From a virus, in IMG/VR virus record IMGVR_UViG_3300021093_000045, positions 1 through 64,000 of that record: a stretch of DNA of 64,000 bases; one strand, given 5' to 3'. The position numbers and the translations under genes were made by a program. Below are positions 1 through 64,000 of the stretch, in pieces (the first letter of the stretch is position 1; each line of letters starts with the position of its first letter). The notes under the pieces were generated by a model. It had not been told where the DNA came from, searched no databases, and saw nothing but the letters and a program-made list of their open reading frames with translations.

Positions 1-51
1 GCTCCGAGGTTAAAAAAGCCTCCGAAGGTTCAAATCCTTCTCCAACCGCCA
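1..51 (+). tRNA. tRNA 3' end, type II (Ser-like), cut by the window edge
   Basis: The 3' portion of a tRNA is visible: a T-arm (GAAGG, loop TTCAAAT, CCTTC), the 3' acceptor strand TCCAACC and an encoded GCCA end. Before the T-arm, GAGGT and GCCTC can pair (positions 6-10 with 18-22) as the long variable arm of a type II tRNA. A G discriminator together with a long variable arm fits serine better than leucine. The anticodon lies outside the window, so identity is inferred. Confidence 0.7.
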
Positions 52-53
52 TT

Positions 54-127
54 GCGGGTATAGCTCAATGGTAGAGTGTCAGTCTTCCAAACTGATTATG
101 TGAGTTCGATTCTCACTACCCGCTCCA
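54..127 (+). tRNA. tRNA-Gly (anticodon UCC)
   Basis: A full cloverleaf with encoded CCA. The acceptor strands GCGGGTA and TACCCGC pair perfectly. The anticodon stem TCAGT/ACTGA encloses the loop CTTCCAA, giving anticodon TCC. The T-arm is GTGAG with loop TTCGATT and CTCAC. It decodes GGA, a common glycine codon in this AT-rich genome. Confidence 0.95.
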
Positions 128-133
128 TTTAAC

Positions 134-207
134 TGGGGATTTGCATAATGGTAGTGCAGGAGACTTTGGATCTCTTAGTGAAGGTTCGATTCCTTCATCC
201 CCTGCCA
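134..207 (+). tRNA. tRNA-Gln (anticodon UUG)
   Basis: The anticodon stem GGAGA/TCTCT encloses the loop CTTTGGA, giving anticodon TTG. The T-arm is GAAGG, loop TTCGATT, CCTTC, followed by an encoded GCCA. The acceptor pairs GGGGAT with ATCCCC, but position 1 (T) faces T at position 72. Glutamine tRNAs normally have a weak U1-A72 pair, so an open first pair is compatible with glutamine identity. Confidence 0.92.
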
Positions 208-346
208 ATTTATTCGGAGTGACACTTTGATCATTTTAATAAACGTGTGTGTTGGGGGGTGACCCCAACAACGTGAGGGATGACGATACACCCCTGTAGT
301 CTGACCCGGACGAATCTGATCCAGATAGGATAGGGTTGATTTTAAT
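208..346 (+). other. Structured spacer inside the tRNA cluster
   Basis: No convincing gene lies in these 139 bases. A strong hairpin is visible (GTTGGGG 251-257, loop GGTGA, CCCCAAC 263-269), extended by flanking ACGT segments at 243-246 and 271-274. A weaker ATCTG/CAGAT hairpin lies near 315-327. It is more G/C-rich than its surroundings. It could be a processed leader of the tRNA transcript or an unrecognised small RNA. Confidence 0.35.
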
Positions 347-421
347 GGGCTGTTAGTGATAGTGGTAGCACGGGAGCTTTGCAAGCTTTAGGGAAGAGTT
401 CGATTCTCTTACGGTCCACCA
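347..421 (+). tRNA. tRNA-Ala (anticodon UGC)
   Basis: The anticodon stem GGAGC/GCTTT encloses the loop TTTGCAA, giving anticodon TGC. The T-arm is AAGAG, loop TTCGATT, CTCTT. The acceptor strands GGGCTGT and ACGGTCC pair with a G3-U70 wobble, the main identity signal for alanyl-tRNA synthetase, and ACCA is encoded. Sequence, anticodon and identity element all agree. Confidence 0.93.
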
Positions 422-474
422 TTTGAAATTAATGTTTGTTGTTAATCAACTATTTATTAATGTTCAAAGAGAGC

Positions 475-548
475 GCGGGTATGATGTAGTGGTAGCCTGC
501 AACCTTGCCAAGGTCGATGTGCCGGTTCAATTCCGGCTACCCGCTCCA
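475..548 (+). tRNA. tRNA-Gly (anticodon GCC)
   Basis: The acceptor strands GCGGGTA and TACCCGC are the same as in tRNA-Gly(UCC) at 54-127. The anticodon stem CAACC/GGTCG encloses the loop TTGCCAA, giving anticodon GCC. The T-arm is GCCGG, loop TTCAATT, CCGGC, and TCCA is encoded. This second glycine tRNA covers GGC/GGU codons; the many Gly-rich virion proteins may explain the need. Confidence 0.93.
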
Positions 549-557
549 AAATTTTAT

Positions 558-943
558 GGGCGTATACTGGTTTCGATTTAGTAGTACACCTATGTTAGGC
601 ACGTAGAGGATGATAGTTGGCCTCTTTAAAACATCTATTATAACATTAACTGCTGAAGATAATGTAATCAGCTACGACTTCTCTTATGATGATGTTGTAG
701 CAGTTGCGGCTTAAGTTGTCGCACCATCCTTCACATTGAAGTCTGATATTTGTGTTGGGTGTAAATTATTGGACTGGATCAAATGTTTGGTTTGCGCAAA
801 TGATTGAGAAAATAGTAAATCTTAAGAGTAATATTTTTAGATATTTTTTATTATTACTTCCTAACAATTTAAAATATATAAACGTGTAGGCTGATATAAG
901 TTATCTATTAAAGACAAGGGTTCAACTCCCTTTACGTCCACCA
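558..943 (+). ncRNA. ssrA: tmRNA (trans-translation RNA), one-piece
   Basis: The ends form a tRNA-Ala-like domain: GGGCGTA pairs with TACGTCC, with the G3-U70 alanine signal. There is a T-arm AAGGG/TTCAACT/CCCTT and an encoded ACCA. The 5' end continues with TACTGGTTTCGA, the classic tmRNA start. AGAGG/CCTCT (604-626) can form the first pseudoknot stem. A tag frame runs from a GCT resume codon at 652 to TAA at 712-714 and encodes 20 residues beginning AEDNVISY and ending VAVAA. The stop lies in a TGCG/CGCA hairpin as in bacterial tmRNAs. Length (386 nt) is normal. It would rescue stalled ribosomes and tag the unfinished peptides for proteolysis. It is not split, unlike alphaproteobacterial tmRNAs. 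Confidence 0.93.
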
Positions 944-945
944 TT

Positions 946-1161
946 TTATTCAGATTCAAAGTCAATGTAGCTATCGATGATTATTACTCCGTTATCATTG
1001 ATATAACCTTCTTCAATCAAATACTTTGTAATTCGTTCTCTACAACAATCATCTTCATATACATCACATTTTTCTGGATGTCTCAATACTACAAATTTAT
1101 TTGCCCAGATAGTTATATTATGATTGTTTATATTAACTTCGTGAAAATTAACCTCTTCCAT
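946..1161 (-). CDS. Small acidic hypothetical protein
   Basis: A 71-residue acidic protein with a CDVYEDDCC segment, read opposite to its neighbours and ending 3 nt from the tmRNA. I do not recognise the family. The divergent spacer to the next + strand gene holds an 8-bp box that reads TATAAATA on this strand, 12 nt before the ATG. That matches the T4 late promoter, so the box may serve both directions. The gene is supported by a clean start, upstream box and compositional bias; function unknown. Confidence 0.6.
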   Translation of the reverse strand: MEEVNFHEVNINNHNITIWANKFVVLRHPEKCDVYEDDCCRERITKYLIEEGYINDNGVIIIDSYIDFESE

Positions 1162-1173
1162 ACTAGATAAGTA

Positions 1174-1181
1174 TATTTATA
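1174..1181 (+). promoter_or_regulatory. TATTTATA start-proximal box
   Basis: TATTTATA ends 5 nt before the ATG at 1187. The same 8-mer occurs 3-5 nt before several other starts in this window. Candidate late promoter element giving a leaderless or nearly leaderless mRNA; read on the minus strand it is TATAAATA. Confidence 0.5.
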
Positions 1182-1186
1182 CAAAG

Positions 1187-1597
1187 ATGAAAAGATATAG
1201 TTTATTATACGAGTCCAGTATATATGACTACTTGGTGTGGGAACCTAAAGGTCAATTAAAATATATTGCGGATAAACTTGATTTGGTACCAGACGATGAT
1301 GGTGTATTATATAGAGGAATGTCTGAGAAAGAATACAATATACTTAAAAAACAAGGTAAAGTTACTAGTAAAGGTAAAGGTAATACCAGAGACATTGTTG
1401 GTAGTTATTTAGCTAGCGATTTTAAATTGGCAGCAAGATTTGCCTTAGTCAATTATAGAGATAAGGGTGAAGGTATAATAGTAGTGATTGACAAAACTAA
1501 ATTACCTGATTTAAAAAATGTAGATCCAGGCAATTATGTTACTAGTTATATACCAATAGAAGCAGTAAAACAAATTATAGACTTGAAAAAGTTATGA
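1187..1597 (+). CDS. Possible ADP-ribosyltransferase-like protein with capsid-targeting-like N-terminus
   Basis: A 136-residue protein. Residues 41-47 (LYRGMSE), 72-86 (GSYLASDFKLAARFA) and a following beta-strand (GEGIIVVID, 94-102) resemble the layout of small ADP-ribosyltransferase folds: an Arg/His-Gly NAD-contact strand, then a Ser-containing strand and a helix. I see no certain catalytic Glu, so this is a fold-level inference. The N-terminus MKRYSLLYE ends in L-Y-E, the type of site cut by T4-like prohead proteases. T4 packages an ADP-ribosyltransferase (Alt) in its head, so a packaged role is plausible. It overlaps the next gene by ATGA. Alternative: an unrelated phage protein. Confidence 0.6.
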   Translation: MKRYSLLYESSIYDYLVWEPKGQLKYIADKLDLVPDDDGVLYRGMSEKEYNILKKQGKVTSKGKGNTRDIVGSYLASDFKLAARFALVNYRDKGEGIIVVIDKTKLPDLKNVDPGNYVTSYIPIEAVKQIIDLKKL

Positions 1598-1773
1598 GTA
1601 ATATTAAACTAACAAAACAACAAGCAGAACAAAAGGTATATGAGTTAACTGAAAAACTTCTTTATGTAAAGAAAGATTTCAAGGATGTAGCTTCTGGATA
1701 TAAAGAAAAAATGAAAGAAATCGAAAACGAAATTAAGGCAATTGTGGAAGAAGCATCAACTAGTAATCCTTAA
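1594..1773 (+). CDS. Small coiled-coil hypothetical protein
   Basis: A 59-residue, Lys/Glu-rich, helical protein beginning MSNIKLTKQQAEQ. It starts inside the stop of the preceding gene (ATGA overlap), so it is probably translationally coupled to it and the pair may work together. The whole length looks like a single amphipathic coiled coil. No family recognised. A T-rich spacer (1774-1872) follows. Confidence 0.6.
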   Translation: MSNIKLTKQQAEQKVYELTEKLLYVKKDFKDVASGYKEKMKEIENEIKAIVEEASTSNP

Positions 1774-1872
1774 TTTTTAATACTAATTTTTTTTAATTTA
1801 AATTACTTTCAAGAAATGTTTTTTTACTTTTCTTTTATTTTTTTCCTATATAAGTAACTTTAAAGATTAGTA

Positions 1873-1900
1873 TTGACAAACACAGAATATTTTGTATACT
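1873..1900 (+). promoter_or_regulatory. Sigma-70 type promoter (TTGACA-16-TATACT)
   Basis: The -35 is TTGACA (1873-1878) and the -10 is TATACT (1895-1900), 16 bp apart. Transcription should begin near 1907 and run into the genes at 1979 and 2184, ending at the terminator at 2432. The transcript leader can form a TCTCAG/CTGAGA hairpin. A near-consensus host promoter suggests early expression. Confidence 0.7.
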
Positions 1901-1978
1901 ATGAATAGTATTTCTCAGGCTGATAATCTGAGATTGTTTAGATCATATCAAATATTAACCACAAAATTATATTATATA

Positions 1979-2182
1979 ATGCAAACCAAAGAAAAGAAAG
2001 TAGTAATTGAAAATGCATCGGATAGGTACGTAGTTATGAGAAATGGAGCCAGAGTCTCAGATGAAGAATATGCGAATAAAGACGCAGCTAAGTCTGAGTA
2101 TGATCACTGGACTCGTATTATTACAAGATGGCCAGATGGAAGTAAGTTGGAGATTGTAAACTTATCAAGGAGAGTAAAGTAA
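1979..2182 (+). CDS. Small hypothetical protein
   Basis: A 67-residue protein starting MQTKEKKVVIE. The frame is open upstream to a TTG at 1892, but that start would lie inside the promoter at 1873-1900, so the ATG at 1979 is preferred. It has a conserved-looking core (RYVVMRNGARVSDEEY) and a basic end. It is joined to the next gene by a TAATATG junction. No family recognised; position behind a host-type promoter suggests an early gene. Confidence 0.65.
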   Translation: MQTKEKKVVIENASDRYVVMRNGARVSDEEYANKDAAKSEYDHWTRIITRWPDGSKLEIVNLSRRVK

Positions 2183-2183
2183 T

Positions 2184-2405
2184 ATGGGATTGAGAGAACA
2201 AATTAAAACAGCTGCTTCAGAATCGGATGTTACATCATTATTATTAAAGGGTCAAACATTTGATCTAGTTTCAGATAGAACCAAGAGATCGTGGAAGTCT
2301 ACTGCGAGAGTTAGGTTAACACAATTATTGAACATTGATCCGACACAATCATCAGAGAAATCTGTTGAGAAAAAGAAAAACAAAACTGGTAAAAAGAGTA
2401 AGTAA
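2184..2405 (+). CDS. Small basic hypothetical protein
   Basis: A 73-residue protein with a Lys-rich C-terminus (KKKNKTGKKSK) that may contact nucleic acid. It has a good Shine-Dalgarno (AAGGAG near 2167) within the end of the previous gene, and it starts at a TAATATG junction. The segment KGQTFDLVSDRTKRSWKSTA may be a small folded domain. A strong terminator follows. Function unknown. Confidence 0.65.
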   Translation: MGLREQIKTAASESDVTSLLLKGQTFDLVSDRTKRSWKSTARVRLTQLLNIDPTQSSEKSVEKKKNKTGKKSK

Positions 2406-2431
2406 AGTTTAGTATAAATTAGAATTATTTG

Positions 2432-2465
2432 AAAGCGTCACTGAAAAGTGACGCTTTTATTTTTG
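2432..2465 (+). terminator. Rho-independent terminator
   Basis: A 10-bp perfect stem (AAAGCGTCAC/GTGACGCTTT) with loop TGAAAA, followed by TATTTTTG. It closes the two-gene unit that starts at the promoter at 1873. Confidence 0.88.
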
Positions 2466-2504
2466 TCTAATTGTATTGATTTTTGATATATATAATCAGT
2501 TATT

Positions 2505-2855
2505 ATGTCTAAAAAATTTTCCGCGATGATATTACCATGTGAGTATGATGAGATGGAAAAATACATCATTGAAAATAAAACTATATTGACAAAAAAGGTT
2601 GTTGATTCAATCGAACACGCACTGAACAACAAACTAACTAATATAGAAGTTTTTAAATTTAAGAATAGTGATTATATCGTTTTACTCAATTCGTTATCAT
2701 TCAAAGAAAACTTAGAGTTTATTTTTAAATACTACATTGAGACAGAACAATATGAGTATTGTCAATGTGTAAAAAAAGTACAAAAATTATTAGATACCAA
2801 AAATGAGCAAAAAAAAAGATACAAGCCCAAAGGTTCACCAAAACACAAAAATTAA
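2505..2855 (+). CDS. Hypothetical protein upstream of phoH
   Basis: A 116-residue, mixed-charge protein beginning MSKKFSAMILPCEYDEMEKY, with a very basic C-terminus (KKRYKPKGSPKHKN). Its last 53 bases overlap the start of phoH in another frame, so the two are probably co-translated. No family recognised. The only upstream signals are A/T-rich stretches (GATATATATAATC) ahead of the ATG. Confidence 0.65.
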   Translation: MSKKFSAMILPCEYDEMEKYIIENKTILTKKVVDSIEHALNNKLTNIEVFKFKNSDYIVLLNSLSFKENLEFIFKYYIETEQYEYCQCVKKVQKLLDTKNEQKKRYKPKGSPKHKN

Positions 2856-3513
2856 AGACTCGATTCAAATAAAAAGTGTAGAGTTAACTGAAAAACAAAA
2901 AGAGCTCATAAACATATTAACTAATAAAAACTCAAAACTCGTATTTATATCCGGTCCTGCAGGTACAAGTAAAACGTATACCTCAGTATTATCTGGGTTG
3001 AATCTAATTAATGATAAAAGAGTTAGCGAAATTATATATGTTCGCAGCGCTGTAGAAAGTAGTGATAGTAAATTGGGATTTTTACCTGGTGAAATGGATG
3101 AAAAAATGAGTCCATACGTACAACCTCTTATTGATAAACTAGAGGAATTACTACCAAGATCAGATATCGAAAAACTTAAAAAGGAAGAACGTATACATGG
3201 TTTTCCAGTAAACTTTTTACGTGGTTTGAACTGGAATGCTAAAGTTATAGTAGCTGATGAAGCTCAAAATATGACTAAAAAAGAGCTTGTAACTCTTATA
3301 ACCCGCGTTGGTGAGTTTAGTAAGTTATATGTTTGTGGTGATCCAGACCAAAGTGATATCAATGGTAAAAGTGGATTTTCTTCTGTTATGAATATATTTG
3401 ATGATGAAGAAAGTAAAAGCAATGGAATTTATATCTTCAAATTTGCAGAAGAAGACATTGTTCGCAGCGGATTGGTCAAATATATATTAAAAAAACTAAA
3501 AAAGTTAAATTAA
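2803..3513 (+). CDS. phoH: PhoH-like P-loop ATPase
   Basis: A 236-residue PhoH-family NTPase. Walker A is GPAGTSKT (residues 51-58) and Walker B is VIVADEAQN (148-156); the helicase-like CGDPDQSD motif follows. PhoH is carried by many aquatic T4-like phages. Bacterial PhoH belongs to the phosphate-starvation regulon, but its role in phage infection is not settled; RNA-related ATPase activity has been proposed. The length matches short phage PhoH proteins without an extra RNA-binding domain. The start overlaps the previous gene; no better internal start precedes the ATPase core. Confidence 0.93.
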   Translation: MSKKKDTSPKVHQNTKIKDSIQIKSVELTEKQKELINILTNKNSKLVFISGPAGTSKTYTSVLSGLNLINDKRVSEIIYVRSAVESSDSKLGFLPGEMDEKMSPYVQPLIDKLEELLPRSDIEKLKKEERIHGFPVNFLRGLNWNAKVIVADEAQNMTKKELVTLITRVGEFSKLYVCGDPDQSDINGKSGFSSVMNIFDDEESKSNGIYIFKFAEEDIVRSGLVKYILKKLKKLN

Positions 3514-3529
3514 TTAATAATTATATAGT

Positions 3530-4828
3530 ATGGCAGTAGTAATATCAAATAGAGGTAGATTGATATCGGATCTCACTCCAGCAACAACTTTGAGTGGAAA
3601 TGATCTATTAGTTATTCAATCTTTAAACGCATCAAATAATTTAACAAGAAAAACAACTTTAACAACGTTGTCAGATTTTGTATTATCAACATTTGGCTCA
3701 TTTCCAGATGCGGTTGATTTTCAAAATGCTGATAATCGTTTTACTGGATCTTTTTTCAATCCAAATGGAAAGACTTCCAACTTACATACAGTTACTATAC
3801 GTTCAAATTTAACTATGGGTGCTGGTAGTACTGCTACTATTAGTCCAACAAATTTAACATTTATTCCTGCAAATGGTTCATCGTTTCAAACTAAAGTTGT
3901 AAATACAATAGGTGGTATAACAGGTAGTGCGAATACAGGTTTCACCGGTAGTTTAAAAGGCAGATTGACTGGCAATGTAACTGGTAATATAATTGGTAAC
4001 GTAACTGGTAATTTGACGGGTAACGTAACTGGTAATGTAAATGGTAATTTAACAGGCGACGTCACGGGTAATTCAGTTGGTAATTTAACAGGTGATGTTT
4101 TAAATGCTAATTCAAATAAAATATTAGAAAATGGAAGTGGAACCGCAACTGCAAATGGCGGATATCCGAACGCATTCTTTTACGGAACATCATCTTACGC
4201 TACACAAGCATTAACTGCAGCTTTTGCTTCTTCGGGCACTGGGGCTTTACCTGGTGGTGGTAGTCAATATCAAGTCGTAATAAAGGATGGTAGTGGTGGA
4301 GCAACATGGAGTACTCCAATAACAAGAAGTGGTGTACCAACTGCAAATTATGTTTCATATTGGACTGATAGTAAAACATTGGCAGCGTCAAATATGGCGT
4401 TTTTTAATGGTATCGATACTTTTCAAGTTACCAATTTTACTGCTACTGGAATAATTACTGCTAATTCTAGTATTACTGGATCTTTATATGGAGCAGTAAC
4501 ATCGCCACCATCAAGTGTAACACTAGCAGCTAGTGCTACCGCTACTATTAATGGCGATTTATATCCATCAAGTAAACTAACTGTAAATGGTACAGGTGGT
4601 ACTGTCACCATAAATTTAAGAAAGGGTAAAACCTGTACAGTATATGTGCATAATGCAGGTGCTTTCACGTTGACATGGAATGCTAGTATAGATGGTGGAT
4701 CATCAACCACATCAATATATTGGAAAAATGGAATTGCACCTACATTAACAGCATTTGGAAAGGACGTATTCACATTTGTTAATATAGATGATAATGTATT
4801 TGCATCTGCGATACAAAATTTTAGCTGA
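3530..4828 (+). CDS. Tail-fibre-like protein with TGN repeats
   Basis: A 432-residue virion-type protein. Residues 1-50 resemble the N-terminus of the fibre-like protein at 5289, a likely shared attachment module. Residues about 146-190 are a run of four-residue repeats (TGNV, TGNL, TGDV), expected to form a regular beta structure. The C-terminal part (about 330-432) looks like a beta-sandwich tip (INLRKGKTCTVYVHNAGAF). It ends TGA-T-ATG against the next gene. Probably a tail fibre or a baseplate-attached spike; receptor unknown. Confidence 0.75.
   Translation: MAVVISNRGRLISDLTPATTLSGNDLLVIQSLNASNNLTRKTTLTTLSDFVLSTFGSFPDAVDFQNADNRFTGSFFNPNGKTSNLHTVTIRSNLTMGAGSTATISPTNLTFIPANGSSFQTKVVNTIGGITGSANTGFTGSLKGRLTGNVTGNIIGNVTGNLTGNVTGNVNGNLTGDVTGNSVGNLTGDVLNANSNKILENGSGTATANGGYPNAFFYGTSSYATQALTAAFASSGTGALPGGGSQYQVVIKDGSGGATWSTPITRSGVPTANYVSYWTDSKTLAASNMAFFNGIDTFQVTNFTATGIITANSSITGSLYGAVTSPPSSVTLAASATATINGDLYPSSKLTVNGTGGTVTINLRKGKTCTVYVHNAGAFTLTWNASIDGGSSTTSIYWKNGIAPTLTAFGKDVFTFVNIDDNVFASAIQNFS
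3962..4099 (+). repeat. 12-bp coding repeat (x-T-G-N/D units)
   Basis: About eleven degenerate 12-bp units encode the four-residue repeats of the fibre protein. Third-codon variation shows the repeat is kept at protein level rather than being a recent expansion. Confidence 0.8.
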
Positions 4829-4829
4829 T

Positions 4830-5267
4830 ATGATTCAGAATTTTTCATTTTGGCAACAAGTTGTATCTGGTGGAGGAACCAGCTATAGTTTTAGCAATTA
4901 TTATAGTAGTTTTTCTGCAGGTAAAACCACGATTAGAAATTTAATATTAGCGCAAAGTTTAAGTAATATTGGTGCTGATACTAGAAAGGTGTTACAATTT
5001 GTCGTTAATAGGTTAACAACGGTAACAGATGTTTCTAATACGAATTCATGGGCGCCATACGGTACAACAACAATTAATTATGATTTAACATATCCAACTA
5101 AAATTCCTAATCCTGTAGTTCCTACAGGACATAATATTGTAACATTTGAAATCAGAAAAGATTTAGATAATTCTTTAGTTGCCGATGGGGAGCTACAATT
5201 TTTAGATAATGATGCATCATTTGAATCTTATATTCAAATAGACTTTATTATATCGCAAGTTATATAA
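4830..5267 (+). CDS. Tail-fibre-associated hypothetical protein
   Basis: A 145-residue protein. The frame is open from 4788, but the ATG at 4830 (MIQNFSFWQQ) sits exactly at the TGATATG junction with the fibre gene and is the likely start. It is rich in Ser, Thr, Asn and Tyr, with strands expected throughout (TFEIRKDLDNSLVADGELQF near the end). Its position between two fibre-like genes suggests a fibre tip, adaptor or chaperone. No family recognised. Confidence 0.6.
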   Translation: MIQNFSFWQQVVSGGGTSYSFSNYYSSFSAGKTTIRNLILAQSLSNIGADTRKVLQFVVNRLTTVTDVSNTNSWAPYGTTTINYDLTYPTKIPNPVVPTGHNIVTFEIRKDLDNSLVADGELQFLDNDASFESYIQIDFIISQVI

Positions 5268-5288
5268 TCGAGATTATACTTATAATAT

Positions 5289-6827
5289 ATGTCAACACCT
5301 TGTAATAGTCTAAATGTTCAACTTATCAAAGTAAGTAAATTAGCTAGCTATAGCGCTTTAAAAGATAGTGATGTAATTCTAACAATAGAAAATACGAGCG
5401 GTAATTTATATTCTCGTAAAAGTACTCTCGCAAACCTATTGAATTATGTTGGCAATAATCCAAATGCCAAATTTACGGGATCGTTTTCGGGAAGTTTTAA
5501 AGGAAAAGCCAGTGGTAGCTTTAGTGGAAGCTTTTATGGTACATCAACATTTTCTCAAACATCATCATATTTACGTCAAACAAATCAGAACACATCAAAG
5601 GGCGTCGGATACTTTGATGGTACGAGATTAACAAGTGCTCCAGGATTAATATTTGAAAATAATTCCGGCGGAGTTAAATCATTAAATATATCATCATCAC
5701 TTGCATTTAATTATCTAGTTATTGCTAGCAGAGGTAGTTCTGGATTTAATCAAGCGGGTATAGCGTTAGCAAATTATAATAATAGTAAACCATATCCAAA
5801 TTATTCAGCGTGGACCTTGTTGAGCACTGATAGTGGTAGTTTAGTATTTGTCGCCCCAATTGGATCAAATGCCTTTTCATCATCCGGCATTGTTGCTAAA
5901 TCTACAACCGGCGAGTGTTATGGTATGGTTCAACGAAGAAATGGATTCTATTTCTGGCCATACATGTCCCTTAATACCCCAAGTAGAGATGGTGCAATCG
6001 GTATAGGTGTACAACCTCCAAGCACATCTACTGGTGCATTTAGTGAATATTTAAGAGCTAAGTTACAAATTAATATGTATAGTGGTAGTGGAGAAGGAGC
6101 ATGGACTCCACAAGCAACTGTAGAACATAGATCCACAGCAATATTGGTTAATTATGGATCATCAAGTGCTGCATTTCCAAATTTAACAAAGACATTTTTT
6201 GTTTCTGGTAGTGGTAACACTTATATTCATGGTAAGTTAAATGTAAATGGTGGTATTACAGGGTCATTCTATGGTAAAACACCATTTAAAACACTTAATG
6301 GCAAATCTGTTAGTTTCTGGGGTACAGGCAGTCATGCTGTATCTTCTAGTTATGCAAAAACTGCCAGTTATATAGCAGGTGGTAGTGCCGCTGGTTTAAT
6401 CAAATCCGCCAACTCAGTTCAATCTTCAACTCAAGCTGTCGGGGCCGGCGTAACGTGGACAGACACCGCTTTGGCGATTACTATAACACCAAATTCTTCC
6501 ACTTCTAAAATTTTGATAAATGCTTCAATTGTGTTGGCAAATGGTAATGCTCCCGGAAATGCTATAGCGGGGTTATGGGTTTTAGAAGGTGGAACATATA
6601 CGCCATTGATTGAACAATTTACCAGTGTTGATGGAAGTACCTTTGATGCACAACCATCATCTACTACATATTTACATACGGCTGGATCTACAACATCACG
6701 TACCTATTTGGTCAGAGTAAAGGGTGATACTGCGAGTTCAGGTTGGTATATAAATAGATCTCATTATTCTATTGCTTCAGGATATTCTGCAACTTCTTCA
6801 ATGACATTGTTAGAATTTTTATTATAG
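5289..6827 (+). CDS. Tail fibre protein, probable receptor-binding C-terminus
   Basis: A 512-residue virion protein. Its N-terminus (residues 10-55) parallels that of the protein at 3530. A Gly-Ser-Phe repeat (GSFSGSF, about residues 60-85) follows. The C-terminal 150 residues (SANSVQSSTQAVGAGVTWTD onward) look like the compact beta-sandwich tips found on tail fibres of aquatic phages. I infer that this domain binds the host surface. The paralogous N-terminus suggests that both fibres dock on the same baseplate partner. Confidence 0.75.
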   Translation: MSTPCNSLNVQLIKVSKLASYSALKDSDVILTIENTSGNLYSRKSTLANLLNYVGNNPNAKFTGSFSGSFKGKASGSFSGSFYGTSTFSQTSSYLRQTNQNTSKGVGYFDGTRLTSAPGLIFENNSGGVKSLNISSSLAFNYLVIASRGSSGFNQAGIALANYNNSKPYPNYSAWTLLSTDSGSLVFVAPIGSNAFSSSGIVAKSTTGECYGMVQRRNGFYFWPYMSLNTPSRDGAIGIGVQPPSTSTGAFSEYLRAKLQINMYSGSGEGAWTPQATVEHRSTAILVNYGSSSAAFPNLTKTFFVSGSGNTYIHGKLNVNGGITGSFYGKTPFKTLNGKSVSFWGTGSHAVSSSYAKTASYIAGGSAAGLIKSANSVQSSTQAVGAGVTWTDTALAITITPNSSTSKILINASIVLANGNAPGNAIAGLWVLEGGTYTPLIEQFTSVDGSTFDAQPSSTTYLHTAGSTTSRTYLVRVKGDTASSGWYINRSHYSIASGYSATSSMTLLEFLL

Positions 6828-6830
6828 TTC

Positions 6831-6858
6831 TTGACATTTTTCGAAAGGTGTGTAATAT
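6831..6858 (+). promoter_or_regulatory. Sigma-70 type promoter (TTGACA-16-TAATAT)
   Basis: TTGACA (6831-6836) and TAATAT (6853-6858) are 16 bp apart. A leader of about 100 nt then runs to the hsp20 start, which has an AAAGG Shine-Dalgarno. This is consistent with early expression of the chaperone from a host-type promoter. Confidence 0.65.
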
Positions 6859-6964
6859 ATATTATCAGATGGTGATATTATAGACACTATCTACTATAGT
6901 GCTCGAGTGAGGCTATTAGGTTAATAAGTTCAACTGAATTATTAAAAAAAAGAAAGGTAAATAT

Positions 6965-7450
6965 ATGTCAGTAGTAAGATATAATAGTCCGTTTGCATTG
7001 CGTCACATTGATCGTGACGAATTTCTAACTCCATTTGACCGCGTATTTGATGAAGTATTTGCGGCTCATTTCCCAGAATTAAATAAAGAATTGGGAGTGG
7101 GTTTCTTCGAAAAACAAAGTTATCCCCGTGTAGATGTAGTCGATTACAATGATCGCGTCGAAATTCTAGCAGAAATTCCAGGTCTAAGTAAAGACGAAGT
7201 ATCGGTTGAAGTACAAGAAAATGTACTTACCATTAGTGGTCAAAAGATCAAAAATGTGGAAGATAAAGAATCTACTGGAAAATATATTCGTAGAGAATTA
7301 AAACATAGTAGCTTTAAGAGAAGCTTCACTCTAGGTGATCAAATTAATAAAAATTCTCCTCAGGCTAAATTTGAGAATGGTTTGTTATCCATCACATTAT
7401 CAAAGGTTAAACCCACCATTCCTGAAACAAAGAAGATAAAGATCAATTAA
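6965..7450 (+). CDS. hsp20: Hsp20 family small heat-shock chaperone
   Basis: A 161-residue small heat-shock protein. The alpha-crystallin domain spans about residues 50-145: YPRVDVVDYNDRVEILAEIPG, the VSVEVQENVLTISG strands, and a final NGLLSITLSK motif. Such ATP-independent holdases are found in many T4-like aquatic phages, where they may keep capsid or replication proteins soluble. It has its own promoter (6831), a Shine-Dalgarno (AAAGG) and a terminator (7469), so it is a single-gene unit. Confidence 0.93.
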   Translation: MSVVRYNSPFALRHIDRDEFLTPFDRVFDEVFAAHFPELNKELGVGFFEKQSYPRVDVVDYNDRVEILAEIPGLSKDEVSVEVQENVLTISGQKIKNVEDKESTGKYIRRELKHSSFKRSFTLGDQINKNSPQAKFENGLLSITLSKVKPTIPETKKIKIN

Positions 7451-7468
7451 TTTGATTTAGGTTATGTT

Positions 7469-7499
7469 AACCCCGTTATTAAATTAACGGGGTTTTTTA
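7469..7499 (+). terminator. Rho-independent terminator
   Basis: Stem AACCCCGTTA/TAACGGGGTT with loop TTAAAT, followed by TTTTATTT. It ends the hsp20 transcript. Confidence 0.9.
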
Positions 7500-7508
7500 T
7501 TTAATTAA

Positions 7509-7516
7509 TATTTATA
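7509..7516 (+). promoter_or_regulatory. TATTTATA start-proximal box
   Basis: The box ends 3 nt before the ATG at 7520 and directly follows the hsp20 terminator. The next gene therefore needs its own promoter, which supports a promoter role for the box. Confidence 0.55.
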
Positions 7517-7519
7517 TAT

Positions 7520-8572
7520 ATGATACAATTTAAACATCTAATCATATTTACATCACTACTAATAGCTGGGTGTGCTGCATATTTTAGTGTATATGGTATT
7601 GGAATGCTATTTTCTGGTGCCACACTAGCGGCTATGATTATGGCATCGGCGTTAGAACTTGGTAAACTTGTTACAACATCTTGGCTCTTTAGATATTGGA
7701 AACGTGCTAATATATTGTTGAAGTTGTATATGATTTTTGCAGTATTTGCTTTAATGTTTATTACATCGTTGGGTGTATTTGGATTTTTAACCTCTGCATT
7801 TCAAAAGTCTTCATTAGAAACGGAAGTATCAACAGCTAAAATTGCTGCATTTGAATCACAAAAAGTAGAAGAGTTGAAAAAGATTGAATCTACCACGATA
7901 TCTATAAGTAATTTGTTTAAATTAAGATCTTCTCAAGAGGCAAGATTGTCAGAAACATTAACAAATGTAGTAATTGCAAGAAATCCAATTCAGTTTCAAA
8001 ATCTTCAAAACCAAATTAACGATCAAATTGAAGGTTTGAATAAACAAATGGAAACTGAAAATGAAAAGCTTAAAATTTCTGGGGATAGGTTATCAAAAAT
8101 AGATGAAGACGTATTCAAACTTAAAATTGAAAATAGTCAGAAAAAAGATATAACTACATTTAAATTTGTTGCGGATGAATTTAATACAACCATTCAAAAA
8201 GTGGCAAAATGGTTTATAATAATATTAATTATTGTATTTGATCCATTAGCAATCGTTTTGCTTTTAGCCTATAATATCATAACAAATAATAACTATGAAA
8301 AAGAATCAAAACATTATCAAATATACAAAAAAGAAGATATCAAAGAATCTTCCACAACTGACTCTGTTCAAACTAGTTCAATATCAGATTCAGAACAACC
8401 TAACAACGCTAATAACGATGTTAAAATCGTTGAAAAAATTGTGGAAAAACCAGTCGAAGTTGTAAAGATTGTGGAAAAACCAGTCGAAGTTGTAAAGGAA
8501 GTGGAAAAAGTAGTAGAAAAAATTGTTAAACAAAAGAATGAAAGTGTTAGAGGTGCGTTTGCTAGTTTTTAA
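7520..8572 (+). CDS. Membrane protein with long coiled coil
   Basis: A 350-residue inner-membrane protein. Three hydrophobic segments lie at about residues 7-27, 30-50 and 70-95. A coiled coil runs from about 96 to 215, and a fourth membrane segment lies at about 232-252. The tail is charged and repetitive (VEKPVEVVK units). There is a Cys in LLIAGCAAY but no convincing lipoprotein signal. Similar membrane plus coil proteins occur in aquatic T4-like phages without known function. It may remodel the host membrane or block superinfection; both ideas are inference. Confidence 0.7.
   Translation: MIQFKHLIIFTSLLIAGCAAYFSVYGIGMLFSGATLAAMIMASALELGKLVTTSWLFRYWKRANILLKLYMIFAVFALMFITSLGVFGFLTSAFQKSSLETEVSTAKIAAFESQKVEELKKIESTTISISNLFKLRSSQEARLSETLTNVVIARNPIQFQNLQNQINDQIEGLNKQMETENEKLKISGDRLSKIDEDVFKLKIENSQKKDITTFKFVADEFNTTIQKVAKWFIIILIIVFDPLAIVLLLAYNIITNNNYEKESKHYQIYKKEDIKESSTTDSVQTSSISDSEQPNNANNDVKIVEKIVEKPVEVVKIVEKPVEVVKEVEKVVEKIVKQKNESVRGAFASF
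8438..8497 (+). repeat. Perfect 30-bp tandem repeat (two copies)
   Basis: Two identical 30-bp units (8438-8467 and 8468-8497) encode IVEKPVEVVK twice in the membrane protein's tail. Perfect DNA identity suggests a recent duplication. Confidence 0.9.
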
Positions 8573-8586
8573 ATAAAAAAATTATT

Positions 8587-8616
8587 TTGAAACATTCGTA
8601 ATATATATTTTATACT
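8587..8616 (+). promoter_or_regulatory. Possible promoter (TTGAAA-18-TATACT)
   Basis: TTGAAA (8587-8592) and TATACT (8611-8616) are 18 bp apart, in a 66-bp intergenic gap before the small gene at 8639. TATACT is the -10 of three other candidate promoters in this window. The spacing is slightly long. Confidence 0.4.
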
Positions 8617-8638
8617 TGAGGTGAAAAATCGAATATAT

Positions 8639-8773
8639 ATGAACGAAGAAGAATTGTTAGAATTATATAATCTAATCAAGTATGGATATGAAAATACTGA
8701 TTGGAATTCTGTAAAAGAATCACTAGACTATATCGCTGAATATATTGAAGTGTCAGATGATATAGTTGAATAA
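8639..8773 (+). CDS. Very small acidic protein
   Basis: A 44-residue open frame, MNEEELLELYNLIKYG to IVE. It is strongly acidic and helical, with clean coding bias, and fills the gap between two genes. A/T-rich GAATATAT precedes the ATG, and it ends 4 nt before the next start. Its size and charge recall small phage inhibitors or adaptors of host proteins, but no family is recognised. Confidence 0.55.
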   Translation: MNEEELLELYNLIKYGYENTDWNSVKESLDYIAEYIEVSDDIVE

Positions 8774-8777
8774 ATAA

Positions 8778-9080
8778 ATGTACGTAATTATTATTTTTCT
8801 ATTAATATCACTAGTAACAAACATATTTTTGTTTGTAGCTTTAAAACGCGCATTTTACACAATTGATATTTTGGAGACTTGGTTAATTGACTTTAAAAAA
8901 TCAATTAATAATGTATACAAAAAGTTGAAAAGTATTGATGAACGTGGTATCTTTGAAAAAGATGACGATGTTGGTTTTTTATTTAATGACATCGTTAACA
9001 TAATAAAGATAACTAACCAAAGGATAAATGATGAGTCAGCCACTACAACCGATGTTGATGAAAAAACAAACCAAATCTAA
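8778..9080 (+). CDS. Small membrane-anchored protein upstream of the sigma factor
   Basis: A 100-residue protein with one N-terminal membrane segment (about residues 3-24, VIIIFLLISLVTNIFLFVAL). A helical, charged cytoplasmic part follows. Its end overlaps the late sigma factor gene by 53 nt, so the two are probably translated together. Function unknown; it may be a membrane anchor in an assembly step. Confidence 0.65.
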   Translation: MYVIIIFLLISLVTNIFLFVALKRAFYTIDILETWLIDFKKSINNVYKKLKSIDERGIFEKDDDVGFLFNDIVNIIKITNQRINDESATTTDVDEKTNQI

Positions 9081-10026
9081 AAAGAAACTTGTTAAGATAG
9101 TTAATAAAACAAAGGCATCTAAGGTTTTATTTAAAAATAAAAAGAAACCAAAAATTTCCATTTCTATAATATCAGAGAATGATATTAAAAATAAAAAAAC
9201 ATTGGTAAAAAAAGAAAAGCCTATTAAGAAATCAGAGATTATTGTTCCAAGAACCAATGAACCTATCAAAAAAGATGTGATGATTGAAGAATCAGATGAA
9301 GTAACTTTGGTAGATGAAAATGAACCAAAGAAAAGACGTAGAGGTAGAAATAAGAAAGAAAAGATTTATTTTAGTAAGGCTACAGAAGAAGCTATTATAG
9401 AATACAACGATGAGAAAGATAATAATATTCGAAACAATATATATGAAACTAAGATTAGATATAGTTTTGAAAAATTAGTAGAAAATATATTCAATACATT
9501 TAAGTTTACATATTTTGATAATAGTCCACTAGAAATACAAAAAGAAACTGTTAGTCATTTAGTTTCCAATATACATAAATTTCAAGCCGGTAAAGGTAAA
9601 GCATTTAGTTATTTTAGTATAGTAGCAAAGAATTATCTTATATTTCATAATAATTCTAATTATAAAAGATTTAATCAACACGTAGATATTGCAGAAACTC
9701 CAAGTGAATCATCAGTCTGTTTACAGACAGAGGATGAACATTACAAGAATGTTCAGACAAAAGAACTTATGCGATTATTAGTAGATTATTGGGAAAAAAA
9801 TCTTAAAAAGATATTTAGTAAGGAAAAAGATCTAAATATAGCATACGCAGTCATTGAGTTATTTAGAAACTGTGATAGATTAGAAACATTCAATAAAAAA
9901 ACCTTATATCTCTATATTAGAGAGATTAGCGGATGTAAAACTCAACAGGTTACTAAAGTAATTGATAAGATGAAGAATTATCAAAACACTATAATGCAAA
10001 GTTATCTAAACAAAGGCGTTATTTAA
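9028..10026 (+). CDS. gp55: Late-transcription sigma factor, gp55-like
   Basis: A 332-residue protein whose first 110 residues are a Lys-rich, low-complexity extension. The core (about 120-230) has the sigma-like segment FQAGKGKAFSYFSIVAKNYL typical of T4 gp55-like factors in aquatic phages. Gp55 replaces sigma-70 on host RNA polymerase and recognises only a -10-like late box. The C-terminal part (about 245-325) is helical and may be DNA-binding. It is the likely reader of the TATTTATA boxes in this window, which is inference. T4 gp55 (185 aa) is much shorter; the basic N-terminal extension is the main difference. A terminator follows. Confidence 0.75.
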   Translation: MMSQPLQPMLMKKQTKSKKKLVKIVNKTKASKVLFKNKKKPKISISIISENDIKNKKTLVKKEKPIKKSEIIVPRTNEPIKKDVMIEESDEVTLVDENEPKKRRRGRNKKEKIYFSKATEEAIIEYNDEKDNNIRNNIYETKIRYSFEKLVENIFNTFKFTYFDNSPLEIQKETVSHLVSNIHKFQAGKGKAFSYFSIVAKNYLIFHNNSNYKRFNQHVDIAETPSESSVCLQTEDEHYKNVQTKELMRLLVDYWEKNLKKIFSKEKDLNIAYAVIELFRNCDRLETFNKKTLYLYIREISGCKTQQVTKVIDKMKNYQNTIMQSYLNKGVI

Positions 10027-10043
10027 AATTAATTAAATTAACC

Positions 10044-10071
10044 AACCACCTAAGAAATTAGGTGGTTTTTT
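10044..10071 (+). terminator. Rho-independent terminator
   Basis: Stem AACCACCTAA/TTAGGTGGTT with a GAAA tetraloop, followed by TTTT. It closes the sigma factor operon. Confidence 0.9.
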
Positions 10072-10072
10072 C

Positions 10073-10080
10073 TATTTATA
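10073..10080 (+). promoter_or_regulatory. TATTTATA start-proximal box
   Basis: The box ends 4 nt before the ATG at 10085 and lies just after a terminator. It would start the long baseplate transcript. Confidence 0.6.
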
Positions 10081-10084
10081 TGAT

Positions 10085-10423
10085 ATGGATCTAAACTTTG
10101 AAATATACAAGGGAAAATCTTTTTCGGGTCTTTGCAAAGATATTGTAAAGAATTCCGAAAGTAAAAAGGACCAAATTGATATATTGGTTTCTGAATTGAG
10201 AACATTAATTAAGACTGTTAACGATGCTGTTATTATTGTACCTCTTATAAAAGACTATTACGATGTTGGTGTAAAGAATGATGAACAACTAGTTAAATTA
10301 GCATCTGTAGTACAAAGATTAGTTGCTAAGACTGAAAATACAGCCGAAGGGTTAAATATGATGATTACAGATGAAGAACGTAAACAATTAATGGATGAAG
10401 TCATAAAAATAGGTAAATCATAA
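10085..10423 (+). CDS. Baseplate-operon leader protein
   Basis: A 112-residue, fully helical protein (MDLNFEIYKGKSFSGLCKDI). It is the first gene of the baseplate operon and ends one base before the hub gene. It may be a small baseplate or chaperone subunit. No sequence motif allows a firmer call. Confidence 0.65.
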   Translation: MDLNFEIYKGKSFSGLCKDIVKNSESKKDQIDILVSELRTLIKTVNDAVIIVPLIKDYYDVGVKNDEQLVKLASVVQRLVAKTENTAEGLNMMITDEERKQLMDEVIKIGKS

Positions 10424-10424
10424 T

Positions 10425-12149
10425 ATGAGCAGTTCTACAAATATAGTAAGTATTATTAAAAACCAAAGTCAAGCTCCAAAGTCTTTGGATCCAACTAATA
10501 TCTTATCAGCTAATCCAAACTTGCAAGTTGCGGTGGTGGTAGATATCATATTGGATAAAAATCATCCGTTTCTAGGTAAGAATCAAAACGATCCTAATTC
10601 TTATCCAGCACCTACCATCAAGTACCAACAGATACCAGTAAATTATAATACTGGTATACCAAACCCATCAGATACAGATTTTAGCTATATTGGTAGAGCC
10701 AAAGTTAGAATTTTAAGTTTGGAAAAACAAACCGCAGTTGAAAAGTTGCCATGGGCTATACCACTTGATACTACGATTACACAATATCCTCTGATTAACG
10801 AACAAGTATTGGTGATCAAAATAGGAGATAATTATTTTTACACAAAACCACTAAGTAAGTTTAATTTTGTTGGAACAAATGGTGATTTCGTTACAGAGAA
10901 ATCAGCAAGCGATACATCAAATAGTGCCATACCATATCGTAAACCTCTGGATCCCAAACAAACTTGGGAAAGTTATATATCACATCCCGCATTTACTAAC
11001 TTAAACCAAACAGGATTTTTTGGTAACTACTTTGTTATAAATCCATATATTAGATCTGTTAAAAAATATGAAGGTGATACTGCTATTGAAAGTAGATTTG
11101 GTCAATCAATTAGATTTAGCGCATACGATGAAAATAGATTAATTGATAAAAATATAAGAGACTCTTCATATATTCTTGATAAAAACTTATTGAAGAGATC
11201 AGCCTATGGTGGTTATGGTAATCCAAAAATTACAATTAGAAATAGACAACGAAACATTTCTAAAGATATAGATCAAATTATACATCCAAAATTACCACCC
11301 ATTCCAAAAATAGATGAACAAGAAAAAAATTATGGCGGTCAGATAGAAGAAGATATAAACCACGATGGTAGTACTATACAAATAACAAGCGGTGCTACAC
11401 AATCAATGTGGAGAACAACTGTATACAAAAGTATATTTGGTGTGACCGTAGATTCTTTGCCTACCGAAGAACAGGTAAAATATAATACAACCAATTCTAC
11501 AAAGTTTGTACTACCCACACTTACTGGAGATCAAATAGTCATCAATACAGATCGTTTGGTATTGAGTAGTAGATTCGCAGAAACTTTACATTTTAGTAAA
11601 AAGCGTTATGCGGTTGTTACCGATAATGAATATACTGTTGATGCCAATGATCAGATAGTAATGACCACAAATAGATTAGCATGTTTAAATGCTCCTCAAA
11701 TATTTTTGGGTCAATATGGAGACACTAATGAACCAGCATTATTAGGACAAACCACCGTCGATTGGTTATATGATCTATGTAATTGGCTATTGGACCACGT
11801 ACATTGGTATCATCACGTACATCCACATCCACATGGTCATGAAGATGCCGGTGCTATAAATCAACAAAATACCAATGACTCAAATCCAGATCAAACGCAA
11901 ATACCAGTACAACAAATAACTTTAAAATTATTGAGAGATAATCTACACAAGACCATGAGTAGAAGAGTGTTCGTTACTGGAGGTGGTTATGCACCGGGTA
12001 GTAATGGTGTAAAACCAACAGGCAGTGCTGGTGAGTGCAAAGATCCCGTTGAAATTAATACTGTTACAGGTGATGGAGTTGTTGGTGATTTCAAAGGTAG
12101 AAATCGTCGTGAAGGTCCGGTACAAATAGAATTTGAATTTGAAAATTAA
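10425..12149 (+). CDS. Baseplate hub/spike protein (gp5/gpV-like)
   Basis: A 574-residue protein. An OB-fold-like region at about residues 85-160 (IGRAKVRILS ... YPLINEQVLVIKIGDNYFY) matches the N-terminal part of gp5/gpV-type spike proteins. Near residues 456-472 there is a dense histidine cluster (HVHWYHHVHPHPHGHEDAG). HxH motifs bind iron at the tip of some phage spikes, so metal binding is plausible here. I do not see the lysozyme domain of T4 gp5. The gene stands two genes before the gp25 and gp6 homologues, as expected for a hub component that pierces the host envelope. Confidence 0.7.
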   Translation: MSSSTNIVSIIKNQSQAPKSLDPTNILSANPNLQVAVVVDIILDKNHPFLGKNQNDPNSYPAPTIKYQQIPVNYNTGIPNPSDTDFSYIGRAKVRILSLEKQTAVEKLPWAIPLDTTITQYPLINEQVLVIKIGDNYFYTKPLSKFNFVGTNGDFVTEKSASDTSNSAIPYRKPLDPKQTWESYISHPAFTNLNQTGFFGNYFVINPYIRSVKKYEGDTAIESRFGQSIRFSAYDENRLIDKNIRDSSYILDKNLLKRSAYGGYGNPKITIRNRQRNISKDIDQIIHPKLPPIPKIDEQEKNYGGQIEEDINHDGSTIQITSGATQSMWRTTVYKSIFGVTVDSLPTEEQVKYNTTNSTKFVLPTLTGDQIVINTDRLVLSSRFAETLHFSKKRYAVVTDNEYTVDANDQIVMTTNRLACLNAPQIFLGQYGDTNEPALLGQTTVDWLYDLCNWLLDHVHWYHHVHPHPHGHEDAGAINQQNTNDSNPDQTQIPVQQITLKLLRDNLHKTMSRRVFVTGGGYAPGSNGVKPTGSAGECKDPVEINTVTGDGVVGDFKGRNRREGPVQIEFEFEN

Positions 12150-12154
12150 TCATC

Positions 12155-14014
12155 ATGAGTGAATATTATATATCATACGAACAGAAGGTGCCTTGGAATG
12201 GTAGTGTTTTTAATGCAAATGAATATAGAAAAGCCATTAATGCGTTTTATTCAAAGGTTGATCTTGTAAACCCAAATGTAAAAACTGCCGATGATGCGCC
12301 GATGCCTACTATATCTGTGCGAGATTTATCTCCTGATGCAAAATTTCCAAACGAATTAGGATTTGGATTAACTGGTAAATTTTCCGATACAAAAAAAGAT
12401 GAATTAACCGGTTTACCCAGAGTATTTGTAACATTGAGTGGTGATATAAAAGTCCCAAGACCAACAACTTCGGGAAAAACATTGAGCGTAACAATAGCCT
12501 CAGCAAATAAAAGCTTAGTAGCAGATGGTACAACACCCGCAATTGCTTTTAATAAAGCTTTTAAACAATTAAGAGAATCTATTTTACAAACATTAGCCGA
12601 TCAGATAGGTGGAAGAGGTATTAAGATAGAAAGACAAGATGCGTTCACTGACCCAGAACCAGCACTAGTTGGTCCTCCAACACAAACCATATCTGGTGTG
12701 ACAAATAAAGCTCCTGTCGTTGATAATCCAAATATTAAACTTCCAACACAAGAAGTTAAAGGATTGGATGCAAATGCCGCTCAACAAGCTGCTTCCAAAG
12801 CAACATCACAAGTGCAAAGTTCTGCTACATCCGCAGTTAGTTCTGTAGGCAATCTCACATCTCAAGCACAAAGTGCGGTCAGCCAAGCACAGGGTTCTGT
12901 AGGCAATCTCACATCTCAATCACAAAGTGCGGTCAGCCAAGCACAGGGTTCTGTAGGCAATCTCACATCTCAAGCACAAAGTGCGGTTGGAAATGTACAA
13001 CAAAGTGCCGGTGGTATACTAAACAATTTATCTTCTGGTGTCAAAGGCGCTTTAGGAGGTGGTGCTTTAGGTGCTGGTATCGGTGCATTAGCCGGTGGTG
13101 GTAAGGCTGCTTTAATTGGAGCTGGAGCTGGTGTTTTGGCTGGGGGTATAGCTGGAAGTGTGGTTGATAAACTTAATCCTAAAGGTATAAAAGTAGATGG
13201 TTTGGGTAAGGATTGGTCTCCGGATAAATTTAGTCCTGAATCGATTGCGGGTAATGATAAGATTATTGATGCAAAGACCGGAGTTATTAGTTCCACTTCA
13301 AAACTAGCAAAATCAGTTGGGGGTTTAATTGGTAAAGCTCAAGGTGCTGCCAGTGGTGTATTAGGTGCAGCTGGTAGTGTAGTTGGTGGAGTAACTGGTG
13401 CAGCAGGTAGTGTGGTTGGTGGCGTAACGGGTGCAGCGGGTAGTGTGGTAGGTGGGGTAACCGGTGCAGTTGGCGGTGCATTAAGTAAAATCCCATTAGT
13501 TGGTGGCGTAGCAGGCGGTTTAGTAAGTGGTGTTGGTGGCGCAGCAGGTAGTCTAGTAAGTGGTGTTGGTGGCGCAGCAGGTGGTTTAGTTAGTGGTGTT
13601 GGTGGTGCAGCAGGTAATTTAGTTAGCGGTGTTGGTGGCGCACCAGATGTAGGTTCTATGGGTGGTTTAGTGGGTGGAGCTTTAGCCGGTGCTGGAGTTG
13701 GTGCCGGTATAGGAGGATTAGTGAGTGGAGCAAAAGGTGCTTTAATTGGAGGAGGTGCGGGTGGTGCTTTAGGAGCTGCAGCTGCTAAATTGTCAAGTAT
13801 TAAAAAGAACATGCCTAAACTTAAAATTCCCAAACCACCAAGTACTCCTAGAATTAAAACAATTAAAATACCAAGACCTGATAGTACCAAAGGTGCGGAA
13901 CAACTATTAAATTTATCAAAATCAAAATTGGGAGCTATCAAAACTAATGTAGGTTCACAGATAACCGCTAATATTGATACAAATAAATTGAACTCTTATG
14001 GTGGATTCGGATAA
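12155..14014 (+). CDS. Repeat-rich baseplate protein with glycine-zipper segments
   Basis: A 619-residue protein. The N-terminal part (1-200) is an ordinary folded domain (MSEYYISYEQKVPWNGSVFN). Residues about 230-278 are 18-residue repeats (SVGNLTSQAQSAVSQAQG). Long Gly/Ala-rich zipper-like stretches then follow (GALGAGIGALAGG; GAAGSVVGGVT repeats; SGVGGAAG repeats). The tail is basic. Glycine zippers pack as membrane-inserting helices, so the protein might enter or cross the host membrane, or act as a length ruler. It sits between the hub gene and gp25. Function is inferred from composition and place only. Confidence 0.6.
   Translation: MSEYYISYEQKVPWNGSVFNANEYRKAINAFYSKVDLVNPNVKTADDAPMPTISVRDLSPDAKFPNELGFGLTGKFSDTKKDELTGLPRVFVTLSGDIKVPRPTTSGKTLSVTIASANKSLVADGTTPAIAFNKAFKQLRESILQTLADQIGGRGIKIERQDAFTDPEPALVGPPTQTISGVTNKAPVVDNPNIKLPTQEVKGLDANAAQQAASKATSQVQSSATSAVSSVGNLTSQAQSAVSQAQGSVGNLTSQSQSAVSQAQGSVGNLTSQAQSAVGNVQQSAGGILNNLSSGVKGALGGGALGAGIGALAGGGKAALIGAGAGVLAGGIAGSVVDKLNPKGIKVDGLGKDWSPDKFSPESIAGNDKIIDAKTGVISSTSKLAKSVGGLIGKAQGAASGVLGAAGSVVGGVTGAAGSVVGGVTGAAGSVVGGVTGAVGGALSKIPLVGGVAGGLVSGVGGAAGSLVSGVGGAAGGLVSGVGGAAGNLVSGVGGAPDVGSMGGLVGGALAGAGVGAGIGGLVSGAKGALIGGGAGGALGAAAAKLSSIKKNMPKLKIPKPPSTPRIKTIKIPRPDSTKGAEQLLNLSKSKLGAIKTNVGSQITANIDTNKLNSYGGFG
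12842..12987 (+). repeat. 54-bp tandem repeat, 2.7 copies
   Basis: Units begin at 12842, 12896 and 12950, exactly 54 bp apart, with very few differences between the copies. Each encodes an 18-residue helical unit. The near-identity suggests recent expansion. Confidence 0.9.
13364..13470 (+). repeat. 33-bp tandem repeat (GAAGSVVGGVT units)
   Basis: Three diverged 33-bp units encode GAAGSVVGGVT. Differences are mostly at third codon positions, so the protein motif is selected. Confidence 0.8.
13514..13645 (+). repeat. 36-bp tandem repeat (GLVSGVGGAAG units)
   Basis: Nearly four 36-bp units encode a 12-residue Gly-rich motif, with silent changes between copies. They form part of the glycine-zipper region. 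Confidence 0.8.
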
Positions 14015-14073
14015 TATTGTGATAAGATAAATTTAGTTAAATATCAAACAATCTAATAATTATATATAATAAT

Positions 14074-14547
14074 ATGAAAACTGATGCTCTTAAAGAAATT
14101 ATACGTAAGATTGTACAACAAGAAGTTAAAGCTGTTCTTAAAAACGAATTGAGAACATGTTTAGCTGAAATTTTGTTGACTCAAGACGGTAAAAAGTCTC
14201 AATTAAAAGAAACTTCATCTACAAAGATGCAAGACTTAATTGAACAAGAACAAGTTGAGGAACAACCAACACCAGTACCTAAGAAATTTGTCAAATACTC
14301 AAATAATGACGTATTAAATCAAGTACTGAACGAAACTACAGGTGGAGTTCCAAGAGAGGGCCAATATGTTGGTTTATCTGAGGGATTTAATCCGATTGGT
14401 GGAAATGTATCTGTAATATCTGATACTGAATCTCCAGTTCAAGTACCTGAAGTTGCTCCAAAAGAGGTAAAATCTGTTTATCAAGCCATGACCAGAGACT
14501 ATTCAAAGTTGATGAAGGCTATAGATAAGAAAAGAAATAAGGCTTAA
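14074..14547 (+). CDS. Hypothetical protein of the baseplate operon
   Basis: A 157-residue protein with an N-terminal amphipathic helix (MKTDALKEIIRKIVQQEVKAV), a Gln/Glu-rich linker, and a segment NQVLNETTGGVPREGQYVG. It starts after a 59-bp gap holding ATTATATATAATA. It ends 3 nt before the gp25 gene. Probably a virion or assembly protein; family not recognised. Confidence 0.65.
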   Translation: MKTDALKEIIRKIVQQEVKAVLKNELRTCLAEILLTQDGKKSQLKETSSTKMQDLIEQEQVEEQPTPVPKKFVKYSNNDVLNQVLNETTGGVPREGQYVGLSEGFNPIGGNVSVISDTESPVQVPEVAPKEVKSVYQAMTRDYSKLMKAIDKKRNKA

Positions 14548-14550
14548 TCC

Positions 14551-14964
14551 ATGGCTAAAAAAGCTCTAGGTTTAAAATTACCGATTACGTTGGGTCAAGA
14601 TGGATATTTTGAAACCAATTCATTGACCTCAGAACAATTATCATCAAATATTCATAATCTTCTATCGACTAAACCCGGCGAGAGAAGATTTAATAATACA
14701 TTTGGATCGAGTTTATATAACTTACTATTCGAAATGAATGTTACGGAGGTTTCCAGAGAAATTGTTGTAGATACTGTACAGCGTGATATTGATAAATTTG
14801 TCAATGGTGTGATTGTCAATGATGTAAAGGTTCAACTTTCTAGTGAACAAAATTACAGAGGATCTATAAATAATGATGAAAATAAAATATTTATAAGCGT
14901 TGTATTTACTTATAATAATGCTACAACACAAACGGATGTAACAATCTCAACCCCTAGAATCTGA
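14551..14964 (+). CDS. gp25: Baseplate wedge protein, gp25-like
   Basis: A 137-residue gpW/gp25-family protein. The typical features are visible: a short N-terminal strand (LPITLGQDGYFETN), the LLSTKPGERRFNNTFGSSLY motif at about residues 37-57, then two helices and beta strands. Gp25 forms the inner baseplate wedge with gp6 and gp53 and primes sheath assembly. Its stop overlaps the ATG of the gp6 gene by one base (TGATG), matching the fixed T4-like gene order. Confidence 0.9.
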   Translation: MAKKALGLKLPITLGQDGYFETNSLTSEQLSSNIHNLLSTKPGERRFNNTFGSSLYNLLFEMNVTEVSREIVVDTVQRDIDKFVNGVIVNDVKVQLSSEQNYRGSINNDENKIFISVVFTYNNATTQTDVTISTPRI

Positions 14965-16943
14965 TGTCAGAAATAATTAATAAAACATTTAGAAATAATA
15001 CCAAAGACGTAAATTACGTCAATAGAGATTTCACATCTTTAAAACAACAGCTTATTGAGTTTACAAAACAATATTATCCGCTGTCTTATAGAGATTTCAG
15101 TGAAAGTTCTCCTGGTCAAATTTTTATTGAACAAGCCTCTTATGTTGGTGATGTTTTATCTTATTATACCGATCAACAATTTTTGGAAAGTTTTATTCAA
15201 TTTGCGGTAGATCGTAGAAACATCATAAACCTAGCTAAGTTTTTGGGTTATAAACCAAAAGTTTCTTCCGCATCAACTGCGGATGTTGATATTTTTCAAC
15301 TTATACCATCTATACAAACTCTAGACAATAAGTTTATACCGGATGAAAGATATGCTCTTATATTAAGACCATTTACACAACTTACTAGTTTAAGTGGTAT
15401 AAACTTTATCGTAGAAGAAAGCATAGATTTTACACAAGACACTTTATTTTCACCAAGAGAAATCAGTGTGTTCAATAGAGACGTATCAGGTGCTCCTCAA
15501 TTCTTTTTATTAAAGAAATCAAGCAAGGCTTATTCTGGTACTATCGTTACCAAACAAGTAAGTGTTGACGCTGCTACTCCATTTTTAACTTTGAAATTAG
15601 ATGAAACAAATGTTCTTAAAGTTATAAGTATTGTAGATAGTAATAACAACAATTATTATGAAGTAGACTATTTGGCACAAGATACAATTCCATTAAAAGT
15701 AGATAATGTTCCACTTACTAATCAAACATTGTCTAAGTACAGAGGTGAAACACCAAAAATTTTAAAGTATTTAAGAACCGAAAAAAGATTTGTAACAACT
15801 ATTGATGAAAGTAATTATACATATTTGCAGTTTGGTGCAAATACTGAAAATTTTCAAAATACAATTGTAATTCCTAATCCAACTAACGTTGGTGTTGCTT
15901 TATCAAACTTGAAGAATTTAAACATAAGTTTGGATGGAACAAACGTATTGAAGAGTAATTCGTATGGTGTATCACCATCGAATACAACGTTGACAATAAC
16001 ATATATTATTGGTGGTGGAGTCAATTCAAATGTTAATTCTGGTGATATAAGTAAGATATCATCTACATCATTTCAAAATGATACAACTGGTTTAACAGAT
16101 AGTGAAATTAATCTTCTTAGAAGTGTTCAAAACTCACTAAGAGTCAATAATGAAGAAGCTTCAACTGGTGGTGATGATGCTGAAACCGATGAAGAAATAA
16201 GACAAAATGCTATACTAAACTTTTCAGCACAGAACAGAATGGTAACTCAAGATGATTTCTTATTGAGGATATATGCATTACCGCCGGATTTGGGTAATAT
16301 TGCTAAAGCATATGTACAAAATAATTTAACTCAACAAGTAACTTATAATGGATTGGTATCTGGTTTGACAACAATAGATAATAATTTGAGTTTAAATTTA
16401 AACCCTATTAATCCACTAGATCGTAGAAAATTCTTAGAATCTAATAATCCATTTACAAATAATTTGTATTTGTTGGGTTATGATACAAACAGAAATTTAA
16501 CAGTTGTAAATGCGGCCACTTTGCAAAACTTGGTTACGTATATAAACAACTACAGGATTTTGACTGATAAGATTAACATAATTGATGGATTCATTATAAA
16601 CATAGGTATAGATTTTAAGATTTCAGTATTTCAAGGATTTAATAAACGTGAAGTATTGAATAATTGTATTGAATCCGTTAAATTATTTTTTGATATTGAC
16701 AAATGGAGTTTTAATCAACCAATCAATTTGAGCCAATTAAATTTTGAAATAATGAAGATTGAAGGAGTACAATCTGTAACAGATATCAAAATTAAAAATT
16801 TAACTATTGACGATGGAAATTATTCTCCAGTGGCTTATAATATTAGTATAGCTACGCAAAATAACATAGTATATCCATCGAAAGATCCATCAGTATTCGA
16901 AGTAAAATTTCCAAATTTAGACATTAAAGGATTAGTAGTATAA
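14964..16943 (+). CDS. gp6: Baseplate wedge protein, gp6-like (baseplate J)
   Basis: A 659-residue protein, about the size of T4 gp6 (660). The N-terminus NYVNRDFTSLKQQLIEFTKQ with SPGQIFIEQASYVGDVLSYY is characteristic. A baseplate-J type core includes DAETDEEIRQNAILNFSAQNR followed by MVTQDDFLLRIYALP. Gp6 dimers form the iris-like ring around the hub. Directly follows gp25. Confidence 0.93.
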   Translation: MSEIINKTFRNNTKDVNYVNRDFTSLKQQLIEFTKQYYPLSYRDFSESSPGQIFIEQASYVGDVLSYYTDQQFLESFIQFAVDRRNIINLAKFLGYKPKVSSASTADVDIFQLIPSIQTLDNKFIPDERYALILRPFTQLTSLSGINFIVEESIDFTQDTLFSPREISVFNRDVSGAPQFFLLKKSSKAYSGTIVTKQVSVDAATPFLTLKLDETNVLKVISIVDSNNNNYYEVDYLAQDTIPLKVDNVPLTNQTLSKYRGETPKILKYLRTEKRFVTTIDESNYTYLQFGANTENFQNTIVIPNPTNVGVALSNLKNLNISLDGTNVLKSNSYGVSPSNTTLTITYIIGGGVNSNVNSGDISKISSTSFQNDTTGLTDSEINLLRSVQNSLRVNNEEASTGGDDAETDEEIRQNAILNFSAQNRMVTQDDFLLRIYALPPDLGNIAKAYVQNNLTQQVTYNGLVSGLTTIDNNLSLNLNPINPLDRRKFLESNNPFTNNLYLLGYDTNRNLTVVNAATLQNLVTYINNYRILTDKINIIDGFIINIGIDFKISVFQGFNKREVLNNCIESVKLFFDIDKWSFNQPINLSQLNFEIMKIEGVQSVTDIKIKNLTIDDGNYSPVAYNISIATQNNIVYPSKDPSVFEVKFPNLDIKGLVV

Positions 16944-16944
16944 T

Positions 16945-18840
16945 ATGCATAAATTTATATATCCAGCAAAAGATACATACATAAACAACTCATCTAAGTA
17001 TGAAAGTAAAAATTTTGGTATAGATGAAACACTAGAAATTTATGCGTCAAATAAAGGTGCTGAGACATTGTTTACCGATATAAATTGGCATACACCACCA
17101 CAAACCACACAATCATATGGTAACGAAGGATGGCTAGCATATACTACATCATCTCTTTATGTATACTCTGGCAGTATGTGGAGAAAATTTGATCTTGTAT
17201 CTGATACAATAGCTAACACGACTTTCATCGCAAATTTTACAGGTAGATTATCAAATGTAACAAGTGTTCCCAGAAAGAGATTATTTGTATCTGGTTCTGC
17301 AGGTTTTTCATCTGGATCATTCAGTGGTAGTTATAACTTTACAAATAATTATTTTTACGCTAGTGGATCTTGGACAACAGGTAGTTTTTCGGGTTCTGTA
17401 AAATCTGGTTCGAAATTTACCAAATTAAATATGGGTCCACGAAACTATATAGTTTCTCCATTGACCGCATCATTAACTGGAACAGGTAGTTTTAAGAATC
17501 TTCAAGGTATTATAAATGGCAGATCAAATACTGGTCTCCCAGTTAAAACAGGTTTTTACAGACCTGTTAGTGCTTTTAGAAGTGGATCCTTTAGTGGAAC
17601 ATTTTCATCATCTCATTTTAATGGATTTATTCAAACCATAACATCATCAACATTATATTATGCAGATGTTGTAAACTTTATTGGTTATTTTGATGGAATG
17701 TACGATGGTACATTTGCAAAACCTTCGACTGCAACGTATCTACTATATCCAGAATTTTCCAGAACTTTGGTTAAATTCGATTTGACACAATTAAGCCAAT
17801 CAATCGCATCGAATCAAATTTCAAGTTCACATATCAAGTTTACATTGAACTTAAAAGCTTGTGGTGCTAGAAATCTTCCACTGGATTATAAAATATATGC
17901 GTATCCACTAAGTGCAAGTTGGGAAAATGGTAATGGTCGTTATGCAGATAATGGTAGTAAAATGGGTGCTAGTTGGGACTATAGAAACTATAGTGGAAGT
18001 GGATTGTGGTTTGGTAATTCAATATCACGCAGTTACGAAAAAATAGATTATTTGTTAACTTCATCATATGCTACTGCAAGTTTTAAAAATCAAGGCGGAA
18101 CTTGGTATTATGATGTGCCACAATCATATAATAACAAATCTAAATGGATATGTAGCTCTTCATTTTTTCCAGGTTTAAGTGGATCTAGCCTGATTGCAAG
18201 TCAATCATTTACATTTGGTGCTCAAAGTGATATAAGTATGGATATCACAACCATGGTAAGATCTTGGTTATGCGGTTGTGTACCTAATAATGGATTAATA
18301 TTGATTACATCATTAGAACTTAGTACACCACCTTTAGATTATACCGATGGATTATTACAATTCTTCAGTAAAGAATCAAATACTATATATTCTCCATACC
18401 TAGACGTAGCATGGGATGATGTAGTATTTAATACAGGTAGTCTAGCTCCATTAACCGGATCCACTGAAAATTTAATCAATATTCAGTATTTAAAACAAGC
18501 ATATAAGGCTGGTAGTATTCCAAAAGTTTTTGTATTTGGTAGGGATAAATATCCACTTAAATCTTTTAGCAAAGCATATCAACAACCTGTTATGGTTACT
18601 CCAAAGTATTTGCCAACATCATCATATTACATGATTAAGGATGCTGAATCGGAAGAAGTACTCATCAATTTTGATAGATATACTAAATTGAGTTGTGATG
18701 CAAATTTAGGCAATTATTTTATAATTGATACTTCAGGATTACCCCAAGAAAGATATTTCAAAATACTTATTAAAGTAGAATATGATGATGGTACCGTCGA
18801 CATAACGGATACTGGCAAAATATTTAAGATTGTAAGATGA
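16945..18840 (+). CDS. Baseplate/fibre protein with DNRLRE-like region
   Basis: A 631-residue protein beginning MHKFIYPAKDTYINNSSK, which resembles the start of a DNRLRE-type beta domain. Middle regions carry SGSFSG motifs (about residues 120-220). The part around 300-420 (YKIYAYPLSASWENGNGRYA, then SMDITTMVRSWLCG) also fits a DNRLRE-like domain. It occupies the place of T4 gp7 after gp6, but I see no sequence similarity to gp7. Likely an outer baseplate or fibre-attachment protein. Joined to gp6 by TAATATG. Confidence 0.65.
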   Translation: MHKFIYPAKDTYINNSSKYESKNFGIDETLEIYASNKGAETLFTDINWHTPPQTTQSYGNEGWLAYTTSSLYVYSGSMWRKFDLVSDTIANTTFIANFTGRLSNVTSVPRKRLFVSGSAGFSSGSFSGSYNFTNNYFYASGSWTTGSFSGSVKSGSKFTKLNMGPRNYIVSPLTASLTGTGSFKNLQGIINGRSNTGLPVKTGFYRPVSAFRSGSFSGTFSSSHFNGFIQTITSSTLYYADVVNFIGYFDGMYDGTFAKPSTATYLLYPEFSRTLVKFDLTQLSQSIASNQISSSHIKFTLNLKACGARNLPLDYKIYAYPLSASWENGNGRYADNGSKMGASWDYRNYSGSGLWFGNSISRSYEKIDYLLTSSYATASFKNQGGTWYYDVPQSYNNKSKWICSSSFFPGLSGSSLIASQSFTFGAQSDISMDITTMVRSWLCGCVPNNGLILITSLELSTPPLDYTDGLLQFFSKESNTIYSPYLDVAWDDVVFNTGSLAPLTGSTENLINIQYLKQAYKAGSIPKVFVFGRDKYPLKSFSKAYQQPVMVTPKYLPTSSYYMIKDAESEEVLINFDRYTKLSCDANLGNYFIIDTSGLPQERYFKILIKVEYDDGTVDITDTGKIFKIVR

Positions 18841-18841
18841 T

Positions 18842-19315
18842 ATGGCAAATATACCATTAGTTTATAACGTATCTTTAGTAGATATTCAAAAATTTAAAGA
18901 TTTTGGGACATTCGCCAATAACTTTGATGAGTTTGGAAATCTAAAACAAGTGTATTCTGTTAGTCAATCGGTAAGTGGTAGTTTAAATTACGTAAATCTT
19001 CCTTTGAAAGCATTTGTGTATAATGAATCAAAAATTGAAGATACAAATACATTAGATTTTACAGAATTACAAACTCCTGCCGCCGCTGATAATAGAAATA
19101 TCAATACGGTAATAGAAGAATATAATAAAGCCATAGCTGAAAATCGTATTTTGAACGAAACTATAAATGAATTGGTTACAAAATATGAAGATAGTGATGA
19201 TAAACAAGTTATTGCTGCTATGAAAAGCGAAATTATTAATCTTAGAATCGAACTGGGACAGGGGAATGCAGCGTCTGATTTTGGAGATGACTTCCCGTTT
19301 TTACCACTAATATAA
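18842..19315 (+). CDS. Baseplate-operon coiled-coil protein
   Basis: A 157-residue protein. The N-terminal half is beta-rich (LVYNVSLVDIQKFKDFGTFA). The second half (about 85-145) is a coiled coil (IEEYNKAIAENRILNETINE). A fold plus coil of this size would suit a trimeric or dimeric connector in the baseplate. Tightly packed between two virion genes. Family not recognised. Confidence 0.65.
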   Translation: MANIPLVYNVSLVDIQKFKDFGTFANNFDEFGNLKQVYSVSQSVSGSLNYVNLPLKAFVYNESKIEDTNTLDFTELQTPAAADNRNINTVIEEYNKAIAENRILNETINELVTKYEDSDDKQVIAAMKSEIINLRIELGQGNAASDFGDDFPFLPLI

Positions 19316-19316
19316 T

Positions 19317-22300
19317 ATGCCTTACAATTATTTGACAATTGATGAAAATGGATCAAATACAGGTTTAGTGAGTGCTTCGTATTTCGATACAGAACTTCAA
19401 TCTTTGTACGAACAATCATACCTGACCAATGAAATATTTTTTGGTGATTCTGATGATGATTTAGTTGAATTCAGTCTATACAATTCTGAACAAGAACCTT
19501 TAGCATTTAATAGAATTATTCCTAACGTTACGTATAATGTAATTCAGGGAGATTATTTAGATATAAATGGTCAATCAAAAAACTATAGAATTTTAAATCC
19601 TAATACAAATATTCTCAGATTTGGTGATAACATGCTGTTACACCCACAATTTGATTTGAGATTTAATGAAGTAAGTCCAGGTCTATATTATCTTTTATAT
19701 AATCCAATACGTAATATTGCGGGTAATACCAATACACGTTTGGTTATTAAAGAAATCTCACCAAGCAGAACAGAATTAAGACTTTCATTTGCATTTAATA
19801 AAAATATCAGTGAATCAAATAGATTAACCTCAATTAAAACATCAGCATTTGCTAGTAAAAAATATTTGTTCTTGCAGCTTGGAGATAATTTGAAAAAGAT
19901 CATAAATAACAATCCTCTTTCAAGCAATTTCTATATTAGAAACCAAGATTTTCAATCAAATATTATAAAGATTTGTCAAAATCTTGGGTTTAAAAGTGAA
20001 GCAGATTTGTTACAATTCATAATTGATAGTTACACTGGTTTTGATAAGGTACTTGTTTTAAATAGAAATGAAAATACAGATGTACTTTCATATCAATCAG
20101 TAAAGTTTACTGGTATTGCTGACCAATTAAAGAATTTCATTTATCAATATAACGATTTAGAATTTTCCGCTGACGAAATTCAATTGGCAATAAAAACTAT
20201 AGTAACAAAGATTTCTCAAGATAGAATTGTACAAAAAACATCATTAAATCCGATTGATTTGCAAGATGCTGTAGACTTTTTTGTACAAGTTATATATGAA
20301 GATTGGTTACAACCACAAACATCAGACTTACTAACTAACTATAGTATCAGATTTTTTGGATTATACAAAAATGCTTTGAATTTTGATAATGGAAATTTAG
20401 TAAAGATTTTATCTCACACAAGTTACTTTAATTCAATTGAGGGTGTTAATAATGTACAAATCAAATTAGATTCACCATTACCAACTGAATATAATCTCAA
20501 GACAACATGTTGGATATCTAATATTTCTATAGCACCATTATACTTTAAAGTAAACATGTATGCTGATTCGGTATCTCGTAAGGTATATTTGAATGGAGTT
20601 AATTTTTCTGTAAAAGTTCCGACAATTGCGGCATCCAATGATACATTCTCAAATATAGATCAAAACTCTTTGTTTTATGCAAAATCAAGATTAAAACAAA
20701 AGATTAATGATTTGTTGATTGATTATAATGATTTTAATAATTTTATAAATTATTCTTCTGCTGAGTTGAGAACAAAGATTGCAAAGAATAAAATTATTCA
20801 ATATGTTGGTCTAGATACTTCTAAAGAACAAGTATCTACTCGAGCAAGTAATTCAAGTCCTTCAATTTCGTCGTCTTTATCTGAAAGATTTAATGTTTTA
20901 ACTCAAGATCAAATTAACATACTAAACACATTTGATGAATATGAATCATATTTGTTCTTCAATACGTCTAGTATAGATGATAAAATTCAAGAGGGTATAT
21001 CATATGATAAAGACAACTATGATAGTTTATTAAATCAGTTGCCTGCTTATTTAAAGAATGATCCACAATCTGAAGATTATATAAAATTTACATCGATGGT
21101 TGGTCACTTTTTCGATAATATCTTAGTATACATTAAAAAGTTTCCAAGAGCTTATCCAATATCATACAATGACAGCAATGATTATCCAAAAAATTACATC
21201 GAAGAACTATTAAATTCATTTAACTGGAATTTAGATAACGTTAAATTTGAAAAGAGTGATATACGTCAACTTTTATTCAATAATACCGAATACACAGGTT
21301 CACTTTCATCTTCTTACTTTGATTATGCCAAATCTATATTAAATAGATTTACCAATAATTTAAGTGGTGTATATAAAACAAAAGGAACTGGTACGTCATA
21401 TGAATTGATTAGAAGTATATTTGGTGTGTCATCTGACTTAATACAGCCTGTAGAATATGGAAGTAGTGATGTTTTTGTAAATAGACAAGTATTCTATGAC
21501 TTTGATGATATTATATACATGTCCAAATTTACAAACAACGAGTATATAAAATTTAATTATACTGGCAGCGAATTTAAATTGGTACCTTCTGGAAATGCAT
21601 ATTCACAAAGTGCAAGTACTGGTATAACACAATCTTTTAGAGAAGTGTTTACAGGTCTATCCGCTTTAGAATTATCATTTAAATTCAAAATTAAAAATTA
21701 TGATTTTTTAGACCGTATTCCACTAATTAAGAAACAGCGAAATGGTACCGATTGGCAAATTTATGTTAAGAAGTCTATACAGAAAGAAAGTGGTCAATTA
21801 ATATTTAATTTCCAACCTTATGAATCTAATGAAGCTATTAATATAGTGTTACCAGAATTGCCTTTACTCAATGGTGACGTATATACTTTGTTATTATCAA
21901 GAGAATTAGCTCCAATCGCATTTGATATACCGGAAACTATTATCAATAGCAGTGCACTAACTCAGTCTATAACATCGTCTACGGCTGAAAAATATGCACC
22001 ATATGTGTACACATTAGCTGTTAATCAATATTATGGAAGCCAATTAAATTTTACTGCAAAAAAGACATCAACAGTATTATACGAATATAATCAGTTTTTC
22101 TCAAGCGGTAGTTATCATGTTGGTAATTTTTTAACCACAACTAAATTTGTAGGAAATATTGATAAAATCAAAGTTTATTTGGATCCTATCTCTCAAGATA
22201 ATTTTAATGAACATTCATATAATATCAATTCATTTTCTATAGATGATAAGAGTAGAGAGTATGAAAATGCTAGGTATGTTTGGAGTTTTGATACTCCTAT

Positions 22301-23759
22301 CAGCCTGTACACAACCGCATCTGGAAAGTTAGTACCAAATCAAAACCCTTATTATAAAGATTTTTTCACAGCTGTAAATTTTCCAGCACAAATTAAAAAT
22401 GTTGGTTATCCTGTATGTAAACCTATGGAAGTAACAGACTTTCCATATCAATTTGAAAAGTTGTCATTAAAACAAACTATTAATTCAAATAAATTTGGTC
22501 CAAATTATAGAAATAATAGTAAGATTAATAAAATCGATTTGAAATTGGATACTAATTTAGTTCCATCTGAGGAATCCGCATATACAACAGATGTACTTGG
22601 TGCGGACTCAAATGTTATTGGATATTATATCACTCCATATAACTACCTAAACACAAAGATTGAAGACTTTTTAGGCAAGGATGGTATTGCAAATATCATT
22701 GGCGATCCAGCATATTTAACACAACAAAGTTATCCAGAACTTAAAGTTTTGCAAAGGGAATTTGCTGCGTTAAATGAAAAGTACATATATCCACAAGAGT
22801 TTTTATCAACCTATAATTTTTACATAGATTTTTCTATTTTTGATTTTATTAAGAAAATAACTCCACAAAGAGCTACTTTAAAACGTGGTATATTATTAGA
22901 ACCATCAGTATTTGAACGTCAAAAATTCAACTATAGAAACGTTGAAGTCACCGCTTTAAATCCTGATAACGCTTTGGTCTCTTCATCTAGTTTAATAACA
23001 TTTAATAACTACGCTACACTTACATCGTCCTTAACTAATACCGAGAGTACATCAAGTTACGGAGTTTTAAGATTGCTTGAGACTAATGATATTGATATTG
23101 ATCACGATCAATATAATTATTCGATGTTTGAAATTCCATCTGAATTTGACTCTAGAGACTTTGTTTATAGTAAATATGGTAAAGATGTAGGTATAGATAA
23201 TGATGGTCCATATATCAAAGATTTAGCTAAGGTGAATGATAATCAATATTATTTGATGACAAATAATAGATTACCTTCTCTGGTAGCATTTTCGTCTAGC
23301 TTTTACAGAGTTACTCAAATTGGATCTGGATCTATAACAGGTAGTAGTATTTATAAAGATTTGTATAAAGGAGACTTAAATTCCGGATATTCAAAACGTC
23401 ACTTAAGCAAATTTGTATTTGCAGGATCTAGAACCAAATATAGGGCCGTAAGTGGTTCTATTTATAAAATTATCAATGGTGTAAAATTGGACAAAAATGC
23501 TTCTTTAACATATTATACATTTACCAAGGGTAAAAATGATTATACTCGTACCGTAAATAGAAGTGGTTTGCCGAATGGTTCATCTCCAATTATAACTATA
23601 CCTGGTTATTTATCTCTACAAGTCACTAGTAGTACTTTTACCAAATATGGTAAATTGACTGGGTCTATATCAAGTCCTCAGTCAATATTTGTACAACAAC
23701 CACTTACCGCATCGATATATACAAGTTCAAGTTTAGACACGTACATAATGAATTTATAA
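19317..23759 (+). CDS. Very large baseplate/tail protein
   Basis: A 1480-residue protein, the largest in the window. Low-complexity Asn/Ser/Tyr-rich beta domains alternate with helical parts. Residues about 560-700 (NQLPAYLKNDPQSEDYIKFT onward) look like a helical core. Later parts resemble lectin-like beta-sandwich domains (LELSFKFKIKNYDFLDRIPL). Its size, position after gp6 and lack of enzyme motifs fit a large wedge or fibre-docking component, functionally like T4 gp7 or gp10. I cannot assign it to a named family. Confidence 0.65.
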   Translation: MPYNYLTIDENGSNTGLVSASYFDTELQSLYEQSYLTNEIFFGDSDDDLVEFSLYNSEQEPLAFNRIIPNVTYNVIQGDYLDINGQSKNYRILNPNTNILRFGDNMLLHPQFDLRFNEVSPGLYYLLYNPIRNIAGNTNTRLVIKEISPSRTELRLSFAFNKNISESNRLTSIKTSAFASKKYLFLQLGDNLKKIINNNPLSSNFYIRNQDFQSNIIKICQNLGFKSEADLLQFIIDSYTGFDKVLVLNRNENTDVLSYQSVKFTGIADQLKNFIYQYNDLEFSADEIQLAIKTIVTKISQDRIVQKTSLNPIDLQDAVDFFVQVIYEDWLQPQTSDLLTNYSIRFFGLYKNALNFDNGNLVKILSHTSYFNSIEGVNNVQIKLDSPLPTEYNLKTTCWISNISIAPLYFKVNMYADSVSRKVYLNGVNFSVKVPTIAASNDTFSNIDQNSLFYAKSRLKQKINDLLIDYNDFNNFINYSSAELRTKIAKNKIIQYVGLDTSKEQVSTRASNSSPSISSSLSERFNVLTQDQINILNTFDEYESYLFFNTSSIDDKIQEGISYDKDNYDSLLNQLPAYLKNDPQSEDYIKFTSMVGHFFDNILVYIKKFPRAYPISYNDSNDYPKNYIEELLNSFNWNLDNVKFEKSDIRQLLFNNTEYTGSLSSSYFDYAKSILNRFTNNLSGVYKTKGTGTSYELIRSIFGVSSDLIQPVEYGSSDVFVNRQVFYDFDDIIYMSKFTNNEYIKFNYTGSEFKLVPSGNAYSQSASTGITQSFREVFTGLSALELSFKFKIKNYDFLDRIPLIKKQRNGTDWQIYVKKSIQKESGQLIFNFQPYESNEAINIVLPELPLLNGDVYTLLLSRELAPIAFDIPETIINSSALTQSITSSTAEKYAPYVYTLAVNQYYGSQLNFTAKKTSTVLYEYNQFFSSGSYHVGNFLTTTKFVGNIDKIKVYLDPISQDNFNEHSYNINSFSIDDKSREYENARYVWSFDTPISLYTTASGKLVPNQNPYYKDFFTAVNFPAQIKNVGYPVCKPMEVTDFPYQFEKLSLKQTINSNKFGPNYRNNSKINKIDLKLDTNLVPSEESAYTTDVLGADSNVIGYYITPYNYLNTKIEDFLGKDGIANIIGDPAYLTQQSYPELKVLQREFAALNEKYIYPQEFLSTYNFYIDFSIFDFIKKITPQRATLKRGILLEPSVFERQKFNYRNVEVTALNPDNALVSSSSLITFNNYATLTSSLTNTESTSSYGVLRLLETNDIDIDHDQYNYSMFEIPSEFDSRDFVYSKYGKDVGIDNDGPYIKDLAKVNDNQYYLMTNNRLPSLVAFSSSFYRVTQIGSGSITGSSIYKDLYKGDLNSGYSKRHLSKFVFAGSRTKYRAVSGSIYKIINGVKLDKNASLTYYTFTKGKNDYTRTVNRSGLPNGSSPIITIPGYLSLQVTSSTFTKYGKLTGSISSPQSIFVQQPLTASIYTSSSLDTYIMNL

Positions 23760-23805
23760 TTACAAATTTCGATAAAAAACTAAAACTTTGATATAATTAT
23801 TATAT

Positions 23806-24444
23806 ATGGCATATTTAGATAACAATGTTCTTACGGTAAACGCCGTTCTCACCAAGAAAGGTAGAGAAATTTTAGCAAAAACTGGTGGTTTAAATATCAC
23901 AGCATTTGCTTTATCCGACGATGAAATTGATTATACTCAATTTAATCCAAATCATCCACAAGGAAGTGCTTTTTACGATATAGCTATTCGTAATACACCA
24001 GTTATGGAACCTATTACCGACGAATCACAACTTATGAAATATAAGTTGGTCACATTGAATGATGGTGTAACAGCTGTACCTACAATCAATTTGAATATTT
24101 CCAGTATTAATGTACCAAGAGATTTTACCGGGGAAATATTGTTGAGTCCAAGTACAAATCCAACATACAATGTAACACTAGGATACACTGCAATTTTGGC
24201 AAATAAGAATGTTGGTACTTTGGTTGTTACAGAAACTAATAGTATAAATTCTACAACTGCTACAGTTCCAACATTTGCTGGAGATTTGGCATCCAATACT
24301 TCTCAAGCCGTCGTGGGTAATAAATTTAGATTTATTCCAAACGCTTCTCTTTCTAAGACTACAACCACAAATATTACATTGATTGGTAATGAAAGTGGTG
24401 GTAATACAGCAATTAATGTTACAGTAACGGTGCCAACAACTTGA
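23806..24444 (+). CDS. Virion structural protein
   Basis: A 212-residue protein. The N-terminus (VLTKKGREILAKTGGLNITA and FALSDDEIDYTQFNPNHPQG) is a pattern I associate with tail-periphery proteins of T4-like aquatic phages. The C-terminal part is Thr/Asn-rich, beta and Ig-like. It has no cysteine and little charge, like a decoration or fibre protein. The 46-bp gap ahead contains ATAATTATTATAT close to the ATG. Exact role unknown. Confidence 0.65.
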   Translation: MAYLDNNVLTVNAVLTKKGREILAKTGGLNITAFALSDDEIDYTQFNPNHPQGSAFYDIAIRNTPVMEPITDESQLMKYKLVTLNDGVTAVPTINLNISSINVPRDFTGEILLSPSTNPTYNVTLGYTAILANKNVGTLVVTETNSINSTTATVPTFAGDLASNTSQAVVGNKFRFIPNASLSKTTTTNITLIGNESGGNTAINVTVTVPTT

Positions 24445-24450
24445 TAAATT

Positions 24451-25548
24451 ATGATATTCAGTCAATTTACAAACGATGATATAGTAGCAGGTAGAATTAA
24501 CCAAGTCTCATCTGGTATGTTCGGAACAGGCGATTTACAAGTTAGTCAATCGCTATTTACTACATCATCAACACAAGGTCGTCAGTTAACTGGCTCGACA
24601 CCATACGATGTAAAAAATGGCCAGTATTATGTGGATGTTTATTATGACTCCGAACAATATTTTTCAGTTGCTTATGGAGATTATGCTAATAGTGGTAGTT
24701 CAAAATTCAGTTGGCCAGGCAATGCCGTCCCAGTATTAACTAACGAAACAAAAGTTATTTATACTCAATATAAGAATACACTATTACAACCAGGTGATTC
24801 ACTATTTAGTTTTGCATCTGGTAGCGTAGATAATCCAGTTGATAGTGAAGCAATTTTTGCTGTTAACTATTCGGCTGATAAGTTTAAAGATCAAATCGAT
24901 CCGGGTCAAATTCAATTTAATTTAAGTGGTGCAAATGGCGTTTATTCGTATATCGACGATTCACAAGTTGTAAATAAATCACTCGGCGTATATAATCTTA
25001 TTTCAGGATCAGTTATCAATGGCCTACCAACTCCTTATTTGAAAAATAATAGTCCTGTTTATGAAGGTATTGGGTTGTTTTATCCAACCAATGGTATTGT
25101 TATATTTAATGCATTAACACTACAAACAAGAGTTGGTGTAATCACAACATTTAATAGAACAATTGCTTCAGGTACAAATGAATATTCAACCCAAGTTCTG
25201 GGTAATTGGAGAGTTTGGACAAGAGACTTTTTTAAATCACTTAAAGGTACTAACAAATTAATGAGTGTAAGAAAGAGTGAATTTGTTCCATCATCAAACT
25301 ACTTCGTTCGTATTAAAAATAGACAATTTAACTATAGTAATAATCCAACATTTGTGTCTGATGGCACAGATGGACTTACCAAAGGTACTATTATTTATCA
25401 AGATTTAATAAATAATCCTCGTACATATATCACTTCGGTTGGACTATACAATGTAAACAATGAATTACTAGCAATTGGTAAGCTAAGTAAACCAACACAA
25501 AAATCATTTGATAATGAATTGTTGATTAAAGTAAGAATTGACTTTTAA
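24451..25548 (+). CDS. Virion protein, module family member 1
   Basis: A 365-residue virion-type protein. Its N-terminus (MIFSQFTNDDIVAG) and middle (GDSLFSFASG ... IDPGQIQFNLSGANGVYSYI) match the next gene (25579). Its last 45 residues (YITSVGLYNVNNELLAIGKL) match the C-terminus of the propeller protein at 29521 (YITQVGLYNGADLVAIAKLA). The three proteins therefore share swapped modules and probably attach to the same part of the tail or baseplate. The C-terminal module is the likely docking or assembly domain. Confidence 0.7.
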   Translation: MIFSQFTNDDIVAGRINQVSSGMFGTGDLQVSQSLFTTSSTQGRQLTGSTPYDVKNGQYYVDVYYDSEQYFSVAYGDYANSGSSKFSWPGNAVPVLTNETKVIYTQYKNTLLQPGDSLFSFASGSVDNPVDSEAIFAVNYSADKFKDQIDPGQIQFNLSGANGVYSYIDDSQVVNKSLGVYNLISGSVINGLPTPYLKNNSPVYEGIGLFYPTNGIVIFNALTLQTRVGVITTFNRTIASGTNEYSTQVLGNWRVWTRDFFKSLKGTNKLMSVRKSEFVPSSNYFVRIKNRQFNYSNNPTFVSDGTDGLTKGTIIYQDLINNPRTYITSVGLYNVNNELLAIGKLSKPTQKSFDNELLIKVRIDF

Positions 25549-25565
25549 TTATCAATAAATCCTCC

Positions 25566-25573
25566 TATTTATA
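25566..25573 (+). promoter_or_regulatory. TATTTATA start-proximal box
   Basis: The box ends 5 nt before the ATG at 25579, in a 30-bp gap. Confidence 0.55.
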
Positions 25574-25578
25574 TTGGG

Positions 25579-27189
25579 ATGATTAAATTTTTTAAAAACG
25601 AAGATATTCTTGTAACGGCATTTTCTATAGCATCTCCTAAGGTTGTTAACAATATCGTTACAAATTTAATTGCCGGCAACGATAGCGATGACAACTATTT
25701 TCCAATATCATTGTTAAATGATGAATGTGATTACAATGTTTCCGGTAGTTGTGCGACATCAGTAATTGACCAATCATATCTTGCTGAATCACAATATAGC
25801 GGTGTTATTCCAAATTTTGAAATTGGCAAGTACATAACAGCTAGTGCGGTTTTTTATCCAAAAGAAAGTCAGTTTTATAATGTTAAAACGAATCCAACAA
25901 ATTCCGTAGGCACTTATCAGGGTCAAGTTTATAATACAATCAAAAATATGTATTATAACTCTTATAACAATTCTTATAATATATTTGGATTTGATGGTTA
26001 TGATATTTCAAAAGCCAAATTAAATCTGACCAACGAATTTTCTTTATTTAGTTTTGCGCCGTCACAAGCGGGCGACAGAATAAAACCTGGATCAGTGCGA
26101 ATTAATAACCAAAGTGGTGATATAATTGGTTATATAGTTGATGATAGTAATTATAACCTATTCCTATCTGGAAGTTATTTCATAGACTATTTTAGTTTTA
26201 ATTCAAATAGTGATTTAATCACACAAGGATGTTGCGGTTTATCTAGCGTCATAAGTCCAACACCAGCTTATTGTAGTACGCCGGTACCTACACCAACACC
26301 AACGCCTACACCTACACCAACACCTACACCAACACCAACACCAACGCCTACACCAACACCAACGCCTACACCAACACCAACACCAACACCAACGCCAACA
26401 CCAACACCAACGCCTACACCAACACCAACACCAACACCAACGCCAACGCCTACACCAACACCAACGCCTACACCAACACCAACGCCTACACCAACACCAA
26501 CGCCTACACCTACACCAACGCCTACACCTACACCAACGCCTACACCTACACCAACGCCTACACCAACGCCTACACCAACGCCTACACCTACACCAACACC
26601 AACTCCTACACCAACGCCTACACCTACACCAACGCCTACACCTACACCAACGCCTACACCTACACCAACGCCAACACCAACACCAACTCCTACACCAAGT
26701 CCTGCTCCAACAAGTTTTGTTTTGGACATTCAATTAAGTAATGCAAATGGATGTTCCGATTCTTATATACAAACTACAATAAATCAATTTAATGGTGGGG
26801 ATGGTGCTGCATTAGCAGAAAATATTGGAACACAAGCTTCAACTCCTACTTATGGTACTTTATATACAGGTCTTGCAGTTTCATCGTTTAATGTGACATT
26901 TTTGGATAATTGCGTTAATGATGTATATAATGGAAATAATACTTTAGCCGTCGAAGTAGAAAGAAATTCTTGTCAGTGGGAAGCCTATGGAGATCCCGTT
27001 CAATATAGATGTAAAGGATCACCGGGAGCAGACCCATGTGAAGGATTATGTTGTACATTATATGAACCAGATGATGCTTTAAATCCTTTTAATTTAACTC
27101 TTTCCGCGTTAGCGTTTAAAATAAAATTGCTTTATAATGAGGATCCTTTAAGAGCTACTTATCCTGTGGTATTAACTGTTGGATATTAA
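25579..27189 (+). CDS. Virion protein with 68 Pro-Thr repeats (stalk) and Cys-rich tip
   Basis: A 536-residue protein in three parts. Residues 1-235 are a paralogue of the protein at 24451 (shared F-x-N-x-DI start and [20 protein letters not shown] core). Residues 237-372 are 68 uninterrupted Pro-Thr dipeptides, a stiff, extended and easily O-glycosylated stalk. Residues 378-536 form a C-terminal domain with eight Cys (including DPCEGLCC) that ends in VVLTVGY. The next three genes encode a glycosyltransferase and two 2OG-Fe(II) oxygenases, one prolyl-4-hydroxylase-like. I infer that this stalk is their substrate and that the tip is displayed outward for adhesion. Confidence 0.75.
26287..26694 (+). 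repeat. Pro-Thr codon repeat, 68 units (408 bp)
   Basis: A six-base repeat coding for Pro-Thr, with CCT/CCA and ACA/ACG/ACT alternation and higher-order units such as CCAACGCCTACA. No interruption of the PT pattern occurs. The length probably varies by slippage. It also produces long shadow frames on the other strand (Gly-Val and Cys-Arg-Trp runs) that are not genes. Confidence 0.97.
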
Positions 27190-27303
27190 TTGTTTTTAAT
27201 ATGATTACAATATGATGCAAATCCAGCAACTACTCATTTCGTTATCGAATTAAATGATAGTTAATTAAAAATAAAATTTATTGAGTTTTAATACTATAAT
27301 TTT

Positions 27304-28020
27304 ATGATACCAAAAATAATACATCAAACTGCACCTTATAAAAAAAGTCAATGGCATCCTGTTTGGAATATTTGTCTACCTACTTGGCAATTACACTTTC
27401 CTGATTTTGAACATAAAATCTGGACTGATTCTGATATAGATGAATTTGTTAAAACTAACTACCCACAGTATGTTGAATTATATAATTCATATCCACATAT
27501 TTTGTGTAAAATAGATTTTACTAGATTTTTAATATTACACAAATATGGCGGTATATTTTCTGATATGGATATATTTGTTGTTAAAAATTTTTATGATGCT
27601 TTACAACCAAATGGTATAAGTATACTAGAATCTAACTACTTAAAAGACGGATTACAAAGTTGTTTCATGGTATCAGATAAAAATAATGACACCTGGATTG
27701 ATGTAGTAAATGCTGCAAAAATTATTGCCGAAACTTCTACGTTAATAAACGATTTAAAACAAGCTCTTGCTGATCCTAAAAAATTCTCATCTGTAGGTAA
27801 TATTATATTAAGTCTTACGTCGGATATTTTTTTAACAAAAATATCTGAGAAGTTTCATAAATTACCAAAATCTGTTTTTAATCCTGTACATAACACGGTT
27901 GAATGGTCTTCAAAAGATGTTTATATAAAACATGTTATGACTGGCAAATGGGCAGATGGATGTGATGCTGGTAAAATTGAATCGTATATACATTTAAAAG
28001 ATAGAATAAAAGTTTTATGA
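27304..28020 (+). CDS. GT32-like glycosyltransferase (DXD, Och1-type)
   Basis: A 238-residue cytosolic sugar transferase. The N-terminus MIPKIIHQTA is the hallmark of the Gly_transf_sug/GT32 family. The metal and sugar-nucleotide binding DXD is in KYGGIFSDMDIFVV (D-M-D at about residues 87-89), preceded by KIDFTRFLILH. It has no membrane anchor. It overlaps the following oxygenase by ATGA and follows the Pro-Thr protein by 114 bp, so modification of that protein is an attractive inference. Donor and acceptor cannot be read from sequence. Confidence 0.85.
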   Translation: MIPKIIHQTAPYKKSQWHPVWNICLPTWQLHFPDFEHKIWTDSDIDEFVKTNYPQYVELYNSYPHILCKIDFTRFLILHKYGGIFSDMDIFVVKNFYDALQPNGISILESNYLKDGLQSCFMVSDKNNDTWIDVVNAAKIIAETSTLINDLKQALADPKKFSSVGNIILSLTSDIFLTKISEKFHKLPKSVFNPVHNTVEWSSKDVYIKHVMTGKWADGCDAGKIESYIHLKDRIKVL

Positions 28021-28565
28021 ATATAAATACAGAAATGTCTGTTGATTTTTTTAATGAATATGGGTTTGCTTATTTAGAAAACATCATTTCAGAAGATTTG
28101 TGTAATAAATTTACAAGTATAATGTTAGATTTAAAAGAAAAGAATAAATTAGCATTTGAAAATATATCAAATGCTGATATGTATAAAAATTCGTATGGTC
28201 AGGGTGGAATTGCCGAGATGGAAGAGTTTCTTCAAAAATTGACACTTCCGATATCCGATGTACTGAGTTTGAAAATTAAACCATCAAATACATACGCTAG
28301 AATATATTATAATGGAAGTACATTGAAGCCACATGTTGATAGACCAGGATTAGACTATACAATGTCGGTCACCTTGTTTTCCAATTTAAAAAGTGAATGG
28401 CCATTGATTGCGGTTGATAAATTGGGAAAAGAGATTAGATGTAACATTAATCGTAAAGATGGATTGTTGATACATGGTACTGAAATGAATCATTGGAGGG
28501 AAGATTTAACCTGTGCGGACGATGAGTATGTAATTCAAATGTTTTTACACTGGAGTAGAATTTAA
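28017..28565 (+). CDS. 2OG-Fe(II) oxygenase
   Basis: A 182-residue protein with a double-stranded beta-helix oxygenase layout. The metal-binding HxD is PHVDRP (H106, D108) and a distal His lies in HGTEMNHWRE (about 153-159). It uses Fe(II), O2 and 2-oxoglutarate to hydroxylate a substrate. It is co-translated with the glycosyltransferase (ATGA overlap) and meets the next, opposite-strand oxygenase tail to tail with a 4-nt overlap. The substrate could be protein or sugar. Confidence 0.78.
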   Translation: MNINTEMSVDFFNEYGFAYLENIISEDLCNKFTSIMLDLKEKNKLAFENISNADMYKNSYGQGGIAEMEEFLQKLTLPISDVLSLKIKPSNTYARIYYNGSTLKPHVDRPGLDYTMSVTLFSNLKSEWPLIAVDKLGKEIRCNINRKDGLLIHGTEMNHWREDLTCADDEYVIQMFLHWSRI

Positions 28566-29386
28566 CGTTCTCTAAACCACTTTGTTATTATAATTTTTTC
28601 TCCTTTTATTACAGGCATACCACAATGAAGCGAGTTGAAGTTTCCTGTATTATCCGATAGAATGTTTTTCCAAATTAAAGCGTCTCCTTTAGATGGAAAG
28701 AATTCTTTATCAATCTTTGGAAATTTAGTACTACCACCTTCTTCCACATCGTTTAAATAAATCATAAATGTCCATGTGCGTTGACCTTTTGATTCTACAT
28801 ATTTCTTATTATACTCTTCGTTGAGATGAAAGTAATCTGTGTGGGGTTTGAATTCTTGACCAACAAGATATTTTTGTCCCTGCGGAACTTCACCTAGTTC
28901 TAGTGGTATTTGTATAAAGTCATGAATTTTTTGGTTTATATCACCAAAAAGTTTGTTGTTCAACATCATGTTGCATGTTGAACTTGTTCTTTCATATTTG
29001 TTCGCATTTGGATTTGTGATGGTCGATGGTGCAAAATTGCTACCCAGTTCCTCTATTAAAGAATCACATTCTTGATTGGCTAAGAAGTTATAAACTCGGT
29101 ATATTTCTAAGTTGTTGGTTTCTATTCTAAATACCTTTGGGTTATCAGCCAAAGGTTTATATAGTATTCCCAAATCTACATCTTTGTCCATATTTAATGT
29201 GGACTGAGTAAGTCTACGATCTGTGATTTTTTTATTTTGGGGATATACATCCAGTTCTTTTTGGATTAGATCATATTGAAATCCGTGGTTCAATAAAACA
29301 TTGAAAACATCTTCCTTTGTCACTCCATTTGAAATAACGGTCCATATCCAAGCTTTCCAAGATGCATCAAATTGATCTAATATCAT
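28562..29386 (-). CDS. Prolyl-4-hydroxylase-like 2OG-Fe(II) oxygenase
   Basis: A 274-residue protein from the ATG at 29386 (MILDQFDASWKAWIW). The frame is open 39 nt further upstream, but that stretch looks non-coding. The N-terminal 50 residues are a helical module seen in bacterial P4H-like proteins. The catalytic P4Hc domain (about 90-274) has YLVGQEFKPHTDYF with the HxD pair near residue 180, WTFMIYLNDVEEGGSTKFP, and the distal His and Lys in LHCGMPVIKGEK. It is on the opposite strand to its neighbours. It probably hydroxylates prolines; the adjacent 68-unit Pro-Thr stalk is the obvious candidate substrate. Confidence 0.85.
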   Translation of the reverse strand: MILDQFDASWKAWIWTVISNGVTKEDVFNVLLNHGFQYDLIQKELDVYPQNKKITDRRLTQSTLNMDKDVDLGILYKPLADNPKVFRIETNNLEIYRVYNFLANQECDSLIEELGSNFAPSTITNPNANKYERTSSTCNMMLNNKLFGDINQKIHDFIQIPLELGEVPQGQKYLVGQEFKPHTDYFHLNEEYNKKYVESKGQRTWTFMIYLNDVEEGGSTKFPKIDKEFFPSKGDALIWKNILSDNTGNFNSLHCGMPVIKGEKIIITKWFRER

Positions 29387-29445
29387 ATGTATAGTATATT
29401 TAAAAATATATATAGATAAAACCAATTATAGTTGGTTACCTTAAA

Positions 29446-29453
29446 TATTTATA
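29446..29453 (+). promoter_or_regulatory. TATTTATA start-proximal box
   Basis: The box ends 5 nt before an ATG at 29459 that opens a 21-codon frame coupled to the propeller gene. The match to the common spacing supports that small frame as a real translation start. Confidence 0.55.
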
Positions 29454-29458
29454 TTACG

Positions 29459-29524
29459 ATGTCGAGTTTAGTATTAATTTGTGATCTAAAAGAGAACATT
29501 CTAGAGAATGTCTTTAATTTATGA
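29459..29524 (+). CDS. Putative 21-residue leader peptide
   Basis: ATG at 29459 opens MSSLVLICDLKENILENVFN, and its TGA overlaps the ATG of the propeller gene (ATGA). It is preceded by a TATTTATA box at the usual 5-nt spacing. A palindrome (ACATTCT-AG-AGAATGT, 29496-29511) lies inside it and could form a small hairpin that links leader translation to the next gene. Too short for homology; supported by spacing and coupling only. Confidence 0.45.
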   Translation: MSSLVLICDLKENILENVFNL

Positions 29525-32004
29525 GTCTTACGAACATATATAACGAAAGATATGGAACATCCGTGGCTACAAATGATAACTATGTAGCTGTTGGAAATCC
29601 GCCTACCCATGATTATAATCTAGCCGAAGGATTTTATAGACATGGTGAGGTAGTTTTAATTAAAAAAAATAACTTCAATTCAAACTATTCAGCCTCATTT
29701 AGTTTTACTAAAAGTTTGCATGGCAAAACTATCAATAGTACTAGATTTGGTGAATCTATAGATTTATCGGACTATTTTTTGGCAATAGGTAATAGCGTAC
29801 TTTCTGCTAGCGTAACATCTGGTAATTGTAATTGTGTTACGATAACAGGATCTTATGTTGACGTTTATATAATTGATTCAAACTATAATATTATAAATGG
29901 TAGTTTAATAAACGACGAAACATGTGCAGTTGAAAATTTAAATACTCAAATATACACTAATACTCCATTTATTACATTAACGGGATCAAATTCGTTTGGT
30001 ACGTCCGTTAGTATAACAAACAAATACTTAGCGGTTGGGTCTCCTAAAGAAAACAATGGCCGTGGTAAGGTTTATGTATACCAATTTTCAGCTTCTAAAT
30101 ATAAGTTGGAAGCGACTCTAACTCCAAATGTTACTCAATTTCCATCTCAATATGGATTTGGATATTCAGTATCTATTGACAAAAAATACCAAGACAAAAT
30201 TGTGATTGGAAGTAATCAGTTATCACATTCAAATGTATATTTGTATCAATCATCATCTGGTGGTTGGGGATTAAAACAATATTTCTCACAAGTTACCGGA
30301 TCACTTTCTGTTGAGAATAGTTTATTTAATTGGTACCCAGTATCTCTCAAAAATTCAAATTATGGTCGCTCAGTTTCAATACACGACAGAATAATTGTTG
30401 TTGGAGCTCCTAATGATTTAGTTTATTATGAATATTCTGGATCTACAATTCAAAGACAAAGAGGTGCTTTTTATGTATATTCAACTGATCTATGTAATTC
30501 AACGCCATCAGGTAGTTATTTGTTATTAACAAAACTATATGGTGATGAAAATACATTTAAAGATAACTTTTTGGGTTATTCAGTATCCACGAATAATAAC
30601 AATATAATTGTTGGATCACCAAAAAGGTATTTTCCATTTTCATCAGTGTTCTTATCATCATCTTTAAATTTTTACAAAAATATAGCTAATGAAAATGACT
30701 TTGGTGCATCAACGTTTTTAGGACAAGTTTTATACTACCAAGTTACAGGATCCAAGATTATAAAGATGACTAGTTATCCTATCTCAAAAAGAAAAGAAAG
30801 TGAAAATAGTCCATTCTCTGCATATGGAGCTGCTGTTTCTATATATGGAAATAATATAGCAGTTGGTTCTCCTATACCATTACTAAGAGATTATTATTTG
30901 GATGTTCCATATATAACCGAATCCGGTAGTATATCAGACCCAAATTATGTACTTACATCATCTTATTATGAAGAAGGATGTGATGTAACTTCAAGTGTTG
31001 TATATTTTCAAATAGAACAATCAGTTACAACATGCGCTGGAAATCCCATATATGTAGCATTGTGTGAGGAAACCACACCCTATACCACTATTGAAGGTAA
31101 TGCTTATGTTTATAATTTGAGCGATCTTCAAACTAATTTTAACGTAGGTAATGTATTTTATAATAATAATAGAGTTGTTATAAATAACACTGGTAGTGGT
31201 TTAAATTTGATTGGTAGAAATGCAATTGATACAAACCTGCCTTTTATCTACATGGATTACGAAAGTTTGGTTCAATTGCATGAAAAACAATATATTTGTA
31301 CGTTAGAACCTGGAGAATTTAATATTTCGACTAATCCAACTGCTATAACTGGAAGTCTTATAAATTATGGAATTGTTGATAAAGTTGCCTTTGATTTTAA
31401 TAATTTAGATTTAATCCTTAGATATATAAACTACAATATTACATCGCCCAGAAGTGAAGAGTGGTGGACGAATATGGTGTCGGGGGATACCGAAATTAGT
31501 ATATTGTCATTTTATTCAGCTTCATATGATATAAACAATCCATTTACAATTGGTGCGGGCATATTACCAGGATCAAAATATCAAGAAAATAGATTAACAT
31601 ATCCGTTGAAGTGTGTTTTGGCAACTAAGAATTTTGATGTTAATGGCGATGGTAAAGTTGATTTCCAAGATGGTATTGCAATATGGAAATACTTTATTAA
31701 TAATCTAACTTATCAGAATTACAAGAATTATATAAATCCAACTAGTAGGAGAAATACATACGATGGTTTAATTAAGTTTTTAGATACCAATACTGGTAAA
31801 GGTAATAAGAATTATATTAAACCAGAATTTTTTGAGTTCTCATATAGTTCTTCAATAGATCCAACAGGATCTTATTTGGCTCCTTATATAACACAAGTAG
31901 GTTTGTATAATGGTGCTGATTTAGTAGCTATTGCTAAACTCGCTCAGCCAATTAAAAATTCTGGACAATTACCTATTAATATTGCTGTTAAATGGGATAC
32001 TTAA
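29521..32004 (+). CDS. FG-GAP beta-propeller virion protein with EF-hand/dockerin-like loop
   Basis: An 827-residue protein. Repeated blades of the form YGxSVS...NxIxVGSP (for example FGTSVSITNKYLAVGSPKE, YGRSVSIHDRIIVVGAPND, LGYSVSTNNNNIIVGSPKR) define an integrin-like FG-GAP propeller across about residues 10-460. Residues 706-717 (DVNGDGKVDFQD) form an EF-hand/dockerin-type calcium loop. The last 50 residues match the docking module of the protein at 24451. Probably a displayed adhesion module on the tail. Confidence 0.8.
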   Translation: MSLTNIYNERYGTSVATNDNYVAVGNPPTHDYNLAEGFYRHGEVVLIKKNNFNSNYSASFSFTKSLHGKTINSTRFGESIDLSDYFLAIGNSVLSASVTSGNCNCVTITGSYVDVYIIDSNYNIINGSLINDETCAVENLNTQIYTNTPFITLTGSNSFGTSVSITNKYLAVGSPKENNGRGKVYVYQFSASKYKLEATLTPNVTQFPSQYGFGYSVSIDKKYQDKIVIGSNQLSHSNVYLYQSSSGGWGLKQYFSQVTGSLSVENSLFNWYPVSLKNSNYGRSVSIHDRIIVVGAPNDLVYYEYSGSTIQRQRGAFYVYSTDLCNSTPSGSYLLLTKLYGDENTFKDNFLGYSVSTNNNNIIVGSPKRYFPFSSVFLSSSLNFYKNIANENDFGASTFLGQVLYYQVTGSKIIKMTSYPISKRKESENSPFSAYGAAVSIYGNNIAVGSPIPLLRDYYLDVPYITESGSISDPNYVLTSSYYEEGCDVTSSVVYFQIEQSVTTCAGNPIYVALCEETTPYTTIEGNAYVYNLSDLQTNFNVGNVFYNNNRVVINNTGSGLNLIGRNAIDTNLPFIYMDYESLVQLHEKQYICTLEPGEFNISTNPTAITGSLINYGIVDKVAFDFNNLDLILRYINYNITSPRSEEWWTNMVSGDTEISILSFYSASYDINNPFTIGAGILPGSKYQENRLTYPLKCVLATKNFDVNGDGKVDFQDGIAIWKYFINNLTYQNYKNYINPTSRRNTYDGLIKFLDTNTGKGNKNYIKPEFFEFSYSSSIDPTGSYLAPYITQVGLYNGADLVAIAKLAQPIKNSGQLPINIAVKWDT

Positions 32005-32036
32005 CAATATTTATTATTATAATAAGGACATAACAT

Positions 32037-32351
32037 ATGGCAACATCATCTGATAGTAAGACAATTGATCGTGAATCCAACAAAATTAGCTTGGCTGATA
32101 GATATAGTACCCAAAAGGCTGGTGGTGCGTTTAATGTAAAGCAAAATGTTAAGACCGATGGATCCAATGAAATTTCTTTGGGAGGTAGTACATTTGATAC
32201 AAAATACACCACGACTAAAGGTTTTAAAATTAAAATGGCCCAAGGTAAGACAGAATTTAAAGATGCTAGCGGAGAAAAATCATTACAACAATCTATTTAT
32301 TTAAAAGGCTTTACAAACACAAAATATGGTAATGCTCAGATAAATCGTTGA
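32037..32351 (+). CDS. Small virion-associated hypothetical protein
   Basis: A 104-residue, Lys/Ser/Gly-rich basic protein (MATSSDSKTIDRESNKISLA). It has an AAGGA Shine-Dalgarno and a TATTTATT box (32008-32015) 21 nt upstream. That box-plus-leader layout is also seen at the sheath gene, so abundant late expression is likely. Repeated Asp/Ser/Lys beta-type segments suggest a small structural protein. Family not recognised. Confidence 0.65.
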   Translation: MATSSDSKTIDRESNKISLADRYSTQKAGGAFNVKQNVKTDGSNEISLGGSTFDTKYTTTKGFKIKMAQGKTEFKDASGEKSLQQSIYLKGFTNTKYGNAQINR

Positions 32352-32363
32352 TATGTATTGTAA

Positions 32364-32876
32364 ATGGTTATATTAGGATTAGATTCATCTACATCCGTTA
32401 CAGGATGGGCATTTAGTGATAATTGCGTTATTATTGATGCTGGTTTTATTGATACAAAAAAGTTTGAAACCACAAAAGAAAAGACATATCACGTAATAAG
32501 TGTATTAGAGAAGAATAAGTTAATAAAATCTGTTGAATATATTAACTTAGAAGCAGCTCTTAGTGGATATGCCGGCGGATTCACCAGTCAACAAACAATC
32601 ATAACTTTAGCTAGACATAACGCCGTTTTTGCGTATATAATTGAACAACACTTCAAGTTAAAAGTAAATCTTCTTTCTGTTAATACTATGCGTAAACAAT
32701 TGTTTGGTAAATGTAGAATCAAGGGAGTTAAATCTAAAGATTTTGTCAAAGTGGAATTGGAACGACTTATTCCAGATATTACAAAATTTGTAATGTTAAA
32801 TAAAAAGGGCAACTGGGATGAGAAAAATGGTGACATGTATGATAGCATCGTTTGCGCTCTATATAAAAAAACTTGA
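32364..32876 (+). CDS. RuvC-like Holliday junction nuclease
   Basis: A 170-residue RNase H-fold nuclease. The N-terminal motif ILGLDSSTSVTGWA holds the first catalytic Asp (D7). E63 lies in NLEAALSG, and the C-terminal DMYDSIVCALY holds D157 and D160. The family resolves four-way DNA junctions, here probably clearing recombination branches before packaging. T4 itself uses the unrelated endonuclease VII for this task. First gene of the replication/recombination block. Confidence 0.8.
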   Translation: MVILGLDSSTSVTGWAFSDNCVIIDAGFIDTKKFETTKEKTYHVISVLEKNKLIKSVEYINLEAALSGYAGGFTSQQTIITLARHNAVFAYIIEQHFKLKVNLLSVNTMRKQLFGKCRIKGVKSKDFVKVELERLIPDITKFVMLNKKGNWDEKNGDMYDSIVCALYKKT

Positions 32877-32914
32877 AGTTTGAAAAATAAATCATATCAT
32901 TCGAATGACGTGTT

Positions 32915-33829
32915 ATGATAGAAATTTCGGTAATAGATACACTTACAAAGTTATTTAAGCATAAACCATCAATTCAAAAGGGTGGTAACGAAGTATTATT
33001 TTTCTGTCCTAATTGTAAACACTATAAAAGAAAGTTAAATATCAATACCAATACTGGTTTTTATCACTGTTGGGTCTGTAATTTTAGTGGTAAGAGTTTT
33101 GGCACTCTTCTAAAAAAGATTGGAGCACCAAAAGAATATTTTGATCTTCTCTGTAAACATAAAATCAAGATTGACCTCAACAAAAAGTCAGAGATTAAAT
33201 TAATGTTACCAGATGGGTTTAAACCTTTATACAAACCAAGCGATAATATTGAGTATAAACACGCATTATCTTATTGCTTCAAACGTGGTTTATCTATCTA
33301 TGAAATCGTAAGATACAATATTGGATATTGTACTTCTGGTGAATTTAGAAATAGAATTATTGTACCATCTTATGATGCATATGGCAATTTAAATTTTTAT
33401 TGTGGTAGAGATTTTTGTGATGGAAGGATGAAATATCGATTATGTGAATCGACAAAAGATATTGTCGGATTTGAATTGTTTACAGATTTCAGTAAACCAA
33501 TCACTTTAGTAGAAGGTGTGTTTGATGCGTTTGCAGTCAAATACAACGTGGTACCATTGTTTGGCAAGACTTTATCCAATAAGTTAAAAATGAAATTACT
33601 TACTAATAAACCACCAAGGGTAAATGTATTGCTGGACAATGATGCTTTAAACTCAAGTTTCAGAATATGTGAATTTTTAATTCAAAATAATATAAACACA
33701 TATTTGGTTAGATTAGACGAAAAAGATCCAAATGAAATTGGCCATAAAAAAACTTGGAAAATAATCGATAGCTGTGATAAACTAACAGAGAGTGACTTTT
33801 ATAGCTTAAAGATCAAAAATATATTATGA
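32915..33829 (+). CDS. DNA primase (zinc ribbon plus Toprim)
   Basis: A 304-residue DnaG-type primase. The zinc ribbon is CPNC (31-34) with HCWVC (51-55). The Toprim core has LVEGVFDAFAV (about residue 198) and the metal-binding DND (about residue 240). It makes RNA primers for lagging-strand synthesis, the role of T4 gp61. It lacks an attached helicase domain. It overlaps the recombination gene by ATGA, so the two are co-translated. Confidence 0.88.
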   Translation: MIEISVIDTLTKLFKHKPSIQKGGNEVLFFCPNCKHYKRKLNINTNTGFYHCWVCNFSGKSFGTLLKKIGAPKEYFDLLCKHKIKIDLNKKSEIKLMLPDGFKPLYKPSDNIEYKHALSYCFKRGLSIYEIVRYNIGYCTSGEFRNRIIVPSYDAYGNLNFYCGRDFCDGRMKYRLCESTKDIVGFELFTDFSKPITLVEGVFDAFAVKYNVVPLFGKTLSNKLKMKLLTNKPPRVNVLLDNDALNSSFRICEFLIQNNINTYLVRLDEKDPNEIGHKKTWKIIDSCDKLTESDFYSLKIKNIL

Positions 33830-36800
33830 TAGTATTAAAAAACACAGATCAAAAAGTAGATAATATAGTGCATATTGCAGATATTCATATTCGCTTAACT
33901 AAGCGGCACGAAGAATATACTTCTGTTTTTGAAAAATTTTATTTATCTCTTGACAAACTTAATAGTGTTGCAAAACCTGTGTTGGTTATTGCTGGCGATG
34001 TATTTCATAATAAATCAGATTTGAGTCCAGAATGTGTTAAAATTGGAAGTGACTTTCTAAAGTACTGCGCAGATCGTGTTCCAACGATTTTAACCGCTGG
34101 AAATCACGATGCTACATTAGCAAATAAATCACGTTTGGATTGTTTGACTCCAATCGTAGAAGCACTTAATCATGATAATCTATATTATCTAAAAAACACA
34201 GACATATATCGTTATGAAAACATTCTATTTAATAACTTTAGTGTGTTTGATGATGTCGAGAAGTATATAAAGTATCAAAATATTCCAACAAAACATAAGA
34301 ATGAAACAGATCATCATATAGCTTTGTTTCATGGACCAGTAAATAACGCTATAACTGACGTTGGGTATACTGTTAGTAGTAGATCTATAACCAATCAACT
34401 ATTTGATGGTCATCATATTGCAATGTTGGGTGATATCCACAAACATCAAATTCTACAAGAGTATGATGAAATGGAAATTAAACCGCTTATAGTATATGCT
34501 GGATCTATGATTCAACAGAATCATGGTGAAGACATTAAAGGACATGGGTTTTTATTGTGGGATTTGAAACGTAGAGTGTTTAAACATTATGATTTACAAA
34601 ACAATTACGGATTTTATACCATTGAAATTAACAAGGGTAAGTTAGTAACTGATATCAGTGATATTCCAAAGAAGGCTAGAATTAGAACCTTGTGTTATGA
34701 ATCGATTCCATCACAAGTTAAAGAGGTCATGAATGACTTGAAGGAAAAGTGTGACATCATTGAAAGTACCTTTATTAGAAAAGATGATCAGATAATGGAT
34801 ATGACCTTAAAGTCAGGTCAAATATTTGATATTCATAACATCTTTAATGTAGATTATCAAAACAAACTTATTGAAGATAATCTTATCGCAAAGAAAATTG
34901 ATAAGAATTTGATTGAAAAAATAAAATCACTAAATAAATCTCTTAATGGTGAAATTTCAAAGGATAAGACTCCAAAAAATATTCGATGGAAACCAAAGAC
35001 TTTTGAATTTGATAATATGTTTAGTTATGGTGAAAACAATTATATTGATTTTACCAAGCTTAAGGGTGCAATTGGGTTATTTGCACCAAACGCGAGTGGT
35101 AAATCTAGCATCATGGATGCTCTAGCATTTTGTGTGTTTGATAAATTCAGTAAGGGATTTAAAGCAAGTCATGTATTGAACACCCAGAAAATGGGTTTCA
35201 AGTGTAAATTTAATTTTGAGGTAAATGGCGTTGATTATTATATTGAACGTGAAGGTAAGGCTGATAAAAAAGGTACCATAAAAGTCGATGTTAAGTTTTA
35301 TAAGAAAGAGAATGGAACAGAAGTGCCTCTAAATGGAGAAGCTCGTCGTAGTACAAATGATATTATACGTGATTATGTTGGCACATATGACGATTTTATT
35401 CTAACAGTATTAAGTATTCAAAATAGTAAGGCTGGATCGTTTATTGATCTTGGACAGACTGAACGTAAAGATTTGTTGTGCCAATTCATGGGATTGACTA
35501 TCTTTGATCAGCTATATACAATCGCTAATGATCGTTTCAAAGAGACCAATACACTTCTAAAAAATATTAGCAAGGACCAACTTGTAGAGTCTCTACAAAG
35601 CATATCTGGAAGTATTGATTCAAATAATAAACTTATTGAACAATATAATATTAATATTAAGGATTTGGATCAAAAACGAGAAGAATCTAATAACAAATTA
35701 CTAGAGTTATCTAATAATGTCATTAAAACTACATCATTTGATTTTGATATAGTAGAACTTGAATCAGAAAAGTCCGCATTAGACAATAAGATTTCAACAT
35801 CTGAATCAGATATTGCAGAAAAGAAAAACAAATTATCAGATGTTGAAAGTAATTTGTCAATATTAACTTCTTCTTTAAAGAGTTGCGATAATATAGAATC
35901 TGATTATGATCAATATAAAATTTTAAAGGATACGGAATCTAAAAAGTCAGCTGAAATTGATAAACTCAAGTTGATTGTAAAAAATAAAATTGATAAATTG
36001 AAGAAACTTGAAGATCACAAATACGATCCTAATTGTATTTATTGCGTAAACAATGTTTTTGTAAAAGATGCTATTAAAACTAAGGAAGAGATTGAACTTG
36101 ATAAGAATAAGGGTAAAACTTTAGTTGATGAATATAATAACATTAAGACAAAAATGGATTCATTTGGAGATATTGATATTCGTTATAAAGAATGTCAAAA
36201 ACTCAATAATGAAAAAATCAAACTAGAAAAAAGCAAAGAAGTATTGTCTACCTCGATATTGAGAGATGAAAATTTGACGATTATGTTGAAAAATAATTTA
36301 AAAGAAGTCAATCAAAAAATTGAAACCTTTTACAAAAATAAAGATATTATTGAAAACAATAGTAAATTGGTCACGGAAATCGAATCAGTAAAGTTGTTGG
36401 TTAAAAATTATGAATCTCAGATTAAAACATTAAATAACAAATTATTTACTACATCTGGAGAAAAGGGTAGATTAGAACTACAATATAAAAATACAACCGA
36501 CCAGTTCTACAAGGTAAAAGAACTAGAAGATTCTTATGAAGCTTATAAATTCTATACCAATATTATCAGTCGTGATGGTATTCCATATGAAATTATTACC
36601 AAGACTCTACCTGAAATTGAGAAGGAAGTTAATAATATTCTTCATCAGTTAGTAGAATTTAGTGTATCATTGCAAACTGATGGTAAAAATATTAGTACCA
36701 ATATCGTTTATGATGATAGACAATGGCCTCTTGAAATGGCAAGTGGTATGGAAAAATTTGTAAGTGGACTTGCAATCAGAGTAGCTTTGATTAATATTAG

Positions 36801-37014
36801 TAATCTACCAAGACCAAACATTATTTGTATCGACGAAGGATTCGGATGTGCTGACAGCGATCATTTGGGTCAGATGGGTGCTTTATTTAATTACTTGAAA
36901 CATCAATTCGATTTTATTTGGGTAATCAGTCACTTGGATCAGATGCGTGATATGGTTGATAGCCAAATTGAAATAAAAAAAGAAAATGGGTTTAGTAAAG
37001 TAGTATATAAATAA
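33826..37014 (+). CDS. Fused Mre11-Rad50 (gp47-gp46, SbcD-SbcC) nuclease-ATPase
   Basis: A 1062-residue single-chain fusion. Residues 1-330 are an Mre11/SbcD phosphoesterase: HIADIHI, AGDVFHNK, AGNHDA, FHGP and GDIHKHQ metal-binding motifs. Residues about 385-1062 are Rad50/SbcC: Walker A FAPNASGKSS (about 420), long coiled coils with a zinc hook (CIYC, C737 and C740), and Walker B CIDEGFG with the SHLDQ His. In T4 these are two proteins that resect ends for recombination-dependent replication. No stop or frameshift separates the halves. The 4-nt overlap with the primase suggests coordinated expression. Confidence 0.92.
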   Translation: MIVLKNTDQKVDNIVHIADIHIRLTKRHEEYTSVFEKFYLSLDKLNSVAKPVLVIAGDVFHNKSDLSPECVKIGSDFLKYCADRVPTILTAGNHDATLANKSRLDCLTPIVEALNHDNLYYLKNTDIYRYENILFNNFSVFDDVEKYIKYQNIPTKHKNETDHHIALFHGPVNNAITDVGYTVSSRSITNQLFDGHHIAMLGDIHKHQILQEYDEMEIKPLIVYAGSMIQQNHGEDIKGHGFLLWDLKRRVFKHYDLQNNYGFYTIEINKGKLVTDISDIPKKARIRTLCYESIPSQVKEVMNDLKEKCDIIESTFIRKDDQIMDMTLKSGQIFDIHNIFNVDYQNKLIEDNLIAKKIDKNLIEKIKSLNKSLNGEISKDKTPKNIRWKPKTFEFDNMFSYGENNYIDFTKLKGAIGLFAPNASGKSSIMDALAFCVFDKFSKGFKASHVLNTQKMGFKCKFNFEVNGVDYYIEREGKADKKGTIKVDVKFYKKENGTEVPLNGEARRSTNDIIRDYVGTYDDFILTVLSIQNSKAGSFIDLGQTERKDLLCQFMGLTIFDQLYTIANDRFKETNTLLKNISKDQLVESLQSISGSIDSNNKLIEQYNINIKDLDQKREESNNKLLELSNNVIKTTSFDFDIVELESEKSALDNKISTSESDIAEKKNKLSDVESNLSILTSSLKSCDNIESDYDQYKILKDTESKKSAEIDKLKLIVKNKIDKLKKLEDHKYDPNCIYCVNNVFVKDAIKTKEEIELDKNKGKTLVDEYNNIKTKMDSFGDIDIRYKECQKLNNEKIKLEKSKEVLSTSILRDENLTIMLKNNLKEVNQKIETFYKNKDIIENNSKLVTEIESVKLLVKNYESQIKTLNNKLFTTSGEKGRLELQYKNTTDQFYKVKELEDSYEAYKFYTNIISRDGIPYEIITKTLPEIEKEVNNILHQLVEFSVSLQTDGKNISTNIVYDDRQWPLEMASGMEKFVSGLAIRVALINISNLPRPNIICIDEGFGCADSDHLGQMGALFNYLKHQFDFIWVISHLDQMRDMVDSQIEIKKENGFSKVVYK

Positions 37015-37015
37015 T

Positions 37016-37981
37016 ATGGAAATATCAGATTCTCTCATTATTGGTGATGTAAACTTAAGTTTCACAATTAACCAAAATGGAGAGTGTCATTTTCATAAAA
37101 ATTTTGATACATCTGTTAATTTTTTTGTCATACTTAAAAGTATTGATACAAATTTAACTAACAACTTGCTTCATGTTCAAATGGGCCCCAATCATAATGT
37201 ATGGAGTTATAGTTGGCCCATAAATATAACAAAGTTGGAATGTCATCCCGGTATCATCATGGAGTTTTTTAATGAAAACTCTAAACCAATTTGTACCAAA
37301 TACTATAGATTTAAAAATACTGGATTAAATATAAAGTTGAAATCTAATGATATTGATATAACGTATCCGCCATATCAAACATTTTTCTACGATGAATCTT
37401 TTAAAAAACTCTGTAATGTTAAAGATGGTGATGTAGTCTACGATTTGGGTGCTAACATAGGCGCTTTTTCTTTAATGTGTTCAAACTATGATACTAAAAA
37501 CATATATGCATTCGAACCAAACCCATTGATATATGATTATCTAAAGTATAATTGTGATGTATATGGTAAAAATGTATCTACATATAAAAAAGCCATTTAT
37601 AAAACATTTGAATCACTAAATTTTGGTAATCTAGAGGGTGGATTAAGTCAAGGATCAGTTGCATGTTCTATCATAAATAAAGATAAAAATTTATGTTCTG
37701 TTGACGGCATTCATCTTGAAGTGTTTGCTAAAGTTAATAATCTCCAGTACCCAACATATCTTAAAGTGGATATTGAAGGCGCTGAGTATGACTTTTTTGA
37801 ATCAACGTCCGATGATTTTATTAAAAATTGTCATACTATCTTTTTAGAATTTCATAATAAAGACGAAAGACTCAACATGTTAATATCTAGATTGACCAAT
37901 TTAAATTATAAAATGTATTTTTTGACCGACAAAGATTATGTATTGTCTCAGAATATGGGTACTATATTCTTCATTAAGTGA
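37016..37981 (+). CDS. FkbM-family methyltransferase
   Basis: A 321-residue SAM-dependent methyltransferase. Residues 1-120 are a beta-rich extension. The catalytic domain has VYDLGANIGAFSLM (SAM loop, about 142-155), YAFEPNP (after strand 2) and TYLKVDIEGAEYDF (about 247-260), diagnostic of FkbM. The family O-methylates sugars and other small groups. It opens the sugar cassette after a TAATATG junction with the recombination gene and likely caps a glycan made by the next two proteins. Confidence 0.88.
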   Translation: MEISDSLIIGDVNLSFTINQNGECHFHKNFDTSVNFFVILKSIDTNLTNNLLHVQMGPNHNVWSYSWPINITKLECHPGIIMEFFNENSKPICTKYYRFKNTGLNIKLKSNDIDITYPPYQTFFYDESFKKLCNVKDGDVVYDLGANIGAFSLMCSNYDTKNIYAFEPNPLIYDYLKYNCDVYGKNVSTYKKAIYKTFESLNFGNLEGGLSQGSVACSIINKDKNLCSVDGIHLEVFAKVNNLQYPTYLKVDIEGAEYDFFESTSDDFIKNCHTIFLEFHNKDERLNMLISRLTNLNYKMYFLTDKDYVLSQNMGTIFFIK

Positions 37982-37983
37982 AT

Positions 37984-39975
37984 ATGAAAAAATTGTTATT
38001 TATCGCTCCACATTTGTCCACCGGTGGTCTTCCTCAATTTCTTTTAAAGAAGATAAAGTGTCTGATTGATATATACGACGTATATTGTATTGAATATGCG
38101 GACGTAACAGGTGGAAAGTTTATCGTACAACGAGACCAGATTAAAAATATATGTAAAAACAAGTTTTATACTTTATATGATAACAAGGAAGATATCATAA
38201 ATTTGATAAGTAAAATAAAACCGAATATTATTCACTTTGAAGAAATGCCTGAGTATTTTATGGATCTATCTATATCATCCAGAATTTATGATAAAGATCG
38301 AAACTATTTTATAGTAGAAACATCACACGATAGTAGTTTTAATTCAGATAATAAGAGAGTTTTGCCTGATCAATTTTTGTTTGTAAGTAACTTCCAGAAA
38401 CAAAATGTTAAAAAATTACCTGTTAAATCGGATGTTATTGAATATCCAGTTGAAGTAAGAACTCGTAAGAATCGTAATGATGGATTAAAAGAATTGGGTT
38501 TAGATCCTAGTAAAAAACATGTTATGCATGTAGGTCTATTCACACCAAGAAAAAATCAAAAAGAGTTTATCGAATATGCACGTGCGATGGAAAATGAAAA
38601 TGTTCAGTTTCATTGTATTGGTAATATGGCCGATAACTTTAGATCATATTGGGAACCATTATTAAATGATTTACCTAAAAATGTAAAGGTTTGGGGTGAA
38701 CGAAAAGACGTACATAATTTTTATAGTTGTATGGATTTATTTTTGTTTACAAGTCGTGGTCATGCAAACGATAAAGAAACCGCGCCAATTGTAATTAAAG
38801 AAGCTATTTCATATAATATACCAAGTTTGTTTTATAATCTACCAGTCTATTTGAATAGATATTCATGTTATGATAATATTTCTTATCTTGATGAATCTAG
38901 TTTTAATAATAATGTAGATTTGATTCGTAATAAATTGATAGGCGTTAAAACAAGTGAACGAGTTGATGATAAAGAATTTATTGCGGTTATTTCTACACAT
39001 CCAAATTATAAGATAGTAGAAGATACTACAATAAAAGCCATTCAACAGATTCAGAAGGCAGGGTATAAAGTAATATTAACATCACATTATCCAGTCAGTC
39101 AAGAGTTACAATCGTTGGTGGATTATTGTATATATGATAAAAACAATCCGTCTATAATACACAATTTTTATGCGAATTGGTCGTTGGTTAATCAATATCA
39201 CGATATAAGAGTACACTTACCATCATGTGGTGCGAACATATATCATGGGTTGGGTGTCGCATTAAATTATTACAATGGTATATCACTCGCAAATAAATTG
39301 GGATACAAGAATGTATTTGCTTTTAACTACGATGTGGTTGTAAACGAAAAAGATTTTAATAAATTAGATTTTATTAAGAATTTATTGAAGACCAAGAAAG
39401 GTTTCTTTTTCTATGATAAAGCACTTGAAGGAGATACAATCAAAACGGTATTTCATGCTATTAACACGGATTTTTATCTGGATCATTTTGAGTATTTCAC
39501 ACCTATATCATATGAGATGTTTGTTAAAGAGAAGAATATATCAAATGGTTTAGAACAATTCTATTATAACAGAGTGTTGGATCATAAAAAAGATCTATAC
39601 ATAGATACTAACAACAACGAAGAGTCATTCTTTAGTAATAGTGAAATCAATATGTTTTCTATGTGTGAATATTTGTCAGTTTTGCCAATGACTAATACTT
39701 CTAAGTTTGTTTGTTTGAGTAGTTTCAATAACAAAATAGATAAAAAATACAATAGAATATCTGTTTACAAGAATGATGTGTTGATACGAGAATCACAAAA
39801 TGAAATACAAACCAAAGGTTGGTGGCATATTGAGGTTGATTTTGAACCAAACAACGTGTATAAAGTAGTAAACGCTTTGTACGACTCTGAAAACAAAAAC
39901 ATGGTAAAAGAAGTAGTACAGGTGTTTTCTAAACTAGAGGATTTGCAGAATAACGGACATTTCACAGCTAAATAA
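37984..39975 (+). CDS. Two-domain glycosyltransferase (GT4 plus GT-A-like)
   Basis: A 663-residue protein from the ATG at 37984; a GTG six bases earlier overlaps the previous stop and is less likely. Residues 1-320 are a GT-B, GT4-type transferase (LLFIAPHLSTGGLPQFLLKK, then HVMHVGLFTPRKNQKEFIEY and the sugar-nucleotide region ETAPIVIKEAISYNIPSLFY). Residues about 325-560 are a second domain (FIAVISTHPNYKIVEDTTIK) with a GT-A-like feel. The end has a KGWWHIEVDF segment also found in the next protein. It probably builds a glycan in two steps. Confidence 0.75.
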   Translation: MKKLLFIAPHLSTGGLPQFLLKKIKCLIDIYDVYCIEYADVTGGKFIVQRDQIKNICKNKFYTLYDNKEDIINLISKIKPNIIHFEEMPEYFMDLSISSRIYDKDRNYFIVETSHDSSFNSDNKRVLPDQFLFVSNFQKQNVKKLPVKSDVIEYPVEVRTRKNRNDGLKELGLDPSKKHVMHVGLFTPRKNQKEFIEYARAMENENVQFHCIGNMADNFRSYWEPLLNDLPKNVKVWGERKDVHNFYSCMDLFLFTSRGHANDKETAPIVIKEAISYNIPSLFYNLPVYLNRYSCYDNISYLDESSFNNNVDLIRNKLIGVKTSERVDDKEFIAVISTHPNYKIVEDTTIKAIQQIQKAGYKVILTSHYPVSQELQSLVDYCIYDKNNPSIIHNFYANWSLVNQYHDIRVHLPSCGANIYHGLGVALNYYNGISLANKLGYKNVFAFNYDVVVNEKDFNKLDFIKNLLKTKKGFFFYDKALEGDTIKTVFHAINTDFYLDHFEYFTPISYEMFVKEKNISNGLEQFYYNRVLDHKKDLYIDTNNNEESFFSNSEINMFSMCEYLSVLPMTNTSKFVCLSSFNNKIDKKYNRISVYKNDVLIRESQNEIQTKGWWHIEVDFEPNNVYKVVNALYDSENKNMVKEVVQVFSKLEDLQNNGHFTAK

Positions 39976-39977
39976 TC

Positions 39978-42122
39978 ATGAAAGTAATACAAGTACATTT
40001 GGGTTTATTGCCTATTCCTCCTAATGGTTGGGGTGCTATAGAAAAAATAATTTGGGATTATTATCTTCAATTAAACAAAAAAGGATTGGAATGTGAGATC
40101 AAATTTTTGGACGATATAAAGTATAATGACAATACTATTGTTCACGTACATGTCGCTAATTTAGCAAATGAATGTCATAAACGTGGTATTCCATACATCT
40201 TTACTTTACACGATCATCATGCTTATCTTTATGGTAAAGATTCTCCAGTATTTAAAGAGAATTTAAAGGCTATAGAAAATAGTATTATATCAACATGTCC
40301 TGCAAAATATCTAGTTGACTACTTTGGTAGTAAAAAATTAAGATATTTTTCGCATGCTGTTAATACAGATACTTTTAAATACAAAAACTATAATAGAGAA
40401 AACTATAAACTATTATGTGTAGCTAATAATGGTTATGCGAACAATCAATCAGCCGATAGAAAAGGTTTTAAGTTTGCAATACAGGCGGCTAAAGAATTAA
40501 ACCTACCTATCACAATCGCCGGTCCAAGTAACAACAGGAAATTTTTTGAAACATTGGAGTCGTCATTAAACAATTATGAAAAGCTGACAAAAGTATTTGA
40601 TCTGGATGAAAATGGATTGATAGAGTTATATAACAACCATGATGTTTTTATACACGCATCAGAACTGGAAGCCGGTCATCCAAATCTAACTTTGTTGGAA
40701 GCTATGGCTTGTGGTCTTCCTGTAGTAGGAACATTTGAAGACAAAAAATACGAAGGTATGATTGTGGTTGATAGAAATACCAAACAAATCAAAGATGCTA
40801 TTGGAAAAGTTATTAGCAATTATGAACGCTATCATACAGAGGCATTAAAAGCTGCAAAAAATAATTCTTATGATAAGAGATCAGATCAGTTAATAGAACT
40901 ATACGATGAATATATTGATAAGTTATTTGCAAATAAATTTGTCAACATATACGACACATTGGATAAGAATACTAATCAAGCAACCATTACAGCTAATATA
41001 AACTATTCATTCAATGATAATGCGTGTATAGAAATAACAAATTGTGTTAATAAAGATGAATCGTTTGATGTGGTATTTAAAAACAGGGTAACCGATCAAG
41101 TTCTATATAACACAACTCTCAAAGATGGTTGGTGGGGAAGATGTGACTTTGCATATTATATTCCATTTAATATTTCAGTAAAAAGCAATTTAACAGGCAA
41201 GACTTTACTAGATTACGATTTAGATTTGACAGATAGAAATGTTTTGATTCAATTTGATACACCAGCGTTGGGTGATCAGTTGTGTTGGATGCCTATAACT
41301 GAACAATTCAGAGTAAAACATAAGTGTAATTTGTACGTAAAGATTCCAAATCTACGTCCATTTTTCGAAAAGAAATATAAGAATATCAAATTTTTGAATA
41401 TGGATGAATCCGGTCCAGAAATGTTTGCTACATATAAACCAGGCTGGTATGTGGATGATAAAACCATCAATACCAATAGATGTAAGACTGATATAAGAAA
41501 AGAGCCTCTACAAAAGATAGTTTCCGATTATCTAGGTTTGTCATATGTTCCAGAAAGACCTTTGTTAGATTTTCCATTAAAGCCTTCGACATTTACAAAA
41601 CCTACCGTGACTATTGCTACACAAAGTACATCACAATGTAAGTATTGGAATCACAAAGGAGGTTGGGAAATTGTTATCGAATACTTGAAGACTAAAGGAT
41701 TTGATGTTGTTTGTATAGATAAAAATTATAGTTGGGGTAATGGCGACAATATGAATGTTATACCTCAAAATGCTATTGATTTAACAGGTGATCATCCATT
41801 AAGTGATCGTATGAATCAAATATATCACAGCTCATTTTTTATAGGTTTACCATCGGGATTATCGTGGTTGTCATGGGCATTAGAAAAGCCAACCATATTG
41901 ATTAGTGGATTTTCATATGATTATACAGAGTTTGAAACTCCATATCGTGTGCAAAATAAAAATGTATGTACTGGTTGTTGGAATGATAATTATTTTGATA
42001 GGGGTAATTGGATGTGGTGTCCGAAGTCCGAGAAAAAGGAAATATTTGAATGTACAAAATCTATCACCCCACAAATGGTTATAGAAACAATTGATCGTCT
42101 AATTAAAGATAATAATTTATGA
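39978..42122 (+). CDS. GT4 glycosyltransferase fused to TibC-like O-heptosyltransferase
   Basis: A 714-residue fusion. Residues 1-310 are a GT4 domain (HASELEAGHPNLTLLEAMAC is the donor-binding E-x7-E region). A short beta domain with KDGWWGRCDF follows. Residues about 425-714 resemble TibC-type O-heptosyltransferases that glycosylate autotransporter beta-helix proteins: DTPALGDQLCWMP, FIGLPSGLSWLSWALEKPTI, and a four-Cys finger (C664, C667, C681, C692) like the iron-binding finger of that family. It likely glycosylates Ser/Thr on repetitive surface proteins. The phage's own repeat-rich fibres are candidate targets. Confidence 0.78.
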   Translation: MKVIQVHLGLLPIPPNGWGAIEKIIWDYYLQLNKKGLECEIKFLDDIKYNDNTIVHVHVANLANECHKRGIPYIFTLHDHHAYLYGKDSPVFKENLKAIENSIISTCPAKYLVDYFGSKKLRYFSHAVNTDTFKYKNYNRENYKLLCVANNGYANNQSADRKGFKFAIQAAKELNLPITIAGPSNNRKFFETLESSLNNYEKLTKVFDLDENGLIELYNNHDVFIHASELEAGHPNLTLLEAMACGLPVVGTFEDKKYEGMIVVDRNTKQIKDAIGKVISNYERYHTEALKAAKNNSYDKRSDQLIELYDEYIDKLFANKFVNIYDTLDKNTNQATITANINYSFNDNACIEITNCVNKDESFDVVFKNRVTDQVLYNTTLKDGWWGRCDFAYYIPFNISVKSNLTGKTLLDYDLDLTDRNVLIQFDTPALGDQLCWMPITEQFRVKHKCNLYVKIPNLRPFFEKKYKNIKFLNMDESGPEMFATYKPGWYVDDKTINTNRCKTDIRKEPLQKIVSDYLGLSYVPERPLLDFPLKPSTFTKPTVTIATQSTSQCKYWNHKGGWEIVIEYLKTKGFDVVCIDKNYSWGNGDNMNVIPQNAIDLTGDHPLSDRMNQIYHSSFFIGLPSGLSWLSWALEKPTILISGFSYDYTEFETPYRVQNKNVCTGCWNDNYFDRGNWMWCPKSEKKEIFECTKSITPQMVIETIDRLIKDNNL

Positions 42123-43759
42123 AAATAGTAGGTAGCTACATAGGACCACATGATGTTGGCGTTGCTTTAATTGAGAATAATCAAATATTAGCTTGTTATT
42201 CCGAAGAAAGATTCACAAGAGTTAAATCAGCACACGCAGGTTGTATATTCCCAATCAATAGTCTAGATGCTTTACAAAAAAACTTTAATTTTGATATTAA
42301 CGATCCAAACGTAAAATTTGCTTGTGCTAAACCTATAGCTACAGAACATAAATTTTTGCGTGATATTGTAAATAACAGAGAACTTAGAACTATTGGACAC
42401 GAATATGCACACGCATGCGGTGCTTATTATACATCCGGCTTTAACGAAAATACATTAATCGTTGCATATGATGGTGGCGATTGTGGCGATGATGATTGGA
42501 CAATATTGAATAAAGAAAATTATGATCGTTATAATCCGTGGAAGGCAAAAAACGATAGTCAAACTGCATGTTATATTGTTAAAAATGGTAAACTAATTGA
42601 AATTGGTGAACGTGTTAAAAATGGAAGCGTTGCTAATCTTTGGTTTTTGATGTGTTTGATATTTGGTCTTACTCCTATTAAAGACGAGGGTAAGATTATG
42701 GGTCTTGCTGCGCAGGGAAAATTCAATCAAAAGATATTTGATACATTGAATTTCTTTGTGCAAAACGATATGTTAAAAGCATCGTGTATGATTCAGGAAA
42801 AGTACACCACATTGTTGAAAACACTATCAAAAGAAGATGCTTTGAATCTAAAAAGAGATTTAGCATACAATCTACAATATATCAGCGAAATTACTATTCT
42901 TAATTTTATAAAGAAATATTACGATGAGTATGGACCATTTGATAATCTATGTTTAGCAGGTGGTATTTTTGCAAATGTTAAAATCAACCAAAAGATAAAC
43001 GAATTATTACCATTTAAAGAGATGTGGGTATATCCTGCTATGAATGATGAAGGATTATCTCTTGGATCAGCAATTGCATATGCTGTAGAATTGGGTGTGT
43101 TTACAAATAGAAGAATTGATAATGTATTTCTTGGTAATAAAACATCATATCAAGACACACAAATTGATATTGATAATTTCCAATCCAATTTTGGAAAGAC
43201 ACTAGCATCCGAAGATTTAGATTTTAATAAAATTGGAGACTATCTGGTTGATGGTAAAGTTATTGGTATATTTGATGGTGCTACAGAATATGGTCCAAGA
43301 GCTTTAGGTTCACGTTCTATTGTTGTAGAGCCAACCAGAAAAGAAACTCATGCATATATAAATGAAAGATTAAAACGTGACGATATTATGCCATTCGCAC
43401 CTATAGTCATGGAAGAATACATTGAGGATGTATGCTATGTATATAAATCTAAAAGAACTGCAGAGTTTATGACTTTATGTTATACCGTAAAAGAACAATG
43501 GGCCAATAAAATACCGGCGGTTATAAATTTTTATGATAATACAGCTAGACCACAAGTTGTAAATAAATATAGACATTCTCTATTTCATAAGATACTTTCC
43601 GCTTATAATCATCGATCTAAAATACCCGTTTTAATGAATACAAGTTTTAATGGTCATGGAGAGCCTATTATCAATTCACCAAATCACGCACTAAAACATT
43701 TGGCTGAAGGTACTGTAGATCTTTTAATTATTAACAATAAAATTTATAAATTAGTATGA
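42119..43759 (+). CDS. NodU/CmcH-type carbamoyltransferase
   Basis: A 546-residue carbamoyltransferase of the NodU/TobZ type. The N-terminal half has the kinase-like fold (GSYIGPHDVGVALIENNQIL, GHEYAHACGAYYTSG, LIVAYDGGDCGDDDW and LAGGIFANVKINQKI). The C-terminal YrdC-like half has EYGPRALGSRSIVVEP and KIPVLMNTSFNGHGEPI. These enzymes make carbamoyl-adenylate and transfer the carbamoyl group to a sugar hydroxyl. It overlaps both neighbours by ATGA, which fixes it in the sugar operon. Likely decorates the same glycan as the neighbouring enzymes. Confidence 0.93.
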   Translation: MKIVGSYIGPHDVGVALIENNQILACYSEERFTRVKSAHAGCIFPINSLDALQKNFNFDINDPNVKFACAKPIATEHKFLRDIVNNRELRTIGHEYAHACGAYYTSGFNENTLIVAYDGGDCGDDDWTILNKENYDRYNPWKAKNDSQTACYIVKNGKLIEIGERVKNGSVANLWFLMCLIFGLTPIKDEGKIMGLAAQGKFNQKIFDTLNFFVQNDMLKASCMIQEKYTTLLKTLSKEDALNLKRDLAYNLQYISEITILNFIKKYYDEYGPFDNLCLAGGIFANVKINQKINELLPFKEMWVYPAMNDEGLSLGSAIAYAVELGVFTNRRIDNVFLGNKTSYQDTQIDIDNFQSNFGKTLASEDLDFNKIGDYLVDGKVIGIFDGATEYGPRALGSRSIVVEPTRKETHAYINERLKRDDIMPFAPIVMEEYIEDVCYVYKSKRTAEFMTLCYTVKEQWANKIPAVINFYDNTARPQVVNKYRHSLFHKILSAYNHRSKIPVLMNTSFNGHGEPIINSPNHALKHLAEGTVDLLIINNKIYKLV

Positions 43760-44283
43760 ATTCTAAAAATGGTTATTTTAAAATAGATTATATCACTTCC
43801 GTACAGAGGTTAAACTTCTATAATGTACCCCAAAAATATATCAACCATGCATTACACTATGTAATGAAAAGTAGTACAAATCAATACTATTCCACAGAAA
43901 ATATAAAATTTGGATATTGGTATACAAAACCAGAATTCATTCCTTTAGAATTTGATTCTATAAAATTATATGCGTTTGATATGGATACTGGTGTAGAATG
44001 TATAGATGAGTATAATTTTAAAATATCAGATTTCAATTTTATGTTTAACTTGAAGACCGATAATATTGATGAAGCAAACGTGTGGACTAAGTATATTGAT
44101 TTATTTAATAAAGTAAATAACACACGTTTCAAATATGGTATAAATTTAACTTTTTTTAATGAAAATTATGATAATTATGAAATCTCCAGACAAAAATATA
44201 ACCTCAAATACTCATTTCTAAAAAATGAGTTGGAGAAAATTCCGTCAATTGATATAATAAAAAAATTAGTTGGTAAAATTTAA
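43756..44283 (+). CDS. Hypothetical protein of the sugar operon
   Basis: A 175-residue protein, Asn/Tyr/Lys-rich, with mixed strands and helices (YFKIDYITSVQRLNFYNVPQ). It is co-translated with the carbamoyltransferase (ATGA overlap) and is the last gene of the operon. No family recognised; it may be an accessory subunit of the sugar pathway. Confidence 0.6.
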   Translation: MNSKNGYFKIDYITSVQRLNFYNVPQKYINHALHYVMKSSTNQYYSTENIKFGYWYTKPEFIPLEFDSIKLYAFDMDTGVECIDEYNFKISDFNFMFNLKTDNIDEANVWTKYIDLFNKVNNTRFKYGINLTFFNENYDNYEISRQKYNLKYSFLKNELEKIPSIDIIKKLVGKI

Positions 44284-44332
44284 AAGTTATATAAATAGTA
44301 ACGTGTTCAGTTTTTTTGGCACTATTTATAAA

Positions 44333-44352
44333 TTAAATAACATTTGAAAGGA
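44333..44352 (+). promoter_or_regulatory. TATTTATA box and Shine-Dalgarno of the sheath gene
   Basis: TATTTATA (44333-44340) is followed by a 19-nt leader holding AAAGGA (44347-44352), 7 nt before the ATG at 44360. Here the box lies farther from the start than at the leaderless-type genes, leaving room for a ribosome-binding site, as expected for a very highly expressed gene. Confidence 0.6.
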
Positions 44353-44359
44353 TTAAATT

Positions 44360-47300
44360 ATGCCAATAACAGAAGGTGGGAGATTTTCACCAGTACAAAA
44401 TATAGTAAGTCCTGGTGTATTTACTAGAGAAAATGATCTATCGGGGCTAGCCCAAGGTGTAGCCAATATCGGAGGTGCTATAGTAGCACCGTTTTCAGAC
44501 GGACCCGCATTTTTCCCAGCCAGAATTACAGAGGTTGCGGAGCTTGAACAACGATTTGGATTAGCAGATGGGGTATATTATGGTCCATATACCGCTAAAG
44601 AATACTTGTTACAACAAGGTGTGGTAACTGTTGTTCGTGTTGGTGGTTTGACCGGATACTGGCAAAAAAACCCATTGGTCATCTATGCTCAGCCAGGTTA
44701 TTGGAACAGAAATAGTGATTTGGGTGCATTGACTACCGCATCATTCATGTTTTTGGATAGTGATAATTATTCTTCAAATTTAATTCTAGAATATAGTTCA
44801 TCAGAACTTAAGTCAAGTACAACAGGTATTAAAGGATTAGCTGGTACTACTGGTAGAATATCATCATCATTAAGTGTAACCCGCGCTACTAATTTGGAAA
44901 TTCAACAATTCCTAGTATCAATTGGTTGGCCAACTATCGCAAATAGTAATACGTTGTCAGCCTCATTAGCATCGTCTGGTAGTAAAGGTAAATTGTTTAA
45001 AATTACTACAACGAACAATTCTTATATCTTCAGCGCATCTGTAGTGCAACAAGGATACAAAGTTCAACCATCAGGTGGATCTTCTGAATATGTCCTAGCA
45101 AACTTTGATTATCAAAAATACAAAATAGCAGGAAATATATCTGCTTCTATAGGTGCCACCAAATATTCAATTGCATTCTCATCTTCGTTTTTACCTAGTG
45201 CATATTATAATTATTTAACTCAATCTTATACATTGAATAGTAATAATGTTACATTTGGATTAGTCTTCGGTAGATATCCAGCTGATTGCGCTTTAGACTT
45301 TAGCAATGCTAGTATTAGCAGTTCAAAGTCAGACGCAGTATTTACATACAGACATGATACATCACGTTTAAGAGTAAATGGTATTGTAAGTGGTAAGTTC
45401 GCACCAAAAGCAGCAACAGCGGTTTATTATAGTAATTATAATGGTACGGGTGGATTTTTGAGTGGATCAGTACTATACGCGGGTAAACAAGTAACACTGG
45501 GTACTGTTAGCACCACCAATTCATCGGGCGCAAATACATATTTGCTAAGAAAGATCACCGGTACAACGCCAACAGCAGGAATTTTTGCTGGATACTATTA
45601 TTTGACCTCTAGTGTACAAAACCAAAACGTAACACCCGAGACTAAGATTGCTACGGCATTTAATGAAAGCTCTGAAACGGTAGCTTATTTGTCCGCATCT
45701 ATGACTTCAAGTGCGAAGGTAAGTTTGGATTATGATACAACCACATTTGATGTAAATGGTACATTATCACTACATAGTGCAAGTTTCAAGTCTATTAGAG
45801 GTGCAAGCACCTGTGGATCAAGTCTACAATTCTTGGGTCTAGTAGCTGGTGCTTATGGTGATTTTGATGGTACATTCACAAATCAAGACACATCTGGTGG
45901 TGATCCATGTAACCCAAATTCATCTGCAAGAAGCAAGATGGTATTGGCAGTATTGAATAATACTCAAAATGCTTCTTCACAATTCAACAATAGATATGAA
46001 GTATATGGTTTTGATACATCAACACTAAGTCAACTAACAAGTTCAGTATTCCCATATAAGGGATTGATTAATCCAAATGAAAATGCATATCAACTAATCT
46101 TAAAGTATAGCTTCGCAAATGATGATGGTACCACAAGTGCAGGAACATATGGTTATTATGACTTCACCCTAAATGAGAGTGATAATAATTTCGTTGGAAA
46201 TGTATTTGGATTTGATCCAACCGCTGGTAACCCAGCAAAACAAGTTGCTGGTCAAAAAGTAGAAGCTGCTTACAACTACATGTTGTTCCAAGATAGTATT
46301 CAAAGATTTGTCGCTGAAAAGACTCGTCCAAGTGCTGAAGGCGGTGGTTGGAAGTTGCTAGCAAATACAGCTCCAGAAGCTGGATTTGCAATTGGTGAAC
46401 CATTAAAGTTTGTTGACCAATACAGCACAAATCTTACTGCGGGTGATAGTCAATTTAGTATCACTAATGCATATACTCCATGGATCTACTCACAAAAGAT
46501 TGCTCCATTTAGAGGTAGTGCAAATGAATCCGCAGTACCAACCAAGTATCAATTGTTCAAGATACATACACTAAGTGATGGTACGTTGAGTAACAAGAAA
46601 TACAAGATTGAAATCAGCAACGTTAAGTTGGCTGGTACAGTCCCAGGTAGTGATTGGGGTTCATTCTCACTTGCAGTTCGTGCTTATAGTGACACAGATA
46701 AACGTCCAAAGTATTTGGAAATTTATCAAAACTTGAATTTAAATCCTGATAGTGCAAACTTCATTGCACGTAGAATTGGTGATCGTTACGCATACATCAC
46801 ATTCGCTGGTAAAATCATCGAATTTGGTACATATGTTAACTTGAGTCAATTCATCAGAATTGAAATGGCTGATGGTTTATATCCAGAAGTATCTGTACCA
46901 TATGGATTTGAATCATATTCTACTCCAGTCGCTGGTACTTTAGCAGATATTATTCCTCCGGTCAGATATAGCAAAGCAAGTATCTGGTCTCTAGCGCCTG
47001 GTAAATATAGTTGTGGTACAGTATTCAACGACGTACCTCAAGCCGACGATGAATTGGTATCTTTGTATCCAACTTCTTCAGCAAATGTTGGTGTATATAA
47101 CGATACCGACGAATATTTCAAACCATTGCCAAGTAGCGTAAATGGTATAAATATTGACTTTGACTTGGAAGACAAGACTCGAGGTACTCAAAACGCCAAG
47201 TTCTATGCAAATGGTACTGGTTCACTACTAGATCCATCCCTGAGTGGTAGTATTCCAAGTAACTATGATCCAGTTAATGAATCTACATACGTAAAACTAC

Positions 47301-48295
47301 GTAAGTTCCTAGTGGGATTCCAAGGTGGATTTGATGGTAAATGGCCATCAATTCCAATCGCTCTAGGAAGTGATATTACCGCTGGTAATACACAAGGTCT
47401 AGATTGTACAAATATCAATAGTCCAGGTAGTATTGCATACAAACAATGTATCGCTGCTCTAGGTAATGCGGATGAATTTGATATCAACTTGATTGTATTG
47501 CCTGGCATCTTCCGTGAACAACACAGCTACGTAACTGAAATTACAATCGATATGTGCGAAGCTCGTGGTGATTGTTTCTATATCATGGATAACGTCGTGT
47601 TCCCAGCAAGTAACCAAACTGTCGGATTGATTGATGCCGCCGTCAACTCAGTCGCTACAATTGATAGTAACTATGTTGCTACATATTATCCATGGGTAAA
47701 GATTCTAGATACTAATACCAACAAGATTATTAGTGTACCTCCTTCAGTGGTATTACCAGCAGTTTATGCTGCTAACGATAATGCATCTGCTGAATGGTAT
47801 GCTCCTGCTGGTCTAAATCGTGGTGGTATTCCAATCGCTGTACAAGTTCTGGATAGAACTACACATAGTGAACGTGATGAATTGTACGAAGGTCGTGTAA
47901 ATCCAATCGCAGCCTTTCCAGGTCAAGGTATCTGTGTGTGGGGTCAAAAGACTCTACAAATTGCTCCAAGCGCTTTGGATCGTATCAATGTTCGTCGCTT
48001 GTTGATTAACTTGAAGAAGTTTATCGCAAGTTCAAGCAAATACTTGGTATTCGAACAAAACGTAGCTGCTACACGTAATAGATTCTTGAGTATCGTAAAT
48101 CCATATTTAGAATCTGTACAACAACGTAATGGTATCTATGCTTATCAAGTTAAGATGGATGAACAAAACAATACACCTGACCTAATTGATAGAAATATCC
48201 TTTATGGTCAAATCTTCATCCAACCAGCTAGAACTGCTGAATTCATTATCCTTGACTTCAACATTCTACCAACTGGTGCTAGTTTCGGTGAATAA
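44360..48295 (+). CDS. gp18: Tail sheath protein, gp18-like, greatly enlarged
   Basis: A 1311-residue sheath, against about 660 in T4. The N-terminal sheath start is clear (PVQNIVSPGVFTRENDLSGL, then the GGAIVAPFSDGP strand and VTVVRVGG). The conserved C-terminal domain is also clear (VWGQKTLQIAPSALDRINVR to QIFIQPARTAEFIILDF). The extra 600 or so residues between about 100 and 800 are Ser/Thr/Gly-rich beta material, probably domains facing outward from the sheath. Codon choice is visibly more G/C-rich than in neighbours, as in the capsid gene, and fits high expression. A terminator follows. Confidence 0.88.
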   Translation: MPITEGGRFSPVQNIVSPGVFTRENDLSGLAQGVANIGGAIVAPFSDGPAFFPARITEVAELEQRFGLADGVYYGPYTAKEYLLQQGVVTVVRVGGLTGYWQKNPLVIYAQPGYWNRNSDLGALTTASFMFLDSDNYSSNLILEYSSSELKSSTTGIKGLAGTTGRISSSLSVTRATNLEIQQFLVSIGWPTIANSNTLSASLASSGSKGKLFKITTTNNSYIFSASVVQQGYKVQPSGGSSEYVLANFDYQKYKIAGNISASIGATKYSIAFSSSFLPSAYYNYLTQSYTLNSNNVTFGLVFGRYPADCALDFSNASISSSKSDAVFTYRHDTSRLRVNGIVSGKFAPKAATAVYYSNYNGTGGFLSGSVLYAGKQVTLGTVSTTNSSGANTYLLRKITGTTPTAGIFAGYYYLTSSVQNQNVTPETKIATAFNESSETVAYLSASMTSSAKVSLDYDTTTFDVNGTLSLHSASFKSIRGASTCGSSLQFLGLVAGAYGDFDGTFTNQDTSGGDPCNPNSSARSKMVLAVLNNTQNASSQFNNRYEVYGFDTSTLSQLTSSVFPYKGLINPNENAYQLILKYSFANDDGTTSAGTYGYYDFTLNESDNNFVGNVFGFDPTAGNPAKQVAGQKVEAAYNYMLFQDSIQRFVAEKTRPSAEGGGWKLLANTAPEAGFAIGEPLKFVDQYSTNLTAGDSQFSITNAYTPWIYSQKIAPFRGSANESAVPTKYQLFKIHTLSDGTLSNKKYKIEISNVKLAGTVPGSDWGSFSLAVRAYSDTDKRPKYLEIYQNLNLNPDSANFIARRIGDRYAYITFAGKIIEFGTYVNLSQFIRIEMADGLYPEVSVPYGFESYSTPVAGTLADIIPPVRYSKASIWSLAPGKYSCGTVFNDVPQADDELVSLYPTSSANVGVYNDTDEYFKPLPSSVNGINIDFDLEDKTRGTQNAKFYANGTGSLLDPSLSGSIPSNYDPVNESTYVKLRKFLVGFQGGFDGKWPSIPIALGSDITAGNTQGLDCTNINSPGSIAYKQCIAALGNADEFDINLIVLPGIFREQHSYVTEITIDMCEARGDCFYIMDNVVFPASNQTVGLIDAAVNSVATIDSNYVATYYPWVKILDTNTNKIISVPPSVVLPAVYAANDNASAEWYAPAGLNRGGIPIAVQVLDRTTHSERDELYEGRVNPIAAFPGQGICVWGQKTLQIAPSALDRINVRRLLINLKKFIASSSKYLVFEQNVAATRNRFLSIVNPYLESVQQRNGIYAYQVKMDEQNNTPDLIDRNILYGQIFIQPARTAEFIILDFNILPTGASFGE

Positions 48296-48312
48296 AGCAT
48301 AAATTAAACAAG

Positions 48313-48343
48313 AACCCCGGCCCTAAAAAGCCGGGGGTTTTTT
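48313..48343 (+). terminator. Rho-independent terminator
   Basis: Stem AACCCCGGC/GCCGGGG with loop CCTAAAAA, followed by TTTTTT. It ends the sheath transcript. Confidence 0.9.
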
Positions 48344-48375
48344 GTTTATATATATTATTTTTATTATAATTTACA

Positions 48376-48383
48376 TATTTATA
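48376..48383 (+). promoter_or_regulatory. TATTTATA start-proximal box
   Basis: The box ends 4 nt before the ATG at 48388 and lies after the sheath terminator, so the flavoprotein gene needs a new promoter here. Confidence 0.6.
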
Positions 48384-48387
48384 AGCG

Positions 48388-49155
48388 ATGATTAGTCTTT
48401 CAGACCTACTAATAGAAGCTAAGTTACCAATTAGCGAGCAAGATATGGACTTGTATGCCAAAAAATACAAGAAAACCATAGATTATTTACGTAGTAAAAA
48501 CAAAATTTTATTATTAACCACTAGCAACAGATGGGTCAAACACAAAGAAGACGTTCCAAAAAGTAGCCAACTAGCTATCAAAATTCAAGAATTACTTGGC
48601 AAAGAAAAGGTAACCTTAATTGACACTACTAAGTTGCATATTGTTCCATGTGAAGGTAACGTAAGTAGTAACAAAGAGTTTGGTGGTAATCATTGTGGAA
48701 CGATTGGTTCTTTATTAAAAAACAAAGATCAGAATCCAAGTGGATATCATCGTTGTTGGGCAAGTTACAATGATAAAAGTGATGAATTATGGAAAATTAG
48801 TAAAGAATTATTTGAAAGCGATTGTGTAGTATTTTTTGCTAGTATAAGATGGGGTCAAGCTAACAGTTATTATCAAAAACTTATAGAAAGACTAACTTGG
48901 ATTGAAAATAGACATTCAACTCTAGGAGAAAAAAATATTGTAAAAGATATTGACGCCGGATTTATTGCTGTGGGACAAAATTGGAATGGTAAAGATGTAG
49001 CAGAAATTCAAAAAAATGTTCTAGAATTTTTTGGATTTAAAACGCCTGATCAATTATTTTGGAATTGGCAATTTACAGATAACGCGCTTGATGAAACTGC
49101 TCGTTCTTATTTGAAGGGTGTGTCTACATTTGAAAAAACATTTATTAAACCATGA
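48388..49155 (+). CDS. Flavodoxin-like FMN oxidoreductase with capsid-targeting-like N-terminus
   Basis: A 255-residue protein. After an N-terminus MISLSDLLIE that ends in L-I-E come 40 helical residues. A flavodoxin/NADPH-dependent FMN reductase domain (about 40-230) follows: KILLLTTSNRW (phosphate-binding loop) and VVFFASIRWGQANSYYQKLI (the second FMN loop, typical of WrbA-like proteins). It has several Cys and His around GGNHCGTIGS. It may act as a redox enzyme in the cell or be carried in the head. Placement inside the virion gene block favours packaging. Confidence 0.75.
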   Translation: MISLSDLLIEAKLPISEQDMDLYAKKYKKTIDYLRSKNKILLLTTSNRWVKHKEDVPKSSQLAIKIQELLGKEKVTLIDTTKLHIVPCEGNVSSNKEFGGNHCGTIGSLLKNKDQNPSGYHRCWASYNDKSDELWKISKELFESDCVVFFASIRWGQANSYYQKLIERLTWIENRHSTLGEKNIVKDIDAGFIAVGQNWNGKDVAEIQKNVLEFFGFKTPDQLFWNWQFTDNALDETARSYLKGVSTFEKTFIKP

Positions 49156-50204
49156 TAAAGCTAAGTAATATTTTGTCGGAAGTTCTCAAAGAAGGTGGTG
49201 CTGGTGGTCATATGGAGCATCCATTTGATTTTACATCTACTGCAAAAGAATTTATAAACGTTTTTCAAAAGTCAATCGCATCGTTGGAGAAAGGAACTGG
49301 TAGTGTCAAGATTGATGGTGTCAATGCTAGTATTCGTTTAGTCAATGGAGAATTTGTGATGGACCGTGGTAGTGCGAAACCACTAGACATTAAGGGAATG
49401 CGCCCACAAGATCTAAGTGCTAGATTTTTACCAAATCAAGAAACAGGTTCAGAACATGGGTTCATTAAAATTGGTACCAGAGTCATTCAAATATTTGATG
49501 AAGCTATACCAACAACTCAAAACGAATTGAAAGCTCTTGGGTTATTGAACAATCCAAACATTTTGTTGAACATTGAATATGTTGAAGGACAAACAAACGT
49601 TCTTGGATACGAAGACATTGGTAACTTTTTGGCAATTCATGGTTTAAAAGAAATAAAGCCAAAGACATTTGGTAAAGACGGTAGTGTCAAATCAAGAGTA
49701 GCTACTGAAATTTCTTATGATAAAACCGCAATGCAATCTTATATCAATAAGTTGAATTTGGTTGCTAAGAAATATGGATTTAAAGTATTAGGAAGTGTTG
49801 ATACTAAATTCAAAACTCGTCCAAATCTTTCAAAACCATTGGGCGAAAAAGTTACATTGTATCCTCAAGGAAAACCAGTAACCAAGAGTTTGAAAGATTG
49901 GTTGACTAATGTGACTATTCAAACACCGTTAATTACCCGTGAACAATTTCAGAAAGCAGCTGCAAGTAAAAATATTACGCGAGATTTTGAGGGTCAAGAC
50001 ATAGACAAGATAGTTAATGATATTATTGTTTATATTACTACAATCAAGTTGGGCGATGAAATTCTCAAGAATGCTACTAGTGAAATTGGTGATCTAGAAA
50101 AACATGAAGGCATTGTTGTAAGAGATCCAAGTATTCATAGTAAGCCATTTAAAATAACTGGTAGTTTCATTATTAGGGGACTACAAAGTGGTTTTGGTAA
50201 ATAA
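49152..50204 (+). CDS. ATP-dependent ligase-like nucleotidyltransferase
   Basis: A 350-residue protein. The N-terminus MIKLSNILSE ends in L-S-E. A nucleotidyltransferase core follows: motif I VKIDGVNASIRL (Lys as the likely adenylated residue, about 53-64), a strand with NIEYVEGQTN, and motifs HEGIVVRDPS and KPFKITGS near the C-terminus. This is the layout of RNA/DNA ligases, although motif III is uncertain. It overlaps the flavoprotein gene by ATGA. The GGAGGHMEHPFDFT segment is a recurrent start of such phage proteins. Substrate unknown (RNA or nicked DNA). Confidence 0.72.
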   Translation: MIKLSNILSEVLKEGGAGGHMEHPFDFTSTAKEFINVFQKSIASLEKGTGSVKIDGVNASIRLVNGEFVMDRGSAKPLDIKGMRPQDLSARFLPNQETGSEHGFIKIGTRVIQIFDEAIPTTQNELKALGLLNNPNILLNIEYVEGQTNVLGYEDIGNFLAIHGLKEIKPKTFGKDGSVKSRVATEISYDKTAMQSYINKLNLVAKKYGFKVLGSVDTKFKTRPNLSKPLGEKVTLYPQGKPVTKSLKDWLTNVTIQTPLITREQFQKAAASKNITRDFEGQDIDKIVNDIIVYITTIKLGDEILKNATSEIGDLEKHEGIVVRDPSIHSKPFKITGSFIIRGLQSGFGK

Positions 50205-50222
50205 AATAAATACATATTTGTT

Positions 50223-50870
50223 ATGAAAAGAGCATTAGGTAAAAGCAATCTCGATATTATTAAAGATTACGTGGATGGTAATCGTCCATTCGTGCAAGTT
50301 GGTTATGATTCTAATCTTGAAAATAGTAAACGCAAAGAAGGTGATGAGTGGGAGGATGGGCAGGGACGGAAGTGGATTTGGAAAAATGGTAGTAAACGCC
50401 GTGTTTCAAAACGAGCATCAATCGTTGTGGAACAACGTTGTAAACACTGCAATATGGATGTTCGATGGGGTAGTTATTTGGATGATAGAACATGGCCAAA
50501 GTCTGGATTATGTTATGAATGTTTTATAAATGAAGAAACTCATCTTAAAAAATTGGGTATTTGGGATACATTCAACAAAATCCGTGAACTCAAGAATATA
50601 AAATCAGCATTGTTGGATTATAAGAATAAATTTGAAGAGGCTAAAAACTGGTGTGACCAAAATCATAATAAACCAGTTGAATTTCTTGAAGAAGATGGAT
50701 CTATAGAACATTGGGAAGGAGTGCCAGATATGTCAAAAATCCGTGAAAATATAGAGTTAGACTTAACAGCCGTAGTAAAAAGATTAGAAAATATAGATGC
50801 TGAGATTAGTGAATTAGAAACAAAATATGAGTCAGCAAAACTTAAGAGAGATAATAAAGCAAGAATATAA
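50223..50870 (+). CDS. Zinc-finger protein upstream of terminase
   Basis: A 215-residue protein. It has a CKHC ... CYEC zinc ribbon (about residues 73-100) and a C-terminal coiled coil (about 160-212, ENIELDLTAVVKRLENIDAE). The basic segment KWIWKNGSKRRVSKR could touch DNA. Its end overlaps the large terminase by 44 nt. T4 gene 16 (small terminase) lies at this spot, so a DNA-recognition role in packaging is possible, though the zinc ribbon is not a feature of gp16. Low certainty on function. Confidence 0.65.
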   Translation: MKRALGKSNLDIIKDYVDGNRPFVQVGYDSNLENSKRKEGDEWEDGQGRKWIWKNGSKRRVSKRASIVVEQRCKHCNMDVRWGSYLDDRTWPKSGLCYECFINEETHLKKLGIWDTFNKIRELKNIKSALLDYKNKFEEAKNWCDQNHNKPVEFLEEDGSIEHWEGVPDMSKIRENIELDLTAVVKRLENIDAEISELETKYESAKLKRDNKARI

Positions 50871-52440
50871 AAAATGTATTGAAAATCCTATATACTTCAT
50901 AAAGAAGTATGTAAAGATTCAACATCCCATACGTGGTACAGTTGGATTTGAATTGTATCCATTTCAAGAGAAGGCATTACAAGACTTTGTTGATAATCAA
51001 TTGAACATTGTTCTTAAAAGTCGTCAGATGGGTATTAGCACTCTTACTGCTGCTTATAGTTTATGGTTAATGACATTCCATAATGATAAGAATATTTTAT
51101 GTATTAGTATAACACAGGAAACCGCAAAGGAAATCGTTACCAAGGTAAGATTTGCTAATGATAATCTTCCTAGTTGGTTAAAAGTGCCATGTGTGGAAGA
51201 TAATAGATTGTCACTGAGATTAAAGAATGGATCACAAATTAAAGCTGTCTCATCGGCTGGCACAGCAGGTCGTTCATCAGCATTATCATTGTTAATTATA
51301 GACGAAGCTGCGTTTATTGATGGTATAGAAGAAATTTGGTTATCATCACAATATACTTTATCTACTGGTGGTAGATCGATTATATTAAGTACACCGAACG
51401 GCGTTGGTAACTTTTTTCATAAAACATGGATTGAATCGGAAGAAAACGAAAAGTCTGGTAAAAAAGGATTCAAAACAATAAAATTGCCATGGCATTTACA
51501 TCCAGAAAGAGATCAATCGTGGAGAGATAATCAGACAGAATTATCAGGTGTAAAGGGTGCTGCGCAAGAATGTGATTGTGATTTTAGTACATCAGGCAAT
51601 CAAGTAGTTAGTGTTGATGTATTGGAATTTTATAAACAAACATACATAAAAGATCCTATAGAAAGGCGAGGTAATAATCAAGATTTATGGATATGGGATT
51701 ACCCAAATTATAGCAAGAATTATTTAGTGACAGCTGATTGTGCTAGAGGCGATGGTGCAGATTTCAGCGCTTTTCATGTTATAGATGTTGATACTATGGA
51801 ACAAGTTGCAGAATATAAAGGGCAATTAACTACAAAAGATTATGGCAATCTATTAGTAACTATTGCTACTGAATATAATAATGCACTATTAGTTGTAGAA
51901 AACAATAACGTTGGTTGGGGTACACTTCAACAGATTATTGACAGAAATTATCCTCATACGTTTTATAGTTCAAGTGATCTCACAATTGTGGATGTGGAAA
52001 AAACATATAGCAACAAATTACATGCACAAGATAAAAAGATGGTTGCTGGATTTACTACAACTACTAAAAACAGACCATTAGTTGTAAGTAATTTGGAGTT
52101 ATTTTTTAGACAAAAACAAGTAATTATTAAATCGAAACGATTATATGAAGAGTTGAATGTTTTTATTTGGAATGGACCAAAAGCAGAAGCACTACGTGGC
52201 TACAATGATGATTTGGTAATGTCTATGGGAATAGGATTATGGGTACGTGAAACTGCACTTAGACTTAGAAATGATCAGATTGCTTACAATAGACAAATGT
52301 TAGCAGGCATTAGTAAAGTATCCAGCGTTCATAATTCTCCTATATTAACAAAACCATTTGGTTCTCCTACAGAAGGGTGGGATTTCAACCCAAATGCTAA
52401 TATAAACAGTAAAAAAGAAAGTTTAACTTGGTTGTTATAA
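50827..52440 (+). CDS. gp17: Terminase large subunit, gp17-like
   Basis: A 537-residue packaging motor. The ATPase domain has LYPFQEKALQDFVDNQLNIV, Walker A KSRQMGIST (about residues 62-70) and Walker B LLIIDEAAFID (about 156-166). The nuclease domain (about 290-480) has VTADCARGDGADFSAFHVID, LLVVENNNVGWGT and YNDDLVMSMGIGLW, which carry the acidic metal ligands. It packages and cuts concatemers into proheads. Slightly shorter than T4 gp17 (610). It is followed directly by the portal gene. Confidence 0.95.
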   Translation: MSQQNLREIIKQEYKKCIENPIYFIKKYVKIQHPIRGTVGFELYPFQEKALQDFVDNQLNIVLKSRQMGISTLTAAYSLWLMTFHNDKNILCISITQETAKEIVTKVRFANDNLPSWLKVPCVEDNRLSLRLKNGSQIKAVSSAGTAGRSSALSLLIIDEAAFIDGIEEIWLSSQYTLSTGGRSIILSTPNGVGNFFHKTWIESEENEKSGKKGFKTIKLPWHLHPERDQSWRDNQTELSGVKGAAQECDCDFSTSGNQVVSVDVLEFYKQTYIKDPIERRGNNQDLWIWDYPNYSKNYLVTADCARGDGADFSAFHVIDVDTMEQVAEYKGQLTTKDYGNLLVTIATEYNNALLVVENNNVGWGTLQQIIDRNYPHTFYSSSDLTIVDVEKTYSNKLHAQDKKMVAGFTTTTKNRPLVVSNLELFFRQKQVIIKSKRLYEELNVFIWNGPKAEALRGYNDDLVMSMGIGLWVRETALRLRNDQIAYNRQMLAGISKVSSVHNSPILTKPFGSPTEGWDFNPNANINSKKESLTWLL

Positions 52441-52443
52441 ATA
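52436..52443 (+). promoter_or_regulatory. TATAAATA, T4-type late box
   Basis: TATAAATA, the exact T4 late promoter consensus, overlaps the terminase stop codon and lies 22 nt before the portal ATG at 52466. It may give the portal gene its own transcript. Only one such box was seen in this orientation on the + strand near a start. Confidence 0.4.
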
Positions 52444-52465
52444 CTTATATATATGGCGGTAAGAT

Positions 52466-54343
52466 ATGACTGATAAATCATTTCAAGAATTAAAGAATAG
52501 ATCGCTTTTTGCAAGATTAAAACGTCTTTTTAGTAATGATGTTATTGTACGTAATATTGGTGGTAAGAAATTAAAGGTAATTGACACTGATGAAATTCAA
52601 TATGCTACAGATCGTAATAGTTTAAGAGATCGTTTTAATCGTCTTAGAACTACCGCATATAATCAATATACCCGTGACTTTAATCTTAGCTATCAAAGTA
52701 GTCGTGTAGAACTATTTCGCGATTATGATACAATGGATATGGATCCAATTCTCGCATCTGCATTAGACATTTATTCGGATGAATGTACAAGTAAAAATGA
52801 ATTGGGTGACATTATCTCTGTTCAATCTTCGAATGATGATATCAAACAAATATTAAACAATTTATTTTATGATATTCTTAATATTGAGTTTAATCTTTGG
52901 TCTTGGACTCGTAGCATGGTCAAGTATGGCGATTTTTATTTAAGGTTACATATCAGTCCAGAATATGGCGTATACATGGTTGAACCACTTAGTTCATATT
53001 ATGTTACTCGTATTGAAAATGCACATCTACAAAATAAGAATTTTGTTAAGTTTCAAGTTAATCTTCCATATGGTAATAAAATTGAAGATCTTGAGAACTA
53101 TCAAATTGCACACTTTCGTTTACTGAGTGATAGTAACTTCTTACCTTATGGTAAGAGTATGTTAGAAGGTGCTCGCCGTGTTTGGAAACAATTGAGTTTA
53201 ATGGAAGATGCAATGTTGATTCATCGCATCATGCGTGCTCCAGAAAAACGTATTTTTAAAGTCGATATTGGTAATATTCCTCCAAATGAAGTTGATAATC
53301 ACATGGAACGAATTATTGCGCAAATGAAAAAGACTCCATATTTGGATCAACAAACTGGTGACTATAATTTACGTTTTAACCTTCAAAACATGGTTGAAGA
53401 CTTTTTCCTACCAGTTCGTGGTGGCGATAGTGGTACAAGTATTGATAATTTGCCTGGACTAGAATGGACAGGTACAGATGATATTGAATATCTACGCAAT
53501 AAGATGATGTCAGCACTTAAGATTCCAAAGGCATTCTTGGGGTATGATGAATCATTATCTGGTAAGGCTACATTGGCGGCTGAAGATATTCGTTTTGCTA
53601 GAACAATTCAACGTGTACAACGTATTATTGTTAGTGAATTGAACAAGATTGCGGTAATTCATTTGTATAGTCAAGGATATAGAGATGAATCGTTGGTAGA
53701 CTTTAGTTTACAATTAACAAACCCATCTACTATCTTTGAAAAGGAAAAGATTGATGTTTGGAAAAGCAAAGTAGAAGTAGCCAAAGACATGCAAGAACAA
53801 AAATTGTTCAGCAAAAAATGGATTTATGATAACGTATTTAGCATGTCTGAGCAAGATATGATTAATTTACAAAAACAATTAATCGATGATGCTAAAGGAA
53901 TTTATAGATTTAAACAAATTGAAGAAGATGGTAATGATCCAGCTTTAGCATTCTTAAAATCAAAGGGAGAAGAATCTGGAGGCACTGATACTGGTGGAGA
54001 TGCGGGTAGTGGCGAAACTGGAGGAACTGAGTCTGGCAGTGAGGCTGGTGGTACACCCCCAGAATCATCTGGTGGTGGAAGTGAAACTCCAAAATTAACT
54101 GAAAAGAAAAGAGATCAAACTGGTAGAAAGGATGCTAGTAAATACCCATTCGGAGAAGACCCATTTGGTAATTTAGAAAACAAGAGAGTTAGCGATTTAT
54201 CACCAACGCACAAATATAAAAATAAATCACCGTTGTCGCTAGAGTCATTGTCGGTTTTGTTAAAAGATTTCGAAACCAAGGAAGTTTTGAAAGAGTCTGT
54301 AAAAAAACCATCTTTTATGGACGAAAATAATATAAAAGAATAA
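52466..54343 (+). CDS. gp20: Portal protein, gp20-like
   Basis: A 625-residue portal. The start ATG at 52466 is chosen because an earlier ATG at 52454 runs into a stop. The core is recognisable: YDTMDMDPILASALDIYSDE, VEPLSSYYVTRIEN, LPYGKSMLEGARRVWKQLSL, RAPEKRIFKVDIGNIPPNEV and KIPKAFLGYDESLSGKATLA, all typical of T4-like portals. The C-terminus has a Gly/Ser/Glu-rich stretch (about 510-555) and ends with a basic tail. It forms the dodecameric ring through which DNA enters. Confidence 0.95.
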   Translation: MTDKSFQELKNRSLFARLKRLFSNDVIVRNIGGKKLKVIDTDEIQYATDRNSLRDRFNRLRTTAYNQYTRDFNLSYQSSRVELFRDYDTMDMDPILASALDIYSDECTSKNELGDIISVQSSNDDIKQILNNLFYDILNIEFNLWSWTRSMVKYGDFYLRLHISPEYGVYMVEPLSSYYVTRIENAHLQNKNFVKFQVNLPYGNKIEDLENYQIAHFRLLSDSNFLPYGKSMLEGARRVWKQLSLMEDAMLIHRIMRAPEKRIFKVDIGNIPPNEVDNHMERIIAQMKKTPYLDQQTGDYNLRFNLQNMVEDFFLPVRGGDSGTSIDNLPGLEWTGTDDIEYLRNKMMSALKIPKAFLGYDESLSGKATLAAEDIRFARTIQRVQRIIVSELNKIAVIHLYSQGYRDESLVDFSLQLTNPSTIFEKEKIDVWKSKVEVAKDMQEQKLFSKKWIYDNVFSMSEQDMINLQKQLIDDAKGIYRFKQIEEDGNDPALAFLKSKGEESGGTDTGGDAGSGETGGTESGSEAGGTPPESSGGGSETPKLTEKKRDQTGRKDASKYPFGEDPFGNLENKRVSDLSPTHKYKNKSPLSLESLSVLLKDFETKEVLKESVKKPSFMDENNIKE

Positions 54344-54383
54344 AAGAAAAGTATAAATAGCGAATAATTTTAATCTTTACATA

Positions 54384-54391
54384 TATTTATA
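54384..54391 (+). promoter_or_regulatory. TATTTATA start-proximal box
   Basis: The box ends 5 nt before a TTG at 54397 in frame with the next gene, and 14 nt before its ATG at 54406. The usual 3-5 nt spacing would make TTG the leaderless start. Confidence 0.5.
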
Positions 54392-54405
54392 TTTAATTGG
54401 AACTT

Positions 54406-55281
54406 ATGCATAAGAAAGCGAAACATTCTAAGTTTAAAAATAGCGGAGTGCTATTTGAATTACTTACCCGACAAATAACGTCTGATATTCTTGCCGGACG
54501 TGATGAAACATTCACGAAAAATCTAATGTTCAATTATTTCAACGAGTCAAAGGAGTTGGGTAAAGAGTTCCAATTATACAACTTTATATCATCACAATCT
54601 TCTAGGAATCCAGAATCGGCAGATCGTATTTTAGATGTTGTTTTGCAGACTCGTTCTAAGATTAATAGTCGTGAATTAAATAAACAAAAGTATAATTTGG
54701 TAAAAGAAATAAAAGAAAAGTATAATATCGATGAGTTCCTAAAGAATAAGATTCCAAATTATAAGTTGTATGCATCAATATATAAATTGTTTGAAAATGA
54801 AAATGTTAATGAGGTAAAGTTTGGGGTGGAAGAATTAATCGAATCAAGAGAATATGTTGTTGAGAATTTGACTAAGATAAAAAAGAATGAATCACAACCA
54901 CTTGATTTGTATAGTTCTCAAACTGCTGAAGTTCGTTTGATTGCTTATAAGTTCCTAATTGAAAACTTCAACAAAAAGTATAGTAATTTACTACCTGACC
55001 AAAAACGTTTGTTGAAAGAATATATCACAAATGTATCAAATACAAATAAATTTACTGAATTTGTGAATCTTGAATACAAAAGAGTATCTGGTATATTGAA
55101 AGAAAGTTCATCTAAGATTGTTAATAATGATATTATTAAGATTAAATTAAACGAGACTATTACACAACTTTCAAATAAAACCATAAATGGATTGGTAAAA
55201 GAAAACCAATTGACATCACTCTTAACTGCATATGAATTAATTGAGGAACTGAATAAGATTCAAAATGAAAAATCATCTTAA
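54406..55281 (+). CDS. Head-region hypothetical protein
   Basis: A 291-residue, entirely helical protein beginning MHKKAKHSKFKNSGVLFELL. The frame also offers a TTG start at 54397, exactly 5 nt after the TATTTATA box; ATG is listed as the conventional choice. Lys/Asn/Glu-rich with long helices. Lies between portal and protease, where T4 has small prohead-core genes (67, 68), so a core or scaffold role is plausible. Overlaps the next gene by 17 nt. Confidence 0.7.
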   Translation: MHKKAKHSKFKNSGVLFELLTRQITSDILAGRDETFTKNLMFNYFNESKELGKEFQLYNFISSQSSRNPESADRILDVVLQTRSKINSRELNKQKYNLVKEIKEKYNIDEFLKNKIPNYKLYASIYKLFENENVNEVKFGVEELIESREYVVENLTKIKKNESQPLDLYSSQTAEVRLIAYKFLIENFNKKYSNLLPDQKRLLKEYITNVSNTNKFTEFVNLEYKRVSGILKESSSKIVNNDIIKIKLNETITQLSNKTINGLVKENQLTSLLTAYELIEELNKIQNEKSS

Positions 55282-56353
55282 AAAGTCTAGCGATTCGTTT
55301 GGAGAAGTTGTAAAAAAATATGCTCAAATTTATCGTGAAAAAATAGAAAATCAGGTAGATGCCGAGTTAAAGAAGAATGAGGCTAGTACAACGGGCACTA
55401 TGGGCGTTGCTACAGGCGGAGCGCATATGGGTGGTGATATTGGTACTACACCATTTGCTTTTAATAGAAAAGGTGCTAGACCAAGCGTTGTACATCAAGC
55501 CGGATTTACACCTACTAAGAAAGTTAAAAAAAGTCAAAATTATAAGTTGGAAAATCAAATGTATAGTGAACCAGCTTATGTAACACCTGCTCAAAATATT
55601 GAACCAGTATCTACCTATAGAGATCAAAATGGTTTAGTACAACATGGTGATCCTGAATTGGATCCTGGTTTAGCAGGTCATGAACAAGGTCAATTGCCAA
55701 TGACCGAACAAGCTATTAAACTTGTCAAAAAAATACGTAAAGAAGGCGTTGGTGGTTTAATTTATAAATTACAACATGAAGTTGAAGGTCAACCAGTTGC
55801 GGAACCAGCAACCGCTGCGTCAACAGCTCAACCTAATCCAGTCGCAACAAAACCAAAAACATCAAATGTAGATATAAATGTTCAATCGTATAATGTACAA
55901 ACCGATTTTACAGATTTTGATTCAAAATTAAAGGATAGTACTGAACAATTAAAGACTAATTTACAAAGAAAAATTCAAGATGCTATTTTGGATAAAAAGA
56001 TAGTTGTGCGTGCTAGTAAGGGATATAAACAACCAGAAGCAGATTATACAATCAACGTTACAGGAGTAAATATTGATTATTATTATGATAGATATGTAAT
56101 TGTAATAACGGGTCGCGAAGAAAGTAAACAAAAAGTTGCTAAGTTCTTTATTAAACCAGGATTTAAAATCAGAATTTTAGGAAAGGCAGATGTGAAACCT
56201 AAAGATCAATATCAAATTGCTAAATCAAAGGCTTTGGTTGATCCAAATAAACAAGTTGTTACACAACCATCAAATGTTGTAACATCTGACGAGCCTGCAG
56301 TTGCTAAACAAACCGCTGGTGAAAAGCCACCAGGAACTCAACCTACTGCTTAA
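55265..56353 (+). CDS. Head-region hypothetical protein
   Basis: A 362-residue protein. The N-terminal 60 residues are helical. Residues about 60-190 are flexible and Pro/Gln-rich (including GHEQGQLPMTEQAIKLVKKI). The C-terminal part (about 200-320) is a folded domain (DFTDFDSKLKDSTEQLKTNL ... YYDRYVIVITGREESKQKVA). The tail is Pro/Thr-rich. It is joined to the protease gene by TAATATG. Likely a minor capsid or core component; not recognised. Confidence 0.68.
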   Translation: MKNHLKKSSDSFGEVVKKYAQIYREKIENQVDAELKKNEASTTGTMGVATGGAHMGGDIGTTPFAFNRKGARPSVVHQAGFTPTKKVKKSQNYKLENQMYSEPAYVTPAQNIEPVSTYRDQNGLVQHGDPELDPGLAGHEQGQLPMTEQAIKLVKKIRKEGVGGLIYKLQHEVEGQPVAEPATAASTAQPNPVATKPKTSNVDINVQSYNVQTDFTDFDSKLKDSTEQLKTNLQRKIQDAILDKKIVVRASKGYKQPEADYTINVTGVNIDYYYDRYVIVITGREESKQKVAKFFIKPGFKIRILGKADVKPKDQYQIAKSKALVDPNKQVVTQPSNVVTSDEPAVAKQTAGEKPPGTQPTA

Positions 56354-56354
56354 T

Positions 56355-56957
56355 ATGAAACAAATATTAATTGATGTATTACCATTCAAATTTAAAAAAA
56401 CTTCATTAAATGAGTCTTTAAAAGACGGCAAATTATTAGTTAGTGGAGTATTACAACGTGCTGACGCAAAGAACCAAAATGGTCGTTTATATCCAGAAGA
56501 CGTATTAAAACGTGAAGCTGACAAGTATATGGAAAACTTTGTAAAGCAACGTCGTGCTATGGGCGAACTTGACCATCCAGAATCGTCCGTTGTTAATTTA
56601 AAGAATGTTAGCCATAACATTGTTGACATGGGATGGGATGGTAAAGATTTGGTTGGTACTGTAGAAATTCTTCCTACACCCAGTGGTAATATTTTAAAAG
56701 ATCTATTACAATCTGGTATTCTATTGGGTATTAGTAGTCGTGGTCTAGGTAGTGTAAAGAAAGATATGCGTGAAGGTGCTGATATTGTACAAGATGATTT
56801 TGATTTAATTGCTTTTGACTTTGTAAGCAATCCAAGCACACAAGGTGCATTCATGTATCCACAAGGTAAAATCAACGAAAGTGTAGATAATAAAATTATC
56901 GTAAATCCTTATACAAATGCAGAAAGATTAATTCATAATATTCTTTCCGAATTGTAA
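56355..56957 (+). CDS. gp21: Prohead protease, gp21-like
   Basis: A 200-residue protease. The ATG at 56355 (MKQILIDVLPF) is preferred over an upstream frame extension because of the TAATATG junction with the previous gene. Catalytic motifs of the T4-type prohead serine protease are visible: the His in RAMGELDHPESSVV and the Ser in GISSRGLGSV. It matures the head by cutting after L/I-x-E sites in scaffold, capsid and internal proteins. Such sites occur at the N-termini of several proteins in this window. Confidence 0.92.
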   Translation: MKQILIDVLPFKFKKTSLNESLKDGKLLVSGVLQRADAKNQNGRLYPEDVLKREADKYMENFVKQRRAMGELDHPESSVVNLKNVSHNIVDMGWDGKDLVGTVEILPTPSGNILKDLLQSGILLGISSRGLGSVKKDMREGADIVQDDFDLIAFDFVSNPSTQGAFMYPQGKINESVDNKIIVNPYTNAERLIHNILSEL

Positions 56958-56966
56958 TTTAACTAA

Positions 56967-56974
56967 TATTTATA
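56967..56974 (+). promoter_or_regulatory. TATTTATA start-proximal box
   Basis: The box ends 5 nt before the ATG at 56980, in the 22-bp gap after the protease gene. Confidence 0.55.
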
Positions 56975-56979
56975 TTCAT

Positions 56980-57444
56980 ATGATAAAGCTAAAACATCTA
57001 GTAGAGAATTCAACCGAAGTTGCTTATACTCCTCTTACAAAAGAAGAAAAAGTAAAGCTATATGAAACCATCAAAGCTTATAATGAATATCGCAAGAGCT
57101 TAAAGGCTGAATCTATTTATGAAACAGCACATAAAATTATTGATGTGATTAATTTAGCCGAGCGTTACACACTAAAGGAGTGTGGTGATTGGATGGAAGC
57201 TAAGATGGTTGAACGTGATATGAAAGAAGTAAAGAGGATGGCCGGTAAACTTTACGAAGAATCACAAAAGATTAAAGAAATAGAACACAAACTTGAAATG
57301 CTTTATGAAGAAATCGGTATGAAACTAGAACGTTATTTTGAGATTGCGGATCCAATTACGGAATCTCCTCAATCGTATCAAGTACAAGGTAGACCTGATT
57401 CAGTTAGCATTGTTTCTTCAAGAGATATCGACCAACCTAATTAA
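56980..57444 (+). CDS. Helical protein with capsid-targeting-like N-terminus
   Basis: A 154-residue, almost fully helical and charged protein. The N-terminus MIKLKHLVE ends in L-V-E. The body is helical bundle-like (MEAKMVERDMKEVKRMAGKL) and the tail is short and Ser/Gln-rich. Its size and position between protease and scaffold fit a packaged internal protein or prohead-core protein, as inferred from the N-terminus. It converges with the next gene with a 4-nt overlap. Confidence 0.7.
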   Translation: MIKLKHLVENSTEVAYTPLTKEEKVKLYETIKAYNEYRKSLKAESIYETAHKIIDVINLAERYTLKECGDWMEAKMVERDMKEVKRMAGKLYEESQKIKEIEHKLEMLYEEIGMKLERYFEIADPITESPQSYQVQGRPDSVSIVSSRDIDQPN

Positions 57445-57872
57445 AATATCTTTGTTGGAATATTATCAATAAATTCCAATAGTTTATTAAAACTTTCAAA
57501 TACGTAACGACGAGTTGTTTCTAAAACATATCCGTCTTCTTCTTTATAAATCTTAACAAATTGTTTTTCATTTTCCATTTCAAGTGATGGAATCTCTACT
57601 TCGCAGGTCATATCATAGTCATTATCCATTTTGAACCCCATGTGACCTAATGTATCAAGTTCATTAAATGACCATCCGTTTGGATTATCGATATCCATTA
57701 TTTTATATTTAGGATTATCTTCAGTTTCTACATTAAGAAAGTTTTTCATTTTCATAGTTGTAGGTCTATAGTTAAAATCATGATTATCTCTATCTTTATT
57801 AATAATAAATTTCAAATTACTATCTTGTGATTCAATGTAATTTTTAAATTTTGGATTATAATTATAGGCCAT
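57441..57872 (-). CDS. Hypothetical protein on the minus strand
   Basis: A 143-residue protein starting MAYNYNPKFKNYIESQDSNL. An upstream ATG at 57935 exists, but it lies deep inside the preceding minus-strand gene; the ATG at 57872 gives the usual short overlap (11 nt). The sequence is acidic and beta-rich (MTCEVEIPSLEMENEKQFVK). No family recognised. It forms a two-gene minus-strand island inside the head operon. Confidence 0.6.
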   Translation of the reverse strand: MAYNYNPKFKNYIESQDSNLKFIINKDRDNHDFNYRPTTMKMKNFLNVETEDNPKYKIMDIDNPNGWSFNELDTLGHMGFKMDNDYDMTCEVEIPSLEMENEKQFVKIYKEEDGYVLETTRRYVFESFNKLLEFIDNIPTKIF

Positions 57873-58473
57873 ATGAGTTAATTCTATCAATAAAGTCTGA
57901 TAAGACTTTGGTTTTCCCAGATTCATCATCTTCAAAAATATTACTTAGTGTATAAAACACTTTATCTTCAGGTTTATCTGTATCATCTGACATAATTCTG
58001 ATAAAACAAGCATAGTTATAAAGACCTTTATTTTGATTATTGGCTAACTTTTTGAAGACAAATTTTTTTGAAGAATCATTACTATGTATATCCGCGATGA
58101 TTTCACCGGTGCTTCTTTTGTGTATAAAATTTGTTTTTCCAAACCCAGCAAATCCATTTTGTTTGGATTGAAATACTAATAATTCTTTTTGATTAAATGG
58201 TAGACCAACATTTTCTCTTAATACTTGGTCAAACGGTTTATCAATGATTTCTTTTGCCTTACTAAGAGTATATTCAGATCCACTTTCTTTGTATCCTTCT
58301 TTTAATTTGTGAAGTATTTCTTTAATTTTGATAAAATGATTCACACTAGTTGGTTTGATTGTTTTTGCCATTTTAAGAATTTGTGGAGATACTTTATTTG
58401 GTGATATATCACCTTTTTGTAATCCACGTACTAATCTGAATAGTCTTGCTTGTTTTTCACTTTTAGCAGGCAT
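57862..58473 (-). CDS. DUF3008-like N-terminus plus unknown domain
   Basis: A 203-residue protein. The ATG at 58473 (MPAKSEKQARLFRLVRGLQK) is chosen over a TTG two codons earlier. The first 45 residues match the DUF3008 pattern (MPAKSxKQxRxF...G, then the IKPTSVNHF segment), a short helical unit found alone in many bacteria and phages. The remaining 150 residues are an unrecognised mixed domain. It has a TATTTATT box 4 nt before the ATG on its own strand. Function unknown. Confidence 0.68.
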   Translation of the reverse strand: MPAKSEKQARLFRLVRGLQKGDISPNKVSPQILKMAKTIKPTSVNHFIKIKEILHKLKEGYKESGSEYTLSKAKEIIDKPFDQVLRENVGLPFNQKELLVFQSKQNGFAGFGKTNFIHKRSTGEIIADIHSNDSSKKFVFKKLANNQNKGLYNYACFIRIMSDDTDKPEDKVFYTLSNIFEDDESGKTKVLSDFIDRINSYGL

Positions 58474-58477
58474 ATAC

Positions 58478-58485
58478 AATAAATA
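58478..58485 (-). promoter_or_regulatory. TATTTATT start-proximal box, minus strand
   Basis: Read on the minus strand, TATTTATT ends 4 nt before the ATG at 58473. The element keeps the same orientation relative to its gene as on the + strand, which supports a directional promoter rather than a random AT patch. Confidence 0.5.
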
Positions 58486-58548
58486 TGATTTTTTTTAATA
58501 TATTATGCATTTTAATTATATTTATTTATTAAATACGTCAATCATTTG

Positions 58549-58626
58549 ATGTCTACAAAAAATCAATCTTCTTTGGAGTTCTATAATAACTTCACAAACA
58601 ATATAAGAAAGGTAAAATTAATATGA
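58549..58626 (+). CDS. Putative 25-residue leader peptide of the scaffold gene
   Basis: ATG at 58549 opens MSTKNQSSLEFYNNFTNNIR and so on, ending in a TGA that overlaps the scaffold ATG (ATGA). A TATTTATT lies at 58519-58526. The scaffold Shine-Dalgarno (AAAGG) lies within this frame. It may be a coupling leader; evidence is limited to frame, overlap and length. Confidence 0.3.
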   Translation: MSTKNQSSLEFYNNFTNNIRKVKLI

Positions 58627-59744
58627 GCGATCTATTAAAGGAAAGCATCGCAGACGCAAAGGCAGTTCGTGAAACTGCAATTGCTAATGCAAAAACTTTT
58701 CTTGAGGAAAATTTTGCTAAGAGCATGAAAGAAATGTTCGCAGACCAACTCAAGAAAGAAATGGTTGAAGAAGAAAACACCGAAACTAAAGAAGGTAAAG
58801 TTGAAGAAAAGTTAGCTTCATCCGGTATCGGCGGTGAAAAGGGTAATACTGCTGATACGCAACATCCAAAATCTCCATCTGCTTCGGCTAACAAGACATC
58901 AACCGAAACAAGTGGTAACGAAACTGAAGTTGCTAAGCTTGAAGAAGAAGAGGGTGCCGAAGTAACCAGCGAAGAACTTGAAGAAATTCTAGCAGAGCTA
59001 GAAGGTGAGGTCGGACACAGACATGATGACACAGACAAACCAGAGAAAGACGAAAGCATCAATAAAGATGCGGATGGCCTGGAGGAAATGGATGATATGG
59101 ATGAAACAGTAAATTTAGATGAACTTCTAGCAGAACTAGAAACTGAAGAAGAAAACGTCGATCCAGCCGCTGCTGCCGTAGCAGCTCCAGCAGCTCCAGC
59201 CGCTCCTGTTGCTCCAGCTGCAGCTGCTCCAGAAGCAGTTCCAGCCGCATCCGCAGCTCCTGCCCCAGGTCAAGTTCCATCACCATCTGAAGGGGATGTA
59301 ACCTGTGAAGAAATGGCAGAAGCTCTAGTAGCTATTAATGAAGAAAACGAAGCATTGAAGAACCAATTGAGTGAACACGTAGAAACTGTCAAGTATTTGA
59401 AAGGTGTTCTATCAGAAACCAATTTGTTAAATGCTAAGTTGCTATACACCAACAAGTTGTTCAAGGGCAAGACTTTGACCGAAGAACAAAAGTTGAAGAT
59501 TATTAACACTTTCGACTTGACTAAAAATATTCGTGAAGTCAAGTTGGCATATACAGTTTTGGCCGAATCAATTAATGGAGGTGGATCAGTTGTTAAAAAG
59601 AAGACAAATGCAACTGTAAGTACTATCACCGAAGGTTTGGCAAGCAAACCAGTATCCAGCACAAAGCCTGAATCTACCATTGTAGAACCTCAAGCTGATG
59701 TGATGGCTTCAAGATTCCAAAAGCTCGCAGGAATTAAGAAGTAA
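58623..59744 (+). CDS. gp22: Prohead scaffold (core) protein, gp22-like
   Basis: A 373-residue acidic scaffold protein. The N-terminal half is Glu/Asp-rich with coiled coils and several L-x-E sites (LLKE, LAE, LLAELE) suited to prohead-protease digestion. An Ala/Pro-rich linker lies at about residues 180-225. The C-terminal region (about 235-325: ENEALKNQLSEHVETVKYLK, KLLYTNKLFKGKTLTEEQKL) matches the capsid-binding part of gp22-type scaffolds. It precedes the major capsid gene, as in T4. It has an AAAGG Shine-Dalgarno and G/C-richer codons. Confidence 0.85.
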   Translation: MSDLLKESIADAKAVRETAIANAKTFLEENFAKSMKEMFADQLKKEMVEEENTETKEGKVEEKLASSGIGGEKGNTADTQHPKSPSASANKTSTETSGNETEVAKLEEEEGAEVTSEELEEILAELEGEVGHRHDDTDKPEKDESINKDADGLEEMDDMDETVNLDELLAELETEEENVDPAAAAVAAPAAPAAPVAPAAAAPEAVPAASAAPAPGQVPSPSEGDVTCEEMAEALVAINEENEALKNQLSEHVETVKYLKGVLSETNLLNAKLLYTNKLFKGKTLTEEQKLKIINTFDLTKNIREVKLAYTVLAESINGGGSVVKKKTNATVSTITEGLASKPVSSTKPESTIVEPQADVMASRFQKLAGIKK

Positions 59745-59795
59745 TTAGTTTGCGAGTATTAACAAACCAAAAAGATAAAAAAAGGAAAAAATATT

Positions 59796-61562
59796 ATGGA
59801 TGTAAAAAGTCTATTAACAAATAATATGAATCCACAAGCCAAATTGATGGCCGAAACCCGTGGATTACAAACTAAGTGGGAAAAGACAGGCCTTCTTGAA
59901 GGCGTAACTGGTGTTGAAAAGGCACACATGTCAATCCTATTAGAAAACCAAGCAAAGCAATTGCTAGATGAAGCTTCTACAACTGGTACATCAACCAGTT
60001 CAGAACAATGGGCTGGCGTTGCTCTACCATTAGTTCGCCGTGTATTCGCTGAAATTGCTGCTAAGGAATTCGTAAGCGTTCAACCAATGAATTTACCATC
60101 CGGTCTAGTATTTTACTTAGACTTTAAGTATGGTACTGGTAAGTTGGGTCAAACCCCAGGCACTAGCTTGTTCGGTGGTACCAATTCTGCTAAGTTCGGT
60201 TCAACCGATGCAGCAGTAAATGGTCTATACGGTCAAGGTCGTTTTGCTTACTCTGAACGTGTAGTAACGAGTTCAGCATTCACATCCGCAAACGCAACTG
60301 TAACTTCCGCAAGCTGGAAAGATCTACAATTTGATTCAGCATTTAGCTCCTCATTGTCAGGCACTAATGTTAAGGGTGTCTTCAAGATTGCTCTAGATAT
60401 TAACGACAATACTCAAGCCACAAACGGATCTTTAGCCGCTACTGGTTATGTATGGAATGCTGACTTGAACGCAGTACGTTCATTTGGTCTGCAAACTACG
60501 GGTAACGTAGGCCTAACTGTATTAAACACCTACGCCAACGTAGTAAATACAGGTACTATTGCTGCACCAAACTACGTAATTAACTTGTTCGTAAGTCAAT
60601 CAAGTACCGCTGCTACCCCAGCACAAACTCCAAAGTTGAACTACACAATTCAACCTACAGATAATCGCCGTGGTGACTTTGAAGCTGGTAAGACCGCAGG
60701 TGAAGGTTCTGGTAATGCTGCTGGTACCGCTACACAACCTATCGGTGACGATATCAGTATTCCTGAAGTAAACTTGGTACTAAACAGCGAACCAATAGTT
60801 GCTAAGACCCGTAAGTTGAAAGCAGTCTGGACTCCAGAATTGGCTCAAGACTTGAACGCATATCATTCCATCGATGCAGAAGCAGAACTTACTGCTCTAT
60901 TGAGTGAATATGTATCTATGGAAATCGACCTCGAAATCCTAGACATGTTGAACGAGTCCGTAACTGGTACTACTACCGAAGCTTGGTCAGCCCAAATTGG
61001 TACTGAGTTCACTAAGACTCTAAGCTTTGCAGGTGGTGGTACAACAGGTACTCCGGTTGCTAACTTCACCCGTGTAGTTAACAGCTCACCAAATCGTACT
61101 GCTTACGTTAAGAGCACTTGGTTCCAAACTCTTGGTAACAAGATCCAAAAGGTCTCAAACAAGATTCACCAATTGACTCTACGTGGTGGTGCAAACTTCC
61201 TAGTATGTTCACCAGACGTAGCAACTATCTTGGAATCAATCCCAGGTTATGTTGTTAACACAGATGGTGATCAAGCTAAGTTCGCAATGGGTGTAAGTCG
61301 TGTTGGTAGCTTCGCAAGTCGCTTCCAAGTTTACAAGAACCCATACATGACTGATAACGTAATCTTGGTTGGTTTCCGTGGAAGCAACTTCCTAGAAACC
61401 GGTGCAGTATATGCTCCATATATTCCACTAATCCAAACTCCATTGGTTTATGACCCAACTAACTTCACACCACGTAGAGGCGTAATGACCCGCTACGCTA
61501 AGAAGGTAGTGCGCCCCGAATTCTATGGAAAAGTTCTTATCAGTGATCTTGACACCGTATAA
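59796..61562 (+). CDS. gp23: Major capsid protein, gp23-like
   Basis: A 588-residue HK97-fold capsid protein. The N-terminal pro-segment ends at a likely prohead-protease site, QLLDE-A (E59-A60), comparable with E65-A66 in T4. The core includes VRRVFAEIAAKEFVSVQPM, KTRKLKAVWTPELAQDLNAY, and DAEAELTALLSEYVSMEIDL, all typical of gp23. The end carries VRPEFYGKVLISDL. It has a Shine-Dalgarno (AAGGA), clearly optimised codons and its own terminator, as expected for the most abundant virion protein. Confidence 0.95.
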   Translation: MDVKSLLTNNMNPQAKLMAETRGLQTKWEKTGLLEGVTGVEKAHMSILLENQAKQLLDEASTTGTSTSSEQWAGVALPLVRRVFAEIAAKEFVSVQPMNLPSGLVFYLDFKYGTGKLGQTPGTSLFGGTNSAKFGSTDAAVNGLYGQGRFAYSERVVTSSAFTSANATVTSASWKDLQFDSAFSSSLSGTNVKGVFKIALDINDNTQATNGSLAATGYVWNADLNAVRSFGLQTTGNVGLTVLNTYANVVNTGTIAAPNYVINLFVSQSSTAATPAQTPKLNYTIQPTDNRRGDFEAGKTAGEGSGNAAGTATQPIGDDISIPEVNLVLNSEPIVAKTRKLKAVWTPELAQDLNAYHSIDAEAELTALLSEYVSMEIDLEILDMLNESVTGTTTEAWSAQIGTEFTKTLSFAGGGTTGTPVANFTRVVNSSPNRTAYVKSTWFQTLGNKIQKVSNKIHQLTLRGGANFLVCSPDVATILESIPGYVVNTDGDQAKFAMGVSRVGSFASRFQVYKNPYMTDNVILVGFRGSNFLETGAVYAPYIPLIQTPLVYDPTNFTPRRGVMTRYAKKVVRPEFYGKVLISDLDTV

Positions 61563-61586
61563 TTCTTGGTTCAATTAAAATAACTC

Positions 61587-61614
61587 AAAACCCCAACGAA
61601 AGTTGGGGTTTTTT
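61587..61614 (+). terminator. Rho-independent terminator
   Basis: Stem AAAACCCCAAC/GTTGGGGTTTT with a GAAA tetraloop and a T-run. It ends the capsid transcript. Confidence 0.92.
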
Positions 61615-61634
61615 GTTGCACATAAATAAAATAT

Positions 61635-61663
61635 TTGACATTACCATAGAATTTGTATATACT
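61635..61663 (+). promoter_or_regulatory. Sigma-70 type promoter, copy A
   Basis: TTGACA (61635-61640), 17 bp, TATACT (61658-61663). Transcription would start within a few bases of the ATG at 61672. It is part of a 40-bp block (61631-61670) repeated with three changes at 62437-62476. Confidence 0.75.
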
Positions 61664-61671
61664 TATATTAT

Positions 61672-62409
61672 ATGAAAAGTGGTGTATACAAAATAACAAA
61701 TATTAAAAATGGTAAGTTTTACATTGGCTCTGCTAAAGATATTGACCGTCGTTGGTGGGAACACAAAAACGATTTAAAGCAAAATAAACATATCAATCCT
61801 AAGCTGCAACATGCGTGGGATTTTTATGGAGAGTCTGGTTTTGAATTTGTTATTTTGGAGAATGTGAATGAAAGTGAATTATTTAAACGAGAACAATTTT
61901 ATTTAGATATATTTAAACCTTATATGCGTGATATTGGTTATAATATCAGTCCAATAGCTAACGGTGGAGATAATTTTACATATAATCCTAATAAAGAAAA
62001 AATCTTAGAAAATATGACTGCTGCAAATAATGTGGGTCATATGCATGGTAAAAAACATAGTGATGAGGCTAAGGAGAGACAGCGAGAACGTGCTGTAGGA
62101 CGTTATACATTAGAGTGGTTTGTTGCTAAATATGGTACTGACGTTGGTACACTTAAATATAAGGAGAGAAATGAAAAGTTGGCTAATCGCAATATTAATT
62201 ACAGTTATGATAACGGCTTAAAAGGCAAAAAGCGTGGTGCTATGAGTGATGAAATGAAACGTAAGATTAGTGAACAAAAGAGAAACTTTGCGCTTAGAAA
62301 AAATGAATTTGTTGATGATTTGAAGAGTGGTAATTTTAGTAATAACGAATTGAGTGAAAAGTATGGTGTATCACTAACCACGATTAAATTACATAAAAGA
62401 AAATATTAA
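61672..62409 (+). CDS. GIY-YIG homing endonuclease
   Basis: A 245-residue free-standing endonuclease. The GIY-YIG domain is at residues 1-95: GVYKITN, GKFYIGSAKD with the following RRWWEH (catalytic Arg), and the metal-binding Glu in KREQFYLD. NUMOD-type DNA-binding modules follow (HGKKHSDEAKE; AMSDEMKRKISEQ). A helix-turn-helix ends the protein (NNELSEKYGVSLTTIKLHKR). It sits between the capsid and pyrophosphatase genes with near-identical promoters on each side, as expected for a mobile intergenic element. Confidence 0.92.
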   Translation: MKSGVYKITNIKNGKFYIGSAKDIDRRWWEHKNDLKQNKHINPKLQHAWDFYGESGFEFVILENVNESELFKREQFYLDIFKPYMRDIGYNISPIANGGDNFTYNPNKEKILENMTAANNVGHMHGKKHSDEAKERQRERAVGRYTLEWFVAKYGTDVGTLKYKERNEKLANRNINYSYDNGLKGKKRGAMSDEMKRKISEQKRNFALRKNEFVDDLKSGNFSNNELSEKYGVSLTTIKLHKRKY

Positions 62410-62440
62410 TTTTTTTTTGTTTTTTTTGTTTTTTATATAT

Positions 62441-62469
62441 TTGACATTATCATAAAATTTATATATACT
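62441..62469 (+). promoter_or_regulatory. Sigma-70 type promoter, copy B
   Basis: TTGACA (62441-62446), 17 bp, TATACT (62464-62469), about 20 nt before the pyrophosphatase ATG. It lies in the second copy (62437-62476) of the 40-bp block that also precedes the homing endonuclease gene. Confidence 0.75.
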
Positions 62470-62488
62470 TATATTAGTTCTCCGTTTT

Positions 62489-63022
62489 ATGCTACAAAAT
62501 TTAATTAATGTTTCGCAACCCATACTGTTTCCAACTGAGGCTCATGCTATTGTAGAAATACCAAAAGATACAAATGCAAAATATGAATATGATGTTAAAT
62601 TAAACATGTTACGATTGGATAGATGTTTAATTAGTTCACTTCAATATCCAGCCAGTTATGGATTTTTACCCCAAACTTTATCCGAGGATGGAGATCCAAC
62701 CGATATTTTAATATATAACACCGTACCTCTTATACCTTTATCTCTTATAACGGTTAAGATTGTGGGTGGATTAGTAACATATGATTACGATAAGAAAGAC
62801 TATAAAATATTAGGAGTTCCAACATATAATCCAAATAATTACGAAGATATAGATGATCTAGATTCTATGTTTTTAACAGTGTGTGAAGACTTTTTTAGGT
62901 TGTATAAGAAGGTTAATAAAAAACCCAATCCTATTAAAGTAAAGGGATGGATTCATAATAAAGAGGCTCAAAAGTATGTAATTGGGTGTCATAACAATTT
63001 TAAAGTCAATTCTAATAAGTAA
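62489..63022 (+). CDS. ppa: Inorganic pyrophosphatase (family I)
   Basis: A 177-residue soluble pyrophosphatase. The signature DGDPTD (D67-D72) and the second acidic pair in YDYDKKDYK (D99 and D104) supply the metal-binding Asp residues; the fold is completed by KIVGGLVTYDYD, GVPTYNP and the C-terminal KVKGWIHNKEA. It splits the pyrophosphate released by DNA synthesis, pulling replication forward. It has its own sigma-70 promoter (62441) and a terminator, so it is likely expressed early as a single-gene unit. Confidence 0.93.
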   Translation: MLQNLINVSQPILFPTEAHAIVEIPKDTNAKYEYDVKLNMLRLDRCLISSLQYPASYGFLPQTLSEDGDPTDILIYNTVPLIPLSLITVKIVGGLVTYDYDKKDYKILGVPTYNPNNYEDIDDLDSMFLTVCEDFFRLYKKVNKKPNPIKVKGWIHNKEAQKYVIGCHNNFKVNSNK

Positions 63023-63035
63023 TTTTAATTAAACA

Positions 63036-63065
63036 AACCCCCTTCCGAAAGGTTGGGGGTTTTTT
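63036..63065 (+). terminator. Bidirectional terminator between convergent genes
   Basis: Stem AACCCCC/GGGGGTT with an inner CC-GAAA-GG hairpin. It is followed by TTTT on the + strand and by GTTTAATT on the minus strand. It stops the pyrophosphatase transcript and probably also the Mom-like gene, whose stop codon is at its edge. Confidence 0.85.
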
Positions 63066-63855
63066 ATTCAAAAAATTGATTGATATTTTCCACAAGGATT
63101 TCCGTTACTTCTTCTTTGAACGAAGTATTTTTTGGGTAAGGTAGAACTTTATGTTTTAGTGATTTAGCTAACTTTTTATTTTCTATCTTGTTGCCAATAA
63201 ACTTGATATAACGATGTTTACCGCTTTCACGTTTGCGCCAAAATGTTCTACCTATACGTTCTTTTAGTTTATCCACACTATGTGTTTTCCATCTAGCATA
63301 AACACTTCTACTATGTATCCACTCATAATTAGGAGGACCGTTTAAACTAACACTATAGTTAGGCATTAGTGCTATATCTACATAATTATCCCCTTGATAT
63401 AGGAATCCTGTTGCTTGATATATTGTACCTTTATGACCCACCTCGCTGTCAGCGTAACTTAATATACATTTTATGTGGGGATATTCGATGTTTAATAATC
63501 TAAAACTTTCAGCAATACAATAGCTTTCAATATTCTTGCCATAACCATCAGATATCCACAGTCTTGTAAGTTCTAGTACATTGTTGTTAGTAAGTAGTGG
63601 AGATATGCTTGTACTGGCATTTCTACCTACTGCATTTCCGTATATCAATACGCCAATTAATTTTTCGTTATAACCACCAAAGAATGTGCTTTCTATATAT
63701 TCTTTATGATAAACACCATAAGCTACAGTACATAAACTCCATTTATGAGTATAATGATTCTTTTCAATAAGTATTTTTGCAATATTTTTATTGATACTTT
63801 TGATGTTAATTAACGATGTATCACAATATTTTGACATAATAGTATCATGTATCAT
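63064..63855 (-). CDS. Mom-like DNA adenine modification protein
   Basis: A 263-residue protein; an alternative start is the ATG at 63837 (MSKYCDTSL). The core resembles the Mom family, which converts adenine to a methylcarbamoyl form in phage Mu: NHYTHKWSLCTVAYGVYHKE, ELTRLWISDGYGKNIESYCI, and SYADSEVGHKGTIYQATGFL. The fold is GNAT-like. The C-terminal basic segment (about 205-245) could bind DNA. It would protect phage DNA from host nucleases. It runs opposite to its neighbours. Confidence 0.7.
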   Translation of the reverse strand: MIHDTIMSKYCDTSLINIKSINKNIAKILIEKNHYTHKWSLCTVAYGVYHKEYIESTFFGGYNEKLIGVLIYGNAVGRNASTSISPLLTNNNVLELTRLWISDGYGKNIESYCIAESFRLLNIEYPHIKCILSYADSEVGHKGTIYQATGFLYQGDNYVDIALMPNYSVSLNGPPNYEWIHSRSVYARWKTHSVDKLKERIGRTFWRKRESGKHRYIKFIGNKIENKKLAKSLKHKVLPYPKNTSFKEEVTEILVENINQFFE

Positions 63856-63892
63856 AGTGGTGAAATATACAAGTTTTTATAGTATGGATTGA

Positions 63893-63900
63893 TATTTATA
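63893..63900 (+). promoter_or_regulatory. TATTTATA start-proximal box
   Basis: The box ends 3 nt before the ATG at 63904 of the lipoprotein gene. Confidence 0.5.
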
Positions 63901-63903
63901 GAC

Positions 63904-64000
63904 ATGAGAAAACTATTTACACTATTTTTAACATCATTTTTATTGGTCAGCGGATGCAAATCTACGAATGTAGAAAAGGTCCAAAAGACCAAAGATGTTC
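63904..64000 (+). CDS. Lipoprotein, truncated by the window edge
   Basis: Thirty-two residues are visible. A basic start (MRKLFTLFLTSFLL), a hydrophobic stretch and a lipobox VSGC (Cys at residue 18) make a bacterial lipoprotein signal. The mature part begins CKSTNVEKVQKTKDV and runs off the window. A phage lipoprotein could be an outer-membrane spanin (Rz1-like) or a superinfection-exclusion protein; the truncation prevents a choice. Confidence 0.7.
   Translation, partial: MRKLFTLFLTSFLLVSGCKSTNVEKVQKTKDV

What the first reader, a model, noticed from the sequence alone, without database searches (positions are those of the whole stretch)
558..943. Phage tmRNA with a long, atypical tag
A complete one-piece tmRNA is present, with an alanine G3-U70 acceptor and a 20-residue tag (AEDNVISY...VAVAA) that is longer than the usual 8-15. 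Only some large phages carry ssrA. A phage tag could redirect stalled products to different proteases or improve ribosome recycling while host mRNA is degraded.
Basis: partly seen in the sequence, partly recalled or inferred. Interest (0 to 1): 0.7.

Follow-up and report, generated by a model that had tools for sequence, protein, structure and literature searches.

The report
Phage tmRNA with long conserved tag
A bacteria-infecting virus carries its own complete copy of the RNA that frees stuck ribosomes and labels unfinished proteins for destruction; its label is about twice as long as the labels of the bacteria it probably infects and is conserved in its virus family, but viruses carrying this RNA, and viruses with long labels, were already known.

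Summary
Window 558-943 is a complete one-piece tmRNA (RF00023, 114 bits, E 7e-44, full length). It has a G3-U70 acceptor, a T-arm, an encoded CCA, four pseudoknots and an H5 hairpin with the stop codon in its loop. Across 36 distinct relatives, 52 of 91 pairs show compensatory changes (shuffles 29, slid controls at most 22). The record is a 78.8-kb T4-like phage fragment; 33 of 50 related viral records carry the tmRNA.

The 20-residue tag is real and lineage-specific: A[EK][DE]NV[VI][SA]YDFSY...A[VLI]AA in 61 viral contigs, with no match among 84,980 prokaryote genomes. Codon variation fits a translated tag. Tags read from the likely host phylum, Bacteroidota (host inferred), are 9-10 residues (GENNYALAA type). 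The phage tag keeps that frame (xExN...AxAA) with about 11 extra codons.

It is not outside known biology: tags of 8-35 residues are reported, about 2% of phages carry tmRNA, and mycobacteriophage ET08 has a 25-residue tag.

Most likely it does ordinary trans-translation with host SmpB and host proteases. Redirection to other proteases is unsupported, because the C-terminal degron is kept. Extras: the tRNA-like shell was swapped repeatedly among relatives, and a nearly invariant unidentified element lies upstream (268-345).

The parts
558..943 (+). complete one-piece tmRNA gene (ssrA)
   Evidence: ARAGORN, RF00023 114.2 bits full length, covariation in 36 distinct relatives
558..564 (+). acceptor stem 5' strand GGGCGUA, pairs with 933-939; G3-U70 wobble; discriminator A940 and CCA 941-943 encoded
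   Evidence: 100% of cells paired, 4 of 7 pairs with compensatory change, G-U invariant
916..932 (+). T-arm AAGGG-UUCAACU-CCCUU
   Evidence: 100% paired, 5 of 5 pairs with compensatory change
577..603 (+). helix P2 5' strands (577-584, 592-598, 600-603), pairing with 905-912, 891-897, 883-886
605..641 (+). pseudoknot 1 (605-609/621-625 and 610-616/635-641), upstream of the tag
   Evidence: the outermost pair of the second stem is specific to this sequence
652..714 (+). tag frame: resume codon GCU 652-654, 20 codons AEDNVISYDFSYDDVVAVAA, stop UAA 712-714
   Evidence: third codon positions vary far more than first and second in 34 relatives
664..699 (+). tag codons 5-16, about 11 codons more than the Bacteroidota-type tag between the shared ends xExN and AxAA
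   Evidence: alignment with Bacteroidota tmRNAs; tags
706..722 (+). helix 5 hairpin (706-710/718-722) with the stop codon in its loop
   Evidence: 99.4% paired, 2 pairs with compensatory change
725..774 (+). pseudoknot 2 (725-735/751-761 and 741-748/767-774)
777..821 (+). pseudoknot 3 (777-781/801-805 and 789-795/815-821)
   Evidence: poorly formed on the alignment in the distant L114 and L124
827..877 (+). pseudoknot 4 (827-833/852-858 and 841-847/871-877)
54..548 (+). tRNA cluster just upstream: Gly(UCC) 54-127, Gln(UUG) 134-207, Ala(UGC) 347-421, Gly(GCC) 475-548
   Evidence: the same kinds of tRNA flank the tmRNA in many relatives

Best explanation
It is a functional phage tmRNA used for ordinary trans-translation during infection. 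Shown by sequence: an alanine-type acceptor, a T-arm, pseudoknots 1-4, a resume codon after PK1, a 20-codon tag frame and a stop in helix 5, kept by selection in a T4-like phage lineage. Inferred: host AlaRS charges it; host SmpB and EF-Tu bring it to ribosomes stalled on broken mRNAs, which should be abundant in a lytic infection; the ribosome adds Ala-AEDNVISYDFSYDDVVAVAA and is released; host ClpXP-type proteases read the C-terminal A-[V/L/I]-A-A. The longer, conserved middle of the tag more probably changes affinity or adaptor use than selects a new protease.
For: Full-length RF00023 match. 52 of 91 pairs with compensatory change across 36 distinct relatives, against 28.9 +/- 2.8 in shuffles and at most 22 when slid. 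G3-U70 invariant. Codon-position bias of a translated tag, 16 of 20 third positions variable against 10 of 40 others. Conserved in 33 of 50 related records. A[VLI]AA end kept. Bacteroidota genomes nearly all have a tmRNA of their own (114 of 118). No SmpB in 23 phage records, so the partner must be the host's.
Against: No expression, charging or tagging data. The host is inferred, not known. 17 of 50 related records lack a match, though most are fragments. Some close relatives encode no CCA (L089, L090, L114) and would need host CCA addition. The role of the long middle of the tag is unexplained.
Confidence: 0.8

Rival explanations
1. The phage tmRNA rescues ribosomes, but its long tag changes the fate of tagged proteins: it avoids or out-competes a host adaptor, slows degradation, or recruits a phage factor.
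For: The middle of the tag (NV[VI]SYDFSY) is conserved in the clade and absent from bacterial genomes by pattern. Other large phages have long tags with other ends: ET08, 25 residues ending ALV; L449, 22 residues ending VLV as read by eye. One 303-kb relative carries two ClpP-like genes.
Against: The C-terminal degron is kept in this lineage. No ClpP in this record or in 21 of 22 others tested. No adaptor or protease partner was identified. Conservation could also reflect an RNA constraint or short divergence.
Confidence: 0.25
2. It is a decaying host ssrA fragment or a by-product of recombination, without function.
For: Fragmentary tmRNA exists in phages (DS6A; PMC4131195). Two contigs (L120, L123) have chimeric 5' and 3' ends with mispaired acceptors.
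Against: All helices are kept by compensatory change across the clade, the tag frame shows coding constraint, and the tag matches no genome in the collection.
Confidence: 0.03
3. The extra tag codons are an inserted RNA hairpin rather than a selected peptide.
For: In the window, GCUACGAC (671-678) can pair with GUUGUAGC (694-701) in 8 of 8 positions, and 93% of cells pair in relatives.
Against: No pair has a compensatory change and shuffles pair equally well (450 of 500 at least as high); codon-position bias points to a peptide (not significant for the extension alone).
Confidence: 0.06

Closest known systems
Bacterial one-piece tmRNA, RF00023 (Bacteroidota ssrA)
   Same: tRNA-like domain with G3-U70, P2, PK1-PK4, resume codon after PK1, tag, stop in helix 5 loop; tag ends shared (xExN ... 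AxAA).
   Different: Tag 20 against 9-10 residues; Ala rather than the common Gly resume codon; encoded CCA; acceptor GGGC instead of GGGG; phage-borne, next to tRNAs.
Mycobacteriophage Bxz1-type tmRNA (ET08 examined here)
   Same: One-piece phage tmRNA inside a tRNA cluster, with a long tag (25 residues).
   Different: Unrelated phage and tag sequence (ATDTDATVTDAEIEAFFAEEAAALV), ending ALV, not AxAA.
Bacillus phage G tmRNA
   Same: One-piece phage tmRNA in a large phage, next to tRNAs.
   Different: 13-residue tag AKLNITNNELQVA; shorter RNA (309 nt).
Two-piece tmRNA of OM43 phage Melnitz and pelagiphages (PMC9004378)
   Same: tmRNA in aquatic myophages, proposed to keep hijacked translation working.
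   Different: Circularly permuted two-piece with a glutamine riboswitch; here one-piece and no Rfam riboswitch in the window.

Membership tests
one-piece tmRNA (RF00023) | covariance model match over its full length above the curated cut-off | tested here: met
   114.2 bits against 47, model positions 1-374 of 374
one-piece tmRNA (RF00023) | alanine-type tRNA-like domain: G3-U70, T-arm, discriminator A | tested here: met
   G3-U70 in 36 of 36 distinct relatives
one-piece tmRNA (RF00023) | PK1 upstream of the tag and PK2-PK4 downstream | tested here: met
   all eight stems pair, with compensatory changes in each
one-piece tmRNA (RF00023) | open tag frame from a resume codon to a stop in the helix 5 loop | tested here: met
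   652-714; helix 5 706-710/718-722; coding bias
one-piece tmRNA (RF00023) | binds SmpB, is charged with alanine and tags proteins | not testable with these tools
   needs experiments; no SmpB gene in 23 phage records, so a host SmpB would be needed
two-piece (permuted) tmRNA | circular permutation with an intervening segment | tested here: not met
   5' and 3' halves are in one-piece order and match RF00023 full length
TLD-only tmRNA mimic (DS6A type) | tRNA-like domain without tag and pseudoknots | tested here: not met
   all domains present
host-derived Bacteroidota tag | short tag of the GENNYALAA, ANDYSYAMAA or DNNYSYRLAA type | tested here: not met
   20 residues; Bacteroidota tags read here are 9-10 residues

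The most novel reading that the evidence does not exclude
Large phages repeatedly evolve tmRNA tags of 19-36 residues, two to four times the tag length of their probable hosts and sometimes with non-canonical ends, and swap the tRNA-like shell independently of the tag core. Phage trans-translation would then be a tuned system that gives its products a different proteolytic fate from that given by the host's own tmRNA.
Probability: 0.25. Interest if true: 0.65.

Novelty: new member of a known kind. Interest (0 to 1): 0.36.

Why it matters
Phage tmRNAs are known but hardly tested. This lineage offers a clean comparison: a 20-residue, phage-only tag against 9-10-residue tags in the probable host phylum, with similar ends and a conserved extra middle. 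That makes a direct question testable: does a virus alter the fate of proteins from rescued ribosomes? The repeated exchange of the tRNA-like domain around a related core is also unusual, and standard software (ARAGORN) misses the second type, so phage tmRNA counts are probably too low.

Tried and rejected
An inserted hairpin in the tag: no covariation. A tag copied from bacteria: the degenerate tag pattern has no exact match in 84,980 genomes; a looser pattern in 395 genomes of the Flavobacterium phylum hit three places and ARAGORN found no tmRNA in those loci. A cyanophage: no psbA/psbD-family protein in 33 records including Mel-JY01; but Mel-JY01, recorded from Microcystis, is as close as the Flavobacterium phages by Gp23 and portal, so the host stays open. 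From memory some cyanobacterial tags (ANNIVSF...) resemble this tag; I could not test that. blastn of the tmRNA against named phages gave only short weak matches. Bxz1 and Wildcat were not found under the accessions tried; the Bxz1 relative ET08 served instead. Fnu1 and phiPMW had no match. tblastn of window 29521-32004 found nothing. Sigma-70 and terminator scans of 1-1250 were at chance level.

Full report
OBSERVATION. ARAGORN finds a tmRNA at 558-943 (+) with tag AEDNVISYDFSYDDVVAVAA, after four tRNA genes. Rfam RF00023 matches it end to end at 114 bits, E 7e-44. The window starts at base 1 of a 78,794-base virus record that is T4-like: Gp23 major capsid (59796-61562), Gp20 portal (52466-54343), T4-type terminase (50827-52440), and a tail sheath stabiliser beyond the window.

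STRUCTURE. I collected the same gene from related viral contigs. 33 of 50 records found through a baseplate-wedge protein have a full tmRNA, and a degenerate tag pattern found it in 61 contigs. On 36 distinct aligned sequences I wrote a 91-pair structure with 14 helices: acceptor, T-arm, P2 in three parts, H5 and two stems for each of four pseudoknots. 94.3% of cells pair; 52 pairs have compensatory changes, against 28.9 +/- 2.8 in shuffles and at most 22 when partners are slid. G3-U70 never varies. The structure was drawn on the window's own sequence, which favours the percentage paired; relatedness of the sequences also inflates shuffle contrasts, so the slid control is the safer one. SmpB binding could not be tested.

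TAG. In the clade the tag is 19-20 residues: A[EK][DE]NV[VI][SA]YDFSY, then a variable stretch, then A[VLI]AA, with one AVVA. Third codon positions vary at 16 of 20 sites against 10 of 40 first and second positions, p=7.5e-5, as expected for a translated frame; the sequences are related, so this p-value is optimistic. The extension taken alone shows the same trend but is not significant (p=0.07). A possible hairpin inside the tag has no covariation support. The degenerate tag pattern has no exact match in 84,980 prokaryote genomes; this tests that pattern only.

HOST. The closest named phages by Gp23 and portal (50-55% identity) are Flavobacterium phage immuto and Microcystis phage Mel-JY01; Rhodothermus phage RM378 is more distant, at 34-37%. 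Only 5 of 44 genes have a Shine-Dalgarno-like motif, and no psbA/psbD-family protein occurs in 33 records. I infer a Bacteroidota host; this is not shown. Bacteroidota tmRNAs read here have tags of 9-10 residues such as GENNYALAA, ANDYSYAMAA and DNNYSYRLAA. Aligned to these, the phage tag keeps the first four and last four positions in register and has about 11 extra codons between.

KNOWN OR NEW. Tags of 8-35 residues are documented (PMC3968760), and 2.3% of 18,146 phage genomes carry tmRNA (PMC9004378). Mycobacteriophage ET08 has a 25-residue tag and phage G a 13-residue tag by the same tool. So this is a new member of a known kind with a new tag family. More distant relatives add variety: L447 AKNVIAYDFTPEMDEVAVAA (20), L448 ADDNVIAYDFSYDEVAVAA (19), L449 GKLNKLAGLEVSLVEDSEAVLV (22, stop in the loop of a 6-bp hairpin), and a 36-residue candidate in the 484-kb phage LR756508. 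The frames of L447, L449 and LR756508 are my reading, not ARAGORN's. The 36-residue one lacks an obvious helix 5 and is uncertain.

MECHANISM. No SmpB gene was found in 23 phage records, and ClpP-like genes only in one 303-kb relative. The simplest reading is trans-translation with host SmpB and host protease. The conserved middle of the tag suggests that something reads it, but what does is unknown. Redirection to another protease is possible but unsupported, since the C-terminal degron is kept. Expression, charging and tagging are all inferred.

SHELL EXCHANGE. Fourteen of the 36 sequences have a second type of tRNA-like domain: acceptor GGGGAUG/CAUCUCC, D-loop UAG instead of UGG or AGG, and T-loop UGCGACU instead of UUC. 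ARAGORN misses these. In 79 Bacteroidota tmRNA-like matches the T-loop always starts UUC; in part that check could only see TT or TG there, and no TG was seen. On a tree of the core the two types need 5 changes, and well-supported branches force at least 3, so shell and core have been recombined repeatedly. Two contigs, L120 and L123, have a type-1 5' end and a type-2 3' end with mispaired acceptors; these may be assembly chimeras. D-loop and T-loop changes go together in all other sequences, which may be one event only.

Noticed in passing
window 268-345: A nearly invariant ~78-nt element between tRNA-Gln and tRNA-Ala, ending in a U-rich run, found in 28 viral contigs by pattern. It looks like a small RNA; sroE (RF00371) matches at only 20.4 bits against a cut-off of 51, and it is absent from named phages by blastn.
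   Followed up: partly
L092, L093, L094, L097, L099, L101, L104 and others: A second tRNA-like domain type (T-loop UGCGACU, D-loop UAG) on a related tmRNA core, exchanged at least three times; missed by ARAGORN.
   Followed up: partly
L120:849-1235 and L123:1410-1796: Chimeric tmRNAs with a type-1 5' end and a type-2 3' end and a mispaired acceptor stem; recombinants or assembly chimeras.
   Followed up: no
L290:1501-1947 (LR756508.1): A tmRNA in a 484-kb phage whose frame from a GGC resume codon would give a 36-residue tag; ARAGORN's 8-residue tag looks wrong. The same record has a separate 112-nt RF00023 match at 414804-414915.
   Followed up: partly
L365, L366 (record G038, 303 kb): Two ClpP-like genes in a relative that also carries the tmRNA.
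   Followed up: no
L345 (Bacteroidota genome G161): A second, degenerate-looking tmRNA copy with a GENNYALAA frame about 45 kb from the normal gene.
   Followed up: no
window 1594-1773: A 59-codon ORF downstream of the tmRNA with a similar ORF downstream of the tmRNA in L448; no Pfam or PHROGs match.
   Followed up: partly
window upstream of ORFs at 7520, 10085, 25579, 56980, 61672 and others: Many genes have TTTATAT-like motifs about 5-12 bases before the ATG and almost no Shine-Dalgarno motif; perhaps late promoters with very short leaders.
   Followed up: no
window 63064-63855 (-): Mom-family protein (PF25680, E 5e-43), a DNA modification family.
   Followed up: no
window 37016-43759: An FkbM methyltransferase, two glycosyltransferases and a carbamoyltransferase in a row, perhaps for surface or DNA modification.
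   Followed up: no
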